This document shows positions 1 through 64,000 of a stretch of DNA of 64,000 bases, in pieces. Positions within the stretch are counted from its first letter, which is position 1. Every line of letters starts with the position of its first letter. Below the pieces are notes generated by a model. The model searched no databases, was not told the origin of the DNA, and saw only the letters and a list, made by a program, of their open reading frames with translations. The translations under genes were made by a program, and so were the position numbers. This stretch comes from Candidatus Aquidulcis sp. (GTDB taxonomy: Bacteria > Chloroflexota > Anaerolineae > UBA4142), in the NCBI GenBank assembly GCA_020723345.1, contig DYJA01000004.1, positions 1 to 64,000 of the forward strand, written 5' to 3'.

Positions 1-116
1 CGGCACCGCATCCTTCGACTCCGCGACGAAACCCGTCGCTCCGCGCAGGATGCTCCTCCGGCACCGCATCCTTCGACTCCGCGACGAAACCCGTCGCTCC
101 GCTCAGGATGCTCCTC
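1..116. repeat. 58-bp tandem repeat, two copies
   Basis: Two head-to-tail copies of a 58-bp unit (1-58, 59-116) differ at one base. The unit contains the CTTCGACTCCGCGACG...GCTCAGGATG type of sequence seen again near 10.65, 9.5 and 62.9 kb. More copies may lie left of the window. From here to 364 no gene is supported. Confidence 0.85.
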
Positions 117-294
117 TCCTGAAAATGGACGGTTGCGCGAGCCGCTGGCTCGCGCTGCGACGGGCGAGCCGCCTGTGCAACATTTCCATCCGAACGCGGG
201 TGAACGCAAGTTCATGAAAAATTACCCAGAAACTTGACGTTCGTAGTATGCGCTTCAGCGCCCACGACGAACAAGCGCGCGCAGTTTCTGACCG

Positions 295-334
295 CGAACA
301 TACTGCCGCGCGGTATGAATTCTCGCAATGACAC
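295..334. repeat. Degenerate copy of an inverted-repeat element
   Basis: The stretch around GCGCGGTATG and TCTCGCAATGACA resembles the right arm of the better-preserved inverted repeat at 46862-46913. It is probably a decayed copy of the same interspersed element. Confidence 0.4.
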
Positions 335-364
335 GTCCACATCCTCGCGTGATGCGCGAATCAC

Positions 365-1228
365 TTATGGCAGTTCGGGGTACGCCGCGACCGGCGCGTA
401 CACGACGCCGATTAAACTGGGGCCGGTGTGCGCGCCGAGCACTGGAGCAATCGACGTGGTGGGCAGCCAGGCGCACTTGAAAAGTTGATCGAGCCGCGCG
501 CGCAACATCGCCGCGCCGGTTGGATTGGCGCCGTGCATCACTTGAGCGCGCAACGCCGCGCCGGGCGTGTGCTGCGCCGCGATGTGATCGCCGATTTTCG
601 CGATCGCTTGTTCGAGCGTGCGTCCCTGGCTGTGGCTCGCGTACTTGCCGTGTTCTTTTTCGACGCCGATGATCGGTTTCAAGTTCAACACCGAGCCGAG
701 CAATCCTTTCAAGTGACTGATCCGTCCGCCGTGAATCAAGTACTTGAGCGTGGTCAGTGTGAAGAGCGTGTCCGTCGCCGCGCTCACGCGCGCGACGAGA
801 TCCAAAATCCTTTCTTTCGACCAGCCCGCTCTTAGCGCGCGCGCGGCGGCTTCGACCTGCCAGCCCTCCGCGCCCGACAGCGTTTTCGTGTCGACGAACG
901 TGACGCGCGCTTCCGGCACGAGATCCGCCCCAGCTTTCGCCGCGTTCAACGTCCCGCTCAAACCAGACGAAATGTGAATCGAGAGAATCTCCGGATCGGT
1001 TGCCGCGAGCCGCCGGTAAATTTCGGCGAAATCGCCGGGCGCGGGCTGCGAAGTTGTCGGAAAACTTTCGGTGGCGGCGAGCCGCCGGTAAAATTCGTCC
1101 GGTTGAATGTCCACACCGCTGCGGTACGATTTGCCCTCGAGCGTCAGCGTGAGCGGGACAAGATGAATGTCCAATCCCTGCGCCTGCTCCGGCGCGAGAT
1201 CCATTCCGCGATCACTTACGATTTGCAC
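365..1228 (-). CDS. degV: DegV family fatty-acid-binding protein
   Basis: 287-aa protein with the DegV fold. DegV/FakB proteins bind a fatty acid and in Firmicutes present it to fatty-acid kinase FakA; no fakA is visible here. Sequence support: N-terminal IVSDRGMDL, the SxxTSQPxPGDF stretch near residue 55, IHISSGLSGT near residue 85, and GGRISHLKGLLGSVLNLKPI in the C-terminal half, all typical of the family. Length is normal (about 280 aa). The start codon is GTG, preceded by a GGGAG-type ribosome binding site. It is monocistronic, with its own promoter. The bound ligand cannot be told from the sequence. Confidence 0.9.
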   Translation of the reverse strand: MQIVSDRGMDLAPEQAQGLDIHLVPLTLTLEGKSYRSGVDIQPDEFYRRLAATESFPTTSQPAPGDFAEIYRRLAATDPEILSIHISSGLSGTLNAAKAGADLVPEARVTFVDTKTLSGAEGWQVEAAARALRAGWSKERILDLVARVSAATDTLFTLTTLKYLIHGGRISHLKGLLGSVLNLKPIIGVEKEHGKYASHSQGRTLEQAIAKIGDHIAAQHTPGAALRAQVMHGANPTGAAMLRARLDQLFKCAWLPTTSIAPVLGAHTGPSLIGVVYAPVAAYPELP

Positions 1229-1264
1229 TTGTGCTCTCCCTCTGAGAAAATTTTGGTGCGGCGC

Positions 1265-1292
1265 ATTATAGCATATTTGGCGAATCTGTCAC
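1265..1292 (-). promoter_or_regulatory. Promoter of degV
   Basis: On the minus strand GTGACA, 16 bp, then TATAAT, with the -10 ending 37 nt before the GTG start of degV. The -10 is consensus and the -35 differs at one base. Confidence 0.6.
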
Positions 1293-1309
1293 TTGTTGCC
1301 GATGAGCAT

Positions 1310-2920
1310 TTATTGGGGCTGGAGCCACCCCTTTTTGATTGCCGCCAACGCGTACGGCAATGCCTGATTTGCTGGCGCCCAAAGATCGGGCAGATAACCC
1401 ACACCGTGGCGATCAACCAGATCGGGTTCCAAAAAGAGTTTGTTGTCCAATTGGATCGGCAAACCCGAGTTCGGCAATTTGTAACTCGTCACATCGCCAT
1501 AGGGATGACAGCCCAGCGAGTTCTCTCCGACAAAAACGACATTCTCTAGTTGCTTGAGATAGCCGACGAACCACTCGGCAGATGAACAGACTCCACGATC
1601 AATCAAAACGATGACCAGTTGGCGCGGATTCGGTAAAACCACAAAGCGCGGAATGCGCGTTTCGGTCCAACCGCGTTTCTTTCTTCCTGTTTCGAATTGA
1701 TCGAGCATTGTTTTGTAATTGTTGTATTGCTCGGGTAACAAACTGCCTTCAGGTCGAAAGATGTTGATCTTGCCCATCACGGTGGTGCGCGTTTGCAATT
1801 CAGTGGAGATGTACGGCGATTGAGGGATCGCGCCGGTCAAGTTCCTGATCCAACGGTCTGCCCAACTACTGCTGCCGCCCGGATTGCCGCGCAGATCCAA
1901 AATGAAAACTGGTTCACGGCGCAACCCTGTTGCCTCTGCTACAAATTTCTGCAACGCGTTGTCGTCGCCCGATAACCTGCGGGTTGCGATGACAGGGATT
2001 CCTTCCTGAGTCGTGCGCGCGTAAATCGTGCGGTCGCTGGCAAACGGCGACCGGTTCCACGCGCCGCGCAGCGTTTCGCGCGAAACATCGCCCGACGATA
2101 TTTCCAGCGCGAAATCGTCCGGTCGTTTTCGCGCCAAGACGCCCAATTGGTAAACCGGGTCGCCGTGACGATTCAACGTAAACTTGAGGAATTCGCTCGG
2201 CGCTTTGCCATTCACCGATTCAAGCCAGCGCTTGCCGCCGCTGCCCCAGTACCAAAAACGATCGTTGTCGCCGAAAAAATCAATGCCGTCCCAGTACCAA
2301 TAGTCGGCATGTTCGCAAAAGCGATTGCCCGCGATGCTCAAATGGCAATCGGCAAGGAAGGCAAGACGACTACCCAGTTGCTGTTTCAGCCAATCGCTCG
2401 ACAAGGATTCCTGCGTGGATAATTCGTCGAGCAGCGCGGTTCGCGCGCGTTCGAAATTGTCGTTCTGATTGAACGCGCCATAACCGGCGTAACCATGTTT
2501 GAGAAGGAGAAACAGATACTCGATGTCCTCCTCCGCTTGCGCCCGGGTCAGCGATTTGTTCTCTTGCGCTTGAGACAGCGCCAGTTTCGACGCGGCAAGT
2601 TCATCCGCCGGATCAGCCAAGAACTGCCATTGCGATAGCCGCTCCTGGAAGACGTTTGCCGGAAGAATTGCGACGGAATGATCGAAATGCAAAGGTTTGA
2701 CTTGAAGAACGATCGGCGTCGCGGTCGGGACAAGCGTTGGCGGTACGGGGGTGTGGGTCGGTGTGGAGGTAGGAGGCAAGGTGGCAGTGACGGTGGCGGT
2801 ATGAGTTGGGGGAACGGGTGTGGCAGTCGGCGCGACCGTCGTGGGAGTTGCCGCAGGCGCGGCGCAGCCATACGTCAAGCCGATGAGAATCAGCAGTGCC
2901 CCAAGGTTCCTGTGTCTCAT
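1310..2920 (-). CDS. Lipoprotein with S41 peptidase-like domain
   Basis: 536 aa. An N-terminal lipoprotein signal ends in the lipobox LTYGC (Cys about residue 19). A Thr/Pro-rich spacer of about 50 residues follows, then a globular domain. The C-terminal half has S41 (tail-specific protease) features: ILDLRGNPGGSSSWADRW, then VVLIDRGVCSSAEWFVGYL with the likely nucleophile Ser in CSSAE, and VVFVGENSLG. No PDZ domain is evident. Probably an outer-face-anchored peptidase or peptidase-like protein of unknown substrate. The ATG overlaps the stop of the upstream methyltransferase (ATGA), and AGGAG precedes it, so the two are likely translationally coupled although functionally unrelated. Confidence 0.75.
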   Translation of the reverse strand: MRHRNLGALLILIGLTYGCAAPAATPTTVAPTATPVPPTHTATVTATLPPTSTPTHTPVPPTLVPTATPIVLQVKPLHFDHSVAILPANVFQERLSQWQFLADPADELAASKLALSQAQENKSLTRAQAEEDIEYLFLLLKHGYAGYGAFNQNDNFERARTALLDELSTQESLSSDWLKQQLGSRLAFLADCHLSIAGNRFCEHADYWYWDGIDFFGDNDRFWYWGSGGKRWLESVNGKAPSEFLKFTLNRHGDPVYQLGVLARKRPDDFALEISSGDVSRETLRGAWNRSPFASDRTIYARTTQEGIPVIATRRLSGDDNALQKFVAEATGLRREPVFILDLRGNPGGSSSWADRWIRNLTGAIPQSPYISTELQTRTTVMGKINIFRPEGSLLPEQYNNYKTMLDQFETGRKKRGWTETRIPRFVVLPNPRQLVIVLIDRGVCSSAEWFVGYLKQLENVVFVGENSLGCHPYGDVTSYKLPNSGLPIQLDNKLFLEPDLVDRHGVGYLPDLWAPANQALPYALAAIKKGWLQPQ

Positions 2921-3828
2921 GCGGGCTTCTCCTTTTCGCCGGAGTTGTGCCTTGCCGCGCGCTGGATGGCGCGCCGCGCTTGCGCGAAATATTCCGCGTC
3001 AATTTCAAAGCCGACAAAGTCCACGCCGAGTTCCACGCACGCGAGCGCGCTGTGTCCGATCCCAAGAAAGGGATCGACGACGAGGCGCGTCCTTTTTACG
3101 CCGTGCAGTCGAATGCACAGTTCCGGGATTTTCACCGGAAAAGTCGCGGGGTGTGGACGCTGCGCGGCGCGATCACGAATCGTTTTGTACGGGACGAACC
3201 ACGCGTTGCCGCGACACCGCTTGTCGCCGCGCGTGTTCCAGCGCGCGATGTTCGTCTTGTCCTGGTATTCGACGCCAATCGCGAGCCGATCCAGTTTTAC
3301 GTCGCCGCGCTTGGTCAGATGAAAAATGTACTCGTGGCAATCGTTGATATAGCGCGCGCTGTTGATCGGTTTGTAATGCCCGATGGCGACGTCGCGCGTG
3401 ATGCCGGGGTAATCGCCTACATCGGCTTTCTCGATCGCGATGGATTTTATCCAATGGATGACGTTTTGCAAAACGAAATGCTTTTGCATTTCGGCGACGA
3501 CTTGAAACGGCACCGCCGGATCGGTCGGCTTGCTGCCGAGATTGAGAAAGAGCGAGCCGTCGTCGCGTAAAGCCGCGCGCACGATTTGCGCCCACTCGCC
3601 GAGCCAGGCGATGTACGCGTCGCGCGGCAACGTATCGTCGTACTTTTTGTATTTGATCCCCAGGTTGTACGGCGGCGACGTGACGACGACATCGACGGAG
3701 CGCGGCGCGAGGTGCGCGCGCATTCCCGCGAGGCAATCCTGAGAATAAATTGTCGCGGTATGTTCGCGGCGTGATACGTGATACGGGATGCGTGACGCGT
3801 GATGCGTGTTGCGTGAAATCTGGGGCAT
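2917..3828 (-). CDS. Site-specific DNA methyltransferase (beta class, N4-C or N6-A), orphan
   Basis: About 303 aa. SAM-dependent amino-methyltransferase with motif order IV then I (beta class): TSPPYNLGIKY near residue 50, then DPFLGIGHSALACVELG near residue 255 as the SAM-binding motif. The SPPY tetrapeptide favours N4-cytosine or some N6-adenine enzymes; target unknown. No restriction endonuclease or specificity subunit is adjacent. The first roughly 22 residues are encoded by a 7-bp repeat block (3771-3812), so the true conserved protein begins at TIYSQDCL. The start used is an internal ATG 4 nt after the glycosyltransferase stop; an ATG at 3852 would overlap that gene. Confidence 0.85.
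   Translation of the reverse strand: MPQISRNTHHASRIPYHVSRREHTATIYSQDCLAGMRAHLAPRSVDVVVTSPPYNLGIKYKKYDDTLPRDAYIAWLGEWAQIVRAALRDDGSLFLNLGSKPTDPAVPFQVVAEMQKHFVLQNVIHWIKSIAIEKADVGDYPGITRDVAIGHYKPINSARYINDCHEYIFHLTKRGDVKLDRLAIGVEYQDKTNIARWNTRGDKRCRGNAWFVPYKTIRDRAAQRPHPATFPVKIPELCIRLHGVKRTRLVVDPFLGIGHSALACVELGVDFVGFEIDAEYFAQARRAIQRAARHNSGEKEKPA
3771..3812. repeat. Heptad repeat block in methyltransferase 5' end
   Basis: Six contiguous 7-bp units in register (GTGATAC, GTGATAC, GGGATGC, GTGACGC, GTGATGC, GTGTTGC). They encode the non-conserved N-terminal segment of the methyltransferase. Confidence 0.85.
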
Positions 3829-3832
3829 CGGT

Positions 3833-5926
3833 CTATTTCTCCACTTGCACATTCATCAAAACGATTTGACCACTCGCGGTAACGAATTCGTTCTTCGACG
3901 CGGCAAGCATTTCGTTCGTCAACGGATTGTACAGCGCGACGCGCAAAACGTACTCACCCGGCGCGATATTTTGCGGAACGATCACGCGAATCGGCTCGCG
4001 CAGAATTTCGCCGGGCGTCCAGCGCGAAGTTCCCCACGCGTTGCCAATGGGCATTTCGTCGGACGATGCGACGAGCACGCCATCTTGCGCGAACAATGCA
4101 ACGTACAATCGCGCGTCGACGTTCGTCGGCTCGCGCGCTTGCCAATACAAATTCACGTCGAGCGACGCGCCCGCGCGTACTGTCGTCGCGGCTGGCTCGA
4201 ATCCCAGCAGCGCGATGCGATTGCCGAGTAAAATCTCGCGCCGCGTCGCGGTGGATGGCAGCGCGGTCAGCGGCGCGCGCGTCGTCAGATAACCCTGCAC
4301 GCGCGCGTACGACTCGCCCGCAAAACCTTCGTCGTCGATGATGCGTCCGCGCGTCGCGAGATAATCGCGGACGACGCCGTCGGGATCGACGACGGTATCG
4401 TACAGCCGGAGCATCCAAACACGCGGGTGCGCGGCAAAGACGCGGTCGAGCGCGGCGCGCGTTTCGTCGGCGGTGGTCGCGTAGAAATCGGATTCGGGAT
4501 TGCCCCAGCCCAGGTTCGCCGCGCCGCCGATGGAGCCGGTTTGCAAGATGGTTGCGCCTCCTGAGCGATAGTCGAAGGACGTGTTGCGTGTTGCGTATTC
4601 CGTCAATCGTCCGCGCCAATCAACGGGTAAATCGGAATAGTACAGGAACGCGGTGTAGGTGTAGCCCGCGTTGATCAAGATCGCATCGCCCGGTCGCCAG
4701 TGTTCGGCGAGATAATGCGCCGTGCCGCGCAAATCGTCTTTGGCGTAGTGCGGGTTGGACCAAAAGTTGTAGGCGGAGTACGCGGAGACAGTGAACAGTG
4801 AACAGTAAACAGTGAACAGTAAAATGCGTTTGGAGATTAGAGATTGGAGATTGGAGATTTGTTGGATGCCGAGCGCGAGCAAAATGTAAAATACGGGCGA
4901 GTAGGTGAAAATGTAGCGGACGTGATAGAGTGGTTTCCACAGTGAGAGCGCGTAGATGATGAGCAATGGAACGAGTGTGTAGCCCAAAAGTGAGAGTGAA
5001 CAGTAAACTGTGAACAGTGAACGGTGGTCGGTGGTCGGTGGTCGGCGGTCGCGCCCAAAAGCGAACGCGATCACACCGGCAACGATCACCAAGATCGGCA
5101 GAACCATAAGCGGATCAACCGATTGTCCGAACGCGAGCGCGGAGAATGATTCGAGCAGGACATTCGGCAGCGCGGTGAACGAGCGCCACGGCGGGACGGG
5201 CGGATCGGTGGCTTGGCGGAACGCGATGGGAAGCCAGGGCGCGTAAAGCGCGAGGACGGCGAGTTGGGAAGAAAACCAAATCCGTAATTCGTAATTCGAA
5301 ATTCTAAATTCAAAATTGCGAATTGCGAATTGCGAGTTGCGAAAGAGCCAAACCAGCGCGACTAGATTCTCGAAAACGAGGAGAAAGGCAAAGTAATACA
5401 GCGTGTACAATCCGAGCGCGCTGACGATCACGTAGCCGACGAAATCGCGAATCGCGGTCGGCGGTCGGCGGTCGGCGGTCAGTAGTCGCGCGAAAAAGTA
5501 CACCGACGCGAGACCCAGCAGCGCGCCGAGCGTGTACATTCGCACTTCTTGCGAGTACCACAAGTTGTACGGCGAGAGCGCGACGAGCAGCGCGGCAATC
5601 ATCGCGACGCGTGTGCCGAACCACTCGCGCGCGACGCGATAGACCAATGCGATGAGGACGATTCCGCAAAAGAGCGAAAGAAACGCAACGGAAAATTCCG
5701 ACCAGCCCGCGAGGCGTCCCCAGAAATGCAGGAGATAATAGTACAGCGGCGGATGAATGTCGCCCGCGGTGTGACGTGTGAGCGCGAGCAAATCTTTTTG
5801 CGCGAGGAGCACGCTCACCGTTTCGTCGTACCACAGACTGGCAACGCCGAGGCGATACAGCCGCAGCGCGAACGCGGCGAGGAGAATCACAAAAAGCCAG
5901 AAACGAGGGGAAGGTTTAGCGCGCAC
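3833..5926 (-). CDS. GT39/PMT-type membrane glycosyltransferase
   Basis: 697 aa. The N-terminal half is a polytopic glycosyltransferase of the dolichyl-phosphate-mannose/ArnT-like (GT-C) type: after TM1, SLWYDETVSVLL carries the acidic residues of the first extracytoplasmic loop, then DIHPPLYYYLLHFW, and LSPYNLWYSQEVRMYTL. The C-terminal approximately 250 residues form an extracytoplasmic beta-rich domain. It probably transfers a sugar from a polyprenyl-phosphate donor to an extracytoplasmic acceptor. Its coding sequence is interrupted in frame by at least five heptad-repeat blocks (4788-4859, 4998-5053, 5283-5338, 5457-5491), giving low-complexity peptides such as LFTVYCSLFTV in loops between TM helices. 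The start is GTG, 5 nt after the toxin gene stop. Confidence 0.8.
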   Translation of the reverse strand: MRAKPSPRFWLFVILLAAFALRLYRLGVASLWYDETVSVLLAQKDLLALTRHTAGDIHPPLYYYLLHFWGRLAGWSEFSVAFLSLFCGIVLIALVYRVAREWFGTRVAMIAALLVALSPYNLWYSQEVRMYTLGALLGLASVYFFARLLTADRRPPTAIRDFVGYVIVSALGLYTLYYFAFLLVFENLVALVWLFRNSQFAIRNFEFRISNYELRIWFSSQLAVLALYAPWLPIAFRQATDPPVPPWRSFTALPNVLLESFSALAFGQSVDPLMVLPILVIVAGVIAFAFGRDRRPPTTDHRSLFTVYCSLSLLGYTLVPLLIIYALSLWKPLYHVRYIFTYSPVFYILLALGIQQISNLQSLISKRILLFTVYCSLFTVSAYSAYNFWSNPHYAKDDLRGTAHYLAEHWRPGDAILINAGYTYTAFLYYSDLPVDWRGRLTEYATRNTSFDYRSGGATILQTGSIGGAANLGWGNPESDFYATTADETRAALDRVFAAHPRVWMLRLYDTVVDPDGVVRDYLATRGRIIDDEGFAGESYARVQGYLTTRAPLTALPSTATRREILLGNRIALLGFEPAATTVRAGASLDVNLYWQAREPTNVDARLYVALFAQDGVLVASSDEMPIGNAWGTSRWTPGEILREPIRVIVPQNIAPGEYVLRVALYNPLTNEMLAASKNEFVTASGQIVLMNVQVEK
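4788..4859. repeat. Two in-frame heptad blocks inside the glycosyltransferase
   Basis: Five ACAGTGA/ACAGTAA units at 4788-4822 and four GGAGATT units at 4832-4859, uninterrupted by stops in the coding frame. Confidence 0.9.
4998..5053. repeat. In-frame heptad block inside the glycosyltransferase
   Basis: Eight 7-bp units in register that drift from GAACAGT through GAACGGT to GGTCGGT and GGTCGGC. Two unit types are joined in one array without loss of phase. Confidence 0.9.
5283..5338. repeat. In-frame heptad block inside the glycosyltransferase
   Basis: Eight 7-bp units drifting from CGTAATT to CAAAATT to GCGAATT. Encodes the Asn/Phe/Arg-rich segment between two TM helices. Confidence 0.9.
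5457..5491. repeat. In-frame heptad block inside the glycosyltransferase
   Basis: Three GGTCGGC units followed by GGTCAGT and AGTCGCG. Confidence 0.85.
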
Positions 5927-5931
5927 GGTGA

Positions 5932-6591
5932 TTATTCGGGAGGTTTGAGTCGAAGCATAATTTGGCTCGCCAACGGTTCAAAGAACGCGCGCAATTCGTC
6001 AACCGTCAGCGGCTCGATCATTCGCGGTAATGTGGTGATCCGGCGACTCTCGCGCAACATCCCGGCAAAATAGAATTCGGTCAAACCCAGGTCTTTTTCT
6101 TTTGCCATGTGGATCAGTTCGTCGAGGTCATATCCTTTATTGAGCAAAAAGTAAAGGTCAACAAAATCCTTTGATGTAATTCGACCAAATATGGCTGCCA
6201 CTTTATTGACAGCGATGTTCAATTCTGAATCTACAATGATGTTGCCGAATTGCTGATGTTCGCCGAACTGGGTACCCACGTCGCGGACGAGATCGACTTT
6301 GAGTTCCTCTGTGCCAACTCGAATGAATGCCTGACGGAAACTCATCGTGCGGAACCGGTCTTCAATCGCGGCGTTCATCTTCGCTGCGATCGCGGGCAGA
6401 CTGTTGGAGACATCTTGGAGCGCGGTCTCGCTCAAAGTGAACAGGTCGATATCTTCGCTGTAGCGATGTCGCAAATAGAACGTGGCAAGCGCAGTCCCGC
6501 CTGTCAGGAAAAATTCTCGTCCGGCGGGTTGCAGGAAAAACTCATCCAGGAAAACCTGTTGGAGCGGCGTCAGCAAACTAGGTTGTGCCAT
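5932..6591 (-). CDS. AbiEii/AbiGii-type nucleotidyltransferase toxin
   Basis: 219 aa, nucleotidyltransferase superfamily. Key residues are visible: FFLTGGTALATFYLRHRYSEDIDLF near residues 27-52 (the GG[ST] and DxD signatures; here SEDIDLF), and LKVDLVRD as the third acidic strand. AbiEii-type proteins are toxins that nucleotidylate tRNA or other targets and act with a cognate antitoxin in phage defence or plasmid maintenance. It overlaps the upstream small gene by 14 bp, as expected for a co-translated toxin/antitoxin pair. The partner is not the classical AbiEi winged-helix protein, so the exact subtype is uncertain. Confidence 0.8.
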   Translation of the reverse strand: MAQPSLLTPLQQVFLDEFFLQPAGREFFLTGGTALATFYLRHRYSEDIDLFTLSETALQDVSNSLPAIAAKMNAAIEDRFRTMSFRQAFIRVGTEELKVDLVRDVGTQFGEHQQFGNIIVDSELNIAVNKVAAIFGRITSKDFVDLYFLLNKGYDLDELIHMAKEKDLGLTEFYFAGMLRESRRITTLPRMIEPLTVDELRAFFEPLASQIMLRLKPPE

Positions 6592-6856
6592 GCGCCCACT
6601 CCTCTAATGCCCACGCCCAGACATCGCGCACTTCGCGACGCATTCGGCGATATAACTGCGGCCAATAACGTCTCACTTCGGCTAATGTGAGGTATTGCCA
6701 AATATCAGCCCACCGCGCCGATTCCAAAATCCGTACCATCATTTGAATTTTTTCGTACTCGTTGTCGCCGCGCAAAATCGCGCGCACGTCCTCTTCCGTG
6801 AGATCGTAATCCCAGATAAAGTACGGGCGCTTGGCGTCGCGTTCATTTTCGTCCAT
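6578..6856 (-). CDS. Small partner of AbiEii-type toxin (putative antitoxin)
   Basis: 92 aa, acidic and Trp/Tyr-rich: RPYFIWDYDLTEEDVRAIL, then EYEKIQMMVRILESARW and LTLAEVRRYWPQL. Short proteins of this pattern commonly lie directly upstream of AbiEii-like nucleotidyltransferases, so an antitoxin role is inferred from context rather than from a known fold. The chosen ATG is the second in frame because AAGGA lies 9 nt upstream of it; an ATG 33 nt upstream would add 11 residues. Confidence 0.6.
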   Translation of the reverse strand: MDENERDAKRPYFIWDYDLTEEDVRAILRGDNEYEKIQMMVRILESARWADIWQYLTLAEVRRYWPQLYRRMRREVRDVWAWALEEWAHGTT

Positions 6857-6922
6857 CCGCGTATCCTTCGATGGCGCGCGTACCGCCATCGCCGAACATT
6901 CTAAAGCAGAGCGCGCATCTTG

Positions 6923-7969
6923 TCAAAGTCTGCTCGCGCGATACAAGGTCTCGCTCATCTCGCGCAGGCGCACCGCGGCGGATTCGGCGGTAATGTCGCG
7001 CTGCGGCTCGGCGAGCATCTCGTAGCCGACGATGAATTTGCGGATCGTCGCGCTCCGCAGCAACGGCGGGTAATAGTGCGCGTGTAGGTGCGCTTCTGGA
7101 TGCGAAGCGCCATCCGTCGGCGATTGATGCCAACCCATCGAGTACGGGAATTGGATGTGAAACAAATTGTCGTAGCGCGTCGTCACGCGTTTGATCGCGT
7201 CCGCGAGCGCGTTGCGTTCTTCGTCGCGCAAATCGGTCAGCGCGCCGATGTGCCGCCGCGCGAGCAGCAGCGTTTCAAAGGGCCACACCGCCCAGAACGG
7301 CACGACGACGACGAAATGATCGTTCTGAAAAACGATGCGTTCTTCGGCGGCGAGTTCTTGCGCGAGATAATCGCACAGCAAACACGCGCCGCGCGCGTTG
7401 TGATAATCGGCGAGCGCGCGCAATTCCTTCGCCGGTTCGGTGGGAATATGCTCCGTCGCCCAAATTTGACAATGCGGATGCGGATTGCTCGCGCCCATCA
7501 TCGCGCCCTTGTTCTCGAAAACCTGGACGTAATCGATGAAATCGCGCGCGCCGATTTCGCGCATCTGCTCGATCCAGACATCCACCACGCGGCGAACTTC
7601 GGCGCGCGGCATATCGGGCAGCGTCCAATCGTGGCGCGGCGAAAAACAAACGACGCGACAAATGCCGCGCTCGCTCTCCGCGCGCATTACCCCCACCCCT
7701 TCCCCTCCCCCGTTTTCGACAGGGGAGGAGAGTAGCGCGGGAAAATCGTTGTCGAAAACGTAGGTGTGATCGTACTTTGGGTTGGATTTGCCTCCGGCGC
7801 GCGCGTTGTCAGGACACAAATAACAATTCGGATCGTACGGCGGACGCGTTTCGGCGGGCGGCGTTTCCACTTGTCCCAGCCACGGACGCTGGGTGCGCTG
7901 CGGCGAAACAAGTATCCATTCGCCGGTGAGCGGATTGTAACGACGATGCGGATGTGTCAAAAGATTCAT
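6923..7969 (-). CDS. galT: Galactose-1-phosphate uridylyltransferase
   Basis: 348 aa, Leloir pathway: exchanges UMP between UDP-glucose and galactose-1-phosphate. The active-site motif [10 protein letters not shown] with the nucleophilic His is present near residue 175. Also present: the N-terminal [15 protein letters not shown], the zinc-type motif CYLCP, and the C-terminal [12 protein letters not shown]. Length is normal. An in-frame insertion of interspersed repeat (about 7690-7735) adds the peptide [14 protein letters not shown] between conserved blocks. It is followed 3 nt downstream of the stop of the RNA methyltransferase and is probably co-transcribed with it. Confidence 0.95.
7690..7735. 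repeat. Interspersed repeat inserted in frame in galT
   Basis: Pyrimidine-rich CCCCCACCCCTTCCCCTCCC followed by GTTTTCGACAGGGGAGGAG. It encodes a Gly/Glu-rich peptide not part of the GalT family alignment. Confidence 0.65.
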
Positions 7970-7972
7970 ACG

Positions 7973-9253
7973 TCACTCGCGCGCAAACCAACTGACGCTT
8001 TCGATGTGGTAGGTTTGCGGAAACAGATCGACGGGCTGCACTTCGCGCAAGCGATAGCCGCCGTCGACCAATTGCCGCGCGTCGCGCGCCAACGTCGCCG
8101 GATCGCACGACACGTACGCGAGCGCGCGTGGCTCTCGCGCGATGATCGCTGCAAGCGCGGCGGACGCGATCCCCGCGCGCGGCGGATCGGCAACGACGAG
8201 ATCGATTTTCGATTTTAGTTTCGGCAAAATCTCTTCGACCTTGCCGCGCTGAAATTCGACGTTCGCGAGATCGACCGCGTTGGCTTGCGCATCGGCGACC
8301 GCGCTCGGCAAATCTTCGATCTCGATCACGCGCGCGACGCGCGATGCGAGTAACAAGCCAAACGTCCCGACGCCGCCAAACGCGTCGAGCAAAATGTCAG
8401 AAGCACGCGGCGCGAGATAGCGTTCGACGAGTTCGATCAGCGTTTCCGCCATCGGCGTGTTGACTTGGAAAAACGATTGCGGCGAGACGCGGAACCGTCG
8501 CCCGCGCAATTCTTCGTGCAGTGCGTCCCTGCCGACGAGCGGAACGATTTCGCCGCGCGGCGTGCGGTACGCAATCGAGACCGGCTCATCGACGGAGATT
8601 TCCGGCGGCTCGTCGTCGCGTCCTTCCAACACGATCATTTTTTCGCCGGTGCGCGTCCCGGCGCGCAGCATCACTTCGACGAAATCCGCGCCCTCAAATT
8701 CGAGCGCGCGAAACATTTCGTCGAGCAAGGGATCGATGATGTGACATTCGCGAATTCGTACGAGGTCATGCGATTCAAACACGCGGAAACACAATCGCCC
8801 CGACTCATCGAGTTGGAATTGAACGTTGTTGCGATAACGCCACGGCTCGGTCATGCCAATCGCATCGCGCACCGGCGCGTCCGCGAATTTGCCAATGCGC
8901 GCGAATTGCTCGCGCACGATTTCGGTTTTGAATTTCAATTGCGCGTCGTACGCGATGTGTTGCCATTGACAGCCGCCGCAGTTTCTCCCTCCCCTGACCG
9001 CGTCGGGGGAGGGCTGGGGTGGGGGTTCCACGCCGAAATGCGGACAGCGCGGCGTCACGCGCGCGGGCGAGGGCGTGACGATTTCGACGAGGCGCGCGCG
9101 CGCGTAATTCTTTTTTTCTTCGATAATCTCGACGATGACTTGTTCTCCGGCAATCGCGTACGGGACGAAGACGACGCGCCCATTTTCATCGCGCCCCAGC
9201 GCCTCACCGCCCTGCGTCATCGAAGTCAATTTCAATTTCACAATTTCACGCAT
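7973..9253 (-). CDS. Class I SAM tRNA/23S rRNA m5U methyltransferase (TrmA/RlmD family)
   Basis: 426 aa, uracil-C5 methyltransferase. N-terminal TRAM domain (to about residue 58), then an Fe-S cluster region CPHFG...CGGCQWQH, and the catalytic domain with DAFGGVGTFGLLL, VVADPPRAG and YVSCDPATLARD, whose Cys is the nucleophile. The Fe-S cysteines and TRAM domain resemble RlmD/RlmCD, which methylate 23S rRNA, but the exact target cannot be fixed. Between the first cluster Cys and CGGCQW lies an in-frame interspersed-repeat peptide (PPPQPSPDAVRGGRN), encoded near 8983-9030. The ATG is preceded by heptad-type sequence with no clear ribosome binding site. Confidence 0.88.
   Translation of the reverse strand: MREIVKLKLTSMTQGGEALGRDENGRVVFVPYAIAGEQVIVEIIEEKKNYARARLVEIVTPSPARVTPRCPHFGVEPPPQPSPDAVRGGRNCGGCQWQHIAYDAQLKFKTEIVREQFARIGKFADAPVRDAIGMTEPWRYRNNVQFQLDESGRLCFRVFESHDLVRIRECHIIDPLLDEMFRALEFEGADFVEVMLRAGTRTGEKMIVLEGRDDEPPEISVDEPVSIAYRTPRGEIVPLVGRDALHEELRGRRFRVSPQSFFQVNTPMAETLIELVERYLAPRASDILLDAFGGVGTFGLLLASRVARVIEIEDLPSAVADAQANAVDLANVEFQRGKVEEILPKLKSKIDLVVADPPRAGIASAALAAIIAREPRALAYVSCDPATLARDARQLVDGGYRLREVQPVDLFPQTYHIESVSWFARE
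8983..9030. repeat. Interspersed repeat inserted in frame in the m5U methyltransferase
   Basis: CCCTCCCC...GGGGGAGGGCTGGGGTGGGGG inverted-repeat sequence placed between the Fe-S cysteines of the methyltransferase. The reading frame stays open. Confidence 0.75.
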
Positions 9254-9269
9254 CACGTTTCACGCACAC

Positions 9270-9339
9270 TTGCCCTGGCGGGAACGCAAGTGCCAGGGTC
9301 ACGGAACACGCAACACGTATTTCGTGTTCCGTGTTCCGT
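9270..9339. repeat. Intergenic hairpin repeats between serS and the m5U methyltransferase
   Basis: A CCCTGGC/GCCAGGG hairpin followed by ACGGAACACGCAACACG paired with CGTGTTCCGTGTTCCGT. The latter is made of 7-bp units like those elsewhere in the window. Confidence 0.75.
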
Positions 9340-9340
9340 T

Positions 9341-10630
9341 TCATCGAATCACGTCCATTTTCATATACGGGCGCAAAACTTCCGGCACGATAATGCTGCC
9401 GTCTTGCTGCTGATAGTTTTCCATGATCGCGATCATCGTGCGCGGCAGCGCGAGTCCCGAGCCGTTGAGCGTGTGGACAAATTCCGTTTTGGCTCCGGCG
9501 CCTGCCCTGAGCGCAGTCGAAGGGTCGCGGCGAAAGCGAATGTTCGAGCGGCGCGCCTGAAAATCGCCGACGTTCGAGCACGACGACACTTCGAGCCACT
9601 CGTTTTGCCCCGGCGCCCACATTTCGAGATCGTACGTTTTGCGCGCGGCAAAACCGATGTCGCCCGTGCAAAGAATTTTCACGCGGTACGCAATGTCGAG
9701 CAAGCGACAAATTTCTTCCGCGTTCTCGCGCAGCGATTCCAGTTCGGCTTCCGAATTTTCGGGTAGGCAGTACTTGTACATTTCGACTTTGTCGAATTGA
9801 AAACCGCGCTTGATGCCGCGCACGTCTTTGCCCGCCGACATTTGCTCTTTGCGAAAGCACGGCGTGTACGCGACGTAGTTGAGCGGCAGTTTTTTCCCGT
9901 CGAGGATTTCGTCCGCGTGCAAACCGGTCAGCGGAATTTCGGCGGTCGGCACCATCCACGCGTCGCGCTCGACATCGCGGTACAAATTGTCGCGAAACTT
10001 GGGCAGTTGTCCCGCGCCGAAAATAATTTGTTCTTTTACCAGAAACGGCAAATACATTTCGCGATAACCTTGCGCGAGGTGCGTGTCGAGCATCCATTGG
10101 ATCACCGCGCGCTGCAAACGCGCGCCCGCGCCGCTCAGCACGTAAAAGCGCGAGCCGGCGAGTTTGATGCCGCGCTCGAAATCGATGATGCCAAGCGCGG
10201 GACCCAAATCCCAATGCGGTACCGGCGTGAAATCGAGCGCGCGCGGTTCGCCCACCGTTTTGATGACGACGTTCTCGCTATCGTCTTTGCCGAACGGGAC
10301 GTCCGCATCCGGCAGATTCGGCATCACGGCGAGCAGATCGCGCAAGCGCGTTTCGATCTCGTTCACCGCTTTTTCCAACCCGTCGCTGCGCGCGTTGATC
10401 TCGCGCACCTGCGCTTTTTTCGCTTCGCGTTCCGCGTCGTCCTTCATTTTGCCGATTTCTTTCGACATCGTATTGCGCTGGTTGCGGAGCGCTTCGAGAT
10501 CGGCGAGCGACTTGCGGCGCGTTTCGTCGGCAACGAGAATCGCGTCGACGCGCGCGGTATCGTCGCCGCGCGAACGAAGCATTTCGCGCACGCGGTCGGG
10601 TTGTTCGCGGATCAGTTTTAGATCGAACAT
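9341..10630 (-). CDS. serS: Seryl-tRNA synthetase
   Basis: 429 aa, class II aminoacyl-tRNA synthetase charging tRNA-Ser (and tRNA-Sec, relevant to the selenoprotein at 49.8 kb). N-terminal coiled-coil arm (about residues 1-110), then motif 2 ([22 protein letters not shown]) and motif 3 ([18 protein letters not shown]). The ATG has AAGGAGG at good spacing. Expression is controlled by the T-box leader upstream. A repeat-derived peptide [11 protein letters not shown] (DNA about 9501-9525) is inserted in frame between the strand ending SNIRFRR and the [12 protein letters not shown] segment. Confidence 0.97.
9501..9525. repeat. CTGAGCGCAGTCGAAGG repeat inserted in frame in serS
   Basis: Interspersed palindromic-type sequence of the same family as those at 10645-10702, 46222-46240 and 62911-62932. 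Encodes STALRAG within SerS. Confidence 0.85.
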
Positions 10631-10644
10631 ATCGCCTCCTTGAT

Positions 10645-10702
10645 CCTTGCGAAGGTTTCCTTCGACTTCGCTACGCTCCGCTCAGGACGAACCTTCGCAA
10701 GG
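10645..10702. repeat. Composite inverted repeat between T-box terminator and serS
   Basis: Arms CCTTGCGAAGGTT (10645-10657) and AACCTTCGCAAGG (10690-10702) enclose a CTTCGACTTCGCTACGCTCCGCTCAGGA core. It lies between the riboswitch terminator and the serS ribosome binding site, so it would be in the leader mRNA. Confidence 0.85.
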
Positions 10703-10711
10703 TTGAATTGC

Positions 10712-10950
10712 AAAACAAAAATTCCCCTCACCCCAAAGGGCGAGAGGAATCGCGGTGCCACCTTTTTTGATTACGCAATACGCAACACATAATCATCTCA
10801 AGCGCGATAACGGCGCGTACCGGTCGGATTCATCATCCGCGACTCGAAAGTGGATTTCCGCGTCTCTCGTCATCGCTTTGCACCAATCGGCGACTCTCTA
10901 GGATCGAGCGAGCACGTACTTGTCTTCGTCATCGTCTTTGCGTTTTTCAG
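10712..10950 (-). promoter_or_regulatory. T-box riboswitch controlling serS
   Basis: The conserved T-box element reads GGTGGCACCGCGA on the minus strand (10751-10762). It is followed by a terminator: arms at 10738-10750 and 10721-10734, then a U-rich tract at 10712-10721. Upstream, Stem I shows the AGAGAG and GGUGCAAAG-type features. A serine specifier is plausible: UCG at 10845-10847, with AGU adjacent at 10842-10844. Uncharged tRNA-Ser would stabilise the antiterminator and switch serS on. Confidence 0.92.
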
Positions 10951-10958
10951 TTGACGCG

Positions 10959-10987
10959 ATTCTAGCACGATTAGCCGCGCGTGTCAA
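10959..10987 (-). promoter_or_regulatory. Promoter of the serS T-box transcript
   Basis: Minus strand TTGACA (10982-10987), 17-bp spacer, TAGAAT (10959-10964). Near-perfect vegetative promoter immediately upstream of the T-box leader; the -35 lies just past the deacetylase stop codon. Confidence 0.85.
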
Positions 10988-10994
10988 ACGTCGT

Positions 10995-11981
10995 CTATTT
11001 GTTGCCGTTCGTCGAAAAGTACTTTAACCAGTACGCAAAATCGTTCAGCGAAAACGCGCCGCGCACCCGGATGCGCTGCAATTCGTAGGGCGCGTCCACG
11101 GATTGACGTGTGCCTTGCGGGTCGGTCGTCACCGCAGCCAGATAACCCGCCGAGCGCAAAATGTCGATTGAGAGGGAATCGTATTTCCCGGAGGGATAAT
11201 TGAACGATCGCACTGGCGTCCCGATGCGCGCTTCGATCATCAATTTTGATCCGACGATCTCGCTCGCCTGCGCCGCGCGCGATTTGTCTTTGAGTTCAAT
11301 GTGGTTCAGCGTGTGCGCGCCGATCTCCATACGTTCGATCGCCAGTTCCTCCACTTGATTCCAATTCATATAGCCGGTTCTTCGCTCGTCGATGAATTGC
11401 GTAGCGAGGAAAAAGGTCGCGGTGAAATTGTACTTTTTGAGAATTGGGAAAGCATTCTGATAATTGTCGAGATAGCCATCGTCGAAGGTGATGGCTATGG
11501 GCTTGGGGGGCAAGGGTTTGCCATTCGCCAAGAACTCTGCCAAGTCCGAGATCCGTACCGGATGATACCCTTCGATGGCGAGATATTCCATTTGCGCGTC
11601 AAAGTTGGCGGGCGTGACGGAGAGATCGAGCCGATACTTGTCCGCGTCCGGCGGCGGCACGCTGAGATAATGGTACATCAAAATCGGCACGCGCACGACG
11701 CGTTGCGTCGGATCGCGCGTAATCATCGGTGTCAGCGGGCGCGTAGGCGTCGGAGTGAAAGGCGGCGTAAGAGTTGGCGTGGGCGTCGGAGTGTCAGTGG
11801 GTGTTGGTGTGAGCGTCGGCGTCGCGGTCTCCGTGGCAGTCGCCGTCGGCGAGGGCAGAAACGCGCCGGCGATATTCACGACCACCGCGGGTTGCGCCAA
11901 AGGAATTGCCGCGACCCCAAGCCCAAGAGTCGCCAGGATGGCTACAATGGGTAGCAGAACCAGCCAGTGCTTGGAGTTCAT
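10995..11981 (-). CDS. Exported polysaccharide deacetylase
   Basis: 328 aa. N-terminal membrane anchor (residues 7-27, WLVLLPIVAILATLGLGVAA), then a Thr/Pro-rich spacer to about residue 85, then a NodB-type carbohydrate esterase 4 domain. Catalytic motif 1 ITFDDGYLDNY and metal motif 2 GAHTLNHIEL (HxxxH) are both present, with a FNYPSGKYD motif 3. It should remove N-acetyl groups from an extracellular glycan. The chosen ATG gives a normal signal anchor; the frame stays open far upstream, but that extension is a shadow of marC. Confidence 0.9.
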   Translation of the reverse strand: MNSKHWLVLLPIVAILATLGLGVAAIPLAQPAVVVNIAGAFLPSPTATATETATPTLTPTPTDTPTPTPTLTPPFTPTPTRPLTPMITRDPTQRVVRVPILMYHYLSVPPPDADKYRLDLSVTPANFDAQMEYLAIEGYHPVRISDLAEFLANGKPLPPKPIAITFDDGYLDNYQNAFPILKKYNFTATFFLATQFIDERRTGYMNWNQVEELAIERMEIGAHTLNHIELKDKSRAAQASEIVGSKLMIEARIGTPVRSFNYPSGKYDSLSIDILRSAGYLAAVTTDPQGTRQSVDAPYELQRIRVRGAFSLNDFAYWLKYFSTNGNK

Positions 11982-12038
11982 TTCGACGCAAGTATAGCAC
12001 AACCTTGTCAAATTGCCAAAAGCCGTTTTTGCGGCGAT

Positions 12039-12067
12039 TTGACCCGGCGTGTCTTGCGGCTTATAAT
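12039..12067 (+). promoter_or_regulatory. Promoter of marC
   Basis: TTGACC (12039-12044), 17-bp spacer, TATAAT (12062-12067). Expected transcription start is about 3-5 nt before the ATG at 12078, so the mRNA would be leaderless or nearly so. Confidence 0.8.
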
Positions 12068-12077
12068 CGGCGCACTT

Positions 12078-12713
12078 ATGACGACCCTGCCGCTGCAATT
12101 CGGCTTGCTCTGCTTCGTTTCGCTCTTTACGATCATCGATCCGTTCGGCGCGTTGCCGATTTTCACCACGATGACATCCAAGTTGTCGCACGCTGAATCG
12201 CGGCGCGTTGCGCTGCGCGCCGCGCTGACCGCGTGGGCTGTGCTGATTCTCTTCGCGCTGGCCGGGCGCTTCGTTTTCGATTTCTTTGGGATCTCGGTCA
12301 ACAGTCTGCGCGTCGTCGGCGGGATTATCTTTTTCATCATGGGCTACGAAATGCTCGAAGCGCGCCTCACGCGCACCAAGTCGGACGCGGAATCGGTGAC
12401 GGAGTACGTCGAAGACATCGCGATCACGCCGCTGGGCATTCCGTTGATCGCGGGACCCGGCGCGATCACGACGGTGATCGTTCTGATGAACGAAACGACC
12501 GGGTTGATCGAAAAAGAAATCGCGCTGATCCTGGCGATCACGGCGGTACTGACGATTACGTTTCTCTTTCTCATCGGCGCGCGCCAGGTGATGCGCGCGC
12601 TCGGTCACAGCGGCAACAAGGTGCTGTTGCGAATTATGGGGTTGATCGTGATGGCGATTGCGGTCGAATTTTTCTTCAACGGCTTGCGCCCGATTGTGCA
12701 AGGAATGAGATAG
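12078..12713 (+). CDS. marC: MarC family integral membrane protein
   Basis: 211 aa with six predicted TM helices. Family features: TIIDPFGALPIF in TM1, IPLIAGPGAITTVIVL in the middle, and LRIMGLIVMAIAVEFFFNGL at the end. MarC proteins (UPF0056) have no firmly established substrate; the historical multiple-antibiotic-resistance link is not supported. The ATG has no ribosome binding site and lies within a few nt of the predicted transcription start. Followed 15 nt later by a DUF493 gene. Confidence 0.92.
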   Translation: MTTLPLQFGLLCFVSLFTIIDPFGALPIFTTMTSKLSHAESRRVALRAALTAWAVLILFALAGRFVFDFFGISVNSLRVVGGIIFFIMGYEMLEARLTRTKSDAESVTEYVEDIAITPLGIPLIAGPGAITTVIVLMNETTGLIEKEIALILAITAVLTITFLFLIGARQVMRALGHSGNKVLLRIMGLIVMAIAVEFFFNGLRPIVQGMR

Positions 12714-12728
12714 AGATTTGAGGAACCA

Positions 12729-12998
12729 ATGCCAAAGGATGCAATCAGTCAACTTGTGTTTCCGTGCGTCTTTCCGCTCAAAGCGATTGGAAAAAATACC
12801 GGCGATTTTGAAGCAAAGATTGTCGCGCTGATCCGACAGCACGTGCCTGACTTGCGCGACGACAAGATCAGCCGTCGGCTGAGCGCGGGCGGTAAATATC
12901 TTTCGGTCACGGCGGTTTTCACCGCCACGAGCCGCGAGCAACTAGACGCGATCTATTACGATCTGAGCAGCGATGAGCAAGTGCTGATGGTGCTGTGA
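12729..12998 (+). CDS. DUF493/YbeD-like protein
   Basis: 89 aa, matches the small DUF493 (YbeD) family: begins LVFPCVFPLKAIGKNT, has the FEAKIVALIRQHVPD helix and ends YDLSSDEQVLMVL. The family has an ACT-like ferredoxin fold; YbeD of E. coli is linked to lipoate metabolism but a general function is not established. A GAGGAA ribosome binding site precedes the ATG. Same operon as marC, ending at the bidirectional terminator. Confidence 0.85.
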   Translation: MPKDAISQLVFPCVFPLKAIGKNTGDFEAKIVALIRQHVPDLRDDKISRRLSAGGKYLSVTAVFTATSREQLDAIYYDLSSDEQVLMVL

Positions 12999-13005
12999 CG
13001 AAAAC

Positions 13006-13034
13006 CCCGGTTTCTGTGTGAAACCGGGATTTTC
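13006..13034. terminator. Bidirectional intrinsic terminator
   Basis: CCCGGTTT (13006-13013), loop CTGTGTG, AAACCGGG (13021-13028), followed by ATTTTCTTATT; the opposite strand also ends in TTTTCG. It separates the convergent marC and anti-sigma operons. Confidence 0.9.
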
Positions 13035-13040
13035 TTATTG

Positions 13041-14024
13041 TTACTTCCTCCGCCACAGCATAACCACCGTCGCGCCGAAAAATACCACAAGAATCAGCAG
13101 CCCCACTTCGATCACGCGCAGCGGTGTAACCAGCGGTTGCGCGGTCGCGGGCGGAACCTGGGTCGGCGCGGGCGCGCGCGTCGCTTCCGCGCGCGCTTGC
13201 GCGACGATCGTTAGCGACGTTAACGCGGTTGCCGTTGGTGGCACACTTGTCGCAGTTGATGTTGGCGCGAGAGTCGCGGTGGGCGCGGGGAGCGTTGCCG
13301 TGGCGGTGATGGCCAAACCGGCGCGGAATGCGGGCGTCGCGCTCGATGATTTTGCCGTCGTCGTATCCGTCGCGCCTTTTGTTTCAGTCGTTTCTGGCAG
13401 AGCGCCAACCACAGTACGCGGCGCGGTCGGAGTCGGCAGAACACTCATCGGCGCGGGGAGCGCGGCAGCGGGCGGCACCGCCGTCGGTTGCGGTGCCATT
13501 GTCGGTTTTGGCGCGGCAGTCGGCGCGGCAGGTTTGGTCGGTTCAGCGGGCTTGGGGGCTTGCGCGGGCTTTGCCGCTTCGGCGGCTTGATCGCGCGCCG
13601 CGGTCGTCGGCGCGGCAGGCGCAGTCGCGGGCGCGGCAAATTGTTTCGCAACGGAAGGCGCGCTGGCGATTGTTCCGCCGCCGAATTGCGTAATCAGATC
13701 CACGCCGATCACCGCGAGCAACAACAACGTCGCGAGCACGGTCGCAAATTGCGCGAATCCGAACGCGAGCGATGGTCGCGCCGCGCGTTGCGCGACCGTC
13801 GGTACCGGCAACGTGAACGCGCGCGGCAGCGCGGGCGCGGGCGCTTGCTTGACCAACGCAATCGTCCAGCGCAGCGACTCGTACGACGCGCGACATTCCG
13901 CGCACTCGCGCAAATGCTGTTCGATGCGAGCGTGTTCGTGCGCGGCGAGCCGATGGTCCAAATACTCCGACAAGCGCGCCTCGACCCCCGCGTGAGTGTT
14001 CGCAGAATTATTTCGTTCCACCAT
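13041..14024 (-). CDS. Anti-sigma factor with zinc-finger ZAS domain
   Basis: 327 aa. The N-terminal cytoplasmic anti-sigma domain has the ZAS zinc motif HLRECAEC (Hx3Cx2C, about residues 37-44). A TM helix follows at about 90-110 (FATVLATLLLLAVIGVDLI), then a long Ala/Pro/Thr-rich extracytoplasmic region, and a second TM at the C-terminus (IEVGLLILVVFFGATVVML) before a basic tail. It probably binds and inhibits the ECF sigma factor encoded 2 nt upstream and transmits an envelope signal. Two TM helices flanking a repetitive region is unusual; the sensed signal is unknown. Confidence 0.85.
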   Translation of the reverse strand: MVERNNSANTHAGVEARLSEYLDHRLAAHEHARIEQHLRECAECRASYESLRWTIALVKQAPAPALPRAFTLPVPTVAQRAARPSLAFGFAQFATVLATLLLLAVIGVDLITQFGGGTIASAPSVAKQFAAPATAPAAPTTAARDQAAEAAKPAQAPKPAEPTKPAAPTAAPKPTMAPQPTAVPPAAALPAPMSVLPTPTAPRTVVGALPETTETKGATDTTTAKSSSATPAFRAGLAITATATLPAPTATLAPTSTATSVPPTATALTSLTIVAQARAEATRAPAPTQVPPATAQPLVTPLRVIEVGLLILVVFFGATVVMLWRRK

Positions 14025-14026
14025 AC

Positions 14027-14629
14027 TTACACTTTCTCACTATTCAGACGATAACGCGCAGGTAAAAGTTCCTGTTGCTGAACGAGAAAATCGCGCAGCG
14101 CGGCGCGCGCGCGGCTCAAGCGCGATTTTACCGTGCCGACATTTGTCGACAGCGCGTCGGCGGCTTCGTCGTAACTCAATCCTTCGATGTCGACCAGCGC
14201 GAGCGTCATCCGTTGATCGTGCGGCAAAATCGCCAAGCCGCGTTGAATCGTCGCGCCAAGTTCTTGGCGTTCCGCAAAATCTTGCGGCGATTCGGATGCG
14301 GCGCGCTCCAAGCCCGGCGCGGGATTATCCGGATCGAGCAGCATCGCGTCGAGCGACGCGGACGGGCGACGCTGCTTGACGCGCAATTGATCGTAACACG
14401 CGTTCGTCACGATCCGCAGCAGCCACGCTTTGAACGAGCCGCCGCGAAACGCGCGGATGTGTTTGTACGCGGCGATGAACGCGTCCTGGGTCGCGTCTTG
14501 CGCCGACGCGGCATCGCCCAGCACGCGATACGCCGTGCGGTAGACTTGGTGCTGATACCCGCGTACGAGTTGATTGAACGCGGCGCCGTCCCCTTTTTGC
14601 GCCGCGCGAATGAAGGTTTGCTCGTCCAT
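14027..14629 (-). CDS. ECF-type RNA polymerase sigma factor
   Basis: 200 aa. Sigma70 region 2 (residues 15-85: QHQVYRTAYRVLGDAASAQDATQDAFIAAY) and region 4 (residues 125-180: LPHDQRMTLALVDIEGLSYDEAADAL, then TVKSRLSRARAALRDFL). No region 3, as in extracytoplasmic-function sigma factors. It likely drives its own operon and an envelope-stress regulon under control of the downstream anti-sigma factor. The minus-strand upstream region has a TATAAA but no convincing ECF promoter pair. Confidence 0.93.
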   Translation of the reverse strand: MDEQTFIRAAQKGDGAAFNQLVRGYQHQVYRTAYRVLGDAASAQDATQDAFIAAYKHIRAFRGGSFKAWLLRIVTNACYDQLRVKQRRPSASLDAMLLDPDNPAPGLERAASESPQDFAERQELGATIQRGLAILPHDQRMTLALVDIEGLSYDEAADALSTNVGTVKSRLSRARAALRDFLVQQQELLPARYRLNSEKV

Positions 14630-14643
14630 CTAATTTATCGAAT

Positions 14644-14672
14644 TTGACTTATCGTCTTTTTTACTTTATACT
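14644..14672 (+). promoter_or_regulatory. Promoter of tRNA-Leu
   Basis: TTGACT (14644-14649), 17 bp, TATACT (14667-14672), 13 nt before the tRNA 5' end. Confidence 0.75.
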
Positions 14673-14685
14673 AGCATTCGGAAAT

Positions 14686-14769
<84 letters not shown>

Positions 14770-14869
14770 TCTATCGATCAAAGCGAACCGAAATCATTAT
14801 ATCATATTATCCATTGCGTTCCAAAGCCACTGATTGCTCATCCTCTAATTTTTCATCATCCAGCCATCC

Positions 14870-15691
14870 GTGCTGCAGGAGTCAAACGGAGACGGTCTGA
14901 TTTTCCAAAATACGCGCGAACCTACCCGGGCGATAATCCTCGCCGCTGCCCTGGCAAGTCTGATTGTCGGCGTCGCACTCGGTTTGCTGCTGACCTGGGT
15001 GATCTGGCCCGTCGAGTTCAAAGACGCCGATCCCGCCGATTTGCGTCCGACACTCCGCGACGATTACGTCCGCATGATCAGTCTCGCCTACGAAGCGGAT
15101 GGCGATGTGGCGAGCGCGCGACAGCGCCTGGGCGCGCTGCGGCTCGCCAATCCCGCGCAGACGTTCAACGATCTGATCGAGCAGGAAATTCGTAACGCCA
15201 ACGATCCCGCCACGCAAGACGCACTCATTCATCTCGCGCACGCGCTCAATTTCAAACCGGCGTACACGGCAATGCGCCCGCCGCCCAAACCGCGCAGCAA
15301 CGCGCCGCTTACCATCTTTGTCGTCGCGACGCCGGTCAGCCCTGTGCCGAGTTTCGCGCTCGTCGAGCACGCGCAACTCTCCTGCCTCGACGAACCGGAA
15401 AACGCGTATCTCAAATTTTTCGTGCGGGACGCCGCCGGGCGCGATCTGCCCAACATCGCGATTGAAATTCGCGGCAAGGATCTGAGCGAAACGGTTTACA
15501 CCGGCTTGAAGCCGGAACGCGGCATCGGCTACGCCGATTACGAAGCCGCGCCGGGCACATACGCGGTGACGATTCTCAATTCGCAAAGCGAAACCTACGC
15601 CAACCTCGTCATCGGCGAACTGCCGGCGAATTGCAAAGCCGATAAAGGCGTCACGCCGCGCGGCTGGAAACTAGTTTTTCAACAGAGGTAA
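14870..15691 (+). CDS. Membrane-anchored protein of unknown function
   Basis: 273 aa from a GTG start. One TM helix (about residues 22-45, AIILAAALASLIVGVALGLLLTW) with a short cytoplasmic N-terminus. The external part has an alpha-helical stretch (RDDYVRMISLAYEADGDVASARQRLGAL, TPR-like) and a C-terminal beta-rich region of about 100 residues beginning near VEHAQLSCLDEPENAYL. I do not recognise a named family. It is separated from the next gene by 6 nt and is probably co-expressed with it, so it may act with that quadruple-cNBD protein. Confidence 0.7.
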   Translation: MLQESNGDGLIFQNTREPTRAIILAAALASLIVGVALGLLLTWVIWPVEFKDADPADLRPTLRDDYVRMISLAYEADGDVASARQRLGALRLANPAQTFNDLIEQEIRNANDPATQDALIHLAHALNFKPAYTAMRPPPKPRSNAPLTIFVVATPVSPVPSFALVEHAQLSCLDEPENAYLKFFVRDAAGRDLPNIAIEIRGKDLSETVYTGLKPERGIGYADYEAAPGTYAVTILNSQSETYANLVIGELPANCKADKGVTPRGWKLVFQQR

Positions 15692-15697
15692 TATTTA

Positions 15698-18565
15698 GTG
15701 ATTCCACAACCCATCGATACCGTCCCATTGTTCCAACGTCTCACCACCGAGGAACGCCAGATGGTCACGGCGCGCTTGCGCCGCCGCCAAGCCGCGTCCG
15801 GCGAAGCGATCATCACCGAAGGTCAACCGAGCGACACACTTTTCATCATCCTCGCGGGCTGGGTCAAACTCGAAGGTGGCAACATCGACCAAGCGGTCAC
15901 GCTCGCCAATCTCGGCGCGGGTAGTTTGGTCGGCGAATCGGACCTCCTCTTGAATCGGCCATACTCGATGACCGCGCGCGCGACCGGCACGACCAGCACA
16001 CAACTTTTGACGCTCGCGCGCAACGATCTTGAAGAACTGATCCACGAACGCCCCAGCATTGGCTTGAAATTCAGCGCAGGGTTGGGACTCCGCATTCCGT
16101 TCCTCGAACAATATCTCATTCAACAACGCTTACGCAATATCGAATTGCTCAGCGCGCTCAGCGACGACGACCTACGCGCCATCGCGCAAAAGATCGAATT
16201 TCGCAGCATCGATCGCGGCGACCTGATCGTCCAAGCCGGCGCGCCCGGCGACGCGGCGTTCTTCATCGAGGAAGGTCACGTCCGCCTGATCACGAAATCG
16301 AACGAAGGCGAATCGTTCGACGAATTGGACGAAGGCGCGATTTTTGGCAACACCGCGTTGTCGACCGGCAAACCGTACACGCTGACCGCGCGCGCGGTCA
16401 GCGATGTGAATCTGTGGGTCTTGACGCGCGCGATGTATCAGGAACTGATCGAACGCCACCCCGCGATCAAACTTGCGTTCAGCCGCGCGCTCGCCGAATC
16501 GCTCAGCATCAGCGATCAAGCCGACGCGATCGAGCGGATGCGCGCGCTGCAACTCTTTACCGACATGCCGACCGACGCGCTGCACGCGCTCGCCGCGCGC
16601 TTGGTCTTGCGCCAATTCCCGCAAGACGAAGCGATCTACACCGAAGGCACGCCCGGCGACGCGATGTACATCGTCGAGTCCGGCGAAGTGAAATTGATGG
16701 ACACGGCGTTCTCCGACGCGCATCTGCTCGAACGCCTTCGCTCCGGCGAAGCGTTCGGCGAAATGGCGCTGCTCACCGGGCGCACGCGCGCGGAATGCGC
16801 GCGCGCCGCGACCGATACGACCATCTGGGTGCTCTACAAGAGCGATTTCGACGACGTGATGGTGCAGTACCCGGAAATCAGCGTCTCGCTCAGCCGCGCG
16901 ATCACCGAACGACTCTCCTCGCGCGAGAACGATTTCGTCATTCGACATTTGCGCCGGATCAACTTGTTCTCCAATCTCGCGTCGAGCGAACTCAAAATCA
17001 TCGCCGCCAAAGTGCGCGGTCTGCGTTTTCGTCCCGGCGAAATCATTTGCTTTGCCGGTCAGCCCGCCCAAGCATTTTTCATGATCGAAAACGGCGAAGT
17101 CAAACGCATGACGACGGGACCCGATGGCGAGCCGGTGTTGCTCGGCATTTTGGATTCCGGCGATTCCTTCGGCGAACAGGAAATCGTGCAGGGCGTTCCG
17201 TACAGCGCGACCGCGCAAGCCCTCGGCGAGGTAGAACTGTGGACGATTTCTAAAAACGATTTTCAACAAATGCTGGAAGCGTTTCCGTCGTTGACGCTGA
17301 CGATTACGCGCATGATGGCGGATCGACTGACGCGCGCGCAGCAAGTTCCGCCGCAAGCGCGCGCGCGCCCGCAAAGCGCGCCGCCGCGTCCACCCGCGCC
17401 GCGTTCCGGCAGCAGCGCGCCGCCTCCGCCGCGCCGCACGCGGAGCGAACAGCCGCCCTCCGGCGCGCGCCCGATCAAACCGGCGACACTGCGCGGCAGC
17501 GAGTTCGATTCGCAAATCGCGCGAACAGTGCCGAGCGCGCCGCGCGCGCCCGCCCCGTCGCACGTTCAGCCAGAACACAAGCCCGCCGCAATCGCGCTGG
17601 GCGTGGCGCGCCAACACAGCACACCGGCGATGCAGTCACCGGCGCACCCGCGCGCGGAGCCGCGTCGAACCACACCAGCGATGCGCCAGCCCGCGCCGCG
17701 CGCGGCAACGCCGCGCGTACATCGCGAAGGGCTCGGCTTTTTCGCCGAATTGCGAACCTGGGTCACCGGACTTTCGCTCGGCGCGAAATTGCGCGCGCTG
17801 ACACTTGCCGGGCTCGCGGTCTGGTTCTTTGTCATCGTGGGTCCCTTTACAACGGTTACGACCGTCAGTTCCGCGGTCGGCGGCTTGCAATTGTCCAACA
17901 ACGCGACCGGCGGCGCGAGCGCGCCGCAAGACAAAACCGCGGTTGCGCGCGGCAACAGCGCGGGACCCGCCAAAGTCGCGTTCGCGATTCCGACGAACAC
18001 GCCGGTGCCCACGCGCACGCCCCAGCCGACCTTCACGCCGCGCCCGCAGCCGACTGCCGTGCGCGTCGTGCCGACGCGCGTACCGACTGCCGCGCCAGTT
18101 GTCGCTGCCGCTGCCGCGCCGGTTCCAACGTTACCGCCTGCGGAAATCGATCCGCGTTTGGTTCCGGGCAGCGGCAAGGATCTGCCCCACGTCAATCAAT
18201 TCAAACTTACCCCGGCTACCGTCGCGCGCGGGCAAAAATTCTGGCGCATCACCAAAGTCGTTTTCGAGGACATTAGCGAATCCGGCAACGATCACACGAT
18301 CTACGTCATGATCAAAGACGAAAGCGGCAAGCGCGCCGAAGTCAAACTCAAGTGGTGGGGCGAAGGATCGGGCGACTTGCCCGACCAACCGCAAAAATCT
18401 GCCGACGATATGTGCCAATGCAATTACGGGCTGTTCATGTACGGCGATGGCTATGGGATCAAGATCGTCGATCAGTATCCCAGCGATCAAGCCACCGGCA
18501 TGATCATGCCGATGCGCCGCCACGTCAACTACCGCGTTTACTATCAGTTGACGACGATGCCGTAA
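15698..18565 (+). CDS. Membrane protein with four tandem cyclic-nucleotide-binding-like domains
   Basis: 955 aa from a GTG start. Four CRP-type cNMP-binding domains in tandem at about residues 8-125, 140-260, 275-395 and 410-530; each starts with a variant of LFxxLxxxxL and has a jelly-roll ILAGWVKL/IVESGEVKL strand. Only domain 3 keeps a near-canonical phosphate cassette (AFGEMALLTGRTRAECARA); the others lack Glu and/or Arg. A Pro/Arg-rich linker (about 535-690), one TM helix (about 700-725, LAGLAVWFFVIVGPFTTV), a Thr/Pro linker and an external domain of about 130 residues follow. No kinase, cyclase or DNA-binding domain. Plausibly a transmembrane sensor or scaffold; function unknown. Confidence 0.8.
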   Translation: MIPQPIDTVPLFQRLTTEERQMVTARLRRRQAASGEAIITEGQPSDTLFIILAGWVKLEGGNIDQAVTLANLGAGSLVGESDLLLNRPYSMTARATGTTSTQLLTLARNDLEELIHERPSIGLKFSAGLGLRIPFLEQYLIQQRLRNIELLSALSDDDLRAIAQKIEFRSIDRGDLIVQAGAPGDAAFFIEEGHVRLITKSNEGESFDELDEGAIFGNTALSTGKPYTLTARAVSDVNLWVLTRAMYQELIERHPAIKLAFSRALAESLSISDQADAIERMRALQLFTDMPTDALHALAARLVLRQFPQDEAIYTEGTPGDAMYIVESGEVKLMDTAFSDAHLLERLRSGEAFGEMALLTGRTRAECARAATDTTIWVLYKSDFDDVMVQYPEISVSLSRAITERLSSRENDFVIRHLRRINLFSNLASSELKIIAAKVRGLRFRPGEIICFAGQPAQAFFMIENGEVKRMTTGPDGEPVLLGILDSGDSFGEQEIVQGVPYSATAQALGEVELWTISKNDFQQMLEAFPSLTLTITRMMADRLTRAQQVPPQARARPQSAPPRPPAPRSGSSAPPPPRRTRSEQPPSGARPIKPATLRGSEFDSQIARTVPSAPRAPAPSHVQPEHKPAAIALGVARQHSTPAMQSPAHPRAEPRRTTPAMRQPAPRAATPRVHREGLGFFAELRTWVTGLSLGAKLRALTLAGLAVWFFVIVGPFTTVTTVSSAVGGLQLSNNATGGASAPQDKTAVARGNSAGPAKVAFAIPTNTPVPTRTPQPTFTPRPQPTAVRVVPTRVPTAAPVVAAAAAPVPTLPPAEIDPRLVPGSGKDLPHVNQFKLTPATVARGQKFWRITKVVFEDISESGNDHTIYVMIKDESGKRAEVKLKWWGEGSGDLPDQPQKSADDMCQCNYGLFMYGDGYGIKIVDQYPSDQATGMIMPMRRHVNYRVYYQLTTMP

Positions 18566-18571
18566 AAGATA

Positions 18572-18612
18572 AAGACCTGGAAGGTTTTTTTGAAAATCTT
18601 CCAGGTCTTTTC
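18572..18612 (+). terminator. Intrinsic terminator
   Basis: AGACCTGGAAG paired with CTTCCAGGTCT, then TTTTCTTG. Same arm design (AGACCT...AGGTCT) as hairpins at 20150, 28508, 28575 and, in part, 35552. Confidence 0.85.
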
Positions 18613-18636
18613 TTGTACAGCGCGGTTGAGCTAATG

Positions 18637-20034
18637 TTACGCGCGTCGCCGCCGCGACCACTTCCACCGCAGCCACGTTGCGAGTCCGCCGAGTCCGCCG
18701 CCGAGCAACAAAAGCGTGTCCGCTTCCGGCACTTCCTTTGGCACTGCCGGCGCGGGCGCGGTGACGTTTACCACTGCGGGATTGGATGCCGCGCTTTGTG
18801 GAATCGCTTCACCCAGGAGTCCTGTGGCAGATGCAACGTTTGTGAAACTGGCGGTGACATTCGCGCGCGAACAGGTGTAGGATGTCGAAGCATCGGGTCC
18901 GAGCACGCCGATATCCCGGTTGCAGTTGGGCGCGTTGGCGTCGGTGACCGTGACATCCTGCATCCCAAACATGCCGTCATTGTTGCGAACGGTGATCGTA
19001 AAGTTCGCGGCGCCGCCCGAAGCGATTGTCTGACTCGTGGGATTTTTCGTAAGAGTAAGCCGCTGGACAGCAGTCCCGTACGCGGCAAACGCCACATGAA
19101 TTTTCTCGCCGGGTTGGATGCTTGTCAACCCAAGTTCGCTCAACGGAATTTGAAATTCGTACGCCTTGTGTTGGTAGCGCGCGCGCGGCGTATAGATAAA
19201 GCCAGGTTTTCCCCAGCGCTGTTCCGGTACTGAGACTTGGAACTCGCGCAAGCCACCGGGCGTGTTCACGTACAATCTGGCGAAATCTTTGCCGCCGTCC
19301 ATCGTATTGTCGGGCAAAAAGTCGATCGCGGCGTACAGATTCTCGGCATCGTTACAAACCCAGCCGTAGGTATCGTTTGCCGGATGACCGCTGCCCGGTT
19401 GCGTGAATTCTTTGAAGATTGAGGCGCCCAGCGGCTCATCGTTCAAGTCGCCGTTGACGGCAAGCCGACAAGGTTGACTGTTGAAAGCATACGCGTAAAA
19501 ATTGGACACCGCGCTCATCGCCTCGATTGAATTCGCTGGCGGAAATACAAACGGCAGTCCGCCGATTCGCTCCGGCTCGATGCGCGCGGTGAGCGCAAAG
19601 ACGGCGGCATCCCCGACCGGCAAATCGAAGGTGAAGGTGAGCGTTCGCTGCGCCGCGTCAATCACGTCGAAATCGCGTCTGGCGAGTTTCTTGAGCGCGA
19701 GCGATTGTTCTTCCGCCGCGCCGGAGACCGCGCGCGGCGCGCCACTGCCCAAGCGCGCCGCGTCGATGTGCGCGGCGGTGCTGCCAGAGTAGACGACGCG
19801 GACGGATACTTGCCCCGCCGAAACCCAACCGAGCAAATCGATCTGCTGCTCGGTCAATTCGCGTCCGAACGCCATTACGCCCGCCGATTGCCACGCGCCA
19901 TCGCGCAAAACGGAAACAGCGAACGCGCCGTTCGACGCGACGCTTTGCGCGGACGCGGTTCCGGGCATCTGCGCGAGTAATCCGATCAAAATCAAAGCAA
20001 TTGCAAATGCCGGGAGAATCTTTCTGATTTGCAT
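18637..20034 (-). CDS. Secreted protein with PEP-CTERM-like C-terminal sorting signal
   Basis: 465 aa. Signal peptide (residues 1-29, ending TASA/QSV). The middle has a region reading like a glycoside-binding or DOMON-type beta domain with GDLNDEPLGASIFKEF. A conserved DUF11-like repeat (residues about 345-430, FTITVRNNDG...VTVTDANAPNC) follows. The C-terminus is a sorting signal: VPEADTLLLLGGGLGGLA, a hydrophobic helix, then the basic tail WSRRRRA. Such CTERM signals are processed by exosortase-type enzymes; none is in the window. ATG chosen because AAAGGAGAAA lies just upstream. Its leader contains a terminator-like hairpin (20073-20105). Confidence 0.8.
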   Translation of the reverse strand: MQIRKILPAFAIALILIGLLAQMPGTASAQSVASNGAFAVSVLRDGAWQSAGVMAFGRELTEQQIDLLGWVSAGQVSVRVVYSGSTAAHIDAARLGSGAPRAVSGAAEEQSLALKKLARRDFDVIDAAQRTLTFTFDLPVGDAAVFALTARIEPERIGGLPFVFPPANSIEAMSAVSNFYAYAFNSQPCRLAVNGDLNDEPLGASIFKEFTQPGSGHPANDTYGWVCNDAENLYAAIDFLPDNTMDGGKDFARLYVNTPGGLREFQVSVPEQRWGKPGFIYTPRARYQHKAYEFQIPLSELGLTSIQPGEKIHVAFAAYGTAVQRLTLTKNPTSQTIASGGAANFTITVRNNDGMFGMQDVTVTDANAPNCNRDIGVLGPDASTSYTCSRANVTASFTNVASATGLLGEAIPQSAASNPAVVNVTAPAPAVPKEVPEADTLLLLGGGLGGLATWLRWKWSRRRRA

Positions 20035-20072
20035 GGTGTTTCTCCTTTGGATTGATACTGCGGAGATAATAG

Positions 20073-20105
20073 AAAAAATCCCTCGCGCGAAATCCGCGCC
20101 AAGGG
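20073..20105 (-). promoter_or_regulatory. Terminator-like hairpin in the leader of the CTERM protein gene (possible attenuator)
   Basis: Minus strand: CCCT..GGCGCGG, loop, CGCGCG.AGGG followed by ATTTTTTC. It sits about 40-70 nt upstream of the ATG and downstream of a TATAAT (20141-20146), so transcripts must pass it. No known riboswitch class is recognised upstream of it. Confidence 0.5.
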
Positions 20106-20149
20106 CAATCATCACCCATCGTCGGGAAACCAGCAATCATATTATAACA

Positions 20150-20207
20150 CAGACCTGCCCGGTTTCGCAAAACTTGGCAGGTCTGATTCGGAAAACCCCA
20201 CGGGGTT
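20150..20207 (-). terminator. Terminator hairpins after leuS
   Basis: Just after the leuS stop, AACCCCGTGGGGTT followed by TTCC (20194-20207), then a longer CAGACCTGCC/GGCAGGTCTG hairpin (20150-20185). Ends the leuS operon and separates it from the next minus-strand promoter. Confidence 0.75.
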
Positions 20208-20211
20208 GCCC

Positions 20212-23200
20212 CTACTTGACGACGATACTCACCATCTTGCCCGGCACGTAAATCACCTTCAACGGCGTTTTGCCATCCAGATGTTTTTGCACGTTTGGCG
20301 ATTTCAGTGCGGCGTCTTTTGCGTCCGCTTCGCTCACGCTCACCGGCAACTCAACGCGATCGCGCAGTTTGCCGTTCACCTGCACCGGCAAAACGATCAC
20401 TTCATCCGCCGCCATCTGCGCGTCGTACTTCAGCCACTTTTGTTGATGGATCGAGTACGGACGCCCTTTGCGCGCCCAGATTTCCTCCGCCATGAACGGC
20501 GCGACCGGCGCGAGCATGATCAACAGCGCGTCGCGCGCTTGTTCGAACGCGGCGTCGCCGACCGGTTGCGTTTGCGCGTCGTACAGCGCGTTCGTGAATT
20601 CCATCAACGCCGAGATGACGGTGTTGAAGCGAAAGGTTTCGAGATCGGACGAGACTTTTTTGATCGTCTTGTGCATCTTGCGCCGCAGTTCGCGGTCGGC
20701 TTGTTCCGTGTCTGCGCTCGCCGCCGGTCGATCCGATGGCGCGAGCAGAATATCCCACGCGCGCCGCACCCAGCGGTACGTCCCGCCAAGACCTTGCGTG
20801 CTCCACGGCGTCGCCTGCTCGAAATCGCTGATGAACATTTCGTACGCGCGCAGCGCGTCCGCGCCGTACTCCTTGACGACCTCGTCCGGCGTAACGACAT
20901 TGCCCTTGCTCTTGGACATTTTTTCTCTGCCGTCCGGCGCGAGAATCATCCCCTGGTTTCGCAAGCGCTGGAACGGTTCGATGAACGAATAGTATCCCAG
21001 GTCGTGCAGCACCTTGACCCAGAAACGCGCGTAGAGCAAGTGCATGACCGCGTGCTCCGCGCCGCCGATGTACCAATCGACGGGCAGCCAGTACTCGACT
21101 TGCTTTTTGTCGAACGCGGCGCGGTCGTTGCGCGGATCGACGAAGCGCAAAAAGTACCACGACGAGCACGCGAACGTTCCCATCGTGTCCGTTTCGCGCC
21201 GACCTTTGACGCCGCCGGGTAATTTCACGTTGACGAATTTCGGAATCGTCGCCAGCGGCGATTCGCCGGTCGCGGTCGGTTCGTACGATTCGACGTCCGG
21301 CAATTTCACCGGCAAATCTTTTTCGGCGACCGGCACTTCGCCGCCGTCGGTGTGAATGATCGGAATCGGCGCGCCCCAGTAACGCTGGCGGCTGATGCCC
21401 CAGTCGCGCAGTTTGTAGTTGACGCGCGCTTTGCCTTTGCCGCGCGCTTCCAACCACGCGGTTACTTTTTTCACCGCGACATCGCCGGACGTGCCGGTAA
21501 ATTGCTGTGAATTGATCATCGCGCCGTACTCGGCGTGGAAAAGCGCGTCGCGATAAAACTCGACCGCGTGCAGCATTTCCATCACCGTTTGTTTGCCGCG
21601 CACGTTCGGTTCGAGTTCGTGGCAGCGCGCCAAGATTTTCTTTTCGTTTTCGTACCCGCCGAACGTCATCACGTCGCCTGTGCCGAAGATGAACAGCCAG
21701 CGCGCGCCGATGATTTCGTTCCACTTGCCCGGTCGAATGAACTCTTGCGCGATCTCGACATAGCGATCCAATTTGGCGAACGGAATCGTGATGTACAGCG
21801 ATCCTTGTTTTTCGTCGAACGGAATATTTTCGGCGCGCAGCGCGTCGGCAAATCCATCGCGCATCGTCCCGCCGAGCGCGAACGATTTCGCCAAGCCGTC
21901 GGTGCGATCAATCACCGGCAGAATCGCCAAGCCGTACTTCAGCGCGAACGCAAAGTCGCGCTCGTCGTGCGCGGGTACCGCCATAATCGCGCCGGTGCCG
22001 TAGCCCATCAGCACATAGTCCGCGACCCAGATCGGAATTTTTTCGCGGTTGACCGGATTCGTCGCGTACGCGCCAATGAACACGCCGGTCTTGTCTTTTT
22101 CGACCGCCGTGCGATCCGCTTCGGTTTTTCGCATCGCTTCTTTGACGTACGCCTCGACTTCGGCTTTGCGTTCCGGCGTCGTCAGTTTTTCGACGAACGG
22201 ATGCTCCGGCGCGAGCACCATGAATGTTGCGCCCCAGAGCGTATCTGGACGAGTTGTAAAAACAGTGATTGAGTGTTCAGTGTTCAGTGTCCAGTTTTCA
22301 GTGGAGACTGAAGACTGATCACTGAATACTGAAAACTGAACCTCCGCGCCTTCGCTTCGCCCGACCCAGTTGCGTTGCATCAACTTGATGTGCTCGGGCC
22401 AGTCAATCGTGTCCAAATCCGCGACCAGACGATCCGCGTACGCGGTGATGCGGAAGAACCACTGATTCAACATTCGCTTTTCGACGAGCGTATCGCTGCG
22501 CCAGCATCGCCCGTCGCGCACTTCTTCGTTTGCGATGACCGTCTTGCAATCGGGACACCAGTTTAGCCACGCCGGTTTGCGGTACGCCAAGCGAAAGTTC
22601 GACAAAAACTCTTTGCGCGCGGGTACGTCCAGCGCTTTCCATTGATCGGCGGTCAACGCGTCCGCGCCGGGAATATCGCGTGTGCCTTTTTCCGCCAACC
22701 CTTTTTCCAAGTCGGCGATCGGGCGCGCCGCGTTCGCGCGCGGATCGTACCACGATTTGTACAGTTGCAGGAAAATCCACTGCGTCCAGCGATAATAGTC
22801 CGGCGCGGATGAGTTGATCTCACGGTTCCAATCATACGAGATGCCGATGAGACCGAATTGGCGTTTATAGTTCGCCGCGAATTTCGCGATCAATTTCGCC
22901 GGATTCGTCTTCTGCTTGATCGCCTCGTTTTCCGCCGGCAGACCGAACGCGTCCCAGCCCATCGGATGCAAAACGTTGTAGCCGTTCATGCGATAGTAGC
23001 GGCTCAGCGCGTCGGTCGGCACATAGTTGCGGCAATGCCCCACGCTCAAACCATCGCCGGACGGGTACGGATAAAAATCCAAAATGTAAATCTTGGGACG
23101 CTCGTCCGCCTGTGCGGTCTTGTACAATTCATCCGCCTGCCATTTGTCGTACCACTTGGCTTCAAATTCTTGCGGAATGTATTTTGCCGAAGTGGACATC

Positions 23201-23340
23201 GGTCCGGAAGGCAATTGGGCAATTGGGCGATCAGGCACTCGGACGCGGCGCGGCGCGATTTTTCTTTTCGCGTCCTTTCGCGTCTTTTCGCGTCCTTTCG
23301 CGTTCACTTTCGCGGTTTTCGTGTTCCTAATTGTTGCCAT
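20212..23340 (-). CDS. leuS: Leucyl-tRNA synthetase with repeat-derived insertions
   Basis: 1042 aa from the ATG at 23340; class I synthetase. HIGH-type motif (YPYPSGDGLSVGHCRNY), zinc-like WCPDCKTVI, editing domain starting ITVFTTRPDTLWGATFM, and KMSKSKGNV. The core begins at MSTSAKYIPQEF (23199). I prefer 23340 because AAGGAG lies 8 nt upstream of it and overlaps the hydrolase stop, while 23199 has no ribosome binding site; this adds a basic 47-residue N-terminus encoded by 10-bp and AATTGGGC-type repeats. A 70-bp heptad array (22273-22342) is inserted in frame at the entrance of the editing domain. Third gene after a T-box with a Leu-type specifier. Confidence 0.95.
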   Translation of the reverse strand: MATIRNTKTAKVNAKGREKTRKDAKRKIAPRRVRVPDRPIAQLPSGPMSTSAKYIPQEFEAKWYDKWQADELYKTAQADERPKIYILDFYPYPSGDGLSVGHCRNYVPTDALSRYYRMNGYNVLHPMGWDAFGLPAENEAIKQKTNPAKLIAKFAANYKRQFGLIGISYDWNREINSSAPDYYRWTQWIFLQLYKSWYDPRANAARPIADLEKGLAEKGTRDIPGADALTADQWKALDVPARKEFLSNFRLAYRKPAWLNWCPDCKTVIANEEVRDGRCWRSDTLVEKRMLNQWFFRITAYADRLVADLDTIDWPEHIKLMQRNWVGRSEGAEVQFSVFSDQSSVSTENWTLNTEHSITVFTTRPDTLWGATFMVLAPEHPFVEKLTTPERKAEVEAYVKEAMRKTEADRTAVEKDKTGVFIGAYATNPVNREKIPIWVADYVLMGYGTGAIMAVPAHDERDFAFALKYGLAILPVIDRTDGLAKSFALGGTMRDGFADALRAENIPFDEKQGSLYITIPFAKLDRYVEIAQEFIRPGKWNEIIGARWLFIFGTGDVMTFGGYENEKKILARCHELEPNVRGKQTVMEMLHAVEFYRDALFHAEYGAMINSQQFTGTSGDVAVKKVTAWLEARGKGKARVNYKLRDWGISRQRYWGAPIPIIHTDGGEVPVAEKDLPVKLPDVESYEPTATGESPLATIPKFVNVKLPGGVKGRRETDTMGTFACSSWYFLRFVDPRNDRAAFDKKQVEYWLPVDWYIGGAEHAVMHLLYARFWVKVLHDLGYYSFIEPFQRLRNQGMILAPDGREKMSKSKGNVVTPDEVVKEYGADALRAYEMFISDFEQATPWSTQGLGGTYRWVRRAWDILLAPSDRPAASADTEQADRELRRKMHKTIKKVSSDLETFRFNTVISALMEFTNALYDAQTQPVGDAAFEQARDALLIMLAPVAPFMAEEIWARKGRPYSIHQQKWLKYDAQMAADEVIVLPVQVNGKLRDRVELPVSVSEADAKDAALKSPNVQKHLDGKTPLKVIYVPGKMVSIVVK
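22273..22342. repeat. In-frame heptad array inside leuS
   Basis: Ten 7-bp units in register: GTGTTCA, GTGTTCA, GTGTCCA, GTTTTCA, GTGGAGA, CTGAAGA, CTGATCA, CTGAATA, CTGAAAA, CTGAACC. The two halves are complementary, so it is both a tandem repeat and a hairpin. It adds about 23 residues just before the conserved ITVFTTRPDT strand. Confidence 0.95.
23210..23310. repeat. Short repeats encoding the LeuRS N-terminal extension
   Basis: Tandem 10-bp units CGTCCTTTCG/CGTCTTTTCG (about 23271-23305) and AATTGGGC-type units (about 23211-23230). In the leuS frame they encode the basic peptide around KGREKTRKDAKRK. Confidence 0.8.
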
Positions 23341-23345
23341 ATCCA

Positions 23346-23963
23346 TTACTCCTTCAAAAATTCCGTTACCGTTTGATTCCACACGCGCGCGTGCGTCTCC
23401 TGCGACCAATGCCGATTCTCTGGATTCGCGTCCGGGTCGCGTTCGGCGCGCGTGAAGATGTGTAACTGCGCGTGCGGCAGCGCGCGCGCAAGTTTGTGTG
23501 CGTGCTCGACCGGAATCACCGCGTCGTCCTCGTCCCAGACGATGAGCGTCGGAATCTTGGCGGCGCGCAATGTCTCCCAACTCGCCGCGTGGGACGAACT
23601 GTCCACGAGAACAAGTTTGGCGATGCGCTCCGGCGCGCTTGCCGCGATGCGCTGCGCGATCGCGCCGCCCCACGACAAACCGATCAGAATCGCGCGCGCG
23701 ATTTTTTCGGCGTGCATCAATTCGATCAACGCGTTCGCTTCAAACGCCGCGTCCGGGTGCGGTTCCGGTTTATCCGATTCGCCGTAGCCGAGCAGATCGA
23801 GCGCGTAGACGCGGTGATGTTGCGCGAGCGCGTCAATATTTTTCTGCCACGCGCGCCAGGAATTTCTTGCGCTGGCGCCGTGAATCAGAATGACCGCGCT
23901 GCCCGCGCCCGCAACTTGCGCGTGAAATTTGCCGGATGGCGTCGAGATGAATTGTGATTCCAT
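23346..23963 (-). CDS. Alpha/beta hydrolase
   Basis: 205 aa. Oxyanion loop HGASA after strand 3, nucleophile elbow GLSWGG (Ser about residue 94), acid VWDEDD near residue 145 and the catalytic His candidate NRHWSQE near the C-terminus. Shorter than typical epoxide hydrolase-like members because the cap is almost absent. Substrate unknown. It lies between the double-Nudix gene and leuS in an apparent T-box operon; its stop codon overlaps the leuS ribosome binding region (AAGGAGTAATGG). Confidence 0.85.
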   Translation of the reverse strand: MESQFISTPSGKFHAQVAGAGSAVILIHGASARNSWRAWQKNIDALAQHHRVYALDLLGYGESDKPEPHPDAAFEANALIELMHAEKIARAILIGLSWGGAIAQRIAASAPERIAKLVLVDSSSHAASWETLRAAKIPTLIVWDEDDAVIPVEHAHKLARALPHAQLHIFTRAERDPDANPENRHWSQETHARVWNQTVTEFLKE

Positions 23964-23966
23964 CTT

Positions 23967-24040
23967 TCATCCTGACCACTGACCGCAGACAGCCGACCGC
24001 CGCGTGTTCCGCGCGGTCTGCGGTCTGCCGTCGGCAGTCG
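23967..24040. repeat. Heptad-type hairpin repeat between hydrolase and Nudix genes
   Basis: CTGACCACTGACCGCAGAC... paired with GCGGTCTGCGGTCTGCCGTCGGCAGTCG. Imperfect 7-bp units in the 77-nt gap of the leuS operon. Confidence 0.7.
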
Positions 24041-25003
24041 TTACCGCCAAAACGCCGCGCCTGTGAAAACGCGCGCGTCGCGCGCTTTTGCCGCGCAGCA
24101 CGGAATCATCGGCGGCAAATCGTCGTTCAAATCGAACCAGCCGAGTTCGAGCACTTCTTCCTCTTGCATTTTCAACGCGCCGCCGATCACCTCGCACTCG
24201 AAGAACGATGCAAAGAGTTGCGACTGGTCGCCGTTCGGATAACAGCGATCAAAGTCCGGCGATGTGTACACGCCGACGAGTCGTCGCGGTTCGATTTGCA
24301 AGCCGACTTCTTCGCAAAACTCGCGGCGGATCGCGTCGCTCGCCGATTCGCCCAACTCGACCAAGCCGCCGGGAAAACACCACAAGCCGTTGTCGCGTCT
24401 GCGTTGCAACAACACGCGCCCTTGCGCGTCGCGCACCATCCCCGCCGCGCCGGGCAAAATGATTTTCGCGTGACCGATGTATTGCCGCAGCCATTTGTAA
24501 TAATTGAATGACGTGTCCGCGTGGTTCACGTCGCGATCAAAGAACGCTTCGCCGCGAAAATTGCGCACATCGCGCAACATGCGTGTCGCCAATGGCGTTG
24601 CCGGCGGCAAATGATCCAAGTCGAACCAATCGATAGCAAGAACTTCTGCCTCTTGGATTTTCACCGCGCCGCCGACGATTTCACATTCAAACAACGTACC
24701 GTACGGCTGGATTTGATCGCCGTTTGGAAACGTAATGTCCGCGCGCGGCGACGTGTAAATGCCGGTGATACGCTTCGGTTCGACGATTAGCCCGACTTCT
24801 TCGCGCGTTTCGCGGCGCACCGTCTCGTCAATGCGCTCGCCGAGTTCCTGACCGCCGCCGGGCAAACTCCACACGCCAAAATCGCGACGCTTGTGCAGCA
24901 ACACGCGCCCGCGTTCGTCGCGAATAACCGCGCTCGCGCCGGTCATAATGACTTTTGGATGACCGATGTGTTCGCGCAGCCAACCCAGGTATGATTTTGA
25001 CAT
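24041..25003 (-). CDS. Tandem double-Nudix hydrolase
   Basis: 320 aa made of two homologous halves, each starting with a YxxWLRxxIGHxK helix followed by a Nudix domain. Both Nudix boxes are complete: G-x5-E-x7-REtxEEVGL at about residues 55-77 (GGQELGERIDETVRRETREE) and again at about residues 207-229 (GLVELGESASDAIRREFCEE). Nudix enzymes cleave nucleoside diphosphates linked to another moiety; substrate unknown. The ATG at 25003 follows the T-box terminator. An in-frame upstream ATG lies within the terminator stem and is unlikely. First gene of the presumed leuS operon. Confidence 0.88.
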   Translation of the reverse strand: MSKSYLGWLREHIGHPKVIMTGASAVIRDERGRVLLHKRRDFGVWSLPGGGQELGERIDETVRRETREEVGLIVEPKRITGIYTSPRADITFPNGDQIQPYGTLFECEIVGGAVKIQEAEVLAIDWFDLDHLPPATPLATRMLRDVRNFRGEAFFDRDVNHADTSFNYYKWLRQYIGHAKIILPGAAGMVRDAQGRVLLQRRRDNGLWCFPGGLVELGESASDAIRREFCEEVGLQIEPRRLVGVYTSPDFDRCYPNGDQSQLFASFFECEVIGGALKMQEEEVLELGWFDLNDDLPPMIPCCAAKARDARVFTGAAFWR

Positions 25004-25011
25004 TTCCCAAA

Positions 25012-25305
25012 ACAAAAATCCCTCGTCCTGCAAGGGACGAAGGATTCATTTCCTCCGCGGTGCCACCCTGGTTGGATAGTCAACTAGTGACTCGTCAAAT
25101 GGTAACTAGTTGACTAGTTGCCTAATTGACCGATTGACTTTCCCACTCAAACGCGTAACGGGCGCGACCCGGCGGCGGCTAATGGATTGACCGTCGCGGC
25201 TCCCGGGCGAGTTCGGTCTCAAAGCGCTCCGCGTGGACGCTTGCGCTGGGCTTGCACCTTGTTTTTCCCAACTCGCTGCGCGGATGACCTACTACTCCCG
25301 TTCGT
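25012..25305 (-). promoter_or_regulatory. T-box riboswitch upstream of the Nudix-hydrolase-leuS operon
   Basis: T-box element AGGGTGGCACCGCG on the minus strand (25056-25069), followed by a strong terminator (arms 25034-25045 and 25018-25028) and a U tract. The upstream part includes AAGGTGCAAGCC (GNUG-type) and a candidate specifier CUC (leucine; 25209-25211) in the context GAACUCGCC. The specifier fits leuS, the third gene, rather than the Nudix gene itself. Confidence 0.9.
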
Positions 25306-25309
25306 AGCC

Positions 25310-25391
25310 ATTTCAGATTTATGATTTATGATTTCAGATTTTCTTCTTTGCGCGATCTAAATCATGAATCTGAAATCATAAATCTGAAATT
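25310..25391. repeat. Heptad hairpin between T-box and tRNA-Ala
   Basis: TTTCAGATTTATGATTTATGATTTCAG paired with CTGAAATCATAAATCTGAAA. Seven-bp-like units in both arms. Confidence 0.8.
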
Positions 25392-25394
25392 GTT

Positions 25395-25470
25395 TGGTGG
25401 AGCTGATGGGATTCGAACCCACTACCTCTTCAATGCCATTGAAGCGCTCTCCCAATTGAGCTACAGCCCC
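25395..25470 (-). tRNA. tRNA-Ala(GGC)
   Basis: Cloverleaf with acceptor GGGGCTG/CAGCTCC including the alanine identity pair G3-U70. Anticodon loop AUGGCAU gives anticodon GGC; T loop TTCGAAT. The 3' ACCA is encoded. Confidence 0.96.
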
Positions 25471-25473
25471 GGA

Positions 25474-25538
25474 ATCAGTAAACAGCGAACAGTGAGCAGT
25501 CAACAGTCAACTGATCACTGTTTACCGTTCACTGTCAC
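25474..25538. repeat. Heptad hairpin between the two tRNA-Ala genes
   Basis: AGTAAACAGCGAACAGTGAGCAGTCAACAGT paired with ACTGTTTACCGTTCACTGT; 7-bp units. Confidence 0.85.
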
Positions 25539-25540
25539 AG

Positions 25541-25613
25541 TGGAGCCGATGGGATTCGAACCCACTACCTCTTCAGTGCGATTGAAGCGCTCTCCCAACT
25601 GAGCTACGGCCCC
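25541..25613 (-). tRNA. tRNA-Ala(CGC)
   Basis: Acceptor GGGGCCG/CGGCTCC with G3-U70. Anticodon loop AUCGCAC gives CGC (codon GCG). Nearly identical to the neighbouring tRNA-Ala, but CCA is not encoded. Confidence 0.95.
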
Positions 25614-25707
25614 CTGAATGTGGCGTCAGTATATTCGATTGCGTGGGGATTGTCAAATCGCCCTCACTGGTTGTGTCCGCCGCTGCGCAAGTCCGCTAAA
25701 GCTCCTA

Positions 25708-25735
25708 TTGCATCCACCCAAGACTGTGCTATAAT
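25708..25735 (+). promoter_or_regulatory. Promoter of the TolB-like protein gene
   Basis: TTGCAT (25708-25713), 16 bp, TATAAT (25730-25735), 42 nt before the ATG at 25778. Confidence 0.65.
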
Positions 25736-25777
25736 TTTGACGGGTCTGTGACACCCCGCAAGAGAGGAGGATCTTGT

Positions 25778-26878
25778 ATGGCTAGTGAGTCCGCCCCCGG
25801 ACCCAACCGCGTCCCGATGCTGATCGCCGGCGTGGTTGGATGTCTCGTCGTGTGCATTTGCGTCGCGGGTTTGGGTGCAGGCGCGTACTTTTTCCTTGGC
25901 CCCACCATATCAACACCAACACCTTTTGCGATCGCGATACCCACCCTGCGCGTCGCGCCGACGGCTGCGCCCATCGCTATGCCGACGCAAACCACCGCGC
26001 CAACTCCGGCGCAATCGCCGACTTTTATCGGCGCGGTACCGACTATCCCTCCCGTCCTGACGATTCCTGTTCTGCGCGCCACTGCGACGGCAACTGCGCC
26101 ACGCGCGCCGACCGGCAAAATCGCGTTCAGCAAATCCGAAGGGGACCGCCCCGAAGACAAATATCTCTGGATTATGAACGCCGATGGCACCGGCGCGCGC
26201 ATGGTTTTCGAGCGCGCGTCCGATCCGGCGTTTTCCGCCGACGGGACAAAAATCGCGTTCTATCACTGGACGGATGGAATGTGGCTCGCGCATGTCGACG
26301 GCTCGAACGCGCGCAAATACGTCGGCGATACCAAGGCGCGCAGCCCGGCGTGGTCGCACGATGGCAGATGGCTCGCGTTCACCGGGATCGACGTCGTGCC
26401 GGCGAACGTGCTCGCCAACGAAACGCCGCTGCGCCGGGGCGTCGTCGTTGGCGCGATGCCGGATTGGTCGCCGGACGATACGCAGATTGTTTTCCAAACC
26501 TGCCGCGAAAATAGGTGCGGCATTTACAAAGCGAACGCGCAGACCGGCGCGACGATGCTCGTCGTCGGCGACGATGGCGCGTTGCCGGTCTGGTCGCCGG
26601 ATGGAAAATTGATTTTGTATCAAAAAGAAGTCGACGGCAAATACCAACTTTTCGTCATCAACCCGGATGGCACCGGCAAAAAACAACTGACGGCGGGACC
26701 GGCGGAGCATGTCGCCGCCAACTGGTCGCGTGATGGACATTTTATTTTCTATCGCTCGCCCGATGGCGGCGCGTGGGCAATCTGGCGAATGAACCTCGAT
26801 GGATCGAATCGCGTCAAGTTGATCGACGGGATGCCGCCGGTCGATTGGGCTATTGAAAAATTGGCAGTATCACGGTAG
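25778..26878 (+). CDS. Membrane-anchored TolB-like beta-propeller protein
   Basis: 366 aa. One N-terminal TM (about residues 14-38, MLIAGVVGCLVVCICVAGLGAGAYFFLG), a Thr/Pro linker, then repeated PD40/WD40-like blades with the signature (W)SPDG: FSADGTKIAF, WSHDGRWLAF, WSPDDTQIVF, WSPDGKLILY, WSRDGHFIFY. Such propellers bind ligands or proteins outside the membrane; no enzymatic residues seen. ATG with GAGAGGAGG 8 nt upstream. Followed by a paralogous lipoprotein. Confidence 0.85.
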   Translation: MASESAPGPNRVPMLIAGVVGCLVVCICVAGLGAGAYFFLGPTISTPTPFAIAIPTLRVAPTAAPIAMPTQTTAPTPAQSPTFIGAVPTIPPVLTIPVLRATATATAPRAPTGKIAFSKSEGDRPEDKYLWIMNADGTGARMVFERASDPAFSADGTKIAFYHWTDGMWLAHVDGSNARKYVGDTKARSPAWSHDGRWLAFTGIDVVPANVLANETPLRRGVVVGAMPDWSPDDTQIVFQTCRENRCGIYKANAQTGATMLVVGDDGALPVWSPDGKLILYQKEVDGKYQLFVINPDGTGKKQLTAGPAEHVAANWSRDGHFIFYRSPDGGAWAIWRMNLDGSNRVKLIDGMPPVDWAIEKLAVSR

Positions 26879-26943
26879 GGGCGCAATTGCTGTACGGGCG
26901 CAATTCAATTGCGCCCCAACAATTGAATTGCGCCTCTACATTC
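26879..26943. repeat. GGGGCGCAATT inverted repeats between TolB-like genes
   Basis: GGGGCGCAATT and GGGCGCAATTCAATTGCGCCCC form palindromic arms; a common interspersed hairpin type rather than a heptad array. Confidence 0.75.
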
Positions 26944-26955
26944 GAGGAGGAGACC

Positions 26956-28110
26956 ATGCGATCGTACATTCAACAGCGAACCATTTTTGAACGCGCGGGC
27001 TTGATCGTGTTGGGGGTATTGCTACTGTCCGCGCTGGCAACCGGTTGCGGTTCTGCGACACCGACCGGCGCGCCGACGGTGCCAAGCGGCAGCGTGCCAT
27101 CTGCGCCGAGTCCGATTGGCGCGCAACCGTCCGCGCCTGCTGCGTCACCGTCGGTGGCTGCTGCACCGCCATCCGTCGCGCCGACTGAAGAGCCGACCAA
27201 ATTCGCGGTGGCGACATCGCCAACGCCGGAGCCCGCCGCGCGCGCGACAAACACATCCGCGCCGGCGCCGCGACCCAGCGCGCCGACCGGCAGGTTCGCG
27301 TACACCGTCGTCACCGGACGCGAACCCAAGTTCTTTACGATCTGGGTCGCGAACGCGAACGGCTCGAACGCGCACCAGATTCTGACGCACGCGCAGTGGC
27401 CCACGTTTTCGCCGGACGGAAAACAGATCGCGTACTTTGGGCGACCGGAAGGCAAATCGGAAGGATTGTACATCGCGAATTCCGACGGCGGCGGATCGAT
27501 TGGACCTTTGGTCATCAGTCCGGGATTCTGTTGTATGAATTGGTCGCGCGACGGCGCGTGGATTGTGTACGCGATGTCCGGTCGCGCGGATCAACCCGGC
27601 GGACCGCTCTGGAAAATCAAAGTGGATGGCGTCTTTCAAACGCGCGTTGATTTGAGGGTGGGAGGGAACGGTCCCGCCTTTTCTCCCGACAGCAAACAGA
27701 TTGTCTATTCCGGCGGTTTACCAAACACCAACACGTTGGGCTTGATGCTTGTCTCGGCGGAAGGCGGCGCGCCGCGCCAGATCACGACCGACAACGGCGG
27801 CAACGCGGATTGGTCGCCGCGCGGTGACAAGATCGTGTATCAGGCGCGCGATAACGCCAACGCGATTCAGGTCTATGTCGTCAATCCGGACGGCTCCGGC
27901 AAAAAGCAATTGACGCACGGGAAAAGCAACGATGGGCAGCCAACTTTTTCGCGCGATGGCGGTTCAATTTTTTGGCGGAGCGATCAAAGTGGAACCGCGT
28001 GGGCGATCTACGTGATGAACGCCGATGGGACGAATCCGCGCAAACTGATTGACAACGCGTCGCCGAATCAGGAATTGTGGGGCTGGGAGTCGTTGAGCGC
28101 GGCACCGTGA
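26956..28110 (+). CDS. Lipoprotein with TolB-like beta-propeller
   Basis: 384 aa. Signal peptide with lipobox (ALATGC, Cys about residue 33), Ala/Pro-rich spacer, then PD40 blades: FSPDGKQIAYF, WSRDGAWIVYA, FSPDSKQIVYS, WSPRGDKIVYQ, FSRDGGSIFWRS. Paralogue of the preceding protein but lipid-anchored. Ribosome binding site GAGGAGG before the ATG. Confidence 0.85.
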   Translation: MRSYIQQRTIFERAGLIVLGVLLLSALATGCGSATPTGAPTVPSGSVPSAPSPIGAQPSAPAASPSVAAAPPSVAPTEEPTKFAVATSPTPEPAARATNTSAPAPRPSAPTGRFAYTVVTGREPKFFTIWVANANGSNAHQILTHAQWPTFSPDGKQIAYFGRPEGKSEGLYIANSDGGGSIGPLVISPGFCCMNWSRDGAWIVYAMSGRADQPGGPLWKIKVDGVFQTRVDLRVGGNGPAFSPDSKQIVYSGGLPNTNTLGLMLVSAEGGAPRQITTDNGGNADWSPRGDKIVYQARDNANAIQVYVVNPDGSGKKQLTHGKSNDGQPTFSRDGGSIFWRSDQSGTAWAIYVMNADGTNPRKLIDNASPNQELWGWESLSAAP

Positions 28111-28113
28111 AAA

Positions 28114-28177
28114 TCAGTGAACAGTAAACGGTGAACGGTGAACAGTAGGACAGTGTTCAGTGTTCAGTGTTCAGTGG
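28114..28177. repeat. Heptad hairpin
   Basis: CAGTGAACAGTAAACGGTGAACGGTGAACAGT paired with AGTGTTCAGTGTTCAGTGTTCAGTG; units GTGAACA and GTGTTCA. Confidence 0.9.
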
Positions 28178-28223
28178 AGGGATGCGACGTCGGAGGGAAC
28201 ATTCACCGGAGTGTTCGCGATTG

Positions 28224-28499
28224 ATGAGTATGAAACGGGTTAAACGCACGTCAATTCCAAAAGAATTCCGCTCACTGCGCCAAGCGGGAGAATTTTGGGA
28301 CACGCACTCGGCGGCAGATTACTGGGATCAAATGGAAGACGTGGAGATGCGCGTCAACATCCAGAGCCGCCGCTTTGCCGTATTGTTGGACGATGAAATC
28401 TATCGCGCGACACGGCGGCGCGCCCAAGCCAAGCATCTCTCCCCGGATGAGTTTGTCAACCAACTACTACGCAAAGAACTGACGCGCGCGGCGCGGTAA
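28224..28499 (+). CDS. Orphan CopG-type antitoxin-like protein
   Basis: 91 aa. The centre FWDTHSAADYWDQ matches the small CopG-family antitoxin-like proteins that carry an (E)FWDTHS motif, and the C-terminal RRFAVLLDDEIYRATRRRAQAKHLSPDEFVNQLL is the ribbon-helix-helix-like part. No toxin gene is adjacent. ATG chosen from the start of homology; a longer open frame upstream lies in heptad sequence. Confidence 0.65.
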   Translation: MSMKRVKRTSIPKEFRSLRQAGEFWDTHSAADYWDQMEDVEMRVNIQSRRFAVLLDDEIYRATRRRAQAKHLSPDEFVNQLLRKELTRAAR

Positions 28500-28507
28500 A
28501 GTAGCCA

Positions 28508-28608
28508 AGACCTCGAAGGTTTCCAAAAACCTTCGAGGTCTCTTCTTGTCCGTTCAATCCGATCCTGTCCACCGAGACCTGACAGGTTTTTGGAAACCTG
28601 TCAGGTCT
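28508..28608. terminator. Two terminator-like hairpins of one repeat family
   Basis: AGACCTCGAAGGTTT/AAACCTTCGAGGTCT (28508-28541, followed by CTTCTT) and AGACCTGACAGGTTT/AAACCTGTCAGGTCT (28575-28608). A 24-bp direct repeat (TGTCCGTTCAATCCGATCC..) flanks the second (28547-28570 and 28612-28635). The rest, to 28705, is a G7/C8 hairpin and CAGAATT heptads. Confidence 0.8.
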
Positions 28609-28705
28609 GAATGTCCGTTCAATCCGATCCAGTCCGTTGTAATTTTTTGCGCGCGCTGGGGGGGCAAAAAACGCCCCCCCAGACCCCCCCACAGAAATAC
28701 AGAAT

Positions 28706-29902
28706 TCAGAACCCAGAATCTTTGGGGGAGAACACAACCCGCACACCCACAAGGTTGTCGAAGAAGTCAGGGATGACCCCGTAGCGGGCCGCCGCGCGCG
28801 CGTGGTCCCGAAGGCTGTACCACGACCCGCCGCGCAACACGCGGTAACCGTCACTCTTCATATCCTCACGTCCATCATCCGCACGATATGGGTACTTTTG
28901 ATTAAGACTGCTGCACCACTCCCACACATTCCCCACCATATCGCCAACACCATACGCACTGTCGCCTTGTGGTGAGTATTTCCCAACCGGCGTGGTGTCT
29001 ACAATTCCCGACTCGAATGAGTTGCACTTGTCCTCGTCAAATTCGTTGCCCCAAGGATAAACGCGTTTTTCCTTCTTCGCGTCATCCCAACTCGCTACTT
29101 TCTCCCACTCTGCTTCGGTCGGCAAGCGTCCACCTGCCCATTTGCAGTATGCAACCACGTCATGCCAAGACACATTCACGACAGGATGATTTTCTTTGCC
29201 TTGCGGAATTTTTCTACTGCTCCAATGCGACGGCGGAGAATATTCCGTTGTGTCCACGAATTTTTTATACTCAGCATTCGTCACCGGATATCGCGCAATG
29301 TAGAACGCGTCCAGGTAAACGCTGTGCGCGTCACTTCCTTCGCCCATCACAAATTCACCAGCAGGAATGAGAATCATTTCTGTGCCGGTTTTTGGATGAA
29401 TGATGGTGCGCGGCAGTGTCGCAATTTTTGGCGGAGGTGGCGCGACAATCTTTGGTGCGGGCGGTGCGGCAACTGGCGGTTGCTGTGGCGCAAACGGCAC
29501 GCCCAGACCTTTCGTCAGCAATTCTTTTAGCGCGTCGTCGTAGCGGTTGAGGAAAACAATGTAGAGACGGCTGTGCAAGAACACTGGCATTTTGTCTTGG
29601 CAATTTTCAATCAAGAGCGGAATGATGCGCGGTCTACCGTTGCGCCCCGGCATTTTGCCCAGCGTGATCGCCGCGTTGATTTCCTCCTCGCACCACGGTG
29701 ACGCCAACGACGCGTACGAAAGAATCGGGACGTAGACGTCGCACGCTTCCAAGCCGCGCTGAATTTCCGCCGCAACCATATCGCCCGGCTTGATCGAGTA
29801 CGCGTCAAAAAAGCCGTCCAAGTTGTGCGCGCTCAAATCGTCGCACAACTTGCGCGCAAACTCAATGTCCTTCCACGAATGCGTGATGAAGAATTTCGTC
29901 AT
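28706..29902 (-). CDS. TIR domain fused to FGE-sulfatase-like (C-type lectin fold) domain
   Basis: 398 aa. Residues about 1-135 are a TIR domain: FFITHSWKD (box 1), DAYSIKPGDM, CDVYVPILSYASLASPWCEEEI, where the Glu after WC is the usual TIR NADase catalytic position. After a Pro/Ala linker, residues about 165-398 form an FGE-sulfatase domain: EFVMGEGSDAHSVYLDAFYIARYPVTNAEY, RLPTEAEWE, MVGNVWEWC and VLRGGSW. The formylglycine-generating Cys pair after RGGSW is absent, so it is not an active FGE. Likely a bacterial immune or signalling effector with a lectin-fold sensor. The ATG follows GGGAG. Confidence 0.85.
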   Translation of the reverse strand: MTKFFITHSWKDIEFARKLCDDLSAHNLDGFFDAYSIKPGDMVAAEIQRGLEACDVYVPILSYASLASPWCEEEINAAITLGKMPGRNGRPRIIPLLIENCQDKMPVFLHSRLYIVFLNRYDDALKELLTKGLGVPFAPQQPPVAAPPAPKIVAPPPPKIATLPRTIIHPKTGTEMILIPAGEFVMGEGSDAHSVYLDAFYIARYPVTNAEYKKFVDTTEYSPPSHWSSRKIPQGKENHPVVNVSWHDVVAYCKWAGGRLPTEAEWEKVASWDDAKKEKRVYPWGNEFDEDKCNSFESGIVDTTPVGKYSPQGDSAYGVGDMVGNVWEWCSSLNQKYPYRADDGREDMKSDGYRVLRGGSWYSLRDHARAAARYGVIPDFFDNLVGVRVVFSPKDSGF

Positions 29903-29993
29903 GGGTGCTCCCGGTGAGTACAACGGACAAGATCGGATTAAACGGACAGACCCAACAAGCCGAATGCGTCAAACTTGCCAAACATGCCAAATG

Positions 29994-30054
29994 CGCCAAA
30001 ACTGCATACTGAACACTGCATACTGTTCACTGTTGACTGTTCACCGTTCACTGA
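29994..30054. repeat. Heptad array
   Basis: CCAAAACTGCATACTGAACACTGCATACTGTTCACTGTTGACTGTTCACCGTTCACTGAC: 7-bp units ending the response-regulator operon. Confidence 0.85.
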
Positions 30055-30714
30055 CTATCCTTCCACATCAATCAGCCCCTTCCGGATCGCGTACTTGACC
30101 AACTCCGTCCGGCTGTGCAAATTTAGTTTGCCCATGATGTTCGCGCGGTGCCGCTCCACCGTCTTGACGCTGATCGTCAACTTGTCCGCGATCTCCTGAT
30201 TCGTCGAGCCGTCCGCGATCAGTTTCAGCACTTCTTGTTCGCGCTCGGTCAAGCCATCAAGCGCTTCGCGCGCGTCGGTCTCCGCCGCGCGTCCCATAAA
30301 ATCGCGCACGAGCGATTTGGCGAGCGCGGGGTACAGGAACACGCCGCCTTCGTGGACGGTACGAATCGCGGTGACGAGATCGGTCGGCGCGGCTTTTTTC
30401 GGCACGTAGCCGGACGCGCCGGCTTGCAGCATCTTGAAAAAGTACTCATCGCTTTCGTGCATCGTCAGCGCGAGCACTGCCGTTTTGGGAAACGCGCGCT
30501 TGATCTGCTGCGTCGCTTCAAAGCCGTCGAGATCCGGCAGCGAAATATCCATCAGCACGATGTCCGGTTGCAGTTCGCGCGCCTTTGCCACCGCGTCGCG
30601 CCCGTTGTCCGCTTCCGCGACAATTTCGATGTCGGGCTGCGCTTGCAGCAGCATCCGCAATCCCGCGCGCACGATTTCGTGATCGTCGACCATCAGCAAA
30701 CGTATCTGTGACAA
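30055..30714 (-). CDS. NarL/FixJ-family response regulator
   Basis: 219 aa: receiver domain with phospho-acceptor Asp56 (DIVLMDISLPDLDG) and conserved Lys (YVPKKAAP), linker, LuxR-type helix-turn-helix (LTEREQEVLKLIADGSTNQEIADKLTISVKTVERHRANIM). TTG start preceded by GGGAGG. Encoded 57 nt after its partner kinase. Target promoters unknown. Confidence 0.95.
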   Translation of the reverse strand: MSQIRLLMVDDHEIVRAGLRMLLQAQPDIEIVAEADNGRDAVAKARELQPDIVLMDISLPDLDGFEATQQIKRAFPKTAVLALTMHESDEYFFKMLQAGASGYVPKKAAPTDLVTAIRTVHEGGVFLYPALAKSLVRDFMGRAAETDAREALDGLTEREQEVLKLIADGSTNQEIADKLTISVKTVERHRANIMGKLNLHSRTELVKYAIRKGLIDVEG

Positions 30715-30771
30715 GGTTGCCTCCCTTGCAAAGGATGAAGGGTGAAGAAATTCTTTTTCATCCTTCCGCCT

Positions 30772-32715
30772 TCATCCTTCATCCTTTATTGGAATTTCGA
30801 CCATCAGCCGCGTCCCGCGCCCCGGTTCCGATTCCACTTTGAATTTGCCGCCGACAAGTTCGATCCGTTCTTGCACGCCGAGCAAGCCCCACGCGCGACG
30901 CTGCGGCTGCGCGCCCAAAACTTGTGCGACGACAAACCCGCGCCCATCGTCTTCGACCGCGAGCAACACTTTGGCGTCGGCAAATTCAAGCCGGACGATA
31001 GCGCGCGTCGCGTGCGCGTGCCGTCCGATGTTGTTCAGCCCTTCCTGCGCGATCCGAAACAGCACCGTCTCGACTTGCGACGACAGACGACGTTTCGCGC
31101 CGACGACTTGGAAATCAACTTGCAATTTGGTTCGCTCGGCGTACTGTTCCGCGAACCAGCGCAGCGCGGCGACCAAACCTATATCGTCCAGCACCGACGG
31201 ACGCAAATCGGAAACGAATTGGCGCAGCCCGTCAATCGTGTGCATCGTCATATTTTTCAGTTCGGCGATCTGGTACTGCGCGCGCTCAGGGTCTTGCGCG
31301 ATTGTTTCCTCCACGCCGCCCAAGCCGACCGCGAGCGCGGTGAGTAATTGCCCGGTCTCGTCGTGCAGTTCGCGCGCGATCCGTTTGCGTTCTTCCTCTT
31401 GCGCGGCGACGGCGCGTTCGAGCAATTGCCCGCGCAGTTCCTCTTTCTCTTGCACTTGTGCGTACAACCGCGCGTTTTCGAGCGCGATACCGAGTTGCCG
31501 CGCGAGCGTGTGAATCACCGCGTAATTCGAGAACGCGGTTTGGTGCGCGAGGCAAAGCGCGCCAATCGTCTTGCCCTGCAAAACGAGCGGTACGGAAACG
31601 AAGGACACGTCGGAGTCGGCGTCGGTCTCATACGCGATCTCGCAGGTTTCGAACGCGCGCGCCGCGGCGCGCTGGGCGCATTCTTCCTGCGATGCAGTGC
31701 AGGTAAACCCTTCGCGCTCACGGCGCAATTCGAGTTTCAGCGCGCGCGCGCTCGGTTGATAGAGAAAAATCGCCGCGCCAACCACCGGATCGAGCAGCGT
31801 CACGACTTGCTTGAGAAAATCGCTCAGCAGTTGATTCACGTCGAGCGACGCGCCCAGGAGACGCACCGTTTCGTACATCACCGTCAATTCGCGTTTGGCT
31901 TCCTCTTGCGCGTTAAAGCGCGCGCGATTCGCCGCGTCCAGCCGCCGCGCGTATTCCACTTCGAACACGCGCATCGTGCGGATGATGAAGAATGCGAGCG
32001 CGGTCACCGCAATCGTCCGAAAGATTTCGACCGGCAAGCCGAATAGATGAAGGAACGCGTCGGCGTTGAGAATGTTCGCGGGAAAAATCGGCGTCGGTTC
32101 GTCGATCATTTGATCGAGTAAACAATACCAACCGATGGCGAGCGCCGCGCCGACGAAATCGCGCCCGAACTGCGGCAGATTCTCGCGCAGAAACGCGCGG
32201 CGTTGCGCGAGCAAGGCGACCACGGTGAGCAGCGACGCCGGCACGCCGAGCGCGTAATTCGTCCACATGCCTGCCGGACTGGCTAAGGGCATTCCCGGCA
32301 GCGCGCGCAAAAACATCGCAAACATTCCGGCGAGGTAGATCAAGATTGCCAACGCCGGCAGTCCGCGCAGCCAGCGTTTCTGGTTCGGCGTGAGTTGGAT
32401 CAACAAGCGCGCGCCAAATTCAAAAAGGAAGAAAAACGAGAGCGCTTTCCAGCCCAATTTCAACGTCGCCGCCCAGGTTGGCTCTTGCGCAACCGTCGGA
32501 ATTTGCTCCGCGATCATCGAAAACATTTCGATCCATTCATTGACGCCGTGCGTGATGCCAAACGCGGCGAGAAACGGCAGCGCGCGCGAAAAGCGCAGTT
32601 GCGATGTGCGCGCAGTTTCCAGCGCGACCGCCAAGCCCATCACAAAATGCGCCAAGCCGTAGACGAAATAAATGAAGATCAGATTCGATTGAAGAAACGC
32701 GGTGAGATCGCTCAC
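30772..32715 (-). CDS. Sensor histidine kinase (NarX-type) with multi-TM sensor and GAF domain
   Basis: 647 aa. N-terminal integral membrane sensor with about seven hydrophobic helices (residues 1-245), a short coiled coil, a GAF domain (about 275-415), then HisKA_3 with the phospho-accepting His451 (RKRIARELHDETGQLL), and a HATPase domain (FRIAQEGLNNIGRHAHA, DDGRGF). Phosphorylates the downstream regulator. Signal unknown. GTG start with GGAAAG upstream. Transcribed divergently from the next kinase. Confidence 0.92.
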   Translation of the reverse strand: MSDLTAFLQSNLIFIYFVYGLAHFVMGLAVALETARTSQLRFSRALPFLAAFGITHGVNEWIEMFSMIAEQIPTVAQEPTWAATLKLGWKALSFFFLFEFGARLLIQLTPNQKRWLRGLPALAILIYLAGMFAMFLRALPGMPLASPAGMWTNYALGVPASLLTVVALLAQRRAFLRENLPQFGRDFVGAALAIGWYCLLDQMIDEPTPIFPANILNADAFLHLFGLPVEIFRTIAVTALAFFIIRTMRVFEVEYARRLDAANRARFNAQEEAKRELTVMYETVRLLGASLDVNQLLSDFLKQVVTLLDPVVGAAIFLYQPSARALKLELRREREGFTCTASQEECAQRAAARAFETCEIAYETDADSDVSFVSVPLVLQGKTIGALCLAHQTAFSNYAVIHTLARQLGIALENARLYAQVQEKEELRGQLLERAVAAQEEERKRIARELHDETGQLLTALAVGLGGVEETIAQDPERAQYQIAELKNMTMHTIDGLRQFVSDLRPSVLDDIGLVAALRWFAEQYAERTKLQVDFQVVGAKRRLSSQVETVLFRIAQEGLNNIGRHAHATRAIVRLEFADAKVLLAVEDDGRGFVVAQVLGAQPQRRAWGLLGVQERIELVGGKFKVESEPGRGTRLMVEIPIKDEG

Positions 32716-32806
32716 AAGTTTACTTTCCGAAACTTATGCCTTTGTTTTCATTATACCGGCGCCTGACAATATTTGCAATATCGTTTGTTTGCGCGAGCCA
32801 ACTTCT

Positions 32807-32835
32807 TTGACTTGGTACGATAGATGCGATAGAAT
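32807..32835 (+). promoter_or_regulatory. Promoter of the CxxCH kinase/regulator operon
   Basis: TTGACT (32807-32812), 17 bp, TAGAAT (32830-32835). Confidence 0.8.
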
Positions 32836-32875
32836 GGAAATGCAATAGTTACGTGGGCTTGCAAGGAGTGAGCCG

Positions 32876-32917
32876 GTGAAACGATTGGATTGGGCGAAGA
32901 TGCGCGAGGTCGCGTGA
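32876..32917 (+). CDS. Possible 13-codon leader peptide overlapping the kinase start
   Basis: GTG start with AAGGAG at good spacing; encodes 13 residues (KRLDWAKMREVA after the start). The stop TGA shares its A with the kinase ATG (TGATG). The kinase ATG itself lacks a good ribosome binding site, so coupling is plausible. Confidence 0.4.
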   Translation: MKRLDWAKMREVA

Positions 32918-34794
32918 TGTCCGAATTGATGCGCGTGGCGCGACAATTTTGGTCGGGCGTTGGGCTGGGGACGAAGATGACGGCGATTGTCGTCATCGGC
33001 GTGATCGCGCTCGTCAGTTTGTTCGCGTATCTCGGCACCGCCGCGCTGAACGAAAATATCCAACGCACGTTGCAAGAGCGCGTCGTGCTCGCACAGACGA
33101 CGGCGCGGCATATCGATTATCTCCTGACCGGCATCGAAGACGTGCTCACCGACGCGGCGGCGCAAGCGTCCTGGCAGGACGCCCAACCGCGCGACGAAAA
33201 CCTCGCGCACGCATTTCGACGTCTCGATTTTTACGCGACGCGCGTGTTCTTGCTCGATCGTTCCGGGCGCGTGATTTCCGCGTACCCCCCGCTCACTTCC
33301 ACCGTGTCGTTCGATCAATTTGCGTCCGTCCAAGCGGTGTCGAACGGGCAGCGCTTTGCGGTCTCGCGCTATTTGCGCCTGCTTGATGGCGATCACGCGT
33401 CGACCGTCGCCGCCGCGCCGGTACGCGACATGAACGGCGCGGTCATCGGCGCGCTCGTCATCAGCATCAATCTCACCAATCCAAACACGCGCGCGTTTAC
33501 GCACCCTGTGGGTCTCGGCGAAACGGGCTATCTGGATTTGATCGATCTCGGCGGGACGATTCTTGCCAGCACCCAGACCGGACGCGTCGGCGCGCAAAGC
33601 GATCACGGCGAGACGCTCGCCGCGCTGGTGCGCGATCAGCGCCCAACGGTTTCGGCGTGCCACGATTGTCACAACGCGCCCGCGCCGCCTGAGCGACCGG
33701 CGAAGGACGCGCCGCAACGCCAGGTCCTCGCGTTCGCGCCGCTCGAACGCGCGCAGTGGGGCGTCACCGTGCGCCAAAGCGAAGACGAGGTGTTCGCGTC
33801 GATCCGCCAACTGCAACTGCGAATTTTCGCGTTGATGGTCGTGATGCTCGTCGGCGCGTTAATCCTCGTCTATCTCACCACGCGCAGCGTCATCACGCCG
33901 GTGCAAGCGTTGACGACGGCGACCCAGCGCATCACGACCGGCGATCTGGATACCCCCCTGGGTATGCACGGCGCGGACGAAATCGGCACGCTCGCGCGCT
34001 CGTTCGACGCGATGCGCGTCCGCCTCAAAGAGTCGATCGCCGAGATTCAAATATGGAATCGCGATCTCGACGCGCGCGTGCAGGAACGCACCGCCGAAAT
34101 TCGTCAACTGTATGAAGAGTTGCAGCAAAAAGAGCAAGTCCGCCGCGAACTGTTGAATCGCGTTTTCTCCGCGCAAGAAGAAGAACGCAAACGCATCGCG
34201 CGCGACCTGCACGACGAAACGTGTCAGGTGTTGACCGGCTTGTCGTACGCGCTGGACGACACCGCCGAAACGCTCGCGACGCCAGACCTCAAGCCCCGAC
34301 TGGAGCGCATGCACGATCTCGTCGATACCGCGCTGGAAGAAATCCATCGCATCATTTTGGACCTACGCCCGACGATGCTCGATCACCTGGGCTTGGTGCC
34401 CGCGCTGCGTTGGTACGCCGAAACGCGTTTCAACGGGATGGGCCTGCGCGTCTCGATTCGCGAAGTAGGATCCGCGCGCCGGTTGCCGCCCGGCGTCGAA
34501 ACCGCGTTGTTCCGTGTGGCGCAAGAAGCGATCAACAACATCGCGCGTCATTCACGCGCGACGCGCGCCGATTTCACACTCGAGTTCGCGCCCGACCAAG
34601 TTCAAATTTGGATCAAGGACAACGGCAAGGGGTTCGATCCGACGACCGTTTTGAGCGCGACCGATCACCAGCGCGGTTTGGGGCTCTTGGGCATGGAAGA
34701 ACGCATGAGCGCGGTGGGCGGACGCGTGGCGATTCACTCCACGCCCGGCGATGGCACGACGGTTCAACTGACGGTGCCGCTCCAAGAAACGTAG
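32917..34794 (+). CDS. Sensor histidine kinase with CxxCH motif in extracytoplasmic sensor
   Basis: 625 aa. TM1 (about 19-40), an extracytoplasmic Cache-like domain (about 41-300) with GLGETGYLDLIDLGGTILAST, and a CHDCH motif at residues 248-252 (a c-type haem attachment signature). Then TM2 (about 302-322), HAMP (about 323-376), coiled coil, HisKA_3 with His432 (RKRIARDLHDETCQVL) and HATPase (DNGKGF). Likely senses a redox-related signal and phosphorylates the NarL-type regulator 75 nt downstream. Close paralogue of the kinase at 47.1 kb. Start: ATG at 32917; a TTG at 32890 is an alternative. Confidence 0.9.
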   Translation: MSELMRVARQFWSGVGLGTKMTAIVVIGVIALVSLFAYLGTAALNENIQRTLQERVVLAQTTARHIDYLLTGIEDVLTDAAAQASWQDAQPRDENLAHAFRRLDFYATRVFLLDRSGRVISAYPPLTSTVSFDQFASVQAVSNGQRFAVSRYLRLLDGDHASTVAAAPVRDMNGAVIGALVISINLTNPNTRAFTHPVGLGETGYLDLIDLGGTILASTQTGRVGAQSDHGETLAALVRDQRPTVSACHDCHNAPAPPERPAKDAPQRQVLAFAPLERAQWGVTVRQSEDEVFASIRQLQLRIFALMVVMLVGALILVYLTTRSVITPVQALTTATQRITTGDLDTPLGMHGADEIGTLARSFDAMRVRLKESIAEIQIWNRDLDARVQERTAEIRQLYEELQQKEQVRRELLNRVFSAQEEERKRIARDLHDETCQVLTGLSYALDDTAETLATPDLKPRLERMHDLVDTALEEIHRIILDLRPTMLDHLGLVPALRWYAETRFNGMGLRVSIREVGSARRLPPGVETALFRVAQEAINNIARHSRATRADFTLEFAPDQVQIWIKDNGKGFDPTTVLSATDHQRGLGLLGMEERMSAVGGRVAIHSTPGDGTTVQLTVPLQET

Positions 34795-34800
34795 ATACAA

Positions 34801-34860
34801 TTGACTGCCGACCGCTGACCGCCGACAGAATCGGTCTGCCGTCGGTCGTCGGCGGTCGAG
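34801..34860. repeat. Heptad hairpin between kinase and regulator
   Basis: GACTGCCGACCGCTGACCGCCGACAG paired with CTGCCGTCGGTCGTCGGCGGTC; 7-bp units (CGGTCGG type). Confidence 0.85.
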
Positions 34861-34869
34861 GAAATTTAG

Positions 34870-35517
34870 ATGTCAAAACCAATTCGCGTGCTCGTCGTAG
34901 ACGATCACGCCATCGTGCGCGAAGGCATTTGCTCGCTGCTCGCGCGACGCAAAGATATTCAAGTCGTCGGCGAAGCCGCCGACGGCAAGCGCGCGATTGA
35001 CGCGGTTGTCCAATTCGATCCCGATGTCGTGCTGATGGATATTCAGATGCCGGTGTTGAATGGACTCGACGCGACGCGCGAAATTCACAAGCGTTTTCCG
35101 TCGACGCGCATCCTGGTGCTGACGCAACACGAGAGCAAAGAATACGTTGTGCCGCTCTTGCGCGCGGGCGCGGTCGGTTACATCACCAAGACCGCGCGCG
35201 CGAGCGAAGTGATCGCCGCGATCCGTGCGGTGTACGAGGAAGGCGCGTACTTGCCGCCGCGCATCACGCAGACCGTCGTTACCGCCGTCGCCGAGTCCGC
35301 CGATTCCGGCGAGGAGCAATCGCTTTTAACCGAGCGCGAAATACAAGTGTTGCGTCTTGTTGCCGAGGGATTGAGCAGCCGCGAAATCGCAGAGCGCTTA
35401 TCGATCAGCGTGAAAACAGTGGACACGCACCGCGCGAACATCATGGAAAAAATCGGCGCGCACAACACGGCGGAGTTGACCAAGTACGCGATTCGGCAGG
35501 GGCTGGTGAGCGCGTGA
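34870..35517 (+). CDS. NarL/FixJ-family response regulator
   Basis: 215 aa. Receiver Asp57 (DVVLMDIQMP), Lys in YITKTARA, and LuxR helix-turn-helix (LTEREIQVLRLVAEGLSSREIAERLSISVKTVDTHRANIM). Cognate to the upstream CxxCH kinase and a good candidate regulator of the hydrogenase/Hdr cluster that follows. Confidence 0.95.
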   Translation: MSKPIRVLVVDDHAIVREGICSLLARRKDIQVVGEAADGKRAIDAVVQFDPDVVLMDIQMPVLNGLDATREIHKRFPSTRILVLTQHESKEYVVPLLRAGAVGYITKTARASEVIAAIRAVYEEGAYLPPRITQTVVTAVAESADSGEEQSLLTEREIQVLRLVAEGLSSREIAERLSISVKTVDTHRANIMEKIGAHNTAELTKYAIRQGLVSA

Positions 35518-35551
35518 GGGGAGATTAGAGATTGGAAATTGGTGATTGGTG

Positions 35552-35584
35552 AGACCCGAAGGGTTTTCAAAACCCTTCGGGTCT
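35552..35584 (+). terminator. Terminator-like hairpin after the response regulator
   Basis: AGACCCGAAGGGTTTT/AAAACCCTTCGGGTCT followed by TTGCGTTCTTTGG; preceded by GGAGATTAGAGATTGG heptads. The region to 35737 also has a direct repeat AATACCGAAATCTCCC (about 35600-35640). Confidence 0.75.
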
Positions 35585-35737
35585 TTGCGTTCTTTGGCAA
35601 TACCGAAATCTCCCTAATTCAAAAATACCGAAATCTCCCGATGCGATCTCCACCACTCATCGTGTAAACTAACATGAGAAAAGAATCCTTCATCCTTCAT
35701 CCCTCATCCTTCCGCTTTTGATACAAGGAGGTTCTCG

Positions 35738-36940
35738 ATGACGATTCCCACGATCACCAATCCCTCATTCAACGAAACGTTCTACGCCAGTTTACAAACT
35801 CCGCCGACCGGCGAACGCGTTCGCACCTGTTTGCAGTGCGGCATGTGCAGCGGCGTCTGTCCGTTCGGCTACGTTATGGACTTTCCGCCGGGCAGAATGA
35901 TCGCCGCGCTGCGCTCGGAAATTTTCGACCGCGTGATGAAAAGCGATACGGTGTGGATGTGCGTCGCGTGTTATGCCTGCACCGAAGTGTGTCCCTCCGG
36001 CATTCCACTCACCGAAAAATTGATGGCGCGCGCAAAGGAAGAACTGATTCTCTCCGGCGCGGTTCCCGCCGAACTGCAACTCGCGCTCGAAAACTCGCAG
36101 CGGTACGGCAACGTGCTGGGGCAATCGCCGCGCAAACGCGCCGACTGGACAAAAGGCATCCAAGCGACGGTGCCGGTCTTCGGCAAAGAGAAAAAATCCG
36201 CCGAGGTGTTGTGGTACGTCGGCGATTACGCGTCGTACCATCCGCGCGTGCAAACGACGAGCCGCGCCTTCGCGCAAGTGCTCAACGCGCTCGGCGTCGA
36301 CTTTGCGATCCTCGGCTCCGACGAATCCGGCGACGGCGACTCGCAACGACTCGCGGGCGAACGCGGCTTGTTCGAAGTGCTTGCGGCGAAGAACGCGCAA
36401 GCGTTCCGCAAATATAAATTCGGCGAAATCATCACGACCGATCCGCACGCGTTCAACGCGATCAAAAATGTTTATCCGACGCTCGGCATTTCATTCCCCG
36501 TCCGGCATTACACCCAATTCCTCGCGGAACGATTGGAGCAGTTAAAGCCGCTGCTCAAGCAACCGGTCAACGGCAAGATCACTTTCCACGATCCGTGCTA
36601 CCTGGGTCGCGCGAACAATATCTACGACGAACCGCGCGCGCTCTTGCAAGCCATCCCCGGCGCAGAACTCGTCGAGATGTCGCACAGCGGCAAGACGAGT
36701 TTGTGCTGCGGCGGCGGCGGCGGCGGAATGTGGCTGGAAGGATTCCAGTGGGAGAAAGCGCACACGCGCACGTCGGAATGGCGCGTGCGCGAAGCGATTG
36801 CGTCCGGCGCGACGACGCTCGCCGTCGCGTGCCCGTACGAGCCGCCGCGCTTTGAAGACGCGGTCAAGACCGTGCGCGAAGCCAGCGGCATGGAAGTGCG
36901 CGATGTGATCGAGTTGTTGGTGGAGAGTATGGAACAATAA
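35738..36940 (+). CDS. HdrD-like (HdrC-HdrB fused) iron-sulfur protein
   Basis: 400 aa. N-terminal HdrC-like part binds two [4Fe-4S] clusters: CLQCGMCSGVCP (about residue 31) and CVACYACTEVCP (about residue 75). The C-terminal HdrB-like part has one CCG cysteine set (HDPCYLGR, then SLCCGGGGGG, then VACPYEP) for a noncubane cluster. The first CCG repeat is degenerate: GDYASY instead of GCxASY, and SGDGDS where CCGxP is expected. Probably accepts electrons from HdrA or ETF; disulfide reductase activity cannot be inferred. Immediately upstream of etfBA. Confidence 0.88.
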   Translation: MTIPTITNPSFNETFYASLQTPPTGERVRTCLQCGMCSGVCPFGYVMDFPPGRMIAALRSEIFDRVMKSDTVWMCVACYACTEVCPSGIPLTEKLMARAKEELILSGAVPAELQLALENSQRYGNVLGQSPRKRADWTKGIQATVPVFGKEKKSAEVLWYVGDYASYHPRVQTTSRAFAQVLNALGVDFAILGSDESGDGDSQRLAGERGLFEVLAAKNAQAFRKYKFGEIITTDPHAFNAIKNVYPTLGISFPVRHYTQFLAERLEQLKPLLKQPVNGKITFHDPCYLGRANNIYDEPRALLQAIPGAELVEMSHSGKTSLCCGGGGGGMWLEGFQWEKAHTRTSEWRVREAIASGATTLAVACPYEPPRFEDAVKTVREASGMEVRDVIELLVESMEQ

Positions 36941-36947
36941 TCAGGCG

Positions 36948-37038
36948 ATTGGTCAACCAGGCAATCAGGCGATCAGGCAATTGGGCAACCCGTTGACCGA
37001 TTACTGATAACTGATTGACTGATTGACTGATTAACTGA
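36948..37038. repeat. 8-bp/7-bp unit hairpin before etfB
   Basis: CAGGCAAT/CAGGCGAT units followed by CTGATTGA/CTGATTAA units; the arms can pair (CAATCAG with CTGATTG). It ends at the etfB ribosome binding site. Confidence 0.85.
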
Positions 37039-37053
37039 ACAGGAGTGATACAC

Positions 37054-37818
37054 ATGAACCTAGTCGTTCCCATCAAACTGGTGCCCGATCTCGTGGAAGA
37101 ACTCGTGATCGACGCAAGCGGCGCGCGGCTCGATCCGGACGCGCTGCGATTAAAGTTGAACGAATTCGACGATCACGCGATCGAGCAAGCGATTCTGCTC
37201 AAGGAAAAAGGCGCGGGGCAAGTGACCGTCGTCGCGCCGGACATCGAAGGTGTGGACGACGCGCTGTTCACCGCGGCGGCAAAGGGCGCGGATCGTTTGA
37301 TCAAATTGACCGGCAACTGGAATAACGGCGTGAACAATCACGCGCTCGCGCGCGTCTTTGCCAACTTTGTCGAAACGCTGCGCCCCGAATTGATTTTGAC
37401 CGGCGTGCAAGCGCACAACGATCTCGACGGCGCGGTCGGTCCGCAATTGGCGGAGCACCTGGGCATGCCCTACGTCGGCTATGTGTCCGGCGTCGTCGTC
37501 TTCGACAACAAGGCGCAAGTTCGCAAAGAATTTCCCGGCGGACTGATCGCGGAAATGGATGTGGTTTTGCCCGCGGTGCTCGGCATCCAAGCCGCCGAAA
37601 AACCGCCGCGCTATGTGCCGATCAGCAAAGTGCGCGCGACGATGAAGACCGCCAAGCTCGAAACGTTCCCCGCCGCCGAACTCGAAACCGCCGGAGCGCC
37701 GACAACCGTTCGCCTATTCCAACCGGAAACCGGCGCGCGCGCGACGATGCTCGCAGGCGACGCGGACGCAGTGGCGACGCGGTTGGTGGAAATTTTTAGG
37801 GAGCAAGGAATCTTGTAA
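37054..37818 (+). CDS. etfB: Electron transfer flavoprotein beta subunit
   Basis: 254 aa. NLVVPIKLVPDLVEELVID start, DAEFDDHAIEQAI-like helix (NEFDDHAIEQAILLKE), then LTGVQAHNDLDGAVGPQLAEHLGMPYV typical of EtfB. Carries AMP or FAD depending on subtype and pairs with EtfA. AGGAG precedes the ATG. Context with HdrD-like and EMO-like genes indicates electron exchange with the quinone pool. Confidence 0.96.
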   Translation: MNLVVPIKLVPDLVEELVIDASGARLDPDALRLKLNEFDDHAIEQAILLKEKGAGQVTVVAPDIEGVDDALFTAAAKGADRLIKLTGNWNNGVNNHALARVFANFVETLRPELILTGVQAHNDLDGAVGPQLAEHLGMPYVGYVSGVVVFDNKAQVRKEFPGGLIAEMDVVLPAVLGIQAAEKPPRYVPISKVRATMKTAKLETFPAAELETAGAPTTVRLFQPETGARATMLAGDADAVATRLVEIFREQGIL

Positions 37819-37878
37819 AGTATGAAGTCAGAAGTAGGAAGTAGGAATTCTTCATACTTCATACTTCTGACTTCTGCC
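37819..37878. repeat. Heptad hairpin between etfB and etfA
   Basis: GTATGAAGTCAGAAGTAGGAAGTAG paired with CTTCATACTTCATACTTCTGACTTC; 7-bp units. Confidence 0.9.
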
Positions 37879-37898
37879 TTCGGAAACGAGGAGATCCC

Positions 37899-38873
37899 AT
37901 GAACTCAGATATTTTCGTCGTCATCGAACACCTGCGCGGACAAGTCAGCGATATTTCGTACGTGATGCTCGCGGCGGCGCGCGGGATGGCGAACGCGACC
38001 GGCGGCAAAGTGATCGCCGTGATTCTTGGTCACGACGTTGAAACGCTCGCGCGCGATCTCGCGGCTGACCGCGTGTTGTACATGGAGCACGCCGCGTTCG
38101 CCGATTTTTCGTCGGACGCGTACCAGCGCGCGCTTGAAGGCGTGATTAAAGAACACGCGCCGCGCGCGGTGTTGTTCGGCGATACGACGATGGGCGGCGA
38201 TGTTGCGGCGTGGCTCTCGACACATCTCGCGCTGCCACTCGTCAGCGCGTGCCGCACCTTCCGCGCGGACGCCGGCGCGCTCAAGTTCGTCAGCCAGATT
38301 TGCGGCGGCAAGATGATGGCGGAAGGCGATCTGCCCGCGCCGACCACGCTCGTGCTGATGGTGCCGGGCGGTTACAAACCCGAACAAGGACGCGCCGCGC
38401 AAGCGCCGGAACTCGCGCGCGTCAACGCGCCCGCGCTCGACGATCTGCGCGTGACGGTGAAAGATTACGTCGAACCCGCGGTCGGCGACGTGGACGTTTC
38501 GAAGGAAGCGGTTGTCGTTTCGATCGGACGCGGCATTCAAAATCAGGACAACGTCGAACTCGCCGAGGAATTGGCGAAAGCGCTGGGCGGCGTCGTCGCC
38601 GGATCGCGTCCGGTGATTGACCAGGGCTGGCTCGCGCCGACGCGCCTCGTCGGCAAATCCGGCAAAGCGGTCAAGCCGAAATTGTATCTCGCGCTCGGCA
38701 TCAGCGGCGCACCTGAGCACGTCGAAGCGATCGGCGACAGTGAAATGATCGTCGCGATCAACACCGATCCCGCCGCGCCGATTTTCGACATTGCGAAATT
38801 TGGATCGCAGGTTGATATGCTCGATCTGATGCCGGTGCTGACGGAAAAAGTGCAGCAGGCGAAGGGACTGTAG
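37899..38873 (+). CDS. etfA: Electron transfer flavoprotein alpha subunit
   Basis: 324 aa. N-terminal flavodoxin-like domain (FVVIEHLRGQVSDISYVML) and the C-terminal FAD domain with GSRPVIDQGWLAPTRLVGKSG, LYLALGISGAPEHV and NTDPAAPIFDIAKFG. Forms the FAD-carrying heterodimer with EtfB. ACGAGGAG-type ribosome binding site. Confidence 0.97.
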   Translation: MNSDIFVVIEHLRGQVSDISYVMLAAARGMANATGGKVIAVILGHDVETLARDLAADRVLYMEHAAFADFSSDAYQRALEGVIKEHAPRAVLFGDTTMGGDVAAWLSTHLALPLVSACRTFRADAGALKFVSQICGGKMMAEGDLPAPTTLVLMVPGGYKPEQGRAAQAPELARVNAPALDDLRVTVKDYVEPAVGDVDVSKEAVVVSIGRGIQNQDNVELAEELAKALGGVVAGSRPVIDQGWLAPTRLVGKSGKAVKPKLYLALGISGAPEHVEAIGDSEMIVAINTDPAAPIFDIAKFGSQVDMLDLMPVLTEKVQQAKGL

Positions 38874-38876
38874 TGC

Positions 38877-39015
38877 AGTTTATAGTCAGCGACGAAGCGG
38901 CAGAGTCGCGTCAGCAGTTTGTAGTCAGCGACGAAGCGGTTTGTGCGGAGTCGCGTCAGCCGCGCCGGTGCACGGCACTCCGCGAAAATCGCTACGTGCC
39001 TGACTACAAACTACT
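38877..39015. repeat. Direct and inverted repeats between etfA and the EMO-like gene
   Basis: Two copies of about 40 bp (CAGTTTATAGTCAGCGACGAAGCGG... and CAGTTTGTAGTCAGCGACG...) plus an inverted TGACTACAAACTACT at the right end. No open frame is convincing here. Confidence 0.8.
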
Positions 39016-39045
39016 CGAAATGACGACGTTGTGGGAGACTACTGA

Positions 39046-41001
39046 ATGTCATACGACTTGCTCAAAAGTGTTGTTGTACTAATCGCGTTGCTCATCGCCG
39101 GCGGTGTCTTTGGTTGGCGCGCGTATCAATTGCTGTGGATCAATTTGCGGCGCGGACAAAAAAGCCCGGAGGCGTTTGGACGTTGGGGCGAGCGCGTCAA
39201 GGGCGTGCTCGCGTACGTCGCCGCGCAAGGACGATTGTTTCGCGTGCTCGTTCCCGGCACCGCGCACTTTTTTATCTTCTGGGGATTCCTGCTCCTCTCG
39301 CTAACGATCTTGCAGGCAATCGTCGAAGGATTGTTCGCGTTCATCGATCCGCATTTCAAATTGCCGATCATCGGCGAGTTCGGACCGCTCGCGCTGATCC
39401 AGGATTTCTTCGCGCTCTTCGTCGTCATCGCGATTTGTTACGCGTTGTATCTGCGCCTCGTCGTCAATCCCGAACGCTACAAAGGCAGTCACAAGAGCCA
39501 GGGCGTGATGGTCTTGTCGTTCATTATGACGATCATGCTGACGCTGCTCGTGTTCAACGGCATCGCAATCAACCTGCATAAAGATTCGATTGCCGCGTGG
39601 CGTCCAATTTCGACGTTGTTCGGCTTGCCCTTCGCGGGTCTCGACAAAACCGCGCAATTCGTCGTCGGCGAAATCGCGTACTGGCTGCACCTCGGCGTCG
39701 TGATGTTCTTTCTCACCGAATTGCCAGAGGGCAAACACTTTCACATCGTCACATCGGTGCCCGCGGTGTTCCTGCGCGATCTCGATCCGCCGGGACGCTT
39801 GCCGAAAGCGCCAGAGTTCGATGGCAAACTGGGTGTGAGTACGGTCAATCAATTTCGCTGGCGGCAGATGCTCGATTTCTACACGTGTACGGAATGTGGA
39901 CGCTGCCAGGATGTTTGCCCGGCGTACGCGAGCGCGCAAATTCTTTCGCCCAAATTGCTGATGATGAATCTGCGCGAACACCTCACCGCGCGCGATGGCA
40001 AACCGCTTATCGGCGATCCGATCTCGGAGCAAGTGCTGTGGTCGTGTACGACGTGCTACGCGTGCGATCAAGAGTGTCCGCTGTTCATCAATCGCGTCAA
40101 GACGATTGTGGACATGCGCCGTTATCTCGTCAGCGAAGGACGAATGGACGCGCAACTGCAAGAAGCGCTCGCGAAACTGGGGCGCTACGGCAATTCGTTC
40201 GGACAATCGGAACGTAACCGCGCGAAATGGGCGGCGACCGTGCAGCCGAAAATCAAAGACGCGCGCAAAGAGCCGGTCGAGTACCTGTGGTTCGTCGGCG
40301 ATTACGCGTCGTACAGTCCGAGCGTCGTCGACATCACGCGCCAGACCGCCGCAGTGTTTCAGCGCGCCGGACTCGATTTCGGAATCTTGTACGAAGGCGA
40401 GCGAAATTCCGGTAACGACGTGCGGCGCGTCGGCGAAGAAGGTCTCTTTGAAATGCTCGTCGAGAAAAATGTCGCCGCGCTGGGCAAGGCGAATTTCAAA
40501 ACGATTGTGACGACGGACCCGCACACGTACAACTCATTGAAAAATGAATATCCCGCCGACGCAACACGCAACACGCAGCACTATGCAGAATTGCTGGATC
40601 AACTGATTACGTCCGGCAAATTGAAATTCAGCAAGAAACTGGATTACACCGTGACGTACCACGATCCGTGCTACCTGGGTCGCTACAACGGCGTGTACGC
40701 CGCGCCGCGCCGCGTGATCGAGGCGACCGGCTGTCGCTTGGTCGAGATGCCGCGCCACGGGGATCGCGCGTTGTGCTGCGGCGCGGGCGGCGGACGCATC
40801 TGGATGGAAGAAGGCGCGGTCAAGGAGCGCCCCAGCGAATCGCGCATCCGCGAAGCGGTCGCGCTCGATGGCGTCAGCGTTTTCGTCGCCGCGTGTCCCA
40901 AAGACATTACGATGTTCCGCGACGCGGTGAAGACGACGGGCAGCGAAGCGCGTTTGGTCGTGAAAGATTTGATTGAGTTGGTGAATGAAGCAATGACGTA
41001 G
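39046..41001 (+). CDS. Membrane cytochrome b-HdrD fusion (ETF:menaquinone oxidoreductase-like)
   Basis: 651 aa. Residues about 1-240 are a NarI/HdrE-like membrane domain of five to six TM helices with candidate haem His residues (GTAHFFIFWGF, KGSHKS, YWLHLGVVMFFL). Residues about 285-651 are HdrD-like: CTECGRCQDVCP, CTTCYACDQECP, then HDPCYLGR, ALCCGAGGG and AACPKD. As in the 35.7-kb gene, the first CCG set is degenerate (GDYASY; NSGND). This matches EMO, the membrane Fe-S/cytochrome enzyme linking ETF to menaquinone, and it directly follows etfBA. A short heptad block (40561-40581) encodes DATRNTQ. Confidence 0.9.
   Translation: MSYDLLKSVVVLIALLIAGGVFGWRAYQLLWINLRRGQKSPEAFGRWGERVKGVLAYVAAQGRLFRVLVPGTAHFFIFWGFLLLSLTILQAIVEGLFAFIDPHFKLPIIGEFGPLALIQDFFALFVVIAICYALYLRLVVNPERYKGSHKSQGVMVLSFIMTIMLTLLVFNGIAINLHKDSIAAWRPISTLFGLPFAGLDKTAQFVVGEIAYWLHLGVVMFFLTELPEGKHFHIVTSVPAVFLRDLDPPGRLPKAPEFDGKLGVSTVNQFRWRQMLDFYTCTECGRCQDVCPAYASAQILSPKLLMMNLREHLTARDGKPLIGDPISEQVLWSCTTCYACDQECPLFINRVKTIVDMRRYLVSEGRMDAQLQEALAKLGRYGNSFGQSERNRAKWAATVQPKIKDARKEPVEYLWFVGDYASYSPSVVDITRQTAAVFQRAGLDFGILYEGERNSGNDVRRVGEEGLFEMLVEKNVAALGKANFKTIVTTDPHTYNSLKNEYPADATRNTQHYAELLDQLITSGKLKFSKKLDYTVTYHDPCYLGRYNGVYAAPRRVIEATGCRLVEMPRHGDRALCCGAGGGRIWMEEGAVKERPSESRIREAVALDGVSVFVAACPKDITMFRDAVKTTGSEARLVVKDLIELVNEAMT
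40561..40581. repeat. In-frame heptads inside the EMO-like gene
   Basis: GCAACAC, GCAACAC, GCAGCAC, in frame between the conserved NEYP and HYAELL segments. Confidence 0.8.
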
Positions 41002-41002
41002 T

Positions 41003-41073
41003 ATCCAGTTTTCAGTGTTCAGTATTCAGTTGGCAGGAAACTGAATACTGAACACCGAATACTGAACACTGCT
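41003..41073. repeat. Heptad hairpin before hdrA
   Basis: GTTTTCAGTGTTCAGTATTCAGTTGG paired with ACTGAATACTGAACACCGAATACTGAACAC; 7-bp units. Confidence 0.92.
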
Positions 41074-41084
41074 TTGGAGGCAAT

Positions 41085-43103
41085 ATGGGCGAAAAAATCG
41101 GCGTGTATGTTTGTCACTGCGGCAGCAATATCGCGGGCGTCGTGGACGTGGCGGGCGTCGCGAAATGGGCGGAAGAAAATTTGCCCAACGTGCGCGTCGC
41201 GCGCGATTACAAATTCATGTGCTCGTCGCTCGGTCAAGAGATGATCGAGAAAGACATCAAGGATTTGGGCTTGACGCGCGTCGTCGTTGCCGCGTGCTCG
41301 CCGCACTTGCACGAGGCGACGTTTCGGAACGCGTGCAAGCGCGCCGGACTGAATCCGTACTTGTTCGAAATGGTTTCGATTCGCGAGCAAGTGTCCTGGG
41401 TCACGAAAGACAAAGCGATCGCGACGGAAAAAGCCAAAGCGTTGATCGCGGGCGGCGTCAAGCGCGTCGTCTATCACCAGCCGCTCGAACCGCTTTTCGT
41501 CGACATCAATCCAAACGTGCTCGTCGTCGGCGGCGGCATCGCGGGCATTCAAGCCGCGTTGGAAATTGCAGACCAGGGCAGTCATGTTTATCTCGTCGAA
41601 CGCGAACCGTCGATCGGCGGACACATGGCGCAATTCGACAAAACGTTTCCGACGCTCGATTGCGCGGCGTGCATCCTCACACCAAAAATGTTCACCGCCG
41701 GAAATCATCCGAACATCACCTTGCTCACGTGGAGCGAAGTCGAAAAGGTGGACGGGTTCATCGGCAACTTTACTGTGCAGATTCGACAAAAGGCGCGCAA
41801 GGTCACCGCGGAGAAATGTACGGGCTGCGGCGTGTGCGAAGAAAAATGCCCCAAGAAAGTGATCGACACGGTGTTCGAAGCCGGGATGGGCACGCGCAAA
41901 GCGATTTACACGCCGTTCCCGCAAGCCGTCCCAAAATATCCGGTGATTGATGTCGAGAATTGCATTTACTATCAGCGCGGCACGTGTAAAGCGTGCGAAA
42001 AATTTTGCCCGACCGGCGCGATCGATTTCGATCAGAAAGACGAAATGATGACGGTGCAAGTCGGCAACGTGATTCTGGCGACCGGCTACGAATTGTTCGA
42101 CGCGCGGCGCATTCCGCAGTACGGCTACGGGCGACTCGCGAACGTCGTGACGAATTTGGAATTCGAACGCCTGTCGAACACCGCGGGACCGACGAATGGC
42201 AAAATCGTTTTGCGCGATGGCGTGACCGCGCCGCAAACGGTCGGCATCATTCATTGCGTCGGCAGCCGCGACATCAAGTACAACGTAGATTGCTCGGCGA
42301 TTTGTTGTATGCAATCGCTGAAATTCGCGCATCTCGTGAAAGAGAAAACCGGCGCGAAGGTGTACAACTTTTACATCGACATTCGCACGCCGGGCAAAAC
42401 GTACGACGAATTTTATCGCCGCATTCTCGACGAAGGCGTGCATTTCGTGCGCGGCAAGGTCGCCGAAGTGACGGACGCGCCGCGCTTTCCCGGCGAAGAA
42501 GGCAAACTGATCATCCAGGTCGAAGACACACTTGCGGGGAGACAACTGCGCGTGCCGGTCGATATGGTCGTGCTATCCGCCGCGATGCAGCCGCGCGTGG
42601 ATTCGAAACAAGTCGGGCAAAAGTTCGGAATCTCGTGCAGCGCGAACGGCTGGTTCATCGAGCGCCATCCCAAACTCGATCCGGTCGCGACGATGACCGA
42701 AGGCATTTTCATCGCGGGCGTGTGCCAGGGACCGAAAGATATTCCGGCGACGGTGTCGCAAGGCGCGGCGGCGGCGGCGCGCGTCCTGGGTCTGATCGGA
42801 CGAAAACAAGTGACGCTCGAACCGGTGCGCGCGAGCATCAACGCGGATCAATGTTCCGGCTGCCGCATCTGCAACAATCTGTGTCCGTTCAACGCGATCA
42901 CGTTCATCGAAGATCGCGCGGTGAGCGACATCAATCCCGCGCTCTGTCAGGGCTGCGGCACGTGCGTCTCGGCGTGTCCGGCGGGCGCGATCACCGGCTC
43001 GCATTTCACCAACCAACAAATCATGGCGCAGATCGAGGGCGTGCTGTTGAATTTTGGGAATGGGCACGAGCCAGCGGAAAAGTTGGAGCAAGTCCCGGCG
43101 TGA
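41085..43103 (+). CDS. hdrA: HdrA-like FAD/iron-sulfur electron-bifurcation subunit
   Basis: 672 aa. N-terminal YVCHCGSNIAG cluster region; FAD-binding VLVVGGGIAGIQAALE (about 145-160) with SIGGHMAQFDKTFP and LDCAACILTPKM, a HdrA signature. Insert ferredoxin sites CTGCGVCEEKCP and CKACEKFCP; C-terminal two-cluster ferredoxin CSGCRICNNLCP and CQGCGTCVSACP (about 590-640). HdrA splits electron pairs from hydrogenase MvhADG in HdrABC-type complexes. Here mvhD, mvhG and mvhA follow directly. GGAGG ribosome binding site after a heptad hairpin. Confidence 0.94.
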   Translation: MGEKIGVYVCHCGSNIAGVVDVAGVAKWAEENLPNVRVARDYKFMCSSLGQEMIEKDIKDLGLTRVVVAACSPHLHEATFRNACKRAGLNPYLFEMVSIREQVSWVTKDKAIATEKAKALIAGGVKRVVYHQPLEPLFVDINPNVLVVGGGIAGIQAALEIADQGSHVYLVEREPSIGGHMAQFDKTFPTLDCAACILTPKMFTAGNHPNITLLTWSEVEKVDGFIGNFTVQIRQKARKVTAEKCTGCGVCEEKCPKKVIDTVFEAGMGTRKAIYTPFPQAVPKYPVIDVENCIYYQRGTCKACEKFCPTGAIDFDQKDEMMTVQVGNVILATGYELFDARRIPQYGYGRLANVVTNLEFERLSNTAGPTNGKIVLRDGVTAPQTVGIIHCVGSRDIKYNVDCSAICCMQSLKFAHLVKEKTGAKVYNFYIDIRTPGKTYDEFYRRILDEGVHFVRGKVAEVTDAPRFPGEEGKLIIQVEDTLAGRQLRVPVDMVVLSAAMQPRVDSKQVGQKFGISCSANGWFIERHPKLDPVATMTEGIFIAGVCQGPKDIPATVSQGAAAAARVLGLIGRKQVTLEPVRASINADQCSGCRICNNLCPFNAITFIEDRAVSDINPALCQGCGTCVSACPAGAITGSHFTNQQIMAQIEGVLLNFGNGHEPAEKLEQVPA

Positions 43104-43104
43104 T

Positions 43105-43161
43105 ACGTGATACGTGATGCGTGACCTTAACGTTTCACGCATCACGCATCACGCATCACGT
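43105..43161. repeat. Heptad hairpin between hdrA and mvhD
   Basis: ACGTGATACGTGATGCGTGA paired with TCACGCATCACGCATCACGCATCACGT. Confidence 0.93.
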
Positions 43162-43175
43162 CAGACGGAGGAAAT

Positions 43176-43664
43176 ATGACTGAACAATTCGAACCCACCA
43201 TCGTCGGTTTCACCTGCAACTGGTGTTCATATCGCGCGGCGGATTTGGCGGGCATGTCGCGCATCAAGTACGCGCCGAACGTCCGGCTCATTCGCCTGAT
43301 GTGTTCCGGGCGCGTCGATCCGCAATTCGTGTTCAAGGCGCTCGCGGAAGGCGCAGACGGCGTGCTGATTTCCGGTTGTCATCCCGGCGATTGTCACTAC
43401 GTCGAACAAAACTACAAGACGATGCGGCGATTCGCGCTGCTGAAGAAAACGCTTGCCGCGCTCGGCATCGAAGACGCGCGCGTCAAACTGGTGTGGGCAT
43501 CGGCGGCGGAAGGCAACATTCTCGCGGAAGAGATCGACAAGATGGTCGCGGAGGTCAGGGCGTTGGGTCCGTTGAACTGGAAGGGCAGTGAACAGTTAAC
43601 AGTGAACAGTGAACAGTCAGCGGTCGGCGGTCGGTCGTCGGCGGTCAAGGAGATGTCGTTATGA
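43176..43664 (+). CDS. mvhD: MvhD-like [2Fe-2S] hydrogenase/Hdr connector subunit
   Basis: 162 aa. Cys motif FTCNWCSYRAADLAG, then RLMCSGRVDP and ISGCHPGDCHY, conserved in MvhD, which carries electrons from the hydrogenase small subunit to HdrA. The conserved part ends at about residue 137 (ALGPLNWK). The last 25 residues (GSEQLTVNSEQ and SAVGGRSSAVKEM) are encoded by a heptad array (43588-43650), so the C-terminus is a repeat-derived tail. Overlaps mvhG by 4 bp (ATGA). Confidence 0.93.
   Translation: MTEQFEPTIVGFTCNWCSYRAADLAGMSRIKYAPNVRLIRLMCSGRVDPQFVFKALAEGADGVLISGCHPGDCHYVEQNYKTMRRFALLKKTLAALGIEDARVKLVWASAAEGNILAEEIDKMVAEVRALGPLNWKGSEQLTVNSEQSAVGGRSSAVKEMSL
43588..43650. repeat. Heptad array at the 3' end of mvhD
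   Basis: AGTGAACAGTTAACAGTGAACAGTGAACAGT then CAGCGGTCGGCGGTCGGTCGTCGGCGGTC; two unit types joined, as at 4998-5053. Confidence 0.92.
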
Positions 43665-44629
43665 GCAAACCGAAATTTGCAATGTACTGGGCGGCGGCGT
43701 GCGGCGGCTGCGAAATCGCGGTGCTGAATGTTCACGAAGGCATTCTCGACGTGGACGCGAATTTCGATGTCGTGTTCTGGCCTGTCGCGATGGACGCGAA
43801 ATACAAAGACGTGGAAGCGATGCCGGACAAGTCCATCACGCTGACCTTGTTCAACGGTGCGATTCGGAACGACGAAAACGCGCACATCGCGCAAATGCTG
43901 CGCGCGAAATCGCAAGTGCTCGTCGCGTTCGGCGCGTGCGCGTGCGAAGGCGGCATTCCGGGCTTGGGCAATCTCACAACCAAGCAAGCAATTCTCGACA
44001 CCGCGTTCTCTACTGTCTCGACGGATAATCCCAAAGAGTTGCGACCGCAAACGACGTTCAAGATGCCGGAAGGCGCGATTCATATTCCGACGATGTACGA
44101 AACGGTCAAATCGCTCGATCAAGTCGTGCCGGTGGATTACTATATGCCGGGCTGTCCGCCGGAGTCGCATCAGATCGCGGCGGTCGTCGGCTTGGTGATC
44201 AAAGCGTTAAAGGGCGAAGCGCAACTGCCGCCCGCCGGCGCGGTCATCGGCGCGAGCCAGAGCACGGTGTGCGACGAGTGCAAGCGCGCGCGCGGCGAGA
44301 AAACAATCACCGCGTTCACGCGCATGGCGACGTTCCAGCCGCGCGAAGATCAATGCTTGCTCGAACAAGGCATTTTGTGTTCCGGCATGGCGACGCGCGG
44401 CGGCTGCGACGCGCGCTGTCCGACCGCGAATATGCCGTGTGTCGGCTGCTACGGTCCCGCGCCGGACGTGATCGATCAAGGCGCGCGGATGATGAGCGCG
44501 GTCGCGTCGGTCGTCGACAGCAAAGACCCGGCGGAGATCGACAAGATCATGGAAGGCGTCGCGGATCCGGCGGGAACGTTTTATCGTTTCAGTATGCCAA
44601 GTAGTTTGATGAGACATGCAAGGACGTGA
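43661..44629 (+). CDS. mvhG: [NiFe] hydrogenase small subunit (MvhG-like)
   Basis: 322 aa. Proximal cluster motif AACGGCEIAVLN (Cys14, Cys17), FGACACEGGIPG, and MPGCPPE. Further Cys for two more clusters follow: CDECKRAR, then CLLEQGILC, GGCDARCPTANMPCVGC. No TAT signal, so cytoplasmic. Pairs with MvhA and passes electrons to MvhD/HdrA. Confidence 0.94.
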   Translation: MSKPKFAMYWAAACGGCEIAVLNVHEGILDVDANFDVVFWPVAMDAKYKDVEAMPDKSITLTLFNGAIRNDENAHIAQMLRAKSQVLVAFGACACEGGIPGLGNLTTKQAILDTAFSTVSTDNPKELRPQTTFKMPEGAIHIPTMYETVKSLDQVVPVDYYMPGCPPESHQIAAVVGLVIKALKGEAQLPPAGAVIGASQSTVCDECKRARGEKTITAFTRMATFQPREDQCLLEQGILCSGMATRGGCDARCPTANMPCVGCYGPAPDVIDQGARMMSAVASVVDSKDPAEIDKIMEGVADPAGTFYRFSMPSSLMRHART

Positions 44630-44708
44630 TGCGTGATGCGTGATACGTAACACGTGTTGCGTGTTGCGTATTGCGTGGCGAATAAACGGAACACGCAACA
44701 CGAAACAC
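44626..44708. repeat. Heptad hairpin between mvhG and mvhA
   Basis: GTGATGCGTGATGCGTGATACG, then CGTGTTGCGTGTTGCGTATTGCGTGG paired with GGAACACGCAACACGAAACACGG. Confidence 0.92.
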
Positions 44709-44717
44709 GGAGGAATT

Positions 44718-46187
44718 ATGCAACGAATAACCATAGACCCGATCACTCGCCTCGAAGGGCACGGCAAGATCGAAATCTTTTTGGATCCGGAAGGGAACGT
44801 CGCGAATACGTATTTTCAGATTCCGGAATTGCGCGGGTTTGAGCAGTTCTGTGTCGGCAGACCGGTGGAAGAAATGCCGGTACTGACCGGGCGCATCTGC
44901 GGCGTCTGTCCCGAAGCGCATCACATGGCTGCCGCCAAAGCCGCGGACGCAGTGTATCACGTCGAAATTCCGCGCACCGCCGCGAAATTGCGCGAGTTGT
45001 TGTACAGCGCGTTCTATGTCACCGATCACGCGACGCACTTTTACGCGCTCGGCGGTCCCGATTTCGTGATGGGTCCCGACGCGCCGGTCGCGGAGCGCAA
45101 CATCCTGGGTGTGATCCACAAAGTTGGACTGGAGATCGGCGGCAAGGTGATTCAGGCGCGCAAAGCCGGACACACGGTGATCGAAATGATCGGCGGGCGC
45201 AAAGTGCATCCGTGTACTTCGATCCCCGGCGGCTTGTCGAAAGGCATCACGGTCGAACAGCGCGACGAGATCGAAAAGATGGGACGTTGGGCGATTGAAT
45301 TCGCGCAGTTCTCGCTCAAACTTTTCGCCGACATCGTCCTGGGGAACAAAGCGTACGTGGATTTGATTCTGGGCGACGCGTACACGCATCGCACGTACTC
45401 GATGGGCATGGTCGACGAAAAGAATCACGTGAATTTCTACGACGGCAAAGTCAGCGTCGTCGATCCGGAAGGCAAACGGCTCGGCAAATACGCGCCGAGC
45501 GAGTACACTGATTGGATCGCGGAGCACGTCGAACCCTGGACGTACTTGAAATTCCCGTACCTGAAAAAAGTCGGCTGGAAAGGGTTTACCGATGGCAAAG
45601 ATTCCGGCGTGTACACCGCGACGCCGCTGTCGCGCTTGAACGCGGCGGACGGCATGGCGACGCCGCTCGCGCAAGCCGAGTACGAAAAATTCTACGCGAC
45701 GCTCGGCGGCAAGCCGGTGCACCAACGCCTCGCGACGCACTGGGCGCGCCTGATCGAATTGCTGTACGCGGCGGAACGCTGGGTCGAACTCGCGACCGAT
45801 CCGGAAATCGCGTCGGACAATTTCCGCGCCGTGCCAACCGCGACACCGACTGAAGGCGTCGGCATCGTCGAAGCGCCGCGCGGCACGCTGACGCATCACT
45901 ACTGGACGGACGAACGCGGCATCGTGACGAAAGTGAATCTCATCGTCGGCACGACGAACAACTACGCGCCGATCAGCATGAGCATCAAAAAAGCGGCGGA
46001 GAGTTTCATCAAGCGCGGCGTCGTCGTGAGCGAAGGAATTTTGAATCGCGTCGAAATGGCGTTCCGCGCGTACGATCCGTGTTTCGGCTGCGCGACGCAT
46101 TCGCTGCCCGGACAAATGCCGCTGCAAGTGACAGTGCGCGATGCGCGCGGGAATGTGGTGGACGTCCTGAAACAGTTTTGTGACTAA
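44718..46187 (+). CDS. mvhA: [NiFe] hydrogenase large subunit (MvhA-like, group 3)
   Basis: 489 aa. Both nickel-binding motifs are intact: RICGVCPEAHHM (Cys61, Cys64) and DPCFGCATH (Cys455, Cys458). A 28-residue C-terminal peptide after His461 is presumably removed by a maturation protease not encoded here. With mvhG, mvhD and hdrA this is a group 3c type H2-consuming enzyme delivering electrons to Hdr. GGAGG ribosome binding site before the ATG at 44718. Confidence 0.95.
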   Translation: MQRITIDPITRLEGHGKIEIFLDPEGNVANTYFQIPELRGFEQFCVGRPVEEMPVLTGRICGVCPEAHHMAAAKAADAVYHVEIPRTAAKLRELLYSAFYVTDHATHFYALGGPDFVMGPDAPVAERNILGVIHKVGLEIGGKVIQARKAGHTVIEMIGGRKVHPCTSIPGGLSKGITVEQRDEIEKMGRWAIEFAQFSLKLFADIVLGNKAYVDLILGDAYTHRTYSMGMVDEKNHVNFYDGKVSVVDPEGKRLGKYAPSEYTDWIAEHVEPWTYLKFPYLKKVGWKGFTDGKDSGVYTATPLSRLNAADGMATPLAQAEYEKFYATLGGKPVHQRLATHWARLIELLYAAERWVELATDPEIASDNFRAVPTATPTEGVGIVEAPRGTLTHHYWTDERGIVTKVNLIVGTTNNYAPISMSIKKAAESFIKRGVVVSEGILNRVEMAFRAYDPCFGCATHSLPGQMPLQVTVRDARGNVVDVLKQFCD

Positions 46188-46191
46188 GCCC

Positions 46192-46274
46192 CGCAGGGGA
46201 GCGGGGGAGCAAGGGGGAATCTTGAGCGTAGCCGAAGGCTCTCCCCTGCCCCTCTGCTCCTCTGCTCCCCTGCA
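46192..46274. repeat. GC-rich hairpin with heptads between mvhA and the cNBD gene
   Basis: GCAGGGGAGCGGGGGAGC paired with CTGCTCCTCTGCTCCCCTGC, with a GAGCGTAGCCGAAGG core (CTTCGAC-type repeat) in the middle. Confidence 0.85.
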
Positions 46275-46304
46275 AGTTTGCGACACACATCAGGAGAAGC
46301 AACT

Positions 46305-46760
46305 ATGATTTCCCTCGAACTCTTGCGCCGCTATCCCTTCTTCGCCGGGTTAGACGAAGCGGAATTGAAAGCGATTGCGATGGTTTCGGAAGAAGTGCGC
46401 GCACCCGCCGGGGCGATCTTGTTTGAAGAAGGTCAAACCGCGGACGCGCTTTTCCTGCTCCTCTCCGGCAGCGTCGACTTGTCGTTCAACTCGCCGCTCG
46501 GAAACGGTTTTCAAATTCACATTGGCGAGATCAACCCCGGCGAGCCGTTCGCGATCTCTGCGCTGATTCCGCCCCACATGCTCACCCACACCGCGCGCGC
46601 CGGCAACGCGATCCACGCGCTCAAGATCGCTGCCATCCCGCTGCGCGCGATTTGTGAGAGGGATGCGCGCGTGGGCTATGTCGTGATGCATAAAGTGGCG
46701 CAAGCCGCGATGGAGCGTTTGCACTTTACGCGCGTCCAACTTGCCGCCGCGCGGGCATAG
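46305..46760 (+). CDS. Small stand-alone cyclic-nucleotide-binding-like protein
   Basis: 151 aa, one CRP-like jelly-roll (LRRYPFF to about residue 125) plus a C-terminal helix AAMERLHFTRVQLAAAR; no helix-turn-helix. The phosphate-binding cassette reads EPFAISALIPPHMLTHTARA, lacking the canonical Glu (FGE) and Arg (PRxA), so cAMP binding is doubtful. It follows the hydrogenase large subunit and is strongly similar to the protein at 55.5 kb and to the C-terminal domain of the NrfD-type subunit. Possibly a regulatory or accessory subunit of the redox enzymes. AGGAG before the ATG. Confidence 0.82.
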   Translation: MISLELLRRYPFFAGLDEAELKAIAMVSEEVRAPAGAILFEEGQTADALFLLLSGSVDLSFNSPLGNGFQIHIGEINPGEPFAISALIPPHMLTHTARAGNAIHALKIAAIPLRAICERDARVGYVVMHKVAQAAMERLHFTRVQLAAARA

Positions 46761-46861
46761 CCCGCAGAAATTTTCCTTGGCGCGTGACGATTCTCCCCAA
46801 CTCCCTCACCCGCAACGCCAGAGCCGAACTTTCGGTGTTAGGGCTTTGTCAAAGTCGCGGA

Positions 46862-46913
46862 TTGTCATTTCGAGAATACATACCGCGCGGCGGTATGTAC
46901 TCTCGAAATGACA
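46862..46913. repeat. Large perfect-type inverted repeat (MITE-like)
   Basis: TTGTCATTTCGAGA..ACATACCGC paired with GCGGTATGTA.TCTCGAAATGACAAG. A partial copy lies at 295-334. The rest of 46761-46957 shows no gene. Confidence 0.85.
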
Positions 46914-46957
46914 AGAGACGTTCGACTCCGAAAGTCCTATTTCAGTGCGAGCGATAA

Positions 46958-46986
46958 TTGACGCGATCACCTATCTGCGTTAGAAT
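46958..46986 (+). promoter_or_regulatory. Promoter of the second CxxCH kinase/regulator operon
   Basis: TTGACG (46958-46963), 17 bp, TAGAAT (46981-46986). Same design as at 32807-32835. Confidence 0.8.
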
Positions 46987-47081
46987 AGACTCGAATGTCG
47001 ATGTATGGGTGATCCAGCGCTTGTCCTGTTTGAGCAGGCGCTCTTTCATCGAGGATCGGGTGCGACCTCAGGGGGGCATGA

Positions 47082-48998
47082 ATGTTTCGGCACGTGCCGC
47101 GCCCAGGATTGTCGCGGCATCCCAGTTGGTCCAAGCCCACCGTTGGGCTGGGCGCCAAGATGGCGCTGCTGGTCGTGATTGGCTGTTTGTCGCTGATCGG
47201 TCTGTTTGGTTATCTTGGCACGGCTGCCCTCGATGAAAATGTTCAGCGTACGCTGCATGAACGCGTCGTCCTGGCGCAGACAACTGCGCGGCACGTCGAC
47301 GCGACCCTCTCCATCATCGAAAGTATTCTAACTGAGAGCGCGACCCAGGATTGCTGGTGTGATCCCGAGCGCGCCCCTTTCGCGCTATTGAACACGTCGC
47401 GCCGACTGAATTTTCTCGCCTCGCGCGTTTTTCTCCTCGACCGCGCCGGGCGCGTCCTCGCGGCGAATCCGCCGCTCACTTCTACCGTATCGTTCGACCA
47501 ATTCGCCGCGTTGACCGCCGCGCTGGATGGTCAACCCTTCGCGGTTTCGCGCTACACCCGCCCGCTCGATTCCGCGGGCTCATCCACCATCGCCGTCGTG
47601 CCGATTTATGATGAATTTGGAATTGTGAATTACGCGTTGTTGGTCAGTCTCAATTTGACGAGTCCGCAACTACGCACGTTTACGCAGCCGATCGGTCTCG
47701 GCGAAACCGGGTACATGGATTTGGTGGACCTGAGCGGAACGATTCTAGCCAGCACGCGCCACACGCGCGTTGGCGCGCAAAGCGATCACCAAGAGAGTCT
47801 CGTTACCCTGATTCGCGCGCGACGGCAAACCGTATCGGCGTGTCACGATTGCCACACCGCGACAACCGCCGATGTCCCCGTGCGCGAAGTCTTGGCGTTC
47901 GCGCCCCTGGAACGCGCGCAGTGGGGCGTGACGGTCCACCAAAGCGAAGATGAAGTCTTTGCCGCGATGCGGATGTTGCAAACCCGGATTTTCATATTGC
48001 TGATCATCGCCATTGCCGGTGCGTTGCTGCTGGTGTATGTGACGACGCGCGGCGTGATCGCGCCGGTGCAGGCGCTCACCGCCGCGACGCGCCGCATCGC
48101 GGAAGGCGATCTGGAAACGCCGCTGCAAACCTGGGGGCACGACGAAATCGGCGTGCTCGCGCGCGCGTTCGACGCGATGCGCGCGCGCCTGCAAGATTCG
48201 ATGGCGGAAATCCGCGCGTGGAATCGCGAGTTGAACGCGCGCGTGCACGCGCGTACCGCCGAGTGCGAACGCGCGCGCGCCGACATCGAACGACTGTATC
48301 TCGAACTGCGCGCGGATGAGCGCACGCGGCGCGAGTTGCTGCACCGCATCATCACCGCGCAAGAAGAAGAACGCAAACGGATCGCGCGCGAATTGCACGA
48401 CGAGACGAGCCAGGTGCTGATCGGCATGGTGTACCGGCTGGACCGCGCGACGGAGATGATCGCGCGCGGCAAATTGCGCGCCAACGAGACGCGCGCCTTG
48501 CTGGAGAAATTACTCGAACTCGCTCAGACCGCGCGCGCCGAAGTCAATCACGTGATTCTCAATCTGCGCCCGCTGTTGCTCGACCAACTGGGGCTGATTC
48601 CCGCGTTACGCAGTTACGCGGAAGAACGCTTTGCCGAGACCGGGTTGAGTTGGAACATTCGTGTGCTCGGGGAGCCGCGCCGGCTCACGCCGCAAATCGA
48701 AGCGGCGTTGTTTCGCGCTGCGCAGGAAGCCATCAACAACATCGCGCGCCACGCCCACGCGCGGCGCGCCGATTTTGTCTTCGCGTATCTGGACGATCAC
48801 GTGCGCGTGCAGATCCACGATGACGGGCAAGGTTTCGATCCGATCCGCGTGCGCGGTTCGCGCGATGGCGCGGTCGGCTTGGGCTTGCTAAGCATGGAAG
48901 AACGCCTGCGCGCGGTCGGCGGGGAGTTTGAATTGCAAACCGCGCCCGGCGTGGGCACGACGGTCACGCTCACCGCGCTGATTGAGAATTCAAATTAG
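47082..48998 (+). CDS. Sensor histidine kinase with CxxCH motif (paralogue)
   Basis: 638 aa. Same layout as the kinase at 32.9 kb: TM1 (about 25-47), Cache-like sensor with GLGETGYMDLVDLSGTILAST, CHDCH at residues 254-258, TM2 (about 305-325), HAMP, coiled coil, HisKA_3 His439 (RKRIARELHDETSQVL) and HATPase (DDGQGF). The sensor also has CWC near residue 91, absent from the paralogue. Located between hydrogenase and formate dehydrogenase genes; partner is the next gene, 8 nt away. Confidence 0.92.
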   Translation: MFRHVPRPGLSRHPSWSKPTVGLGAKMALLVVIGCLSLIGLFGYLGTAALDENVQRTLHERVVLAQTTARHVDATLSIIESILTESATQDCWCDPERAPFALLNTSRRLNFLASRVFLLDRAGRVLAANPPLTSTVSFDQFAALTAALDGQPFAVSRYTRPLDSAGSSTIAVVPIYDEFGIVNYALLVSLNLTSPQLRTFTQPIGLGETGYMDLVDLSGTILASTRHTRVGAQSDHQESLVTLIRARRQTVSACHDCHTATTADVPVREVLAFAPLERAQWGVTVHQSEDEVFAAMRMLQTRIFILLIIAIAGALLLVYVTTRGVIAPVQALTAATRRIAEGDLETPLQTWGHDEIGVLARAFDAMRARLQDSMAEIRAWNRELNARVHARTAECERARADIERLYLELRADERTRRELLHRIITAQEEERKRIARELHDETSQVLIGMVYRLDRATEMIARGKLRANETRALLEKLLELAQTARAEVNHVILNLRPLLLDQLGLIPALRSYAEERFAETGLSWNIRVLGEPRRLTPQIEAALFRAAQEAINNIARHAHARRADFVFAYLDDHVRVQIHDDGQGFDPIRVRGSRDGAVGLGLLSMEERLRAVGGEFELQTAPGVGTTVTLTALIENSN

Positions 48999-49006
48999 AG
49001 AAAACG

Positions 49007-49663
49007 ATGCCCAAGAAAAATCCCAGCGTGATTCGCGTCCTCGTCGTGGACGATCATGCCATCGTCCGCGAAGGCATTTGTCAATTATTGGGGGAGCAGC
49101 CCGATATTAAGATTGTCGGCCAAGCCGCGGACGGCGAACAAGCCCTCGCGCAGGTCGCCGCGCTGCACCCCGATGTCGTTTTGATGGACATTGCGATGCC
49201 GAAAATAGACGGCTTGCAGGCGACGCAAAAGGTCATGGCGGAATTTCCGGAGACGCGCGTTCTCGTCCTGACCCAGCACGAAACCACCGACTATATTCTG
49301 CCCTTATTGCGCGCCGGCGCGGCGGGATACATCCTCAAAGCCGCGAGCGCCGCGGAACTCCTCCGCGCAATTCGCGTGGTGGATGTGGAAGGCGCGTTCC
49401 TGCCGTCCAACGTGATTCGCACGCTGCTCGACGGCGTCACCCAAGCGCGCGCCGCGCAGGGACAAGCGCCGCTAACAGAGCGCGAGCGCGAGATTTTGCG
49501 CCTGATCGCCGAAGGATTGGGCGTGAATGAAGTCGCGAAAAAATTGTGCATCAGCGCGAAAACGGTCATTACGCATCGCGGCAACATCATGGAAAAAATC
49601 GGCGTGCATAACACGGTTGAGTTGATCAAGTACGCGATTCGGGAGGGAATCGTGAAGGTGTAG
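49007..49663 (+). CDS. NarL/FixJ-family response regulator
   Basis: 218 aa. Receiver Asp61 (DVVLMDIAMPKIDG), Lys in YILKAASA, LuxR helix-turn-helix (LTEREREILRLIAEGLGVNEVAKKLCISAKTVITHRGNIM). Likely regulates the adjacent formate dehydrogenase operon. Confidence 0.95.
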   Translation: MPKKNPSVIRVLVVDDHAIVREGICQLLGEQPDIKIVGQAADGEQALAQVAALHPDVVLMDIAMPKIDGLQATQKVMAEFPETRVLVLTQHETTDYILPLLRAGAAGYILKAASAAELLRAIRVVDVEGAFLPSNVIRTLLDGVTQARAAQGQAPLTEREREILRLIAEGLGVNEVAKKLCISAKTVITHRGNIMEKIGVHNTVELIKYAIREGIVKV

Positions 49664-49711
49664 GGCAAGTTTTCAGAACTTGCCTCAGGACAAATTTTGT
49701 AAATTTGTCCT
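49664..49711 (+). terminator. Two adjacent hairpins after the response regulator
   Basis: GGCAAGTT/AACTTGCC (49664-49684) and AGGACAAATT/AATTTGTCCT (49687-49711). Without a strong U tract; probably termination or mRNA end structure. The 130 nt to the fdhA start also hold a small ACCGTA/TACGGT hairpin (49766-49784). Confidence 0.6.
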
Positions 49712-49844
49712 ACTCAAAAAGTGAAAAACTAAATACCGCGTTCTACCGATGGGCAGTCCTCAAAGACCGTAGTACATTTACGGTTGAAGACTTACCCGGC
49801 TTACTCAAACTGGGTCGGTCTGAGATGGTTTCAAGGAGGAGCCC

Positions 49845-52800
49845 ATGCCCCAACTCACTCGGCGACAGTTTTTCCAAGTGACTGCCGCAGTCAGCGGTAG
49901 TCTGTTACTCCCCAGCGCCGCCCAAGCCGCCGGCGGCGACAAGAAATTTCCCCTGCACAAAAAGATCGGCGAAGGCGCGACGATTTGCCCGTACTGCTCG
50001 TGCGGCTGCGGTCTCATCATCGCGACCGACGAACAAGGACACATCGTCAACGTCGAAGGCGATCCGGAGAATCCAATCAACCGCGGCGCGCTCGATCCCA
50101 AATCGATCGCCGTCCGACAACTTTCCAACAGCCCGCTGCGTTTGAAAAATGTAATGTATCGCGCGCCCGGCGCGACGCAGTGGGAAGAAAAGTCGTGGGA
50201 CTGGGCGATGGAGGAAATTGCCAAGCGCGTCAAGAAAACGCGCGACGAAACTTTCGTCCGCACGGTCAAGGTTGCCGACAAGGATGTGCCGGTCAATCGC
50301 GCCGAGGGCTTTGCGTTCATCGGCGGCGCGGCGAACAACAACGAGGACTGCTATCTCGCGACCAAGTTGATGCGCACGCTGGGGGTCGTGTACCTCGAGC
50401 ATCAGGCACGGCTCTGACACTCTTCCACGGTGGCCGGTCTGGGCCCCACATTCGGTCGCGGCGCGATGACGAACGATTGGGTTGATCTCAAGAACGCCGA
50501 TGCCATTTTCGTCATCGGCGCGAACCCCGCGAGCAATCATCCCGCTTCCTTCACCTGGATCAACGACACGCGCGAGCGCGGCGCGAAACTCATCGTCGTC
50601 GACCCGGCGTTCACGCGCACCGCCGCCGCCGCCGATCTCTACGCGCCGATTCGTCCCGGCACGGACATTGTTTTCCTCGGCGCGCTGATGAGTTACGCGA
50701 TTCAGAACAAACTCTACAACGAGGAGTACATCAAAGCGTACACGAACGCGCTGACGCTCGTCAATCCCGATTTCAAAGGTCCGGCGGACCTAAATGGATT
50801 TTTCTCCGGTTTCAACAAGGAGACGAGCGCGTACGCCACCGCGACCTGGCAATACCAAACCGATAAAGTCAAAGTCACGGTCAAAGAAAAAGACGCGTCC
50901 GGCAAAGACGTTGACGTCGAAAAAGAATTTAGCGTCCCCAAGCAAGCCGCGAATCTCGACGACGCCGGCACGGTGTGGTCGCAACTGAAAAAGCATTACG
51001 CGCGCTACACGCCCGAAATGGTCGAGCGCGTGTGCGGCACCCCGAAAGATCAATTCCTCCAGGTCGCCAGGACATTCTGCGCGACCGGCGCGCCGGACAA
51101 ATCCGGTACGATCCTGTACGCGATGGGACAAACCCAGCACACCGTCGGCACGCAAAACGTCCGCGCGATGGCGATGCTCCAACTGATCCTCGGCAACATC
51201 GGCATCCCCGGCGGCGGCGTCAACGCGCTGCGCGGCGAATCGAACGTGCAAGGATCGACCGATATGGCGTTGCTCTTTGGCGATCTACCGGGCTATCTCG
51301 GCGCGCCGACGGATCGCCACGGCGATTTCAAGACGTACACGGCAAAGTTCGATACGACGAGTTACTGGGTCAACGGTCCGCGCTTTGCCACGAGTTTGCT
51401 CAAGGCGTGGTACGGCGACGCGGCGAAAAAAGAGAACGATTACTGCTTCAACTATCTCCCCAAGACGAGCGGCAACTATTCCTGGATTTCGATGTTCCAA
51501 GCGATGTACGCCGGAAAACTCAAAGGACTGATTGCGATGGGGATGAACCCGGCGGTTTCGGGTCCCAACGCGCGCATGGAACGCAAGTCGCTGGAAAAAC
51601 TCGATTGGCTCGTCGTGATGGATTTGTTCGAAACGGAGACCGCCGGTTTTTGGAAAGCGCCCGGCGTCGATCCCAAAACAGTCAACACCGAAGTCTTTCT
51701 GCTTCCCGCGCTCGACGCGATGGAAAAAGAGGGTTCAATCGTCACGAGCGGGCGCCGCATCCAATGGCGACCGCGCGTCGCGGCGGGTCCCGGCGATGCC
51801 AAGACCGATCTCGCAATTCTCGACCGGCTCGCCAAAGCGATCAAAGCCGTTTATGCCGGATCAACCGACGCGAAGGATCGTCCGATTCTCGATTTGAATT
51901 GGCTCTATGGCGACGATCCGGAACCGGATGTGTGGCTCGTCGCGCGCGAGATCAACGGCTATGCGCTCGACGATGTAAAAGACGCGGCAGGCGCGACGCT
52001 TTTGGCAAAAGGCGCGCTCTTGCCCGCGTTCGCGACAATTGCCTCCGCCGCGAATTTCGACGCGATCGCGTGCGGCAACTGGCTCTACGCCGGATATTTC
52101 GCGCCCGCCGACGATGGGCGCGGCATCTGGCGACCCGCGGCGCGACGGCGCGGTCAAAAAGATCCGGGCAACCTGGGGCTGTATCCGTACTGGGGCTACA
52201 CGTGGCCCGCGAATCGCCACATCATCTACAATCGCGCGTCGGCGCGACCGGATGGCAAGCCGTGGGCGGAGAACAAGAAATTGATCTGGTGGGACGCGGA
52301 GAAGAAAACCTGGACTGGTTACGATGTCCCGGATTTCGCGCCGACCAAAGCGCCGGACGCGAAAGCGAATCCGGCAGGCGCGGGTCTCGCCGCGCAATCC
52401 GGCACCGACGCGTTCTTGATGAAGGCGGACGGCAAGGGCTGGCTCTTTGCGCCGGCGGGGTTGGCGGAAGGACCGTTCCCGGAACACTACGAACCGGTCG
52501 AATCGCCGGTCACGAACTGTCTCTCCGCGTGCCAGTCGAACCCGGTCGTCAAAGTGTGGGCGACGGACAAGGGCAAACCGGTTGGCGATAACATCGGCAC
52601 GAGCGACAAGTTCCCGATCGTCTGCACCACGTTCCGCCTAGTCGAGCACTGGCAATCCGGCACGATGTCGCGCACGCTGCCCTGGCTCGCGGAAATCCAA
52701 CCCGAATTGTTCGTGATGATCGGCGCGGAACTGGCGAACGAGCGCGGTATCAAGAACGGCGAGATCGCCAAGATCGTTTCCGCGCGCGGCGAGATCAAAG

Positions 52801-53000
52801 CGGTCGCGCTGGTGACGCCGCGGATGAAACCGCTCACGGTGGACGGCAAAAAAGTCCACATGGTGCGCATGCCCTGGCATTACGGCTGGCAAGGTCTCGC
52901 GACCGGTGACGTGATCAACGACATTTCGCCGCACGTCGGCGACGCGAATACGATGATCCCGGAATACAAGGCGTTTCTCGTGGACGTGAGGAAAGCGTAA
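49845..53000 (+). CDS. fdnG: Selenocysteine formate dehydrogenase, catalytic subunit (FdnG/FdhA-type)
   Basis: 1051 aa if UGA at 50415-50417 is read as selenocysteine (residue 191; context HQARL-Sec-HSSTVAGLGP then TFGRGAMTND). TAT signal RRQFFQV with hydrophobic core, so exported. The [4Fe-4S] site is CPYCSCGCG (about 48-56), but the usual fourth Cys (GxLCPKG) is replaced by Asp (GALDPKS). bis-MGD molybdopterin domains run to the C-terminus (PWHYGWQGLATGDVIND). Oxidises formate to CO2 and passes electrons to the Fe-S subunit. GAGGAG ribosome binding site. Confidence 0.95.
50415..50449 (+). promoter_or_regulatory. UGA Sec codon and bacterial SECIS hairpin
   Basis: UGA at 50415-50417. 18 nt later the loop GGUCU begins (50436), the same spacing as in E. 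coli fdhF. Stem GG(429-430), bulged U431, GGCC(432-435), loop GGUCUG, GGCC(442-445), CC(446-447). The bulged U and GGU-containing apical loop are the SelB recognition elements. Confidence 0.92.
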
Positions 53001-53002
53001 AA

Positions 53003-53048
53003 ACGGAATACGCATTACGTATTACGTATTACGTATTGCGTGTTCCGT
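53003..53048. repeat. Heptad hairpin between fdhA and Fe-S subunit
   Basis: ACGGAATACGCATTACGTATTACGTATTACG, then TATTGCGTGTTCCGT; GTATTAC units and pairing ends. Confidence 0.92.
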
Positions 53049-53062
53049 AAGGAGCAATCACG

Positions 53063-53875
53063 ATGAGCAAATACGGAATGTTGATAGACGAAACGCGCTG
53101 CACCGGTTGCCGCGGCTGCCAGGTCGCGTGCAAACAGTGGAACGATCTGCCCGGCGAACAGACGCGCAATCGCGGCACGTACACGAATCCGCCCGCGCTC
53201 TCGGCGAAGACGTGGAACCTGATTCAGTACACCGAGGTCGAAACCAACGGTAGAGCCGGATTCTACTTTTTAAAGCACGCGTGTATGCACTGTGAGAAGC
53301 CCGCGTGCGCGTCCGTCTGTCCGGTCGGCGCGTTGTACAAAACGACGGAAGGTCCCGTCGTCTACGACGATACCAAATGTATCGGCTGTCGCTATTGTAT
53401 GACCGCGTGTCCTTTCAGCATCCCGACGTTTGAGTGGGGCAAGGGCTTGCTCGATCAGGCGCTCATTCGCAAATGCAACTTTTGCATCGATCGCGTCAGC
53501 AACGGACTGACTCCGGCGTGCGCCAAGACTTGTCCTTCGAAGGCGATCACGTTCGGCGAACGCGACAAGCTGATCGCGCAAGGCGAAGCGCAGATCCGCA
53601 AATATCCCGACAAGTACGTGAATCGCGTCTACGGCAAAGACGAAGTCGGCGGCACTTCGATTCTTTATCTCTCCGCGATTCCCTTCGATCAATTGGGGCT
53701 GCCGCGCGTGGGCACGACGCCGGTGACCGCGCTCAGCGAACAAGTGATGGAATACACGCTGCCCTTTGCGGGCGCGTGGGCGGCGACGCTTGCCGGACTG
53801 GCGATCCTCTTTCGCTTGCGAAATCGCGGCGCGCAACACGCGGCGGATGACGTCCACAAGGAGAAATCAGCATGA
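53063..53875 (+). CDS. fdnH: Formate dehydrogenase iron-sulfur subunit (FdnH/HybA-like)
   Basis: 270 aa. Four [4Fe-4S] cluster motifs: CTGCRGCQVACKQW, CMHCEKPACASVCP, CIGCRYCMTACP, and CNFCIDRVSNGLTPACAKTCP. One C-terminal TM helix (about 228-248) anchors it on the outer face of the membrane. No own signal: exported with the TAT partner. Overlaps the next gene by 4 bp (ATGA). Confidence 0.95.
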   Translation: MSKYGMLIDETRCTGCRGCQVACKQWNDLPGEQTRNRGTYTNPPALSAKTWNLIQYTEVETNGRAGFYFLKHACMHCEKPACASVCPVGALYKTTEGPVVYDDTKCIGCRYCMTACPFSIPTFEWGKGLLDQALIRKCNFCIDRVSNGLTPACAKTCPSKAITFGERDKLIAQGEAQIRKYPDKYVNRVYGKDEVGGTSILYLSAIPFDQLGLPRVGTTPVTALSEQVMEYTLPFAGAWAATLAGLAILFRLRNRGAQHAADDVHKEKSA

Positions 53876-55470
53876 CCACTCTGAATGCAACCCTCAATCG
53901 CTTCCGGATCTCGCCGATCATCTTGATCATGCTCGCGTTGATGGCGCTCGCCGTCGTTGTGGCGCTGGTGCGCTATCTGTTCGGTATCGGCGCGATCAGC
54001 AACTTGAGCGACGCGTACCCGTGGGGCATGTGGATCAGTTTCGATTTGCTGTGCGGCGTCGCGCTCGCGGCGGGCGCGTTCACGACGGCATCGGCGGTGT
54101 ACATTTTCAACGACAAACGCTTTACGCCGATTTTGCGCCCGGCGATTCTGACCGGTTTTCTCGGCTACTTGATGGTGATCGTCGCGCTGATGGTTGACCT
54201 GGGTCGCCCGGAGCGCATCTGGCACCTCATCGTCTACTGGAATCCGCACTCGGTCATGTTCGAAGTCGGCTGGTGCGTGATGCTGTACACGACCGTGCTC
54301 GCGCTCGAATTTTCGCCGCTCGTGTTCGAACGTTTCGGATGGAAGTTGCCGCTGAACATCGTCCACCGGCTCACGATGGTGTTTGTGATTCTCGGCACGC
54401 TGCTTTCCACCTTGCACCAATCGTCGCTCGGCTCGCTCTTTCTCGCGACACCGGGCAAGGTGAGTCCGTTGTGGTTCTCCGCATTCTTGCCGGTCTACTT
54501 TTTCCTTACGGCGGCGGCGGTCGGACCCGCGATGGTCATCGTCGAATCGTTCATCAGTTCACGCGCGTTCTACCGCGGGTTGGAAACGGAGTTGCTCGGC
54601 ACTTTTGCGAAGGTGATCCCGCCGGTGCTTGGCGTGTACCTCTTGCTAAAAGTGGTCGATCTCACCGTCTCCGGCAAATGGGTGTATGCGTTTCGCGATG
54701 GGATGAGCGTGTTGTTCTGGATCGAGATCATTGGCTTTGTCGTCTTGCCGATCGTGTTGTTCTCGATGCCGAAGGTTCGGCAGAATGGGCAATCGTTATT
54801 TGGCGCGGGGTTGCTTGTCGTCGGCGGCGTGGTTCTCAATCGCTTTAACGTGAGTCTGATCGGCTGGCCTCGCCCGGCGGACACGGCGTATTTCCCGAGC
54901 TGGATGGAATTCGCGATCACGTTCGGCATCATCGCGGCAGGTGTGGTGGCGTATGCGCTCGTCGCCAGGTTTTTTCCGTTGTTTGTGGAAGATCCGGTTA
55001 CGAAGCGAGCCCATGGAGTATCGCCGGAGATTTTGCGCCGCTCGCAGTTCTTGGTCTTTCCCGAAGCCGCGCGCGTTCAAGCCATCGCGGCGATTGCCGA
55101 GGAGCAGGATATTGCCGAGGACCAGGTGATTTTCCGGCAAGGGGATCCCGCGCAGGCGCTCTATATTTTGCTCGATGGAAGCGTCAATTTGTACTCGACG
55201 CGCGGACCTGGCGCGACCAATGAGTTACACCTGGGCACGATCAAACCCGGTGATCCGTTTGGCATCTCGACGCTGATCGATCCGTTCGTCCTGACTGCCT
55301 CGGCGCGGGCGGCGACCGCGTGCCGGGTTCTCAAGATTGACGGCAAGCAATTACGCGCGCTGGGCGCAGCCGATCCCCATTTGGGACAGACGCTCGCGCT
55401 GCGCGCCGCCCAAGCCGCGCTCACGCGCATGTCGTGGGCGCGTACCCGCCTGGCAGGCGCGCCGAGTTAG
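53872..55470 (+). CDS. NrfD/HybB-type membrane subunit fused to a cNMP-binding-like domain
   Basis: 532 aa. Residues about 1-390 are an NrfD/PsrC/HybB quinone-interacting membrane protein (about nine or ten TM helices; DLGRPERIWHLI and the WG..ISFDLLCG segment are typical). Residues about 400-520 are a cNBD: FRQGDPAQALYILLDGSVNLYS, then GDPFGISTLIDPFVLTASARA. This domain closely resembles the two stand-alone proteins at 46.3 and 55.5 kb and lacks canonical FGE/PRxA residues. It probably reduces menaquinone with formate electrons. I know no described NrfD protein with a C-terminal cNBD. Confidence 0.9.
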   Translation: MTTLNATLNRFRISPIILIMLALMALAVVVALVRYLFGIGAISNLSDAYPWGMWISFDLLCGVALAAGAFTTASAVYIFNDKRFTPILRPAILTGFLGYLMVIVALMVDLGRPERIWHLIVYWNPHSVMFEVGWCVMLYTTVLALEFSPLVFERFGWKLPLNIVHRLTMVFVILGTLLSTLHQSSLGSLFLATPGKVSPLWFSAFLPVYFFLTAAAVGPAMVIVESFISSRAFYRGLETELLGTFAKVIPPVLGVYLLLKVVDLTVSGKWVYAFRDGMSVLFWIEIIGFVVLPIVLFSMPKVRQNGQSLFGAGLLVVGGVVLNRFNVSLIGWPRPADTAYFPSWMEFAITFGIIAAGVVAYALVARFFPLFVEDPVTKRAHGVSPEILRRSQFLVFPEAARVQAIAAIAEEQDIAEDQVIFRQGDPAQALYILLDGSVNLYSTRGPGATNELHLGTIKPGDPFGISTLIDPFVLTASARAATACRVLKIDGKQLRALGAADPHLGQTLALRAAQAALTRMSWARTRLAGAPS

Positions 55471-55479
55471 GACACGTTC

Positions 55480-55516
55480 GTAGTGCGCGCTTTGAGCGCG
55501 CTCAAGCGCGCACTAC
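55480..55516. repeat. 37-bp palindromic repeat
   Basis: GTAGTGCGCGCTT (55480-55492) and AAGCGCGCACTAC (55504-55516) around GAGCGCGCTC. Lies just upstream of the cNBD ribosome binding site. Confidence 0.9.
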
Positions 55517-55531
55517 AAAATGGGAGGAGAC

Positions 55532-56011
55532 ATGGTTTCGCAAGAACTGTTGCGGCGGTACCCGTTTTTCGCGTTGTTCGACGAAGCGCAGCGCAAGGCG
55601 ATCGCGCAGATCGCGGACGAAATTCACTGCGAGTCCGGCACCCATTTTTTCGAGGAGGGCGAATCTGCTGACGCGCTGTATCTTTTGCTCACCGGCAGCG
55701 TCGATTTGTATTTCAATGTTCTGACGGAGCAGCACAAGGAATTGCACATCGGAGAGATCAATCCCGGTGAGCCGTTCGCGATCTCGGCGCTGATTCCGCC
55801 GCACATTCTGCAGCACTCGGCGCGCGCCGGCAAAGCGTGTCGCGCGCTCAAGATCAATTCGCTCGCGCTGCGCGGGCTGTGCGACCATGACGCCCAGATG
55901 GGTTATATCCTAATGCGCCATGTCACCAAAGCCGCCATGGAGCGGCTGCACTTTACGCGCATCCAGCTCGCCGCCGCGCGCGTGGGCGCATCGGAAATGG
56001 CACTGGCGTGA
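55532..56011 (+). CDS. Small stand-alone cyclic-nucleotide-binding-like protein (paralogue)
   Basis: 159 aa. Same fold and sequence as the 46.3-kb protein: LLRRYPFF, FFEEGESADALYLLLTGSVDL, the shared GEINPGEPFAISALIPP segment, and helix AAMERLHFTRIQLAAAR. Lacks a DNA-binding domain and canonical cyclic-nucleotide contacts. Lies between the NrfD-cNBD fusion and fdhE. GGGAGGAGA ribosome binding site. Possibly a partner of the membrane cNBD. Confidence 0.82.
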   Translation: MVSQELLRRYPFFALFDEAQRKAIAQIADEIHCESGTHFFEEGESADALYLLLTGSVDLYFNVLTEQHKELHIGEINPGEPFAISALIPPHILQHSARAGKACRALKINSLALRGLCDHDAQMGYILMRHVTKAAMERLHFTRIQLAAARVGASEMALA

Positions 56012-56021
56012 AAAACCGATG

Positions 56022-56087
56022 AAAGATGAAAGAGGAGAGATGAAGGTAGGTTCTCTCCTCTCTCCTCTTTCCTCTCTCCTTTCTCAT
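56022..56087. repeat. Heptad hairpin before fdhE
   Basis: GATGAAAGATGAAAGAGGAGAGATGAA paired with TCTCTCCTCTTTCCTCTCTCC; 7-bp units. Confidence 0.85.
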
Positions 56088-56095
56088 CTCTGAGT

Positions 56096-56938
56096 ATGAT
56101 CGGCTACGAAAAAATCTTGGATGAGTTGCAGCGCCGGAGCGCGCTCCATCCCGAAAACGCAGAGACGCTCGCGCTCTACGGCGATCTGCTCGCGGCGCAG
56201 GCGCGCGTGTCGGTGTTGCCGCGCGAATATGCCGCGATTGCTCAGATCGCGCCGACGCGCATTGAGCGCGGTTTGCCGGTGCTGCCGCCGGAAGCGTTTC
56301 GCGCCGATTGCGCCGCGCTCGCGCAACTGTGCGACGAGACGTGCGTCATCACCGCGCGCCACCGCGCTGATCTGCGCGACGCGCTCGACGCGCTCCGCGC
56401 CTGGCTCGCGCAAGAACACAATTCAATTTTGGCGTTCGCGGCGGAGTATCTCCGCGACGAGGGTCTTGGCAAAGCCAGGGAGATCGGGCTGGACACCCCG
56501 CTCCTTGGCTTTGTCCTCAACCATGCCTTGCATCCGTTCTTGCGGACGTACGCGCAAGTGGTGGGACCTTTCGTGGATTTGAGCATCTGGTTTCGCGCAC
56601 AGTGTCCCGTCTGCGGCGGCGCGCCGGATTTCGCGGCATTGGCGAAAGACACCGGCGCGCGCACCTTGCTCTGCGCGCGCTGCGATTTCGAGTGGTCGTT
56701 TTGGCGCGGCGCCTGCCCGTTCTGCGAATGTGACGATCCCGATCAGCAGAAATATTTCGCGTCGGACGATGAGGTCTATCGGCTTTACACGTGCGAAAAA
56801 TGCGGACGCTACATCAAGACGATTGATCTGCGTCAGGTCGCGGACGAGCGCATCTTGCCGGTCGAAAGGATTCTGACGATTCCGCTCGATCTTGCCGCGC
56901 GGCAGGTTTGCGCGGCGGCGTCCCAGCCAGCGTCATAG
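56096..56938 (+). CDS. fdhE: Formate dehydrogenase accessory protein FdhE
   Basis: 280 aa. C-terminal rubredoxin-like zinc or iron motifs CPVCGGAPDF, CARCDFEWSFWRGACPFC and CEKCGRYIKT typical of FdhE, which assists assembly of exported formate dehydrogenases. The N-terminal helical part is more variable. Context agrees with the formate dehydrogenase upstream. Confidence 0.93.
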   Translation: MIGYEKILDELQRRSALHPENAETLALYGDLLAAQARVSVLPREYAAIAQIAPTRIERGLPVLPPEAFRADCAALAQLCDETCVITARHRADLRDALDALRAWLAQEHNSILAFAAEYLRDEGLGKAREIGLDTPLLGFVLNHALHPFLRTYAQVVGPFVDLSIWFRAQCPVCGGAPDFAALAKDTGARTLLCARCDFEWSFWRGACPFCECDDPDQQKYFASDDEVYRLYTCEKCGRYIKTIDLRQVADERILPVERILTIPLDLAARQVCAAASQPAS

Positions 56939-56965
56939 GTTGGAGAAAAATGCGCGGGTGATGTT

Positions 56966-58597
56966 GTGAAATCCGTGTTATCGCCGCTCGCTCGATTGCG
57001 CCACGCGGCGCGTCGTACAAGTTTTTGGATTCTCGGAGCCGTGCTCGTCGTCGTCACGGCTCTTTACTATTTCTCGCCGCAGGTGCGCGCGCTGCCCCTG
57101 ATGCCCTATCCGCTGGAGCGCCACGCCGTCGAACGAATCATTTTCCTGCTGCCGGTCGCTGGCGCTGCCTTCGTATTCGGTCAAACTGGCGGGTTGATTA
57201 CGCTGGTTCTGATCACGCTCATCCTGTTGCCGCGCGCCGTGTGGCTTTCGCCATCTCCGGCGGACGCGGTTTTGGAAACCATAGCCGTCGCGCTCGTCGG
57301 TAGTTTCATCGTCTGGGCGATTGAGACCCAGGCGCGCGAGAAACGACTGCGCCAAGAACTAAGCCAACGACTCGAGCGTGCGTACGATCGTCTCCAGTCG
57401 CTGTACGACAGCGCGCAGACCGTCAATTCGACGCTCGATCTGCAACGCGTGCTCGATCAACTCGTCCAATCCACTGCCGAGGTGATGCGCGTGCGCGGCT
57501 GTTCGATCCGCTTGCTGGATGAGACCGGCAAACGGCTCAACGTTGCCGCGGTGTACGGCTTGAGCGAAATCTATGTGAAAAAAGGCGACCTGGTGCTGGA
57601 GCAGAATCCGCTGGCGCGCGAGGTGTTGGCGGGACAGGTCATCGCGATCGAGGACATCACACGAGACACGCGCTTGCAATATCCCGCGCAGGCAATTGCC
57701 GAAGGCATCCGCTCGATGTTGTCCGCGCCCATCTTGGGTAAGCGCGGACCTGTGGGGCTGATCCGCGCGTACAGCACCGACCTCGATCATTTCACCCAGG
57801 ACGATGCGACGTTCCTCACCGCGATTGCCAGCCAGGGCAGCATCGCCATCGAAAATGCGCTGGCGTATCAGGCGCTCGATAAACTTGACCAGATGAAATC
57901 CAGGTTCGTCCTGACCGTGACCCACGAGTTGCGTTCGCCCGTCAGTGTTGTCCGCAGTCTTTTGCGTACGTTGCGCGCGTCCTACGCGGGGACGCTGACG
58001 CCTGGACAAGACGATCTCGTCGCGCGCGCGCTGCGCCGCACCGATTTTCTGCAAACGCTGATTGACGATCTGCTCGACCTGGCAGCCGGGAAAAGCGAAT
58101 TCCGCGCGAGCGAAGAACGGGTGGAGATTTCATTGGGCGAGGCAATCGAGGATGTCGTACGGCGATTTCAAGTCCCGGCGGAGGAAAAGCGAATCGCGCT
58201 CGATGCTTGCTGCGAGAGCAACGCAGAATCCATCCGCGTTCTTGCGACGAAAGAGGGCATTGATCGAATTCTCAACAATCTCGTATCGAACGCGATCAAG
58301 TACACACCCACGGGCGGTCGCGTCATTATGCGATTGCAGCGAATGGATGGAGAAGCGCGTCTGCAAGTCGAAGACACCGGGATCGGCATTCCCGAAGACG
58401 CGTTGCCGCATCTGTTTGAAGAATTTTATCGCGCGCCGAATGCCAAATCTCAGGAGAAAGAAGGCACAGGGCTGGGACTGGCGATCGCCAGAGACTTAGT
58501 GCTGCGGTACGGTGGACGGATCGACGCGCAAAGCAAGGTGGGAACTGGTACGATGTTCACAATCACTTTGCCGTGTCAACGAATCGGAAACGAATAA
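56966..58597 (+). CDS. Sensor histidine kinase with GAF domain
   Basis: 543 aa, GTG start. Three to four N-terminal TM helices (about 18-125, KdpD-like 4-TM), coiled coil, GAF domain (about 155-300), HisKA with His320 (THELRSPVSVVRSLLR), HATPase_c with NLVSNAIKYTPTGG, DTGIGIP and GTGLGLAIA. No adjacent regulator, so its partner is unknown. Its last codons fall in the inverted repeat at 58572-58651. Confidence 0.92.
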   Translation: MKSVLSPLARLRHAARRTSFWILGAVLVVVTALYYFSPQVRALPLMPYPLERHAVERIIFLLPVAGAAFVFGQTGGLITLVLITLILLPRAVWLSPSPADAVLETIAVALVGSFIVWAIETQAREKRLRQELSQRLERAYDRLQSLYDSAQTVNSTLDLQRVLDQLVQSTAEVMRVRGCSIRLLDETGKRLNVAAVYGLSEIYVKKGDLVLEQNPLAREVLAGQVIAIEDITRDTRLQYPAQAIAEGIRSMLSAPILGKRGPVGLIRAYSTDLDHFTQDDATFLTAIASQGSIAIENALAYQALDKLDQMKSRFVLTVTHELRSPVSVVRSLLRTLRASYAGTLTPGQDDLVARALRRTDFLQTLIDDLLDLAAGKSEFRASEERVEISLGEAIEDVVRRFQVPAEEKRIALDACCESNAESIRVLATKEGIDRILNNLVSNAIKYTPTGGRVIMRLQRMDGEARLQVEDTGIGIPEDALPHLFEEFYRAPNAKSQEKEGTGLGLAIARDLVLRYGGRIDAQSKVGTGTMFTITLPCQRIGNE

Positions 58598-58651
58598 ACG
58601 AATCGCGCGATCACATTCGTTTATTCGTTGCGCGAAGCGATTCGTTGACAC
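58572..58651. repeat. Inverted repeat between convergent genes
   Basis: GTGTCAACGAATCG...ACGAATAAACGAAT against ATTCGTTTATTCGTTGCGCG...CGATTCGTTGACAC. Includes the stop codons of both convergent genes. Confidence 0.88.
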
Positions 58652-59366
58652 GTCGACGCCAATCTTTGATCGCGAACGGCGTGTAGAGGATCAAGAAAAC
58701 AGCCAAGCCGATCAGTTCGAGGAACGCGATGTAAAGGGGCCACTCCGGCAGCGCGTCGATTAGTGTCGGCGTCTCCGGTTTGTGCGCGATGAAAAGATAG
58801 TTGCTCCCCAGGAATAAATTTACGACGAAGATGATCGCCATGTAAACGTTCGTGCCGACAACCACGCGCGCGAACGATTTCCAAGTCGGACGCAATTTTT
58901 CAATCGCGGTCAGATAGACCGCGCCGGTCACAATCGCGCCGTGCGAGACGAGCGGCTGAAAGAAACGATAGTGGGGAAAGCCGTAGATGCCGGAATCGGG
59001 CGTGAGAATCGCCTGGATTCCCGCGCCGATGCCGAGAAAGTAGATGAAATCGTACAGTTTGTAGTTGCCGGTGAACAACGTCGCCGCGACGACCCAGACG
59101 AGGATGCTGCAAATGTGCAACGGCAGCGTGTAGCGCACGCTCCACACGCCGACGTACCAATTCCACCAATGCCACACAATTTCGTTGACGACGAGAATCG
59201 TCGCGAGCGCGTAGCGAAAAATCGTTTTCGCGCGCGGCGACGGACTTTTCCAACCGAAGACGATGCGCAGATTGATCAGCAAAATGATCGCCATGCCGAT
59301 CAAGTGATGCGGCCCAAAAAGCACGAACGGCGCGCCTTGCCAATCACCCGCAAAAAAGTCGAGCAT
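58611..59366 (-). CDS. TIGR02206/YwaF family membrane protein
   Basis: 251 aa, about seven TM helices. FGPHHLIGMAIILLIN in TM1, LPLHICSILVWVVAA, and IYGFPHYRFFQPLVSHG are typical of the TIGR02206 (YwaF) family, whose function is not established. The C-terminal 13 residues after KDWRRR come from the shared repeat. Confidence 0.85.
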   Translation of the reverse strand: MLDFFAGDWQGAPFVLFGPHHLIGMAIILLINLRIVFGWKSPSPRAKTIFRYALATILVVNEIVWHWWNWYVGVWSVRYTLPLHICSILVWVVAATLFTGNYKLYDFIYFLGIGAGIQAILTPDSGIYGFPHYRFFQPLVSHGAIVTGAVYLTAIEKLRPTWKSFARVVVGTNVYMAIIFVVNLFLGSNYLFIAHKPETPTLIDALPEWPLYIAFLELIGLAVFLILYTPFAIKDWRRRVNESLRATNKRM

Positions 59367-59419
59367 GAATCTGTTTCTTCAGCGCCAGGGCAACCGGATG
59401 AATGGCGCCCACGCGCGAC

Positions 59420-60457
59420 TCATTCGTTTATTCGTTGCGCGAAGCGATTCGTTGACACCTGCGGCTTGATCGTGCAGCAGCCGATCTCCGCCATCCGCGC
59501 GCGCACCTCCTCGAACATCGCGTCGTCGCGATACGTGCCGATGATCGCGCCGCCGGACCCGGCGAATTTCGCGCGCGCGCCGCACGCGCGCGCCGTTTCG
59601 ACCATCTGAATCTGCCACGGCGGCAGATTGTAGATTTTGCGCCGCGTGTTGAAATTCTCGTCGAGCAATTCCGCCAGCCGCGCGTGATCGCGCGCGAGTA
59701 ACGCCGCGCGACCTTGCCGCGCGATCTCCGCAAAATGTTTCATCGCGTTGACGACGAGTTCTTCGCCGCGATCGTACCGCCCGCGAATGTCATTGTGGAA
59801 AATTTCGGTCGGCTCGCTCAGCGCTTCCGAATACGAAACGTAGATTGGCGGCAGGAGCGCCGGGTCGAGCGGCTCGTACGCGTAGCACTTGTAGCCGTCG
59901 ATCACGCGCTCGCGCTCTTTCGCAAAATCCATATACACGACGCCTTCGTATACCTGAATCACGCGATCTTGTAGACCTCCGGTGATTCCCAAATCTTCGT
60001 TTTCGACCGCGAGCACCAAACTGGGCTGCACCTCGCGCGGAATTTCGACGCCGTAATATTCCATCAAACACCGCAGCGTCGCGACGATAATCGCGCTCGA
60101 ACCGGCAAGCCCGACCTGGCGCGGAATGTGCGTTTCGTACCGCACCGAAAAATTGCGGTCGTGCAGCGCGATGCCGCGCCGGTCGCAATAATCCACAAAG
60201 CGTTTGATCGTCGCTTTGATCAGCCGGATGCCGCCGTAATAGCCGTGCAATTTCACGTCGCGCGCGAGATCATAGATCGAACTAAAACGCGCGCGGTCGT
60301 CCTCCGCGAGCACGATGTCGACGGTGTCCCATTCGTACAGCACAACCTCCGCCCAAAAATTGCGGACGCTGATCGAAATCGTTTTGCCGTGATAACCGTC
60401 GGAGGGATTGCCGAGCAGCCCGGCGCGCGCGTAGGCGCGCTTACGAATGATGTTCAT
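59420..60457 (-). CDS. GHMP-family sugar kinase (glucuronokinase-like)
   Basis: 345 aa. GHMP motif 1 LGNPSDGYHGKTI near residue 15, motif 2 PRQVGLAGSSAIIVATL near residue 105, and motif 3 AKFAGSGGAIIGTY near the C-terminus. GHMP kinases phosphorylate a sugar or small alcohol. Overlap by 17 bp with galU suggests sugar-1-phosphate formation for UDP-sugar synthesis; glucuronokinase is a guess. ATG at 60457 chosen from homology. The C-terminal residues lie in a copy of the repeat also present at 58614-58651. Confidence 0.8.
   Translation of the reverse strand: MNIIRKRAYARAGLLGNPSDGYHGKTISISVRNFWAEVVLYEWDTVDIVLAEDDRARFSSIYDLARDVKLHGYYGGIRLIKATIKRFVDYCDRRGIALHDRNFSVRYETHIPRQVGLAGSSAIIVATLRCLMEYYGVEIPREVQPSLVLAVENEDLGITGGLQDRVIQVYEGVVYMDFAKERERVIDGYKCYAYEPLDPALLPPIYVSYSEALSEPTEIFHNDIRGRYDRGEELVVNAMKHFAEIARQGRAALLARDHARLAELLDENFNTRRKIYNLPPWQIQMVETARACGARAKFAGSGGAIIGTYRDDAMFEEVRARMAEIGCCTIKPQVSTNRFAQRINE
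59421..59458. repeat. Second copy of 38-bp repeat
   Basis: CATTCGTTTATTCGTTGCGC and GAAGCGATTCGTTGACAC, identical to 58614-58651. It encodes the C-terminus of the GHMP kinase in a different frame. Confidence 0.9.
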
Positions 60458-61331
60458 CGAGCAATTGCTCCACGTACTCGCGCAGTCCGGCGCCGTGCTT
60501 GTCGTCCGCGAGCGCGAACTCGACGAACGCGCGAAAGTACGAATCGAAATTTCCAATGTCGTAACGACGTTCGCCGCGCAGCGTCATGCCGTACACCGTA
60601 CGCCCATCCTGGAGCAGCAACCGGATCGCGTCGGTAAGTTGAATCTCGCCGTTTTTGCCGGGCTTGGTGCGCGACAGCGCTTCGAAAATCGTCGGCGCGA
60701 AAACGTACCGCGCGGCAATCGCGAGATTGCTCGGCGCTTCGGCGACGCTCGGCTTTTCGATCACATCTTCGATCTCGAACACGTCGCCGCGCGTTTTCGG
60801 CTGCGCGATGCCGTAGTGGTACACCTCTTCGCGCGCGACCTCCTCGAACGCGACGACCGCTTCCGCTTTGTGTTCCCAGAAACAATCGATCATGCGCTTG
60901 ACGATGTCGCTCTGCGCGTTGACGCCGATGATCGAATCGCCGAGCGCGACGACGAAGGGCTGATCGCCGACGAAGGGTTCCGCGCACGCAACCGCGTGTC
61001 CCAAGCCGAGGAGTTGGCGTTGGCGCGTGTAAAAGTACTGAATCGGCGCGCGCTCGAATTCAAACTCGGCGAGCAGGTCTTCCTTGCCGGATTCGCGCAG
61101 ACTTTGGATCAACTCGTTGTTCAGATCGAAATAATTTTCGATGGACGTTTTGCCCGCGCCCGTGATGAACAAAAGACGCTTGATGCCGACGCGCGTCATT
61201 TCTTCGACGACGTACTGCACGACCGGTTTGCGTCCGACGAGCAACATTTCTTTCGGCTGCGATTTCGTCGCGGGCAAAAGCCGCGTGCCCATCCCGGCGA
61301 CCGGCACGACGGCGATGTTGATTTCTTTCAT
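60441..61331 (-). CDS. galU: UTP-glucose-1-phosphate uridylyltransferase
   Basis: 296 aa. GalU nucleotidyltransferase: VVPVAGMGTRLLPATKSQPKEML, VALGDSIIGVN, and VEKP-like IEKPSVAEAPSNLAIAARYV with KPGKNGEIQLTDAI. Makes UDP-glucose. AGGAGG about 12 nt before the ATG. Own promoter. Co-transcribed with the GHMP kinase. Confidence 0.95.
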   Translation of the reverse strand: MKEINIAVVPVAGMGTRLLPATKSQPKEMLLVGRKPVVQYVVEEMTRVGIKRLLFITGAGKTSIENYFDLNNELIQSLRESGKEDLLAEFEFERAPIQYFYTRQRQLLGLGHAVACAEPFVGDQPFVVALGDSIIGVNAQSDIVKRMIDCFWEHKAEAVVAFEEVAREEVYHYGIAQPKTRGDVFEIEDVIEKPSVAEAPSNLAIAARYVFAPTIFEALSRTKPGKNGEIQLTDAIRLLLQDGRTVYGMTLRGERRYDIGNFDSYFRAFVEFALADDKHGAGLREYVEQLLDEHHS

Positions 61332-61365
61332 GCTCGTGAATATCCTCCTGAGTGTTCACGCTCGG

Positions 61366-61394
61366 ATTATATCTGCGATGTTGTTTTTCGGCAA
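61366..61394 (-). promoter_or_regulatory. Promoter of galU
   Basis: Minus strand TTGCCG (61389-61394), 17 bp, TATAAT (61366-61371). Confidence 0.75.
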
Positions 61395-61460
61395 AAGCCG
61401 ATGGGCAAACGCAATCCTGCCGCGATCATTCTCGACGGGTTTGTAACGGTACACCGCGCG

Positions 61461-63131
61461 TTAACCGGGCGCGCCAACCACTTTTTCTCCGCGCACTGTC
61501 ACCATCCCCGCGCGCCCGCCGCGCACGCGTTGGACGTTGCGGCGCGGCGCGACGATCACGTCGACGCGCGTGTCGCCGCGCGCAGCGGAATAGTACGCCG
61601 CGAGTTGCGCCGCCTCGGCGATGGTCGTTTCGGGAATTTCGCGTCCGGCGCGGACGATGACGACGTGCGCGCCGGCGACGTTCCGCGCGTGCAGCCACAC
61701 ATCATCGGCGCGCGCGCGGCGAAAGGTGACCTCCTCGTTCTGCCGCGCGTTCTTGCCGACCAAAATCGTGAATCCGTCGCGCGAAGTAAATTCGCGCGGC
61801 GCGCTGGGCGTCACTCTAATCCGACGTTGAGGCGCGGCGATCAATCCCGCCTCACGCGCGGCGGCAACCGCCGCGTCGATCTCCGCGCGATTCTCCGCGA
61901 GATCGAGATCGTTCAACATTTGCTCCGCGTATTCGACTTCCGCGCTCGCGGCGGCAAGCAGCGCCGGCACGCGCGCGAGCGCGTCTTTTTGGCGATGGTA
62001 TTCTTTGAAAAACTTTTGCGCATTGTCAACAACGGACAAGGTCGGATTTAACGGAATTTCTAATTCGCCAATTTCAGTTTCCGCGCGCAATTTCTCTTGT
62101 CCTCGCGCGATCTCGTGCGCGTGCGCGAGAATCATTTCGCCGCTCACGCGCAATCGTTCCGTTTCTTCCGCGCGCGGCAGCGACTCGGACAGCGCGTCGC
62201 GTTTGCGGGCGAGTTTGTCGCGCGCGTCGGCGATTTGCGCGCGCAGCGGCTCTTTGACCGCCGCGTACGATTCGGCTGCGCCGTAAAACGCTTCGATTGC
62301 CGCGCTGATCGAATCGAACGCGCGCGTCTCGGCGAACTGCGTCAGCGCGTACGGCGCGAACGCGGCGGGTTCGCCGTCTTCAAACGCGACGGAGGGCGAC
62401 CAGGGCGGACGCGTCAGGGCGGTGAGAGTCGCGATCAGTTCAGGGAAATGAAGGAACTGAGGGAAATCAGGAAAACGTGCGGAGAGTCGGTGCGCGATTT
62501 CGCGCGCGAGGAGCGGGCTGACTCCGAAAATCGTTTTGACGAGAATTTGGTGCAGCGGCGCGCTCGCGTGATCGGCGAACACGCGCGCGAGTTCGGACGC
62601 GTCGAGCGCGTCCGGATCGAGTTTGGCTTGCGGCGGCGGCGGGGCGTACGCGTGGCGCGGCAAAGTCACGCGCGCGCGGTTGATGTCCGCGCCGACGCGC
62701 TTGAGCGCATCGATCACCACCTCGTCCGCGTCGAGCAAGATGATATTCGAGTACTTGCCAATCGTTTCGACGACGAGCGTCGTAAGCCCTTCGGTCGCGT
62801 GATCGAATTGGATCTTGAGAACGCGTTCGTGCGGCAGTTGTTCAATCGCGCGGACGAACGCATCGCGCGCGTATTTACGGAGGAGCAGCAAAAGCGGAGT
62901 CGGCGCGCCCGTCTTGAGCGTAGTCGAAGGACCGCGCAGTTTTTGTGTGACGAGATGCACGCGCGTGTCGTCGGGGTGCGCGGTGAGGTAGAGGTATTGC
63001 CGCTGATGCTGCGCGTAAATTTCGAAACCAAAAGAGCGCGCGTCCAATTGTACCACGTCTTGGACGCGCCCGCGCAAGATTTTTTCGTTCAGTTCGTCGA
63101 CGACGGCGGCAAGTGTAACAGCATCAAACAT
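61461..63131 (-). CDS. rqcH: RqcH/NEMF-family ribosome quality-control protein
   Basis: 556 aa. N-terminal NFACT-N (MFDAVTLAAVVDELNEKILRGR), coiled coil (about 290-400), and C-terminal NFACT-R domain (FTSRDGFTILVGKNARQNEEVTFRRARADDVWLHARNVAGAHVVI). RqcH binds stalled 50S subunits and adds alanine tails with tRNA-Ala; formerly called fibronectin-binding protein. A CTTCGAC-type repeat encodes GPSTTLKTGAP in frame between the NFACT-N strand and LLLLLRKYARDA. Near-leaderless start. Confidence 0.93.
   Translation of the reverse strand: MFDAVTLAAVVDELNEKILRGRVQDVVQLDARSFGFEIYAQHQRQYLYLTAHPDDTRVHLVTQKLRGPSTTLKTGAPTPLLLLLRKYARDAFVRAIEQLPHERVLKIQFDHATEGLTTLVVETIGKYSNIILLDADEVVIDALKRVGADINRARVTLPRHAYAPPPPQAKLDPDALDASELARVFADHASAPLHQILVKTIFGVSPLLAREIAHRLSARFPDFPQFLHFPELIATLTALTRPPWSPSVAFEDGEPAAFAPYALTQFAETRAFDSISAAIEAFYGAAESYAAVKEPLRAQIADARDKLARKRDALSESLPRAEETERLRVSGEMILAHAHEIARGQEKLRAETEIGELEIPLNPTLSVVDNAQKFFKEYHRQKDALARVPALLAAASAEVEYAEQMLNDLDLAENRAEIDAAVAAAREAGLIAAPQRRIRVTPSAPREFTSRDGFTILVGKNARQNEEVTFRRARADDVWLHARNVAGAHVVIVRAGREIPETTIAEAAQLAAYYSAARGDTRVDVIVAPRRNVQRVRGGRAGMVTVRGEKVVGAPG
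62911..62932. repeat. TTGAGCGTAGTCGAAGGA repeat in frame in rqcH
   Basis: Same interspersed family as in serS (9501-9525). Encodes PSTTLKT. Confidence 0.85.
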
Positions 63132-63145
63132 TTTTCATCGCGCAC

Positions 63146-63174
63146 ATTCTAGCATGAATCGAGGTTCTCGGCAA
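63146..63174 (-). promoter_or_regulatory. Promoter of rqcH
   Basis: Minus strand TTGCCG (63169-63174), 17 bp, TAGAAT (63146-63151); -10 ends 14 nt before the ATG, so the leader is about 8 nt. Confidence 0.78.
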
Positions 63175-63179
63175 TCGGT

Positions 63180-63208
63180 TTGAGTATCCCCGTCGTTTGT
63201 GATATAAT
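63180..63208 (+). promoter_or_regulatory. Promoter of the UPF0173 hydrolase
   Basis: TTGAGT (63180-63185), 17 bp, TATAAT (63203-63208); its -35 is 5 bp from the divergent rqcH -35. Confidence 0.8.
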
Positions 63209-63235
63209 CCAACCAAACTCCCCAGGAGGTTGGCT

Positions 63236-63919
63236 ATGACGGTCAAATTGACGTGGTATGGTCACGCGGGCTGGAAAATCGACACGGCGAAAAGTACGCT
63301 GCTGATCGATCCGTTTCTCTCCGGCAATCCCGTCGCGCCGGTCACGCCCGATCAAGTCAAACCCGATTACATCCTCGTCTCACACGGTCACGGCGATCAC
63401 CTCGGCGACACGGTGAACATCGCGAAACGCGCGGGCGCGACTGTCCTCAGCAATTTCGAGATCGCGAAATATTGCGAAGGGCAGGGCTGCAAAGTCCACC
63501 CGCTTCACATCGGCGGCAGCCACGAATTTCCATTCGGTCGGCTCAAATTGACGATCGCGCATCACGGCTCGTCGTTTCCCGACGGTCGTTACGCCGGCAA
63601 TCCCGCCGGTTTTATCCTCACGCTCGGCAAAATCAAAATCTACGATGCCGCCGATACCGGCTTGTTCTACGATATGAAATTGATCGGCGAAGAAGGGATC
63701 GACATCGCGTTGTTGCCGATTGGCGACAATTTCACGATGGGTCCCGACGACGCGGTGCGCGCGGCGAAATTGATCAAGCCGAAGGTGTTGATCCCGATGC
63801 ATTACAACACTTTTGATTTGATCAGCCAGGATCCGAAATCGTTTGCGTCGCGCGTCAAGCGCGCCGTACCGAAAACAAAAGTCGTGGTATTAAAACCGGG
63901 CGAATCGTTTGTAGTCTGA
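63236..63919 (+). CDS. UPF0173 metal-dependent hydrolase (metallo-beta-lactamase fold)
   Basis: 227 aa. WYGHAGWKI start, metal motif SHGHGDHLGD, then HHGSSFPD, DTGLFYDMKLIG, and MHYNTFD, all typical of the UPF0173/YtkL MBL-fold group. Substrate unknown. AGGAGG 6 nt before the ATG. Confidence 0.92.
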   Translation: MTVKLTWYGHAGWKIDTAKSTLLIDPFLSGNPVAPVTPDQVKPDYILVSHGHGDHLGDTVNIAKRAGATVLSNFEIAKYCEGQGCKVHPLHIGGSHEFPFGRLKLTIAHHGSSFPDGRYAGNPAGFILTLGKIKIYDAADTGLFYDMKLIGEEGIDIALLPIGDNFTMGPDDAVRAAKLIKPKVLIPMHYNTFDLISQDPKSFASRVKRAVPKTKVVVLKPGESFVV

Positions 63920-63960
63920 CGCAACACGCAATACGTGCTTCGTGTTGCGTGTTGCGTTCA
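63920..63960. repeat. Heptad hairpin after the UPF0173 gene
   Basis: ACGCAACACGCAATACG paired with CGTGTTGCGTGTTGCGT. Confidence 0.9.
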
Positions 63961-63980
63961 CTTTTAGAGAAGGAGGATCA

Positions 63981-64000
63981 ATGGAGATCAAAACTGTTGG
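63981..64000 (+). CDS. Start of a gene cut by the window edge
   Basis: ATG with AAGGAGG upstream; encodes MEIKTV before the window ends. Family cannot be told. Confidence 0.6.

Follow-up and report, generated by a model that had tools for sequence, protein, structure and literature searches.

The window analyzed here is a stretch of 64,000 nucleotides at the start of contig DYJA01000004.1 of Candidatus Aquidulcis sp., and all of its own features described below lie on the + strand. A hydrogenase operon starts with the genes of EtfB (37045-37818) and EtfA (37899-38873), two open reading frames (37045..38873) that were named by sequence and homology, not by family scan. They are followed by genes encoding a membrane NarI/HdrD-like FeS protein with 4Fe-4S and CCG domains (39046..41001; Pfam CCG, E 1e-16, and Fer4_8), HdrA, with flavin and FeS (41085..43103; NCBIfam HdrA2, E 8e-243), MvhD or FlpD (43176..43664; Pfam FlpD, E 7e-52), the hydrogenase small subunit MvhG (43661..44629; Pfam Oxidored_q6; VhuG, E 3e-66) and the [NiFe] hydrogenase large subunit MvhA (44718..46187; Pfam NiFeSe_Hases; VhuA, E 6e-121). 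A stand-alone cyclic nucleotide-binding domain (cNBD) protein of 151 aa, here cNBD1 (46305..46760), is encoded next, with no protease gene between mvhA and cNBD1. The order Etf-HdrD-HdrA-MvhDGA-cNBD recurs in loci L044 and L147, and in L062 with the cNBD upstream.

Downstream of cNBD1, a sensor histidine kinase and a response regulator (47082..49663) form the conserved head of a formate dehydrogenase cluster, in the order kinase, regulator, FdhA that is also found in L063/L228, L194, and L274. FdhA (49845..53000; NCBIfam formate-DH-alph, 1122 bits, over cut-off) carries a Tat-type leader and a predicted selenocysteine at residue 191 (in-frame TGA, 50415-50417). The 4Fe-4S subunit FdhB with a C-terminal membrane anchor is an open reading frame at 53063..53875, and an FdhB with 75% identity occupies the same place in L063. 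The next gene (53872..55470) encodes an NrfD/HmcC-type quinone-reactive subunit with ten membrane helices (residues ~1-372; Pfam NrfD, E 1e-23), to which a second module, cNBD2, is fused at the C-terminus (about residues 384-532, 55021-55467). The HmcC model covered residues 17-377 at E 8e-103 and scored 345 bits versus its cut-off of 550, placing the protein in the broader Pfam NrfD family and outside the HmcC branch. A second stand-alone module of 159 aa, cNBD3 (55532..56011), precedes a gene for an FdhE-like formate dehydrogenase accessory protein (56096..56938; NCBIfam FdhE, E 3e-9, and Pfam FdhE_central, E 9e-6, both below curated cut-offs).

The Pfam scan assigned all three modules to PF00027 (cNMP_binding), with E values of 9e-11, 1e-11, and 5e-17 for cNBD1, cNBD3, and cNBD2, and all exceeded the curated cut-off of 27.5 bits (42, 45, and 62 bits). 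cNBD1 shares 63% identity with cNBD3 and 39% with the fusion domain cNBD2; the segment GEINPGEPFAISALIPP and the terminal AAMERLHFTR are common to the stand-alone pair. No helix-turn-helix (HTH) family was detected by Pfam in any of the three, and the proteins stop after the C-helix, thus lacking the C-terminal HTH of CRP/FNR transcription factors. The predicted structure of cNBD1 (pLDDT 94) confirmed the cNBD fold. Both stand-alone genes have a Shine-Dalgarno sequence ahead of ATG (AGGAGA for the 46305 gene and GGGAGGAG for the 55532 gene), and dN/dS was 0.15 for cNBD1 and for cNBD3, each compared with its own orthologue in the sister genome (78% identical for cNBD3), indicating purifying selection. 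Across stand-alone orthologues dN/dS ranged from 0.09 to 0.15. The window modules are single intact open reading frames with full-length counterparts in other genomes. An earlier note, written from the letters of this DNA, had described three paralogues, the shared segments of the stand-alone pair, the lack of a DNA-binding domain and the neighbors MvhA, NrfD, and FdhE, and these descriptions hold, the FdhE match being below cut-off; its proviso that the modules might prove to be CRP-type factors shortened by sequencing error was not borne out, given the intact frames, the dN/dS of 0.15, the counterparts and a fusion that recurs.

Phylogenetic analysis placed the window modules in a distinct cNBD clade together with the structural-genomics entry 3mdp and proteins of group-3b hydrogenase operons, with CRP and HoxI outside. 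For the analysis of genomic linkage, 70 clade members were collected without regard to their neighbors, and the neighborhoods were then scored at 2 kb; the contig profile scan of the genomes used a narrower family alignment. Genes for Mvh, Hdr, Fdh, or NrfD lay within 2 kb of 54 of the 70 members, mvhA being the nearest in 46 of those 54. The other 16 lay farther than 2 kb from such genes, some of them on short contigs and three (L065, L070, and L203) within about 3 kb. In a phylum-wide sample, the best 29 loci were, with few exceptions, hydrogenase or Hdr operons. Co-inheritance of cNBD and MvhA was strong (Mantel r 0.81, 0/2000 permutations), with six label changes on the MvhA tree. A cNBD adjoins 28 of the 70 HdrA-linked MvhA loci, and none is adjacent at the other 42, several of which are close to the window's and a few of which lie near contig ends, indicating that the cNBD is dispensable for this enzyme type. 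Within the window's own genome, Hdr, Mvh, or Fdh genes stand beside all five clade members versus 2 of 11 other cNBD proteins (Fisher p 0.005); these five include a fourth stand-alone paralogue on another contig, after a second HdrA/MvhDGA operon (L039), and a histidine-kinase fusion inside an HdrA cluster (L235). In the other phyla, where contexts were sampled from plasmids, clade members were also found, giving three phyla in which they lie inside group-3b hydrogenase operons, with the cNBD gene between the FeS and FAD subunit genes.

Many Anaerolineae loci show the order large subunit, HycI-type maturation protease, cNBD, the last overlapping the protease gene by four bases. In L245 the cNBD gene stands ahead of HypF, and it stands ahead of FdhE in L194 and L054 as well as in the window. 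The adjacency to protease, HypF, and FdhE suits an assembly role equally well.

The link to formate dehydrogenase is narrower. The NrfD-cNBD fusions that the earlier note had proposed to search for were found in two genomes (71% identity over 521 aa between them), with adjacency in a third, that is, in only 3 of the 30 best NrfD loci and all in one family. Hence the conserved association with hydrogenase or Hdr genes in other genomes that the note had anticipated stands firmly (54 of 70 members; 28 of 70 HdrA-linked MvhA loci), whereas its module common to hydrogenase and formate dehydrogenase is seen on the latter side in three genomes of a single family. The even number of membrane helices and the positive-inside charge place the C-terminus of the NrfD subunit, and with it cNBD2, probably in the cytoplasm. 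The model of the fusion protein was made with NrfD rows only; its cNBD part had low confidence and was left uninterpreted.

The closest characterized case appears to be HoxI, a subunit of the NAD-reducing soluble [NiFe] hydrogenase HoxFUYHI2 of Cupriavidus necator H16 (Burgdorf et al, 2005, as related in PMC3702609 and PMC3189943). The HoxI homodimer on the diaphorase module is the site of NADPH activation and belongs to the purified enzyme (PMC3702609), from which it can dissociate (PMC3189943). Like the clade, HoxI is a stand-alone cNBD without HTH that partners a group-3 hydrogenase, and it is encoded on pHG1 after the large subunit and protease, as in many Anaerolineae loci, although not in the window itself; the protein-level role is known from HoxI. 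Unlike the clade, HoxI keeps GEL, including Glu, at its pocket, its hydrogenase is NAD-linked instead of Hdr-linked, and no NrfD fusion is known for it. HoxI had been expected to be a clade member, which was ruled out by its family profile score of 40 bits, no closer than CRP with 42 bits, and by a quick tree that put it, on a long branch, among CRP-like rows and not in the family. HoxI therefore comes from a different cNBD lineage and serves as an analogue. The cNBDs of group-3b operons in Rhodococcus, Paraburkholderia, and Chloroflexota, which appear as gene-cluster members in PMC13332983 and under the name HoxI in PMC12319191, share the clade and pocket signature of the window modules but form their own sub-branch, and their genes lie between FeS/FAD subunit genes and not after the large subunit. 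No open-licence paper was found that describes an NrfD-cNBD fusion or places a cNBD in operons of Hdr-linked hydrogenases, and the literature yielded no biochemistry on any clade member. Family 2B encapsulin (NF041163) also carries a cNBD on a non-transcriptional protein, and matched the window modules weakly (E 4e-6 to 3e-9), far under its cut-off; the window modules have no capsid domain.

The relatives beside hydrogenase genes in many bacteria suggest that the modules belong to the enzyme as a regulatory subunit, like HoxI. The neighboring protease, HypF, and FdhE genes would also fit an assembly or maturation factor that escorts the large subunit or Fdh subunits during cofactor insertion; this we consider unlikely, because it would be odd for a transient factor to be covalently joined to NrfD, as it is in two genomes, or to membrane kinases, the gene sits between structural genes in group-3b operons, and HoxI belongs to the purified enzyme. 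A signaling input, in which the module senses a redox or ligand state and relays it to a histidine kinase controlling the operon, would account for the kinase-fused clade members in HdrA operons (L065, L066, L067, L069, and L235) and for the kinases and regulators that the window encodes next to cNBD1 and downstream of fdhE. It seems rather improbable, as most stand-alone cNBDs of mvh operons have no adjacent kinase, the kinase-regulator pair travels with fdhA and not with cNBD1 (L063, L194, and L274), and the NrfD fusion lacks a kinase.

The pocket residues bear on what a regulatory subunit would sense. In the alignment of cNBD1 to the cAMP-binding GlxR, FGELSIFDPGPRT falls on FAISALIPPHMLT, so that Ile84, followed by Ser85, and Leu93 stand where receptors of the CRP/PKA/PKG type have the Glu and Arg that bind phosphate. 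Among 126 distinct clade members, the position of CRP Glu72 is W in 65, I in 49, and E in 1; Ser follows directly in 125, and a Pro stands five residues on from this Ser motif in 122; the position of CRP Arg82 is mostly Y/W/L/A, with Arg in 3. The clade is thus marked by a bulky hydrophobic residue and Ser in place of Glu-Leu with the Pro five residues on, whereas Glu is kept in 13 of 15 other cNBDs compared. Both the loss of the CRP phosphate-binding pair and a pocket distinct from cAMP receptors, as claimed before, were confirmed by these counts. CRP/FNR regulators (CRP, GlxR, and FNR) share the sensor-domain fold but differ from the window modules in the HTH and in this Glu and Arg. Arg138 is conserved in 115 of 126 members; the C-helix could not be brought into register with CRP, the alignment having a four-residue gap there, and contacts of Arg138 and Arg143 therefore carry no claim. 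A lack of cyclases as the cause of the altered pocket was ruled out by seven class III cyclase matches in the genome.

The change of the Glu/Arg pair to Trp/Ile plus an aromatic residue or Leu, beside a near-invariant Ser, argues that the ligand would not be a cyclic nucleotide. The missing phosphate-binding residues could mark a dead pocket in a ligand-free scaffold, the fold serving purely for docking or dimerization; we regard this as improbable, since the new residues are in turn strongly conserved (Ser in 125, Pro in 122, and Trp/Ile in 114 of 126), suggesting that selection maintains a function there. The weak FtrB and CRP matches in NCBIfam, far under cut-off, could hint at shortened or decayed transcription factors of the CRP type with no functional tie to their neighbors. 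This is very hard to reconcile with intact genes, dN/dS of 0.09-0.15 for stand-alone orthologues, a clade of their own and a conserved gene position, and the earlier view of a protein-level module is supported.

Taken together, we lean slightly toward the reading that all three modules serve the hydrogenase and formate dehydrogenase complexes as regulatory subunits in the cytoplasm; they would sense a ligand other than a cyclic nucleotide and tune activity or activation. The cNBD, a jelly roll with a long C-terminal helix, would dimerize or dock via this helix on the electron-transfer part; cNBD1 would dock on Mvh-Hdr, and the covalent cNBD2 together with cNBD3 on the quinone-reactive membrane subunit, at its cytoplasmic face. 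Binding of a cytoplasmic small molecule may then tune the enzyme or its activation, as NADPH does through HoxI2 in the Cupriavidus soluble hydrogenase. A stand-alone clade member is available as crystal structure 3mdp (Gmet_1532 of Geobacter metallireducens; pocket Val-Ser and Tyr), which shares 42% identity with cNBD1 (Z 22.2, rmsd 1.6 over 132 residues); with this structure and the conserved pocket, the ligand question is directly testable.

More tentatively, and with considerable doubt, the multi-phylum clade may serve group-3b and Hdr-linked hydrogenases generally as an allosteric subunit that senses a ligand. In one Anaerolineae family it would have been transferred to the Fdh quinone-reactive subunit, and a single cytoplasmic metabolite, a reduced nicotinamide nucleotide or some other compound but no cyclic nucleotide, would set the activity of H2 and formate metabolism together. 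Annotation pipelines call such proteins cyclic nucleotide-binding, and they are easily mistaken for transcription regulators. If this proposal is true, hydrogenases of two groups would have a dedicated sensor subunit, and one could begin to explain how uncultured Anaerolineae switch Mvh-Hdr and formate dehydrogenase.

Two + strand clusters adjoin in the window, which is part of contig C107 in a genome of 6.34 Mb. ORFs and family profile matches gave the gene order EtfB-EtfA-NarI/HdrD-HdrA-MvhD-MvhG-MvhA-cNBD1 for the first (37045-46760) and HK-RR-FdhA-FdhB-NrfD/cNBD2-cNBD3-FdhE-HK for the second (47082-58597). As the earlier note had described, cNBD1 (P0001, 46305-46760, + strand) follows MvhA, cNBD2 is joined to the C-terminus of the NrfD-type subunit (P0002, within 53872-55470, + strand) and cNBD3 (P0003, 55532-56011, + strand) precedes FdhE; each matched PF00027, and no DNA-binding domain was detected in any of them by the Pfam family scan. 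P0001 and P0003 share 63% identity and are both preceded by a good Shine-Dalgarno sequence, and the fused domain is 39% identical to P0001. The dN/dS was 0.09-0.15 for stand-alone orthologue pairs and 0.36 for the fused cNBD against its more distant counterpart.

Two dispersed hairpins lie among these genes. A near-perfect one (46862-46914, 25-nt arms, 3-nt loop) directly follows cNBD1 and recurs as about two dozen partial copies at other genomic sites, indicating a dispersed REP-like element; the second (55477-55519, 16-nt arms), which is a different element, has some 15-20 genome copies and lies between nrfD-cNBD2 and cNBD3. The fdhA gene contains an in-frame TGA (50415-50417) at the expected selenocysteine site of formate dehydrogenase, which would imply selenoprotein machinery in the host; the product read through it scored 1122 bits against the formate dehydrogenase-N alpha profile. 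The HdrA frame is unbroken in the window, unlike that of many Anaerolineae (L039:12160-14472, L041, L141, L142 and others), where two ORFs lie 16 bases apart, the pattern expected of an in-frame stop codon and probably of selenocysteine in HdrA.

The AlphaFold model of P0001 (mean pLDDT 94) had as its best solved relative 3mdp, the Geobacter metallireducens protein Gmet_1532, at TM 0.82/0.93; the two share 42% identity, with Z 22.2 and an rmsd of 1.6 across 132 residues. In a quick-search maximum-likelihood tree, a branch with SH-aLRT 91 (96 when one outlier was left out) separated 67 family representatives and 3mdp from CRP, GlxR, HoxI and the genome's other cNBDs. These other cNBDs include those of a 955-aa protein (15698-18565), which has four of them in tandem along with a Pro-rich linker and a membrane segment, and whose cNBDs fall outside the hydrogenase-linked family. 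Family members are also fused to histidine kinases in HdrA/Mvh clusters (L235:4453-5643, L065, L066, L067, L069), some with a membrane domain in between. A subgroup in the neighbouring family f2 (L057, L058, L060, L061) mostly adjoins a very large ORF that may encode a helicase; no hydrogenase was found near it in the loci inspected, and a change of role is possible.

P0001 FGELSIFDPGPRT aligned without gaps to FAISALIPPHMLT of the cAMP receptor GlxR, which places Ile84 and Leu93 at the Glu and Arg positions of CRP. The absence of both residues, proposed from the modules, extends across almost the whole family: among 126 distinct members the Glu position holds Trp (65), Ile (49), Val (5), Leu (3) or Glu (1), and the Arg position mainly Tyr (36), Trp (28), Leu (26) or Ala (16), with Arg in 3. 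Ser follows the Glu position in 125/126 and a Pro five residues beyond is kept in 122/126, whereas 13 of 15 other cNBDs in the comparison set keep the Glu. Such a conserved new residue set indicates that the site has not simply decayed. Seven class III cyclase matches in the genome suggest that the host probably makes cyclic nucleotides; the family cNBDs nonetheless lack the usual grip on them. Among the listed structure matches, the guanosine-binding, cAMP-independent PKA regulatory subunit 6hyq shows by precedent that a cNBD can take a different ligand.

When 70 distinct members were collected by cNBD sequence alone, 54 had a Mvh, Hdr, Fdh or NrfD gene within 2 kb, mvhA being the nearest for 46, so the association is conserved in other genomes; the named loci are from Chloroflexota, mostly Anaerolineae MAGs. 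The commonest order was HdrA-MvhD-MvhG-MvhA-protease-cNBD, where the protease is HycI and its stop often overlaps the cNBD start by four bases. Two tandem cNBDs sometimes follow mvhA (L200, L206, L087, L088), the second in L087 clustering in the tree with members of the group-3b type. Within the genome itself, 5/5 family members versus 2/11 other cNBD proteins lie beside such genes (p 0.005). A phylum-wide profile search returned hydrogenase/Hdr operons at nearly all of the best loci inspected, about half of group-3b type, in which the cNBD has a 4Fe-4S dicluster protein on one side and an FAD/NAD protein on the other, as also on Paraburkholderia and Rhodococcus plasmids; a Streptomyces member has nitrate reductase genes nearby.

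The converse survey, from MvhA in 199 Anaerolineae genomes, found a cNBD within 1.5 kb in 19 of the best 30 MvhA genomes, none in the other 11 even over wider windows, and nine at the next 40 loci. The cNBD is thus common but dispensable (28/70), and its presence requires six changes on the MvhA tree. MvhA and cNBD distances correlated (r 0.81; 0/2000 permutations as high) in a set that includes loci found via the cNBD, which would fit a gene staying with its partner, with shared species history contributing too.

The proposed association with both complexes is strong for hydrogenase/Hdr operons and narrow for formate dehydrogenase. A cNBD occurred at only 3 of the 30 best NrfD loci, all of one family: fused in this genome and in Anaerolinea sp. 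SulCav (G006, L228), and as a separate adjacent gene in the sister genome (G001, L194). In a fourth member of that family (G008), HK-RR-FdhA-FdhB-NrfD-FdhE lies directly upstream of HdrA-MvhGA-cNBD-FdhE, and a fifth (G003) has an fdh cluster without a cNBD. The link is genuine yet narrow, and is probably of recent origin. Ten hydrophobic helices are present in NrfD, the same number as in its predicted model, and its loops carry ~12 Lys/Arg inside versus ~6 outside if N-in topology is assumed; the even helix number would place the C-terminal cNBD in the cytoplasm. The Tat-type leader of FdhA would send that subunit to the opposite side of the membrane.

HoxI was the only characterised stand-alone cNBD in a hydrogenase found in the open-licence literature; pHG1 has the order hoxF-hoxU-hoxY-hoxH-protease-hoxI-hypA. 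It resembles the modules in position, size, lack of an HTH and enzyme class but differs in lineage, the family profile scoring 40 bits for HoxI and 42 for CRP, and therefore serves as a working analogy. The 3b-operon association is already known: one paper notes a cNBD in the group-3b operon of Rhodococcus equi (PMC13332983), and another names the cNBD protein of such an operon HoxI (PMC12319191). A search of the open-licence literature found no account of the family in its own right, its pocket signature, its occurrence in Hdr-linked operons or its fusion to NrfD, which is not proof of absence. A role in assembly, kinase signalling and a dead scaffold remain as rivals. By analogy with HoxI, the cNBD would most likely be a cytoplasmic subunit on the electron-transfer module, adjusting the enzyme to a metabolite, and as a sensor cNBD2 would read the cytoplasm.
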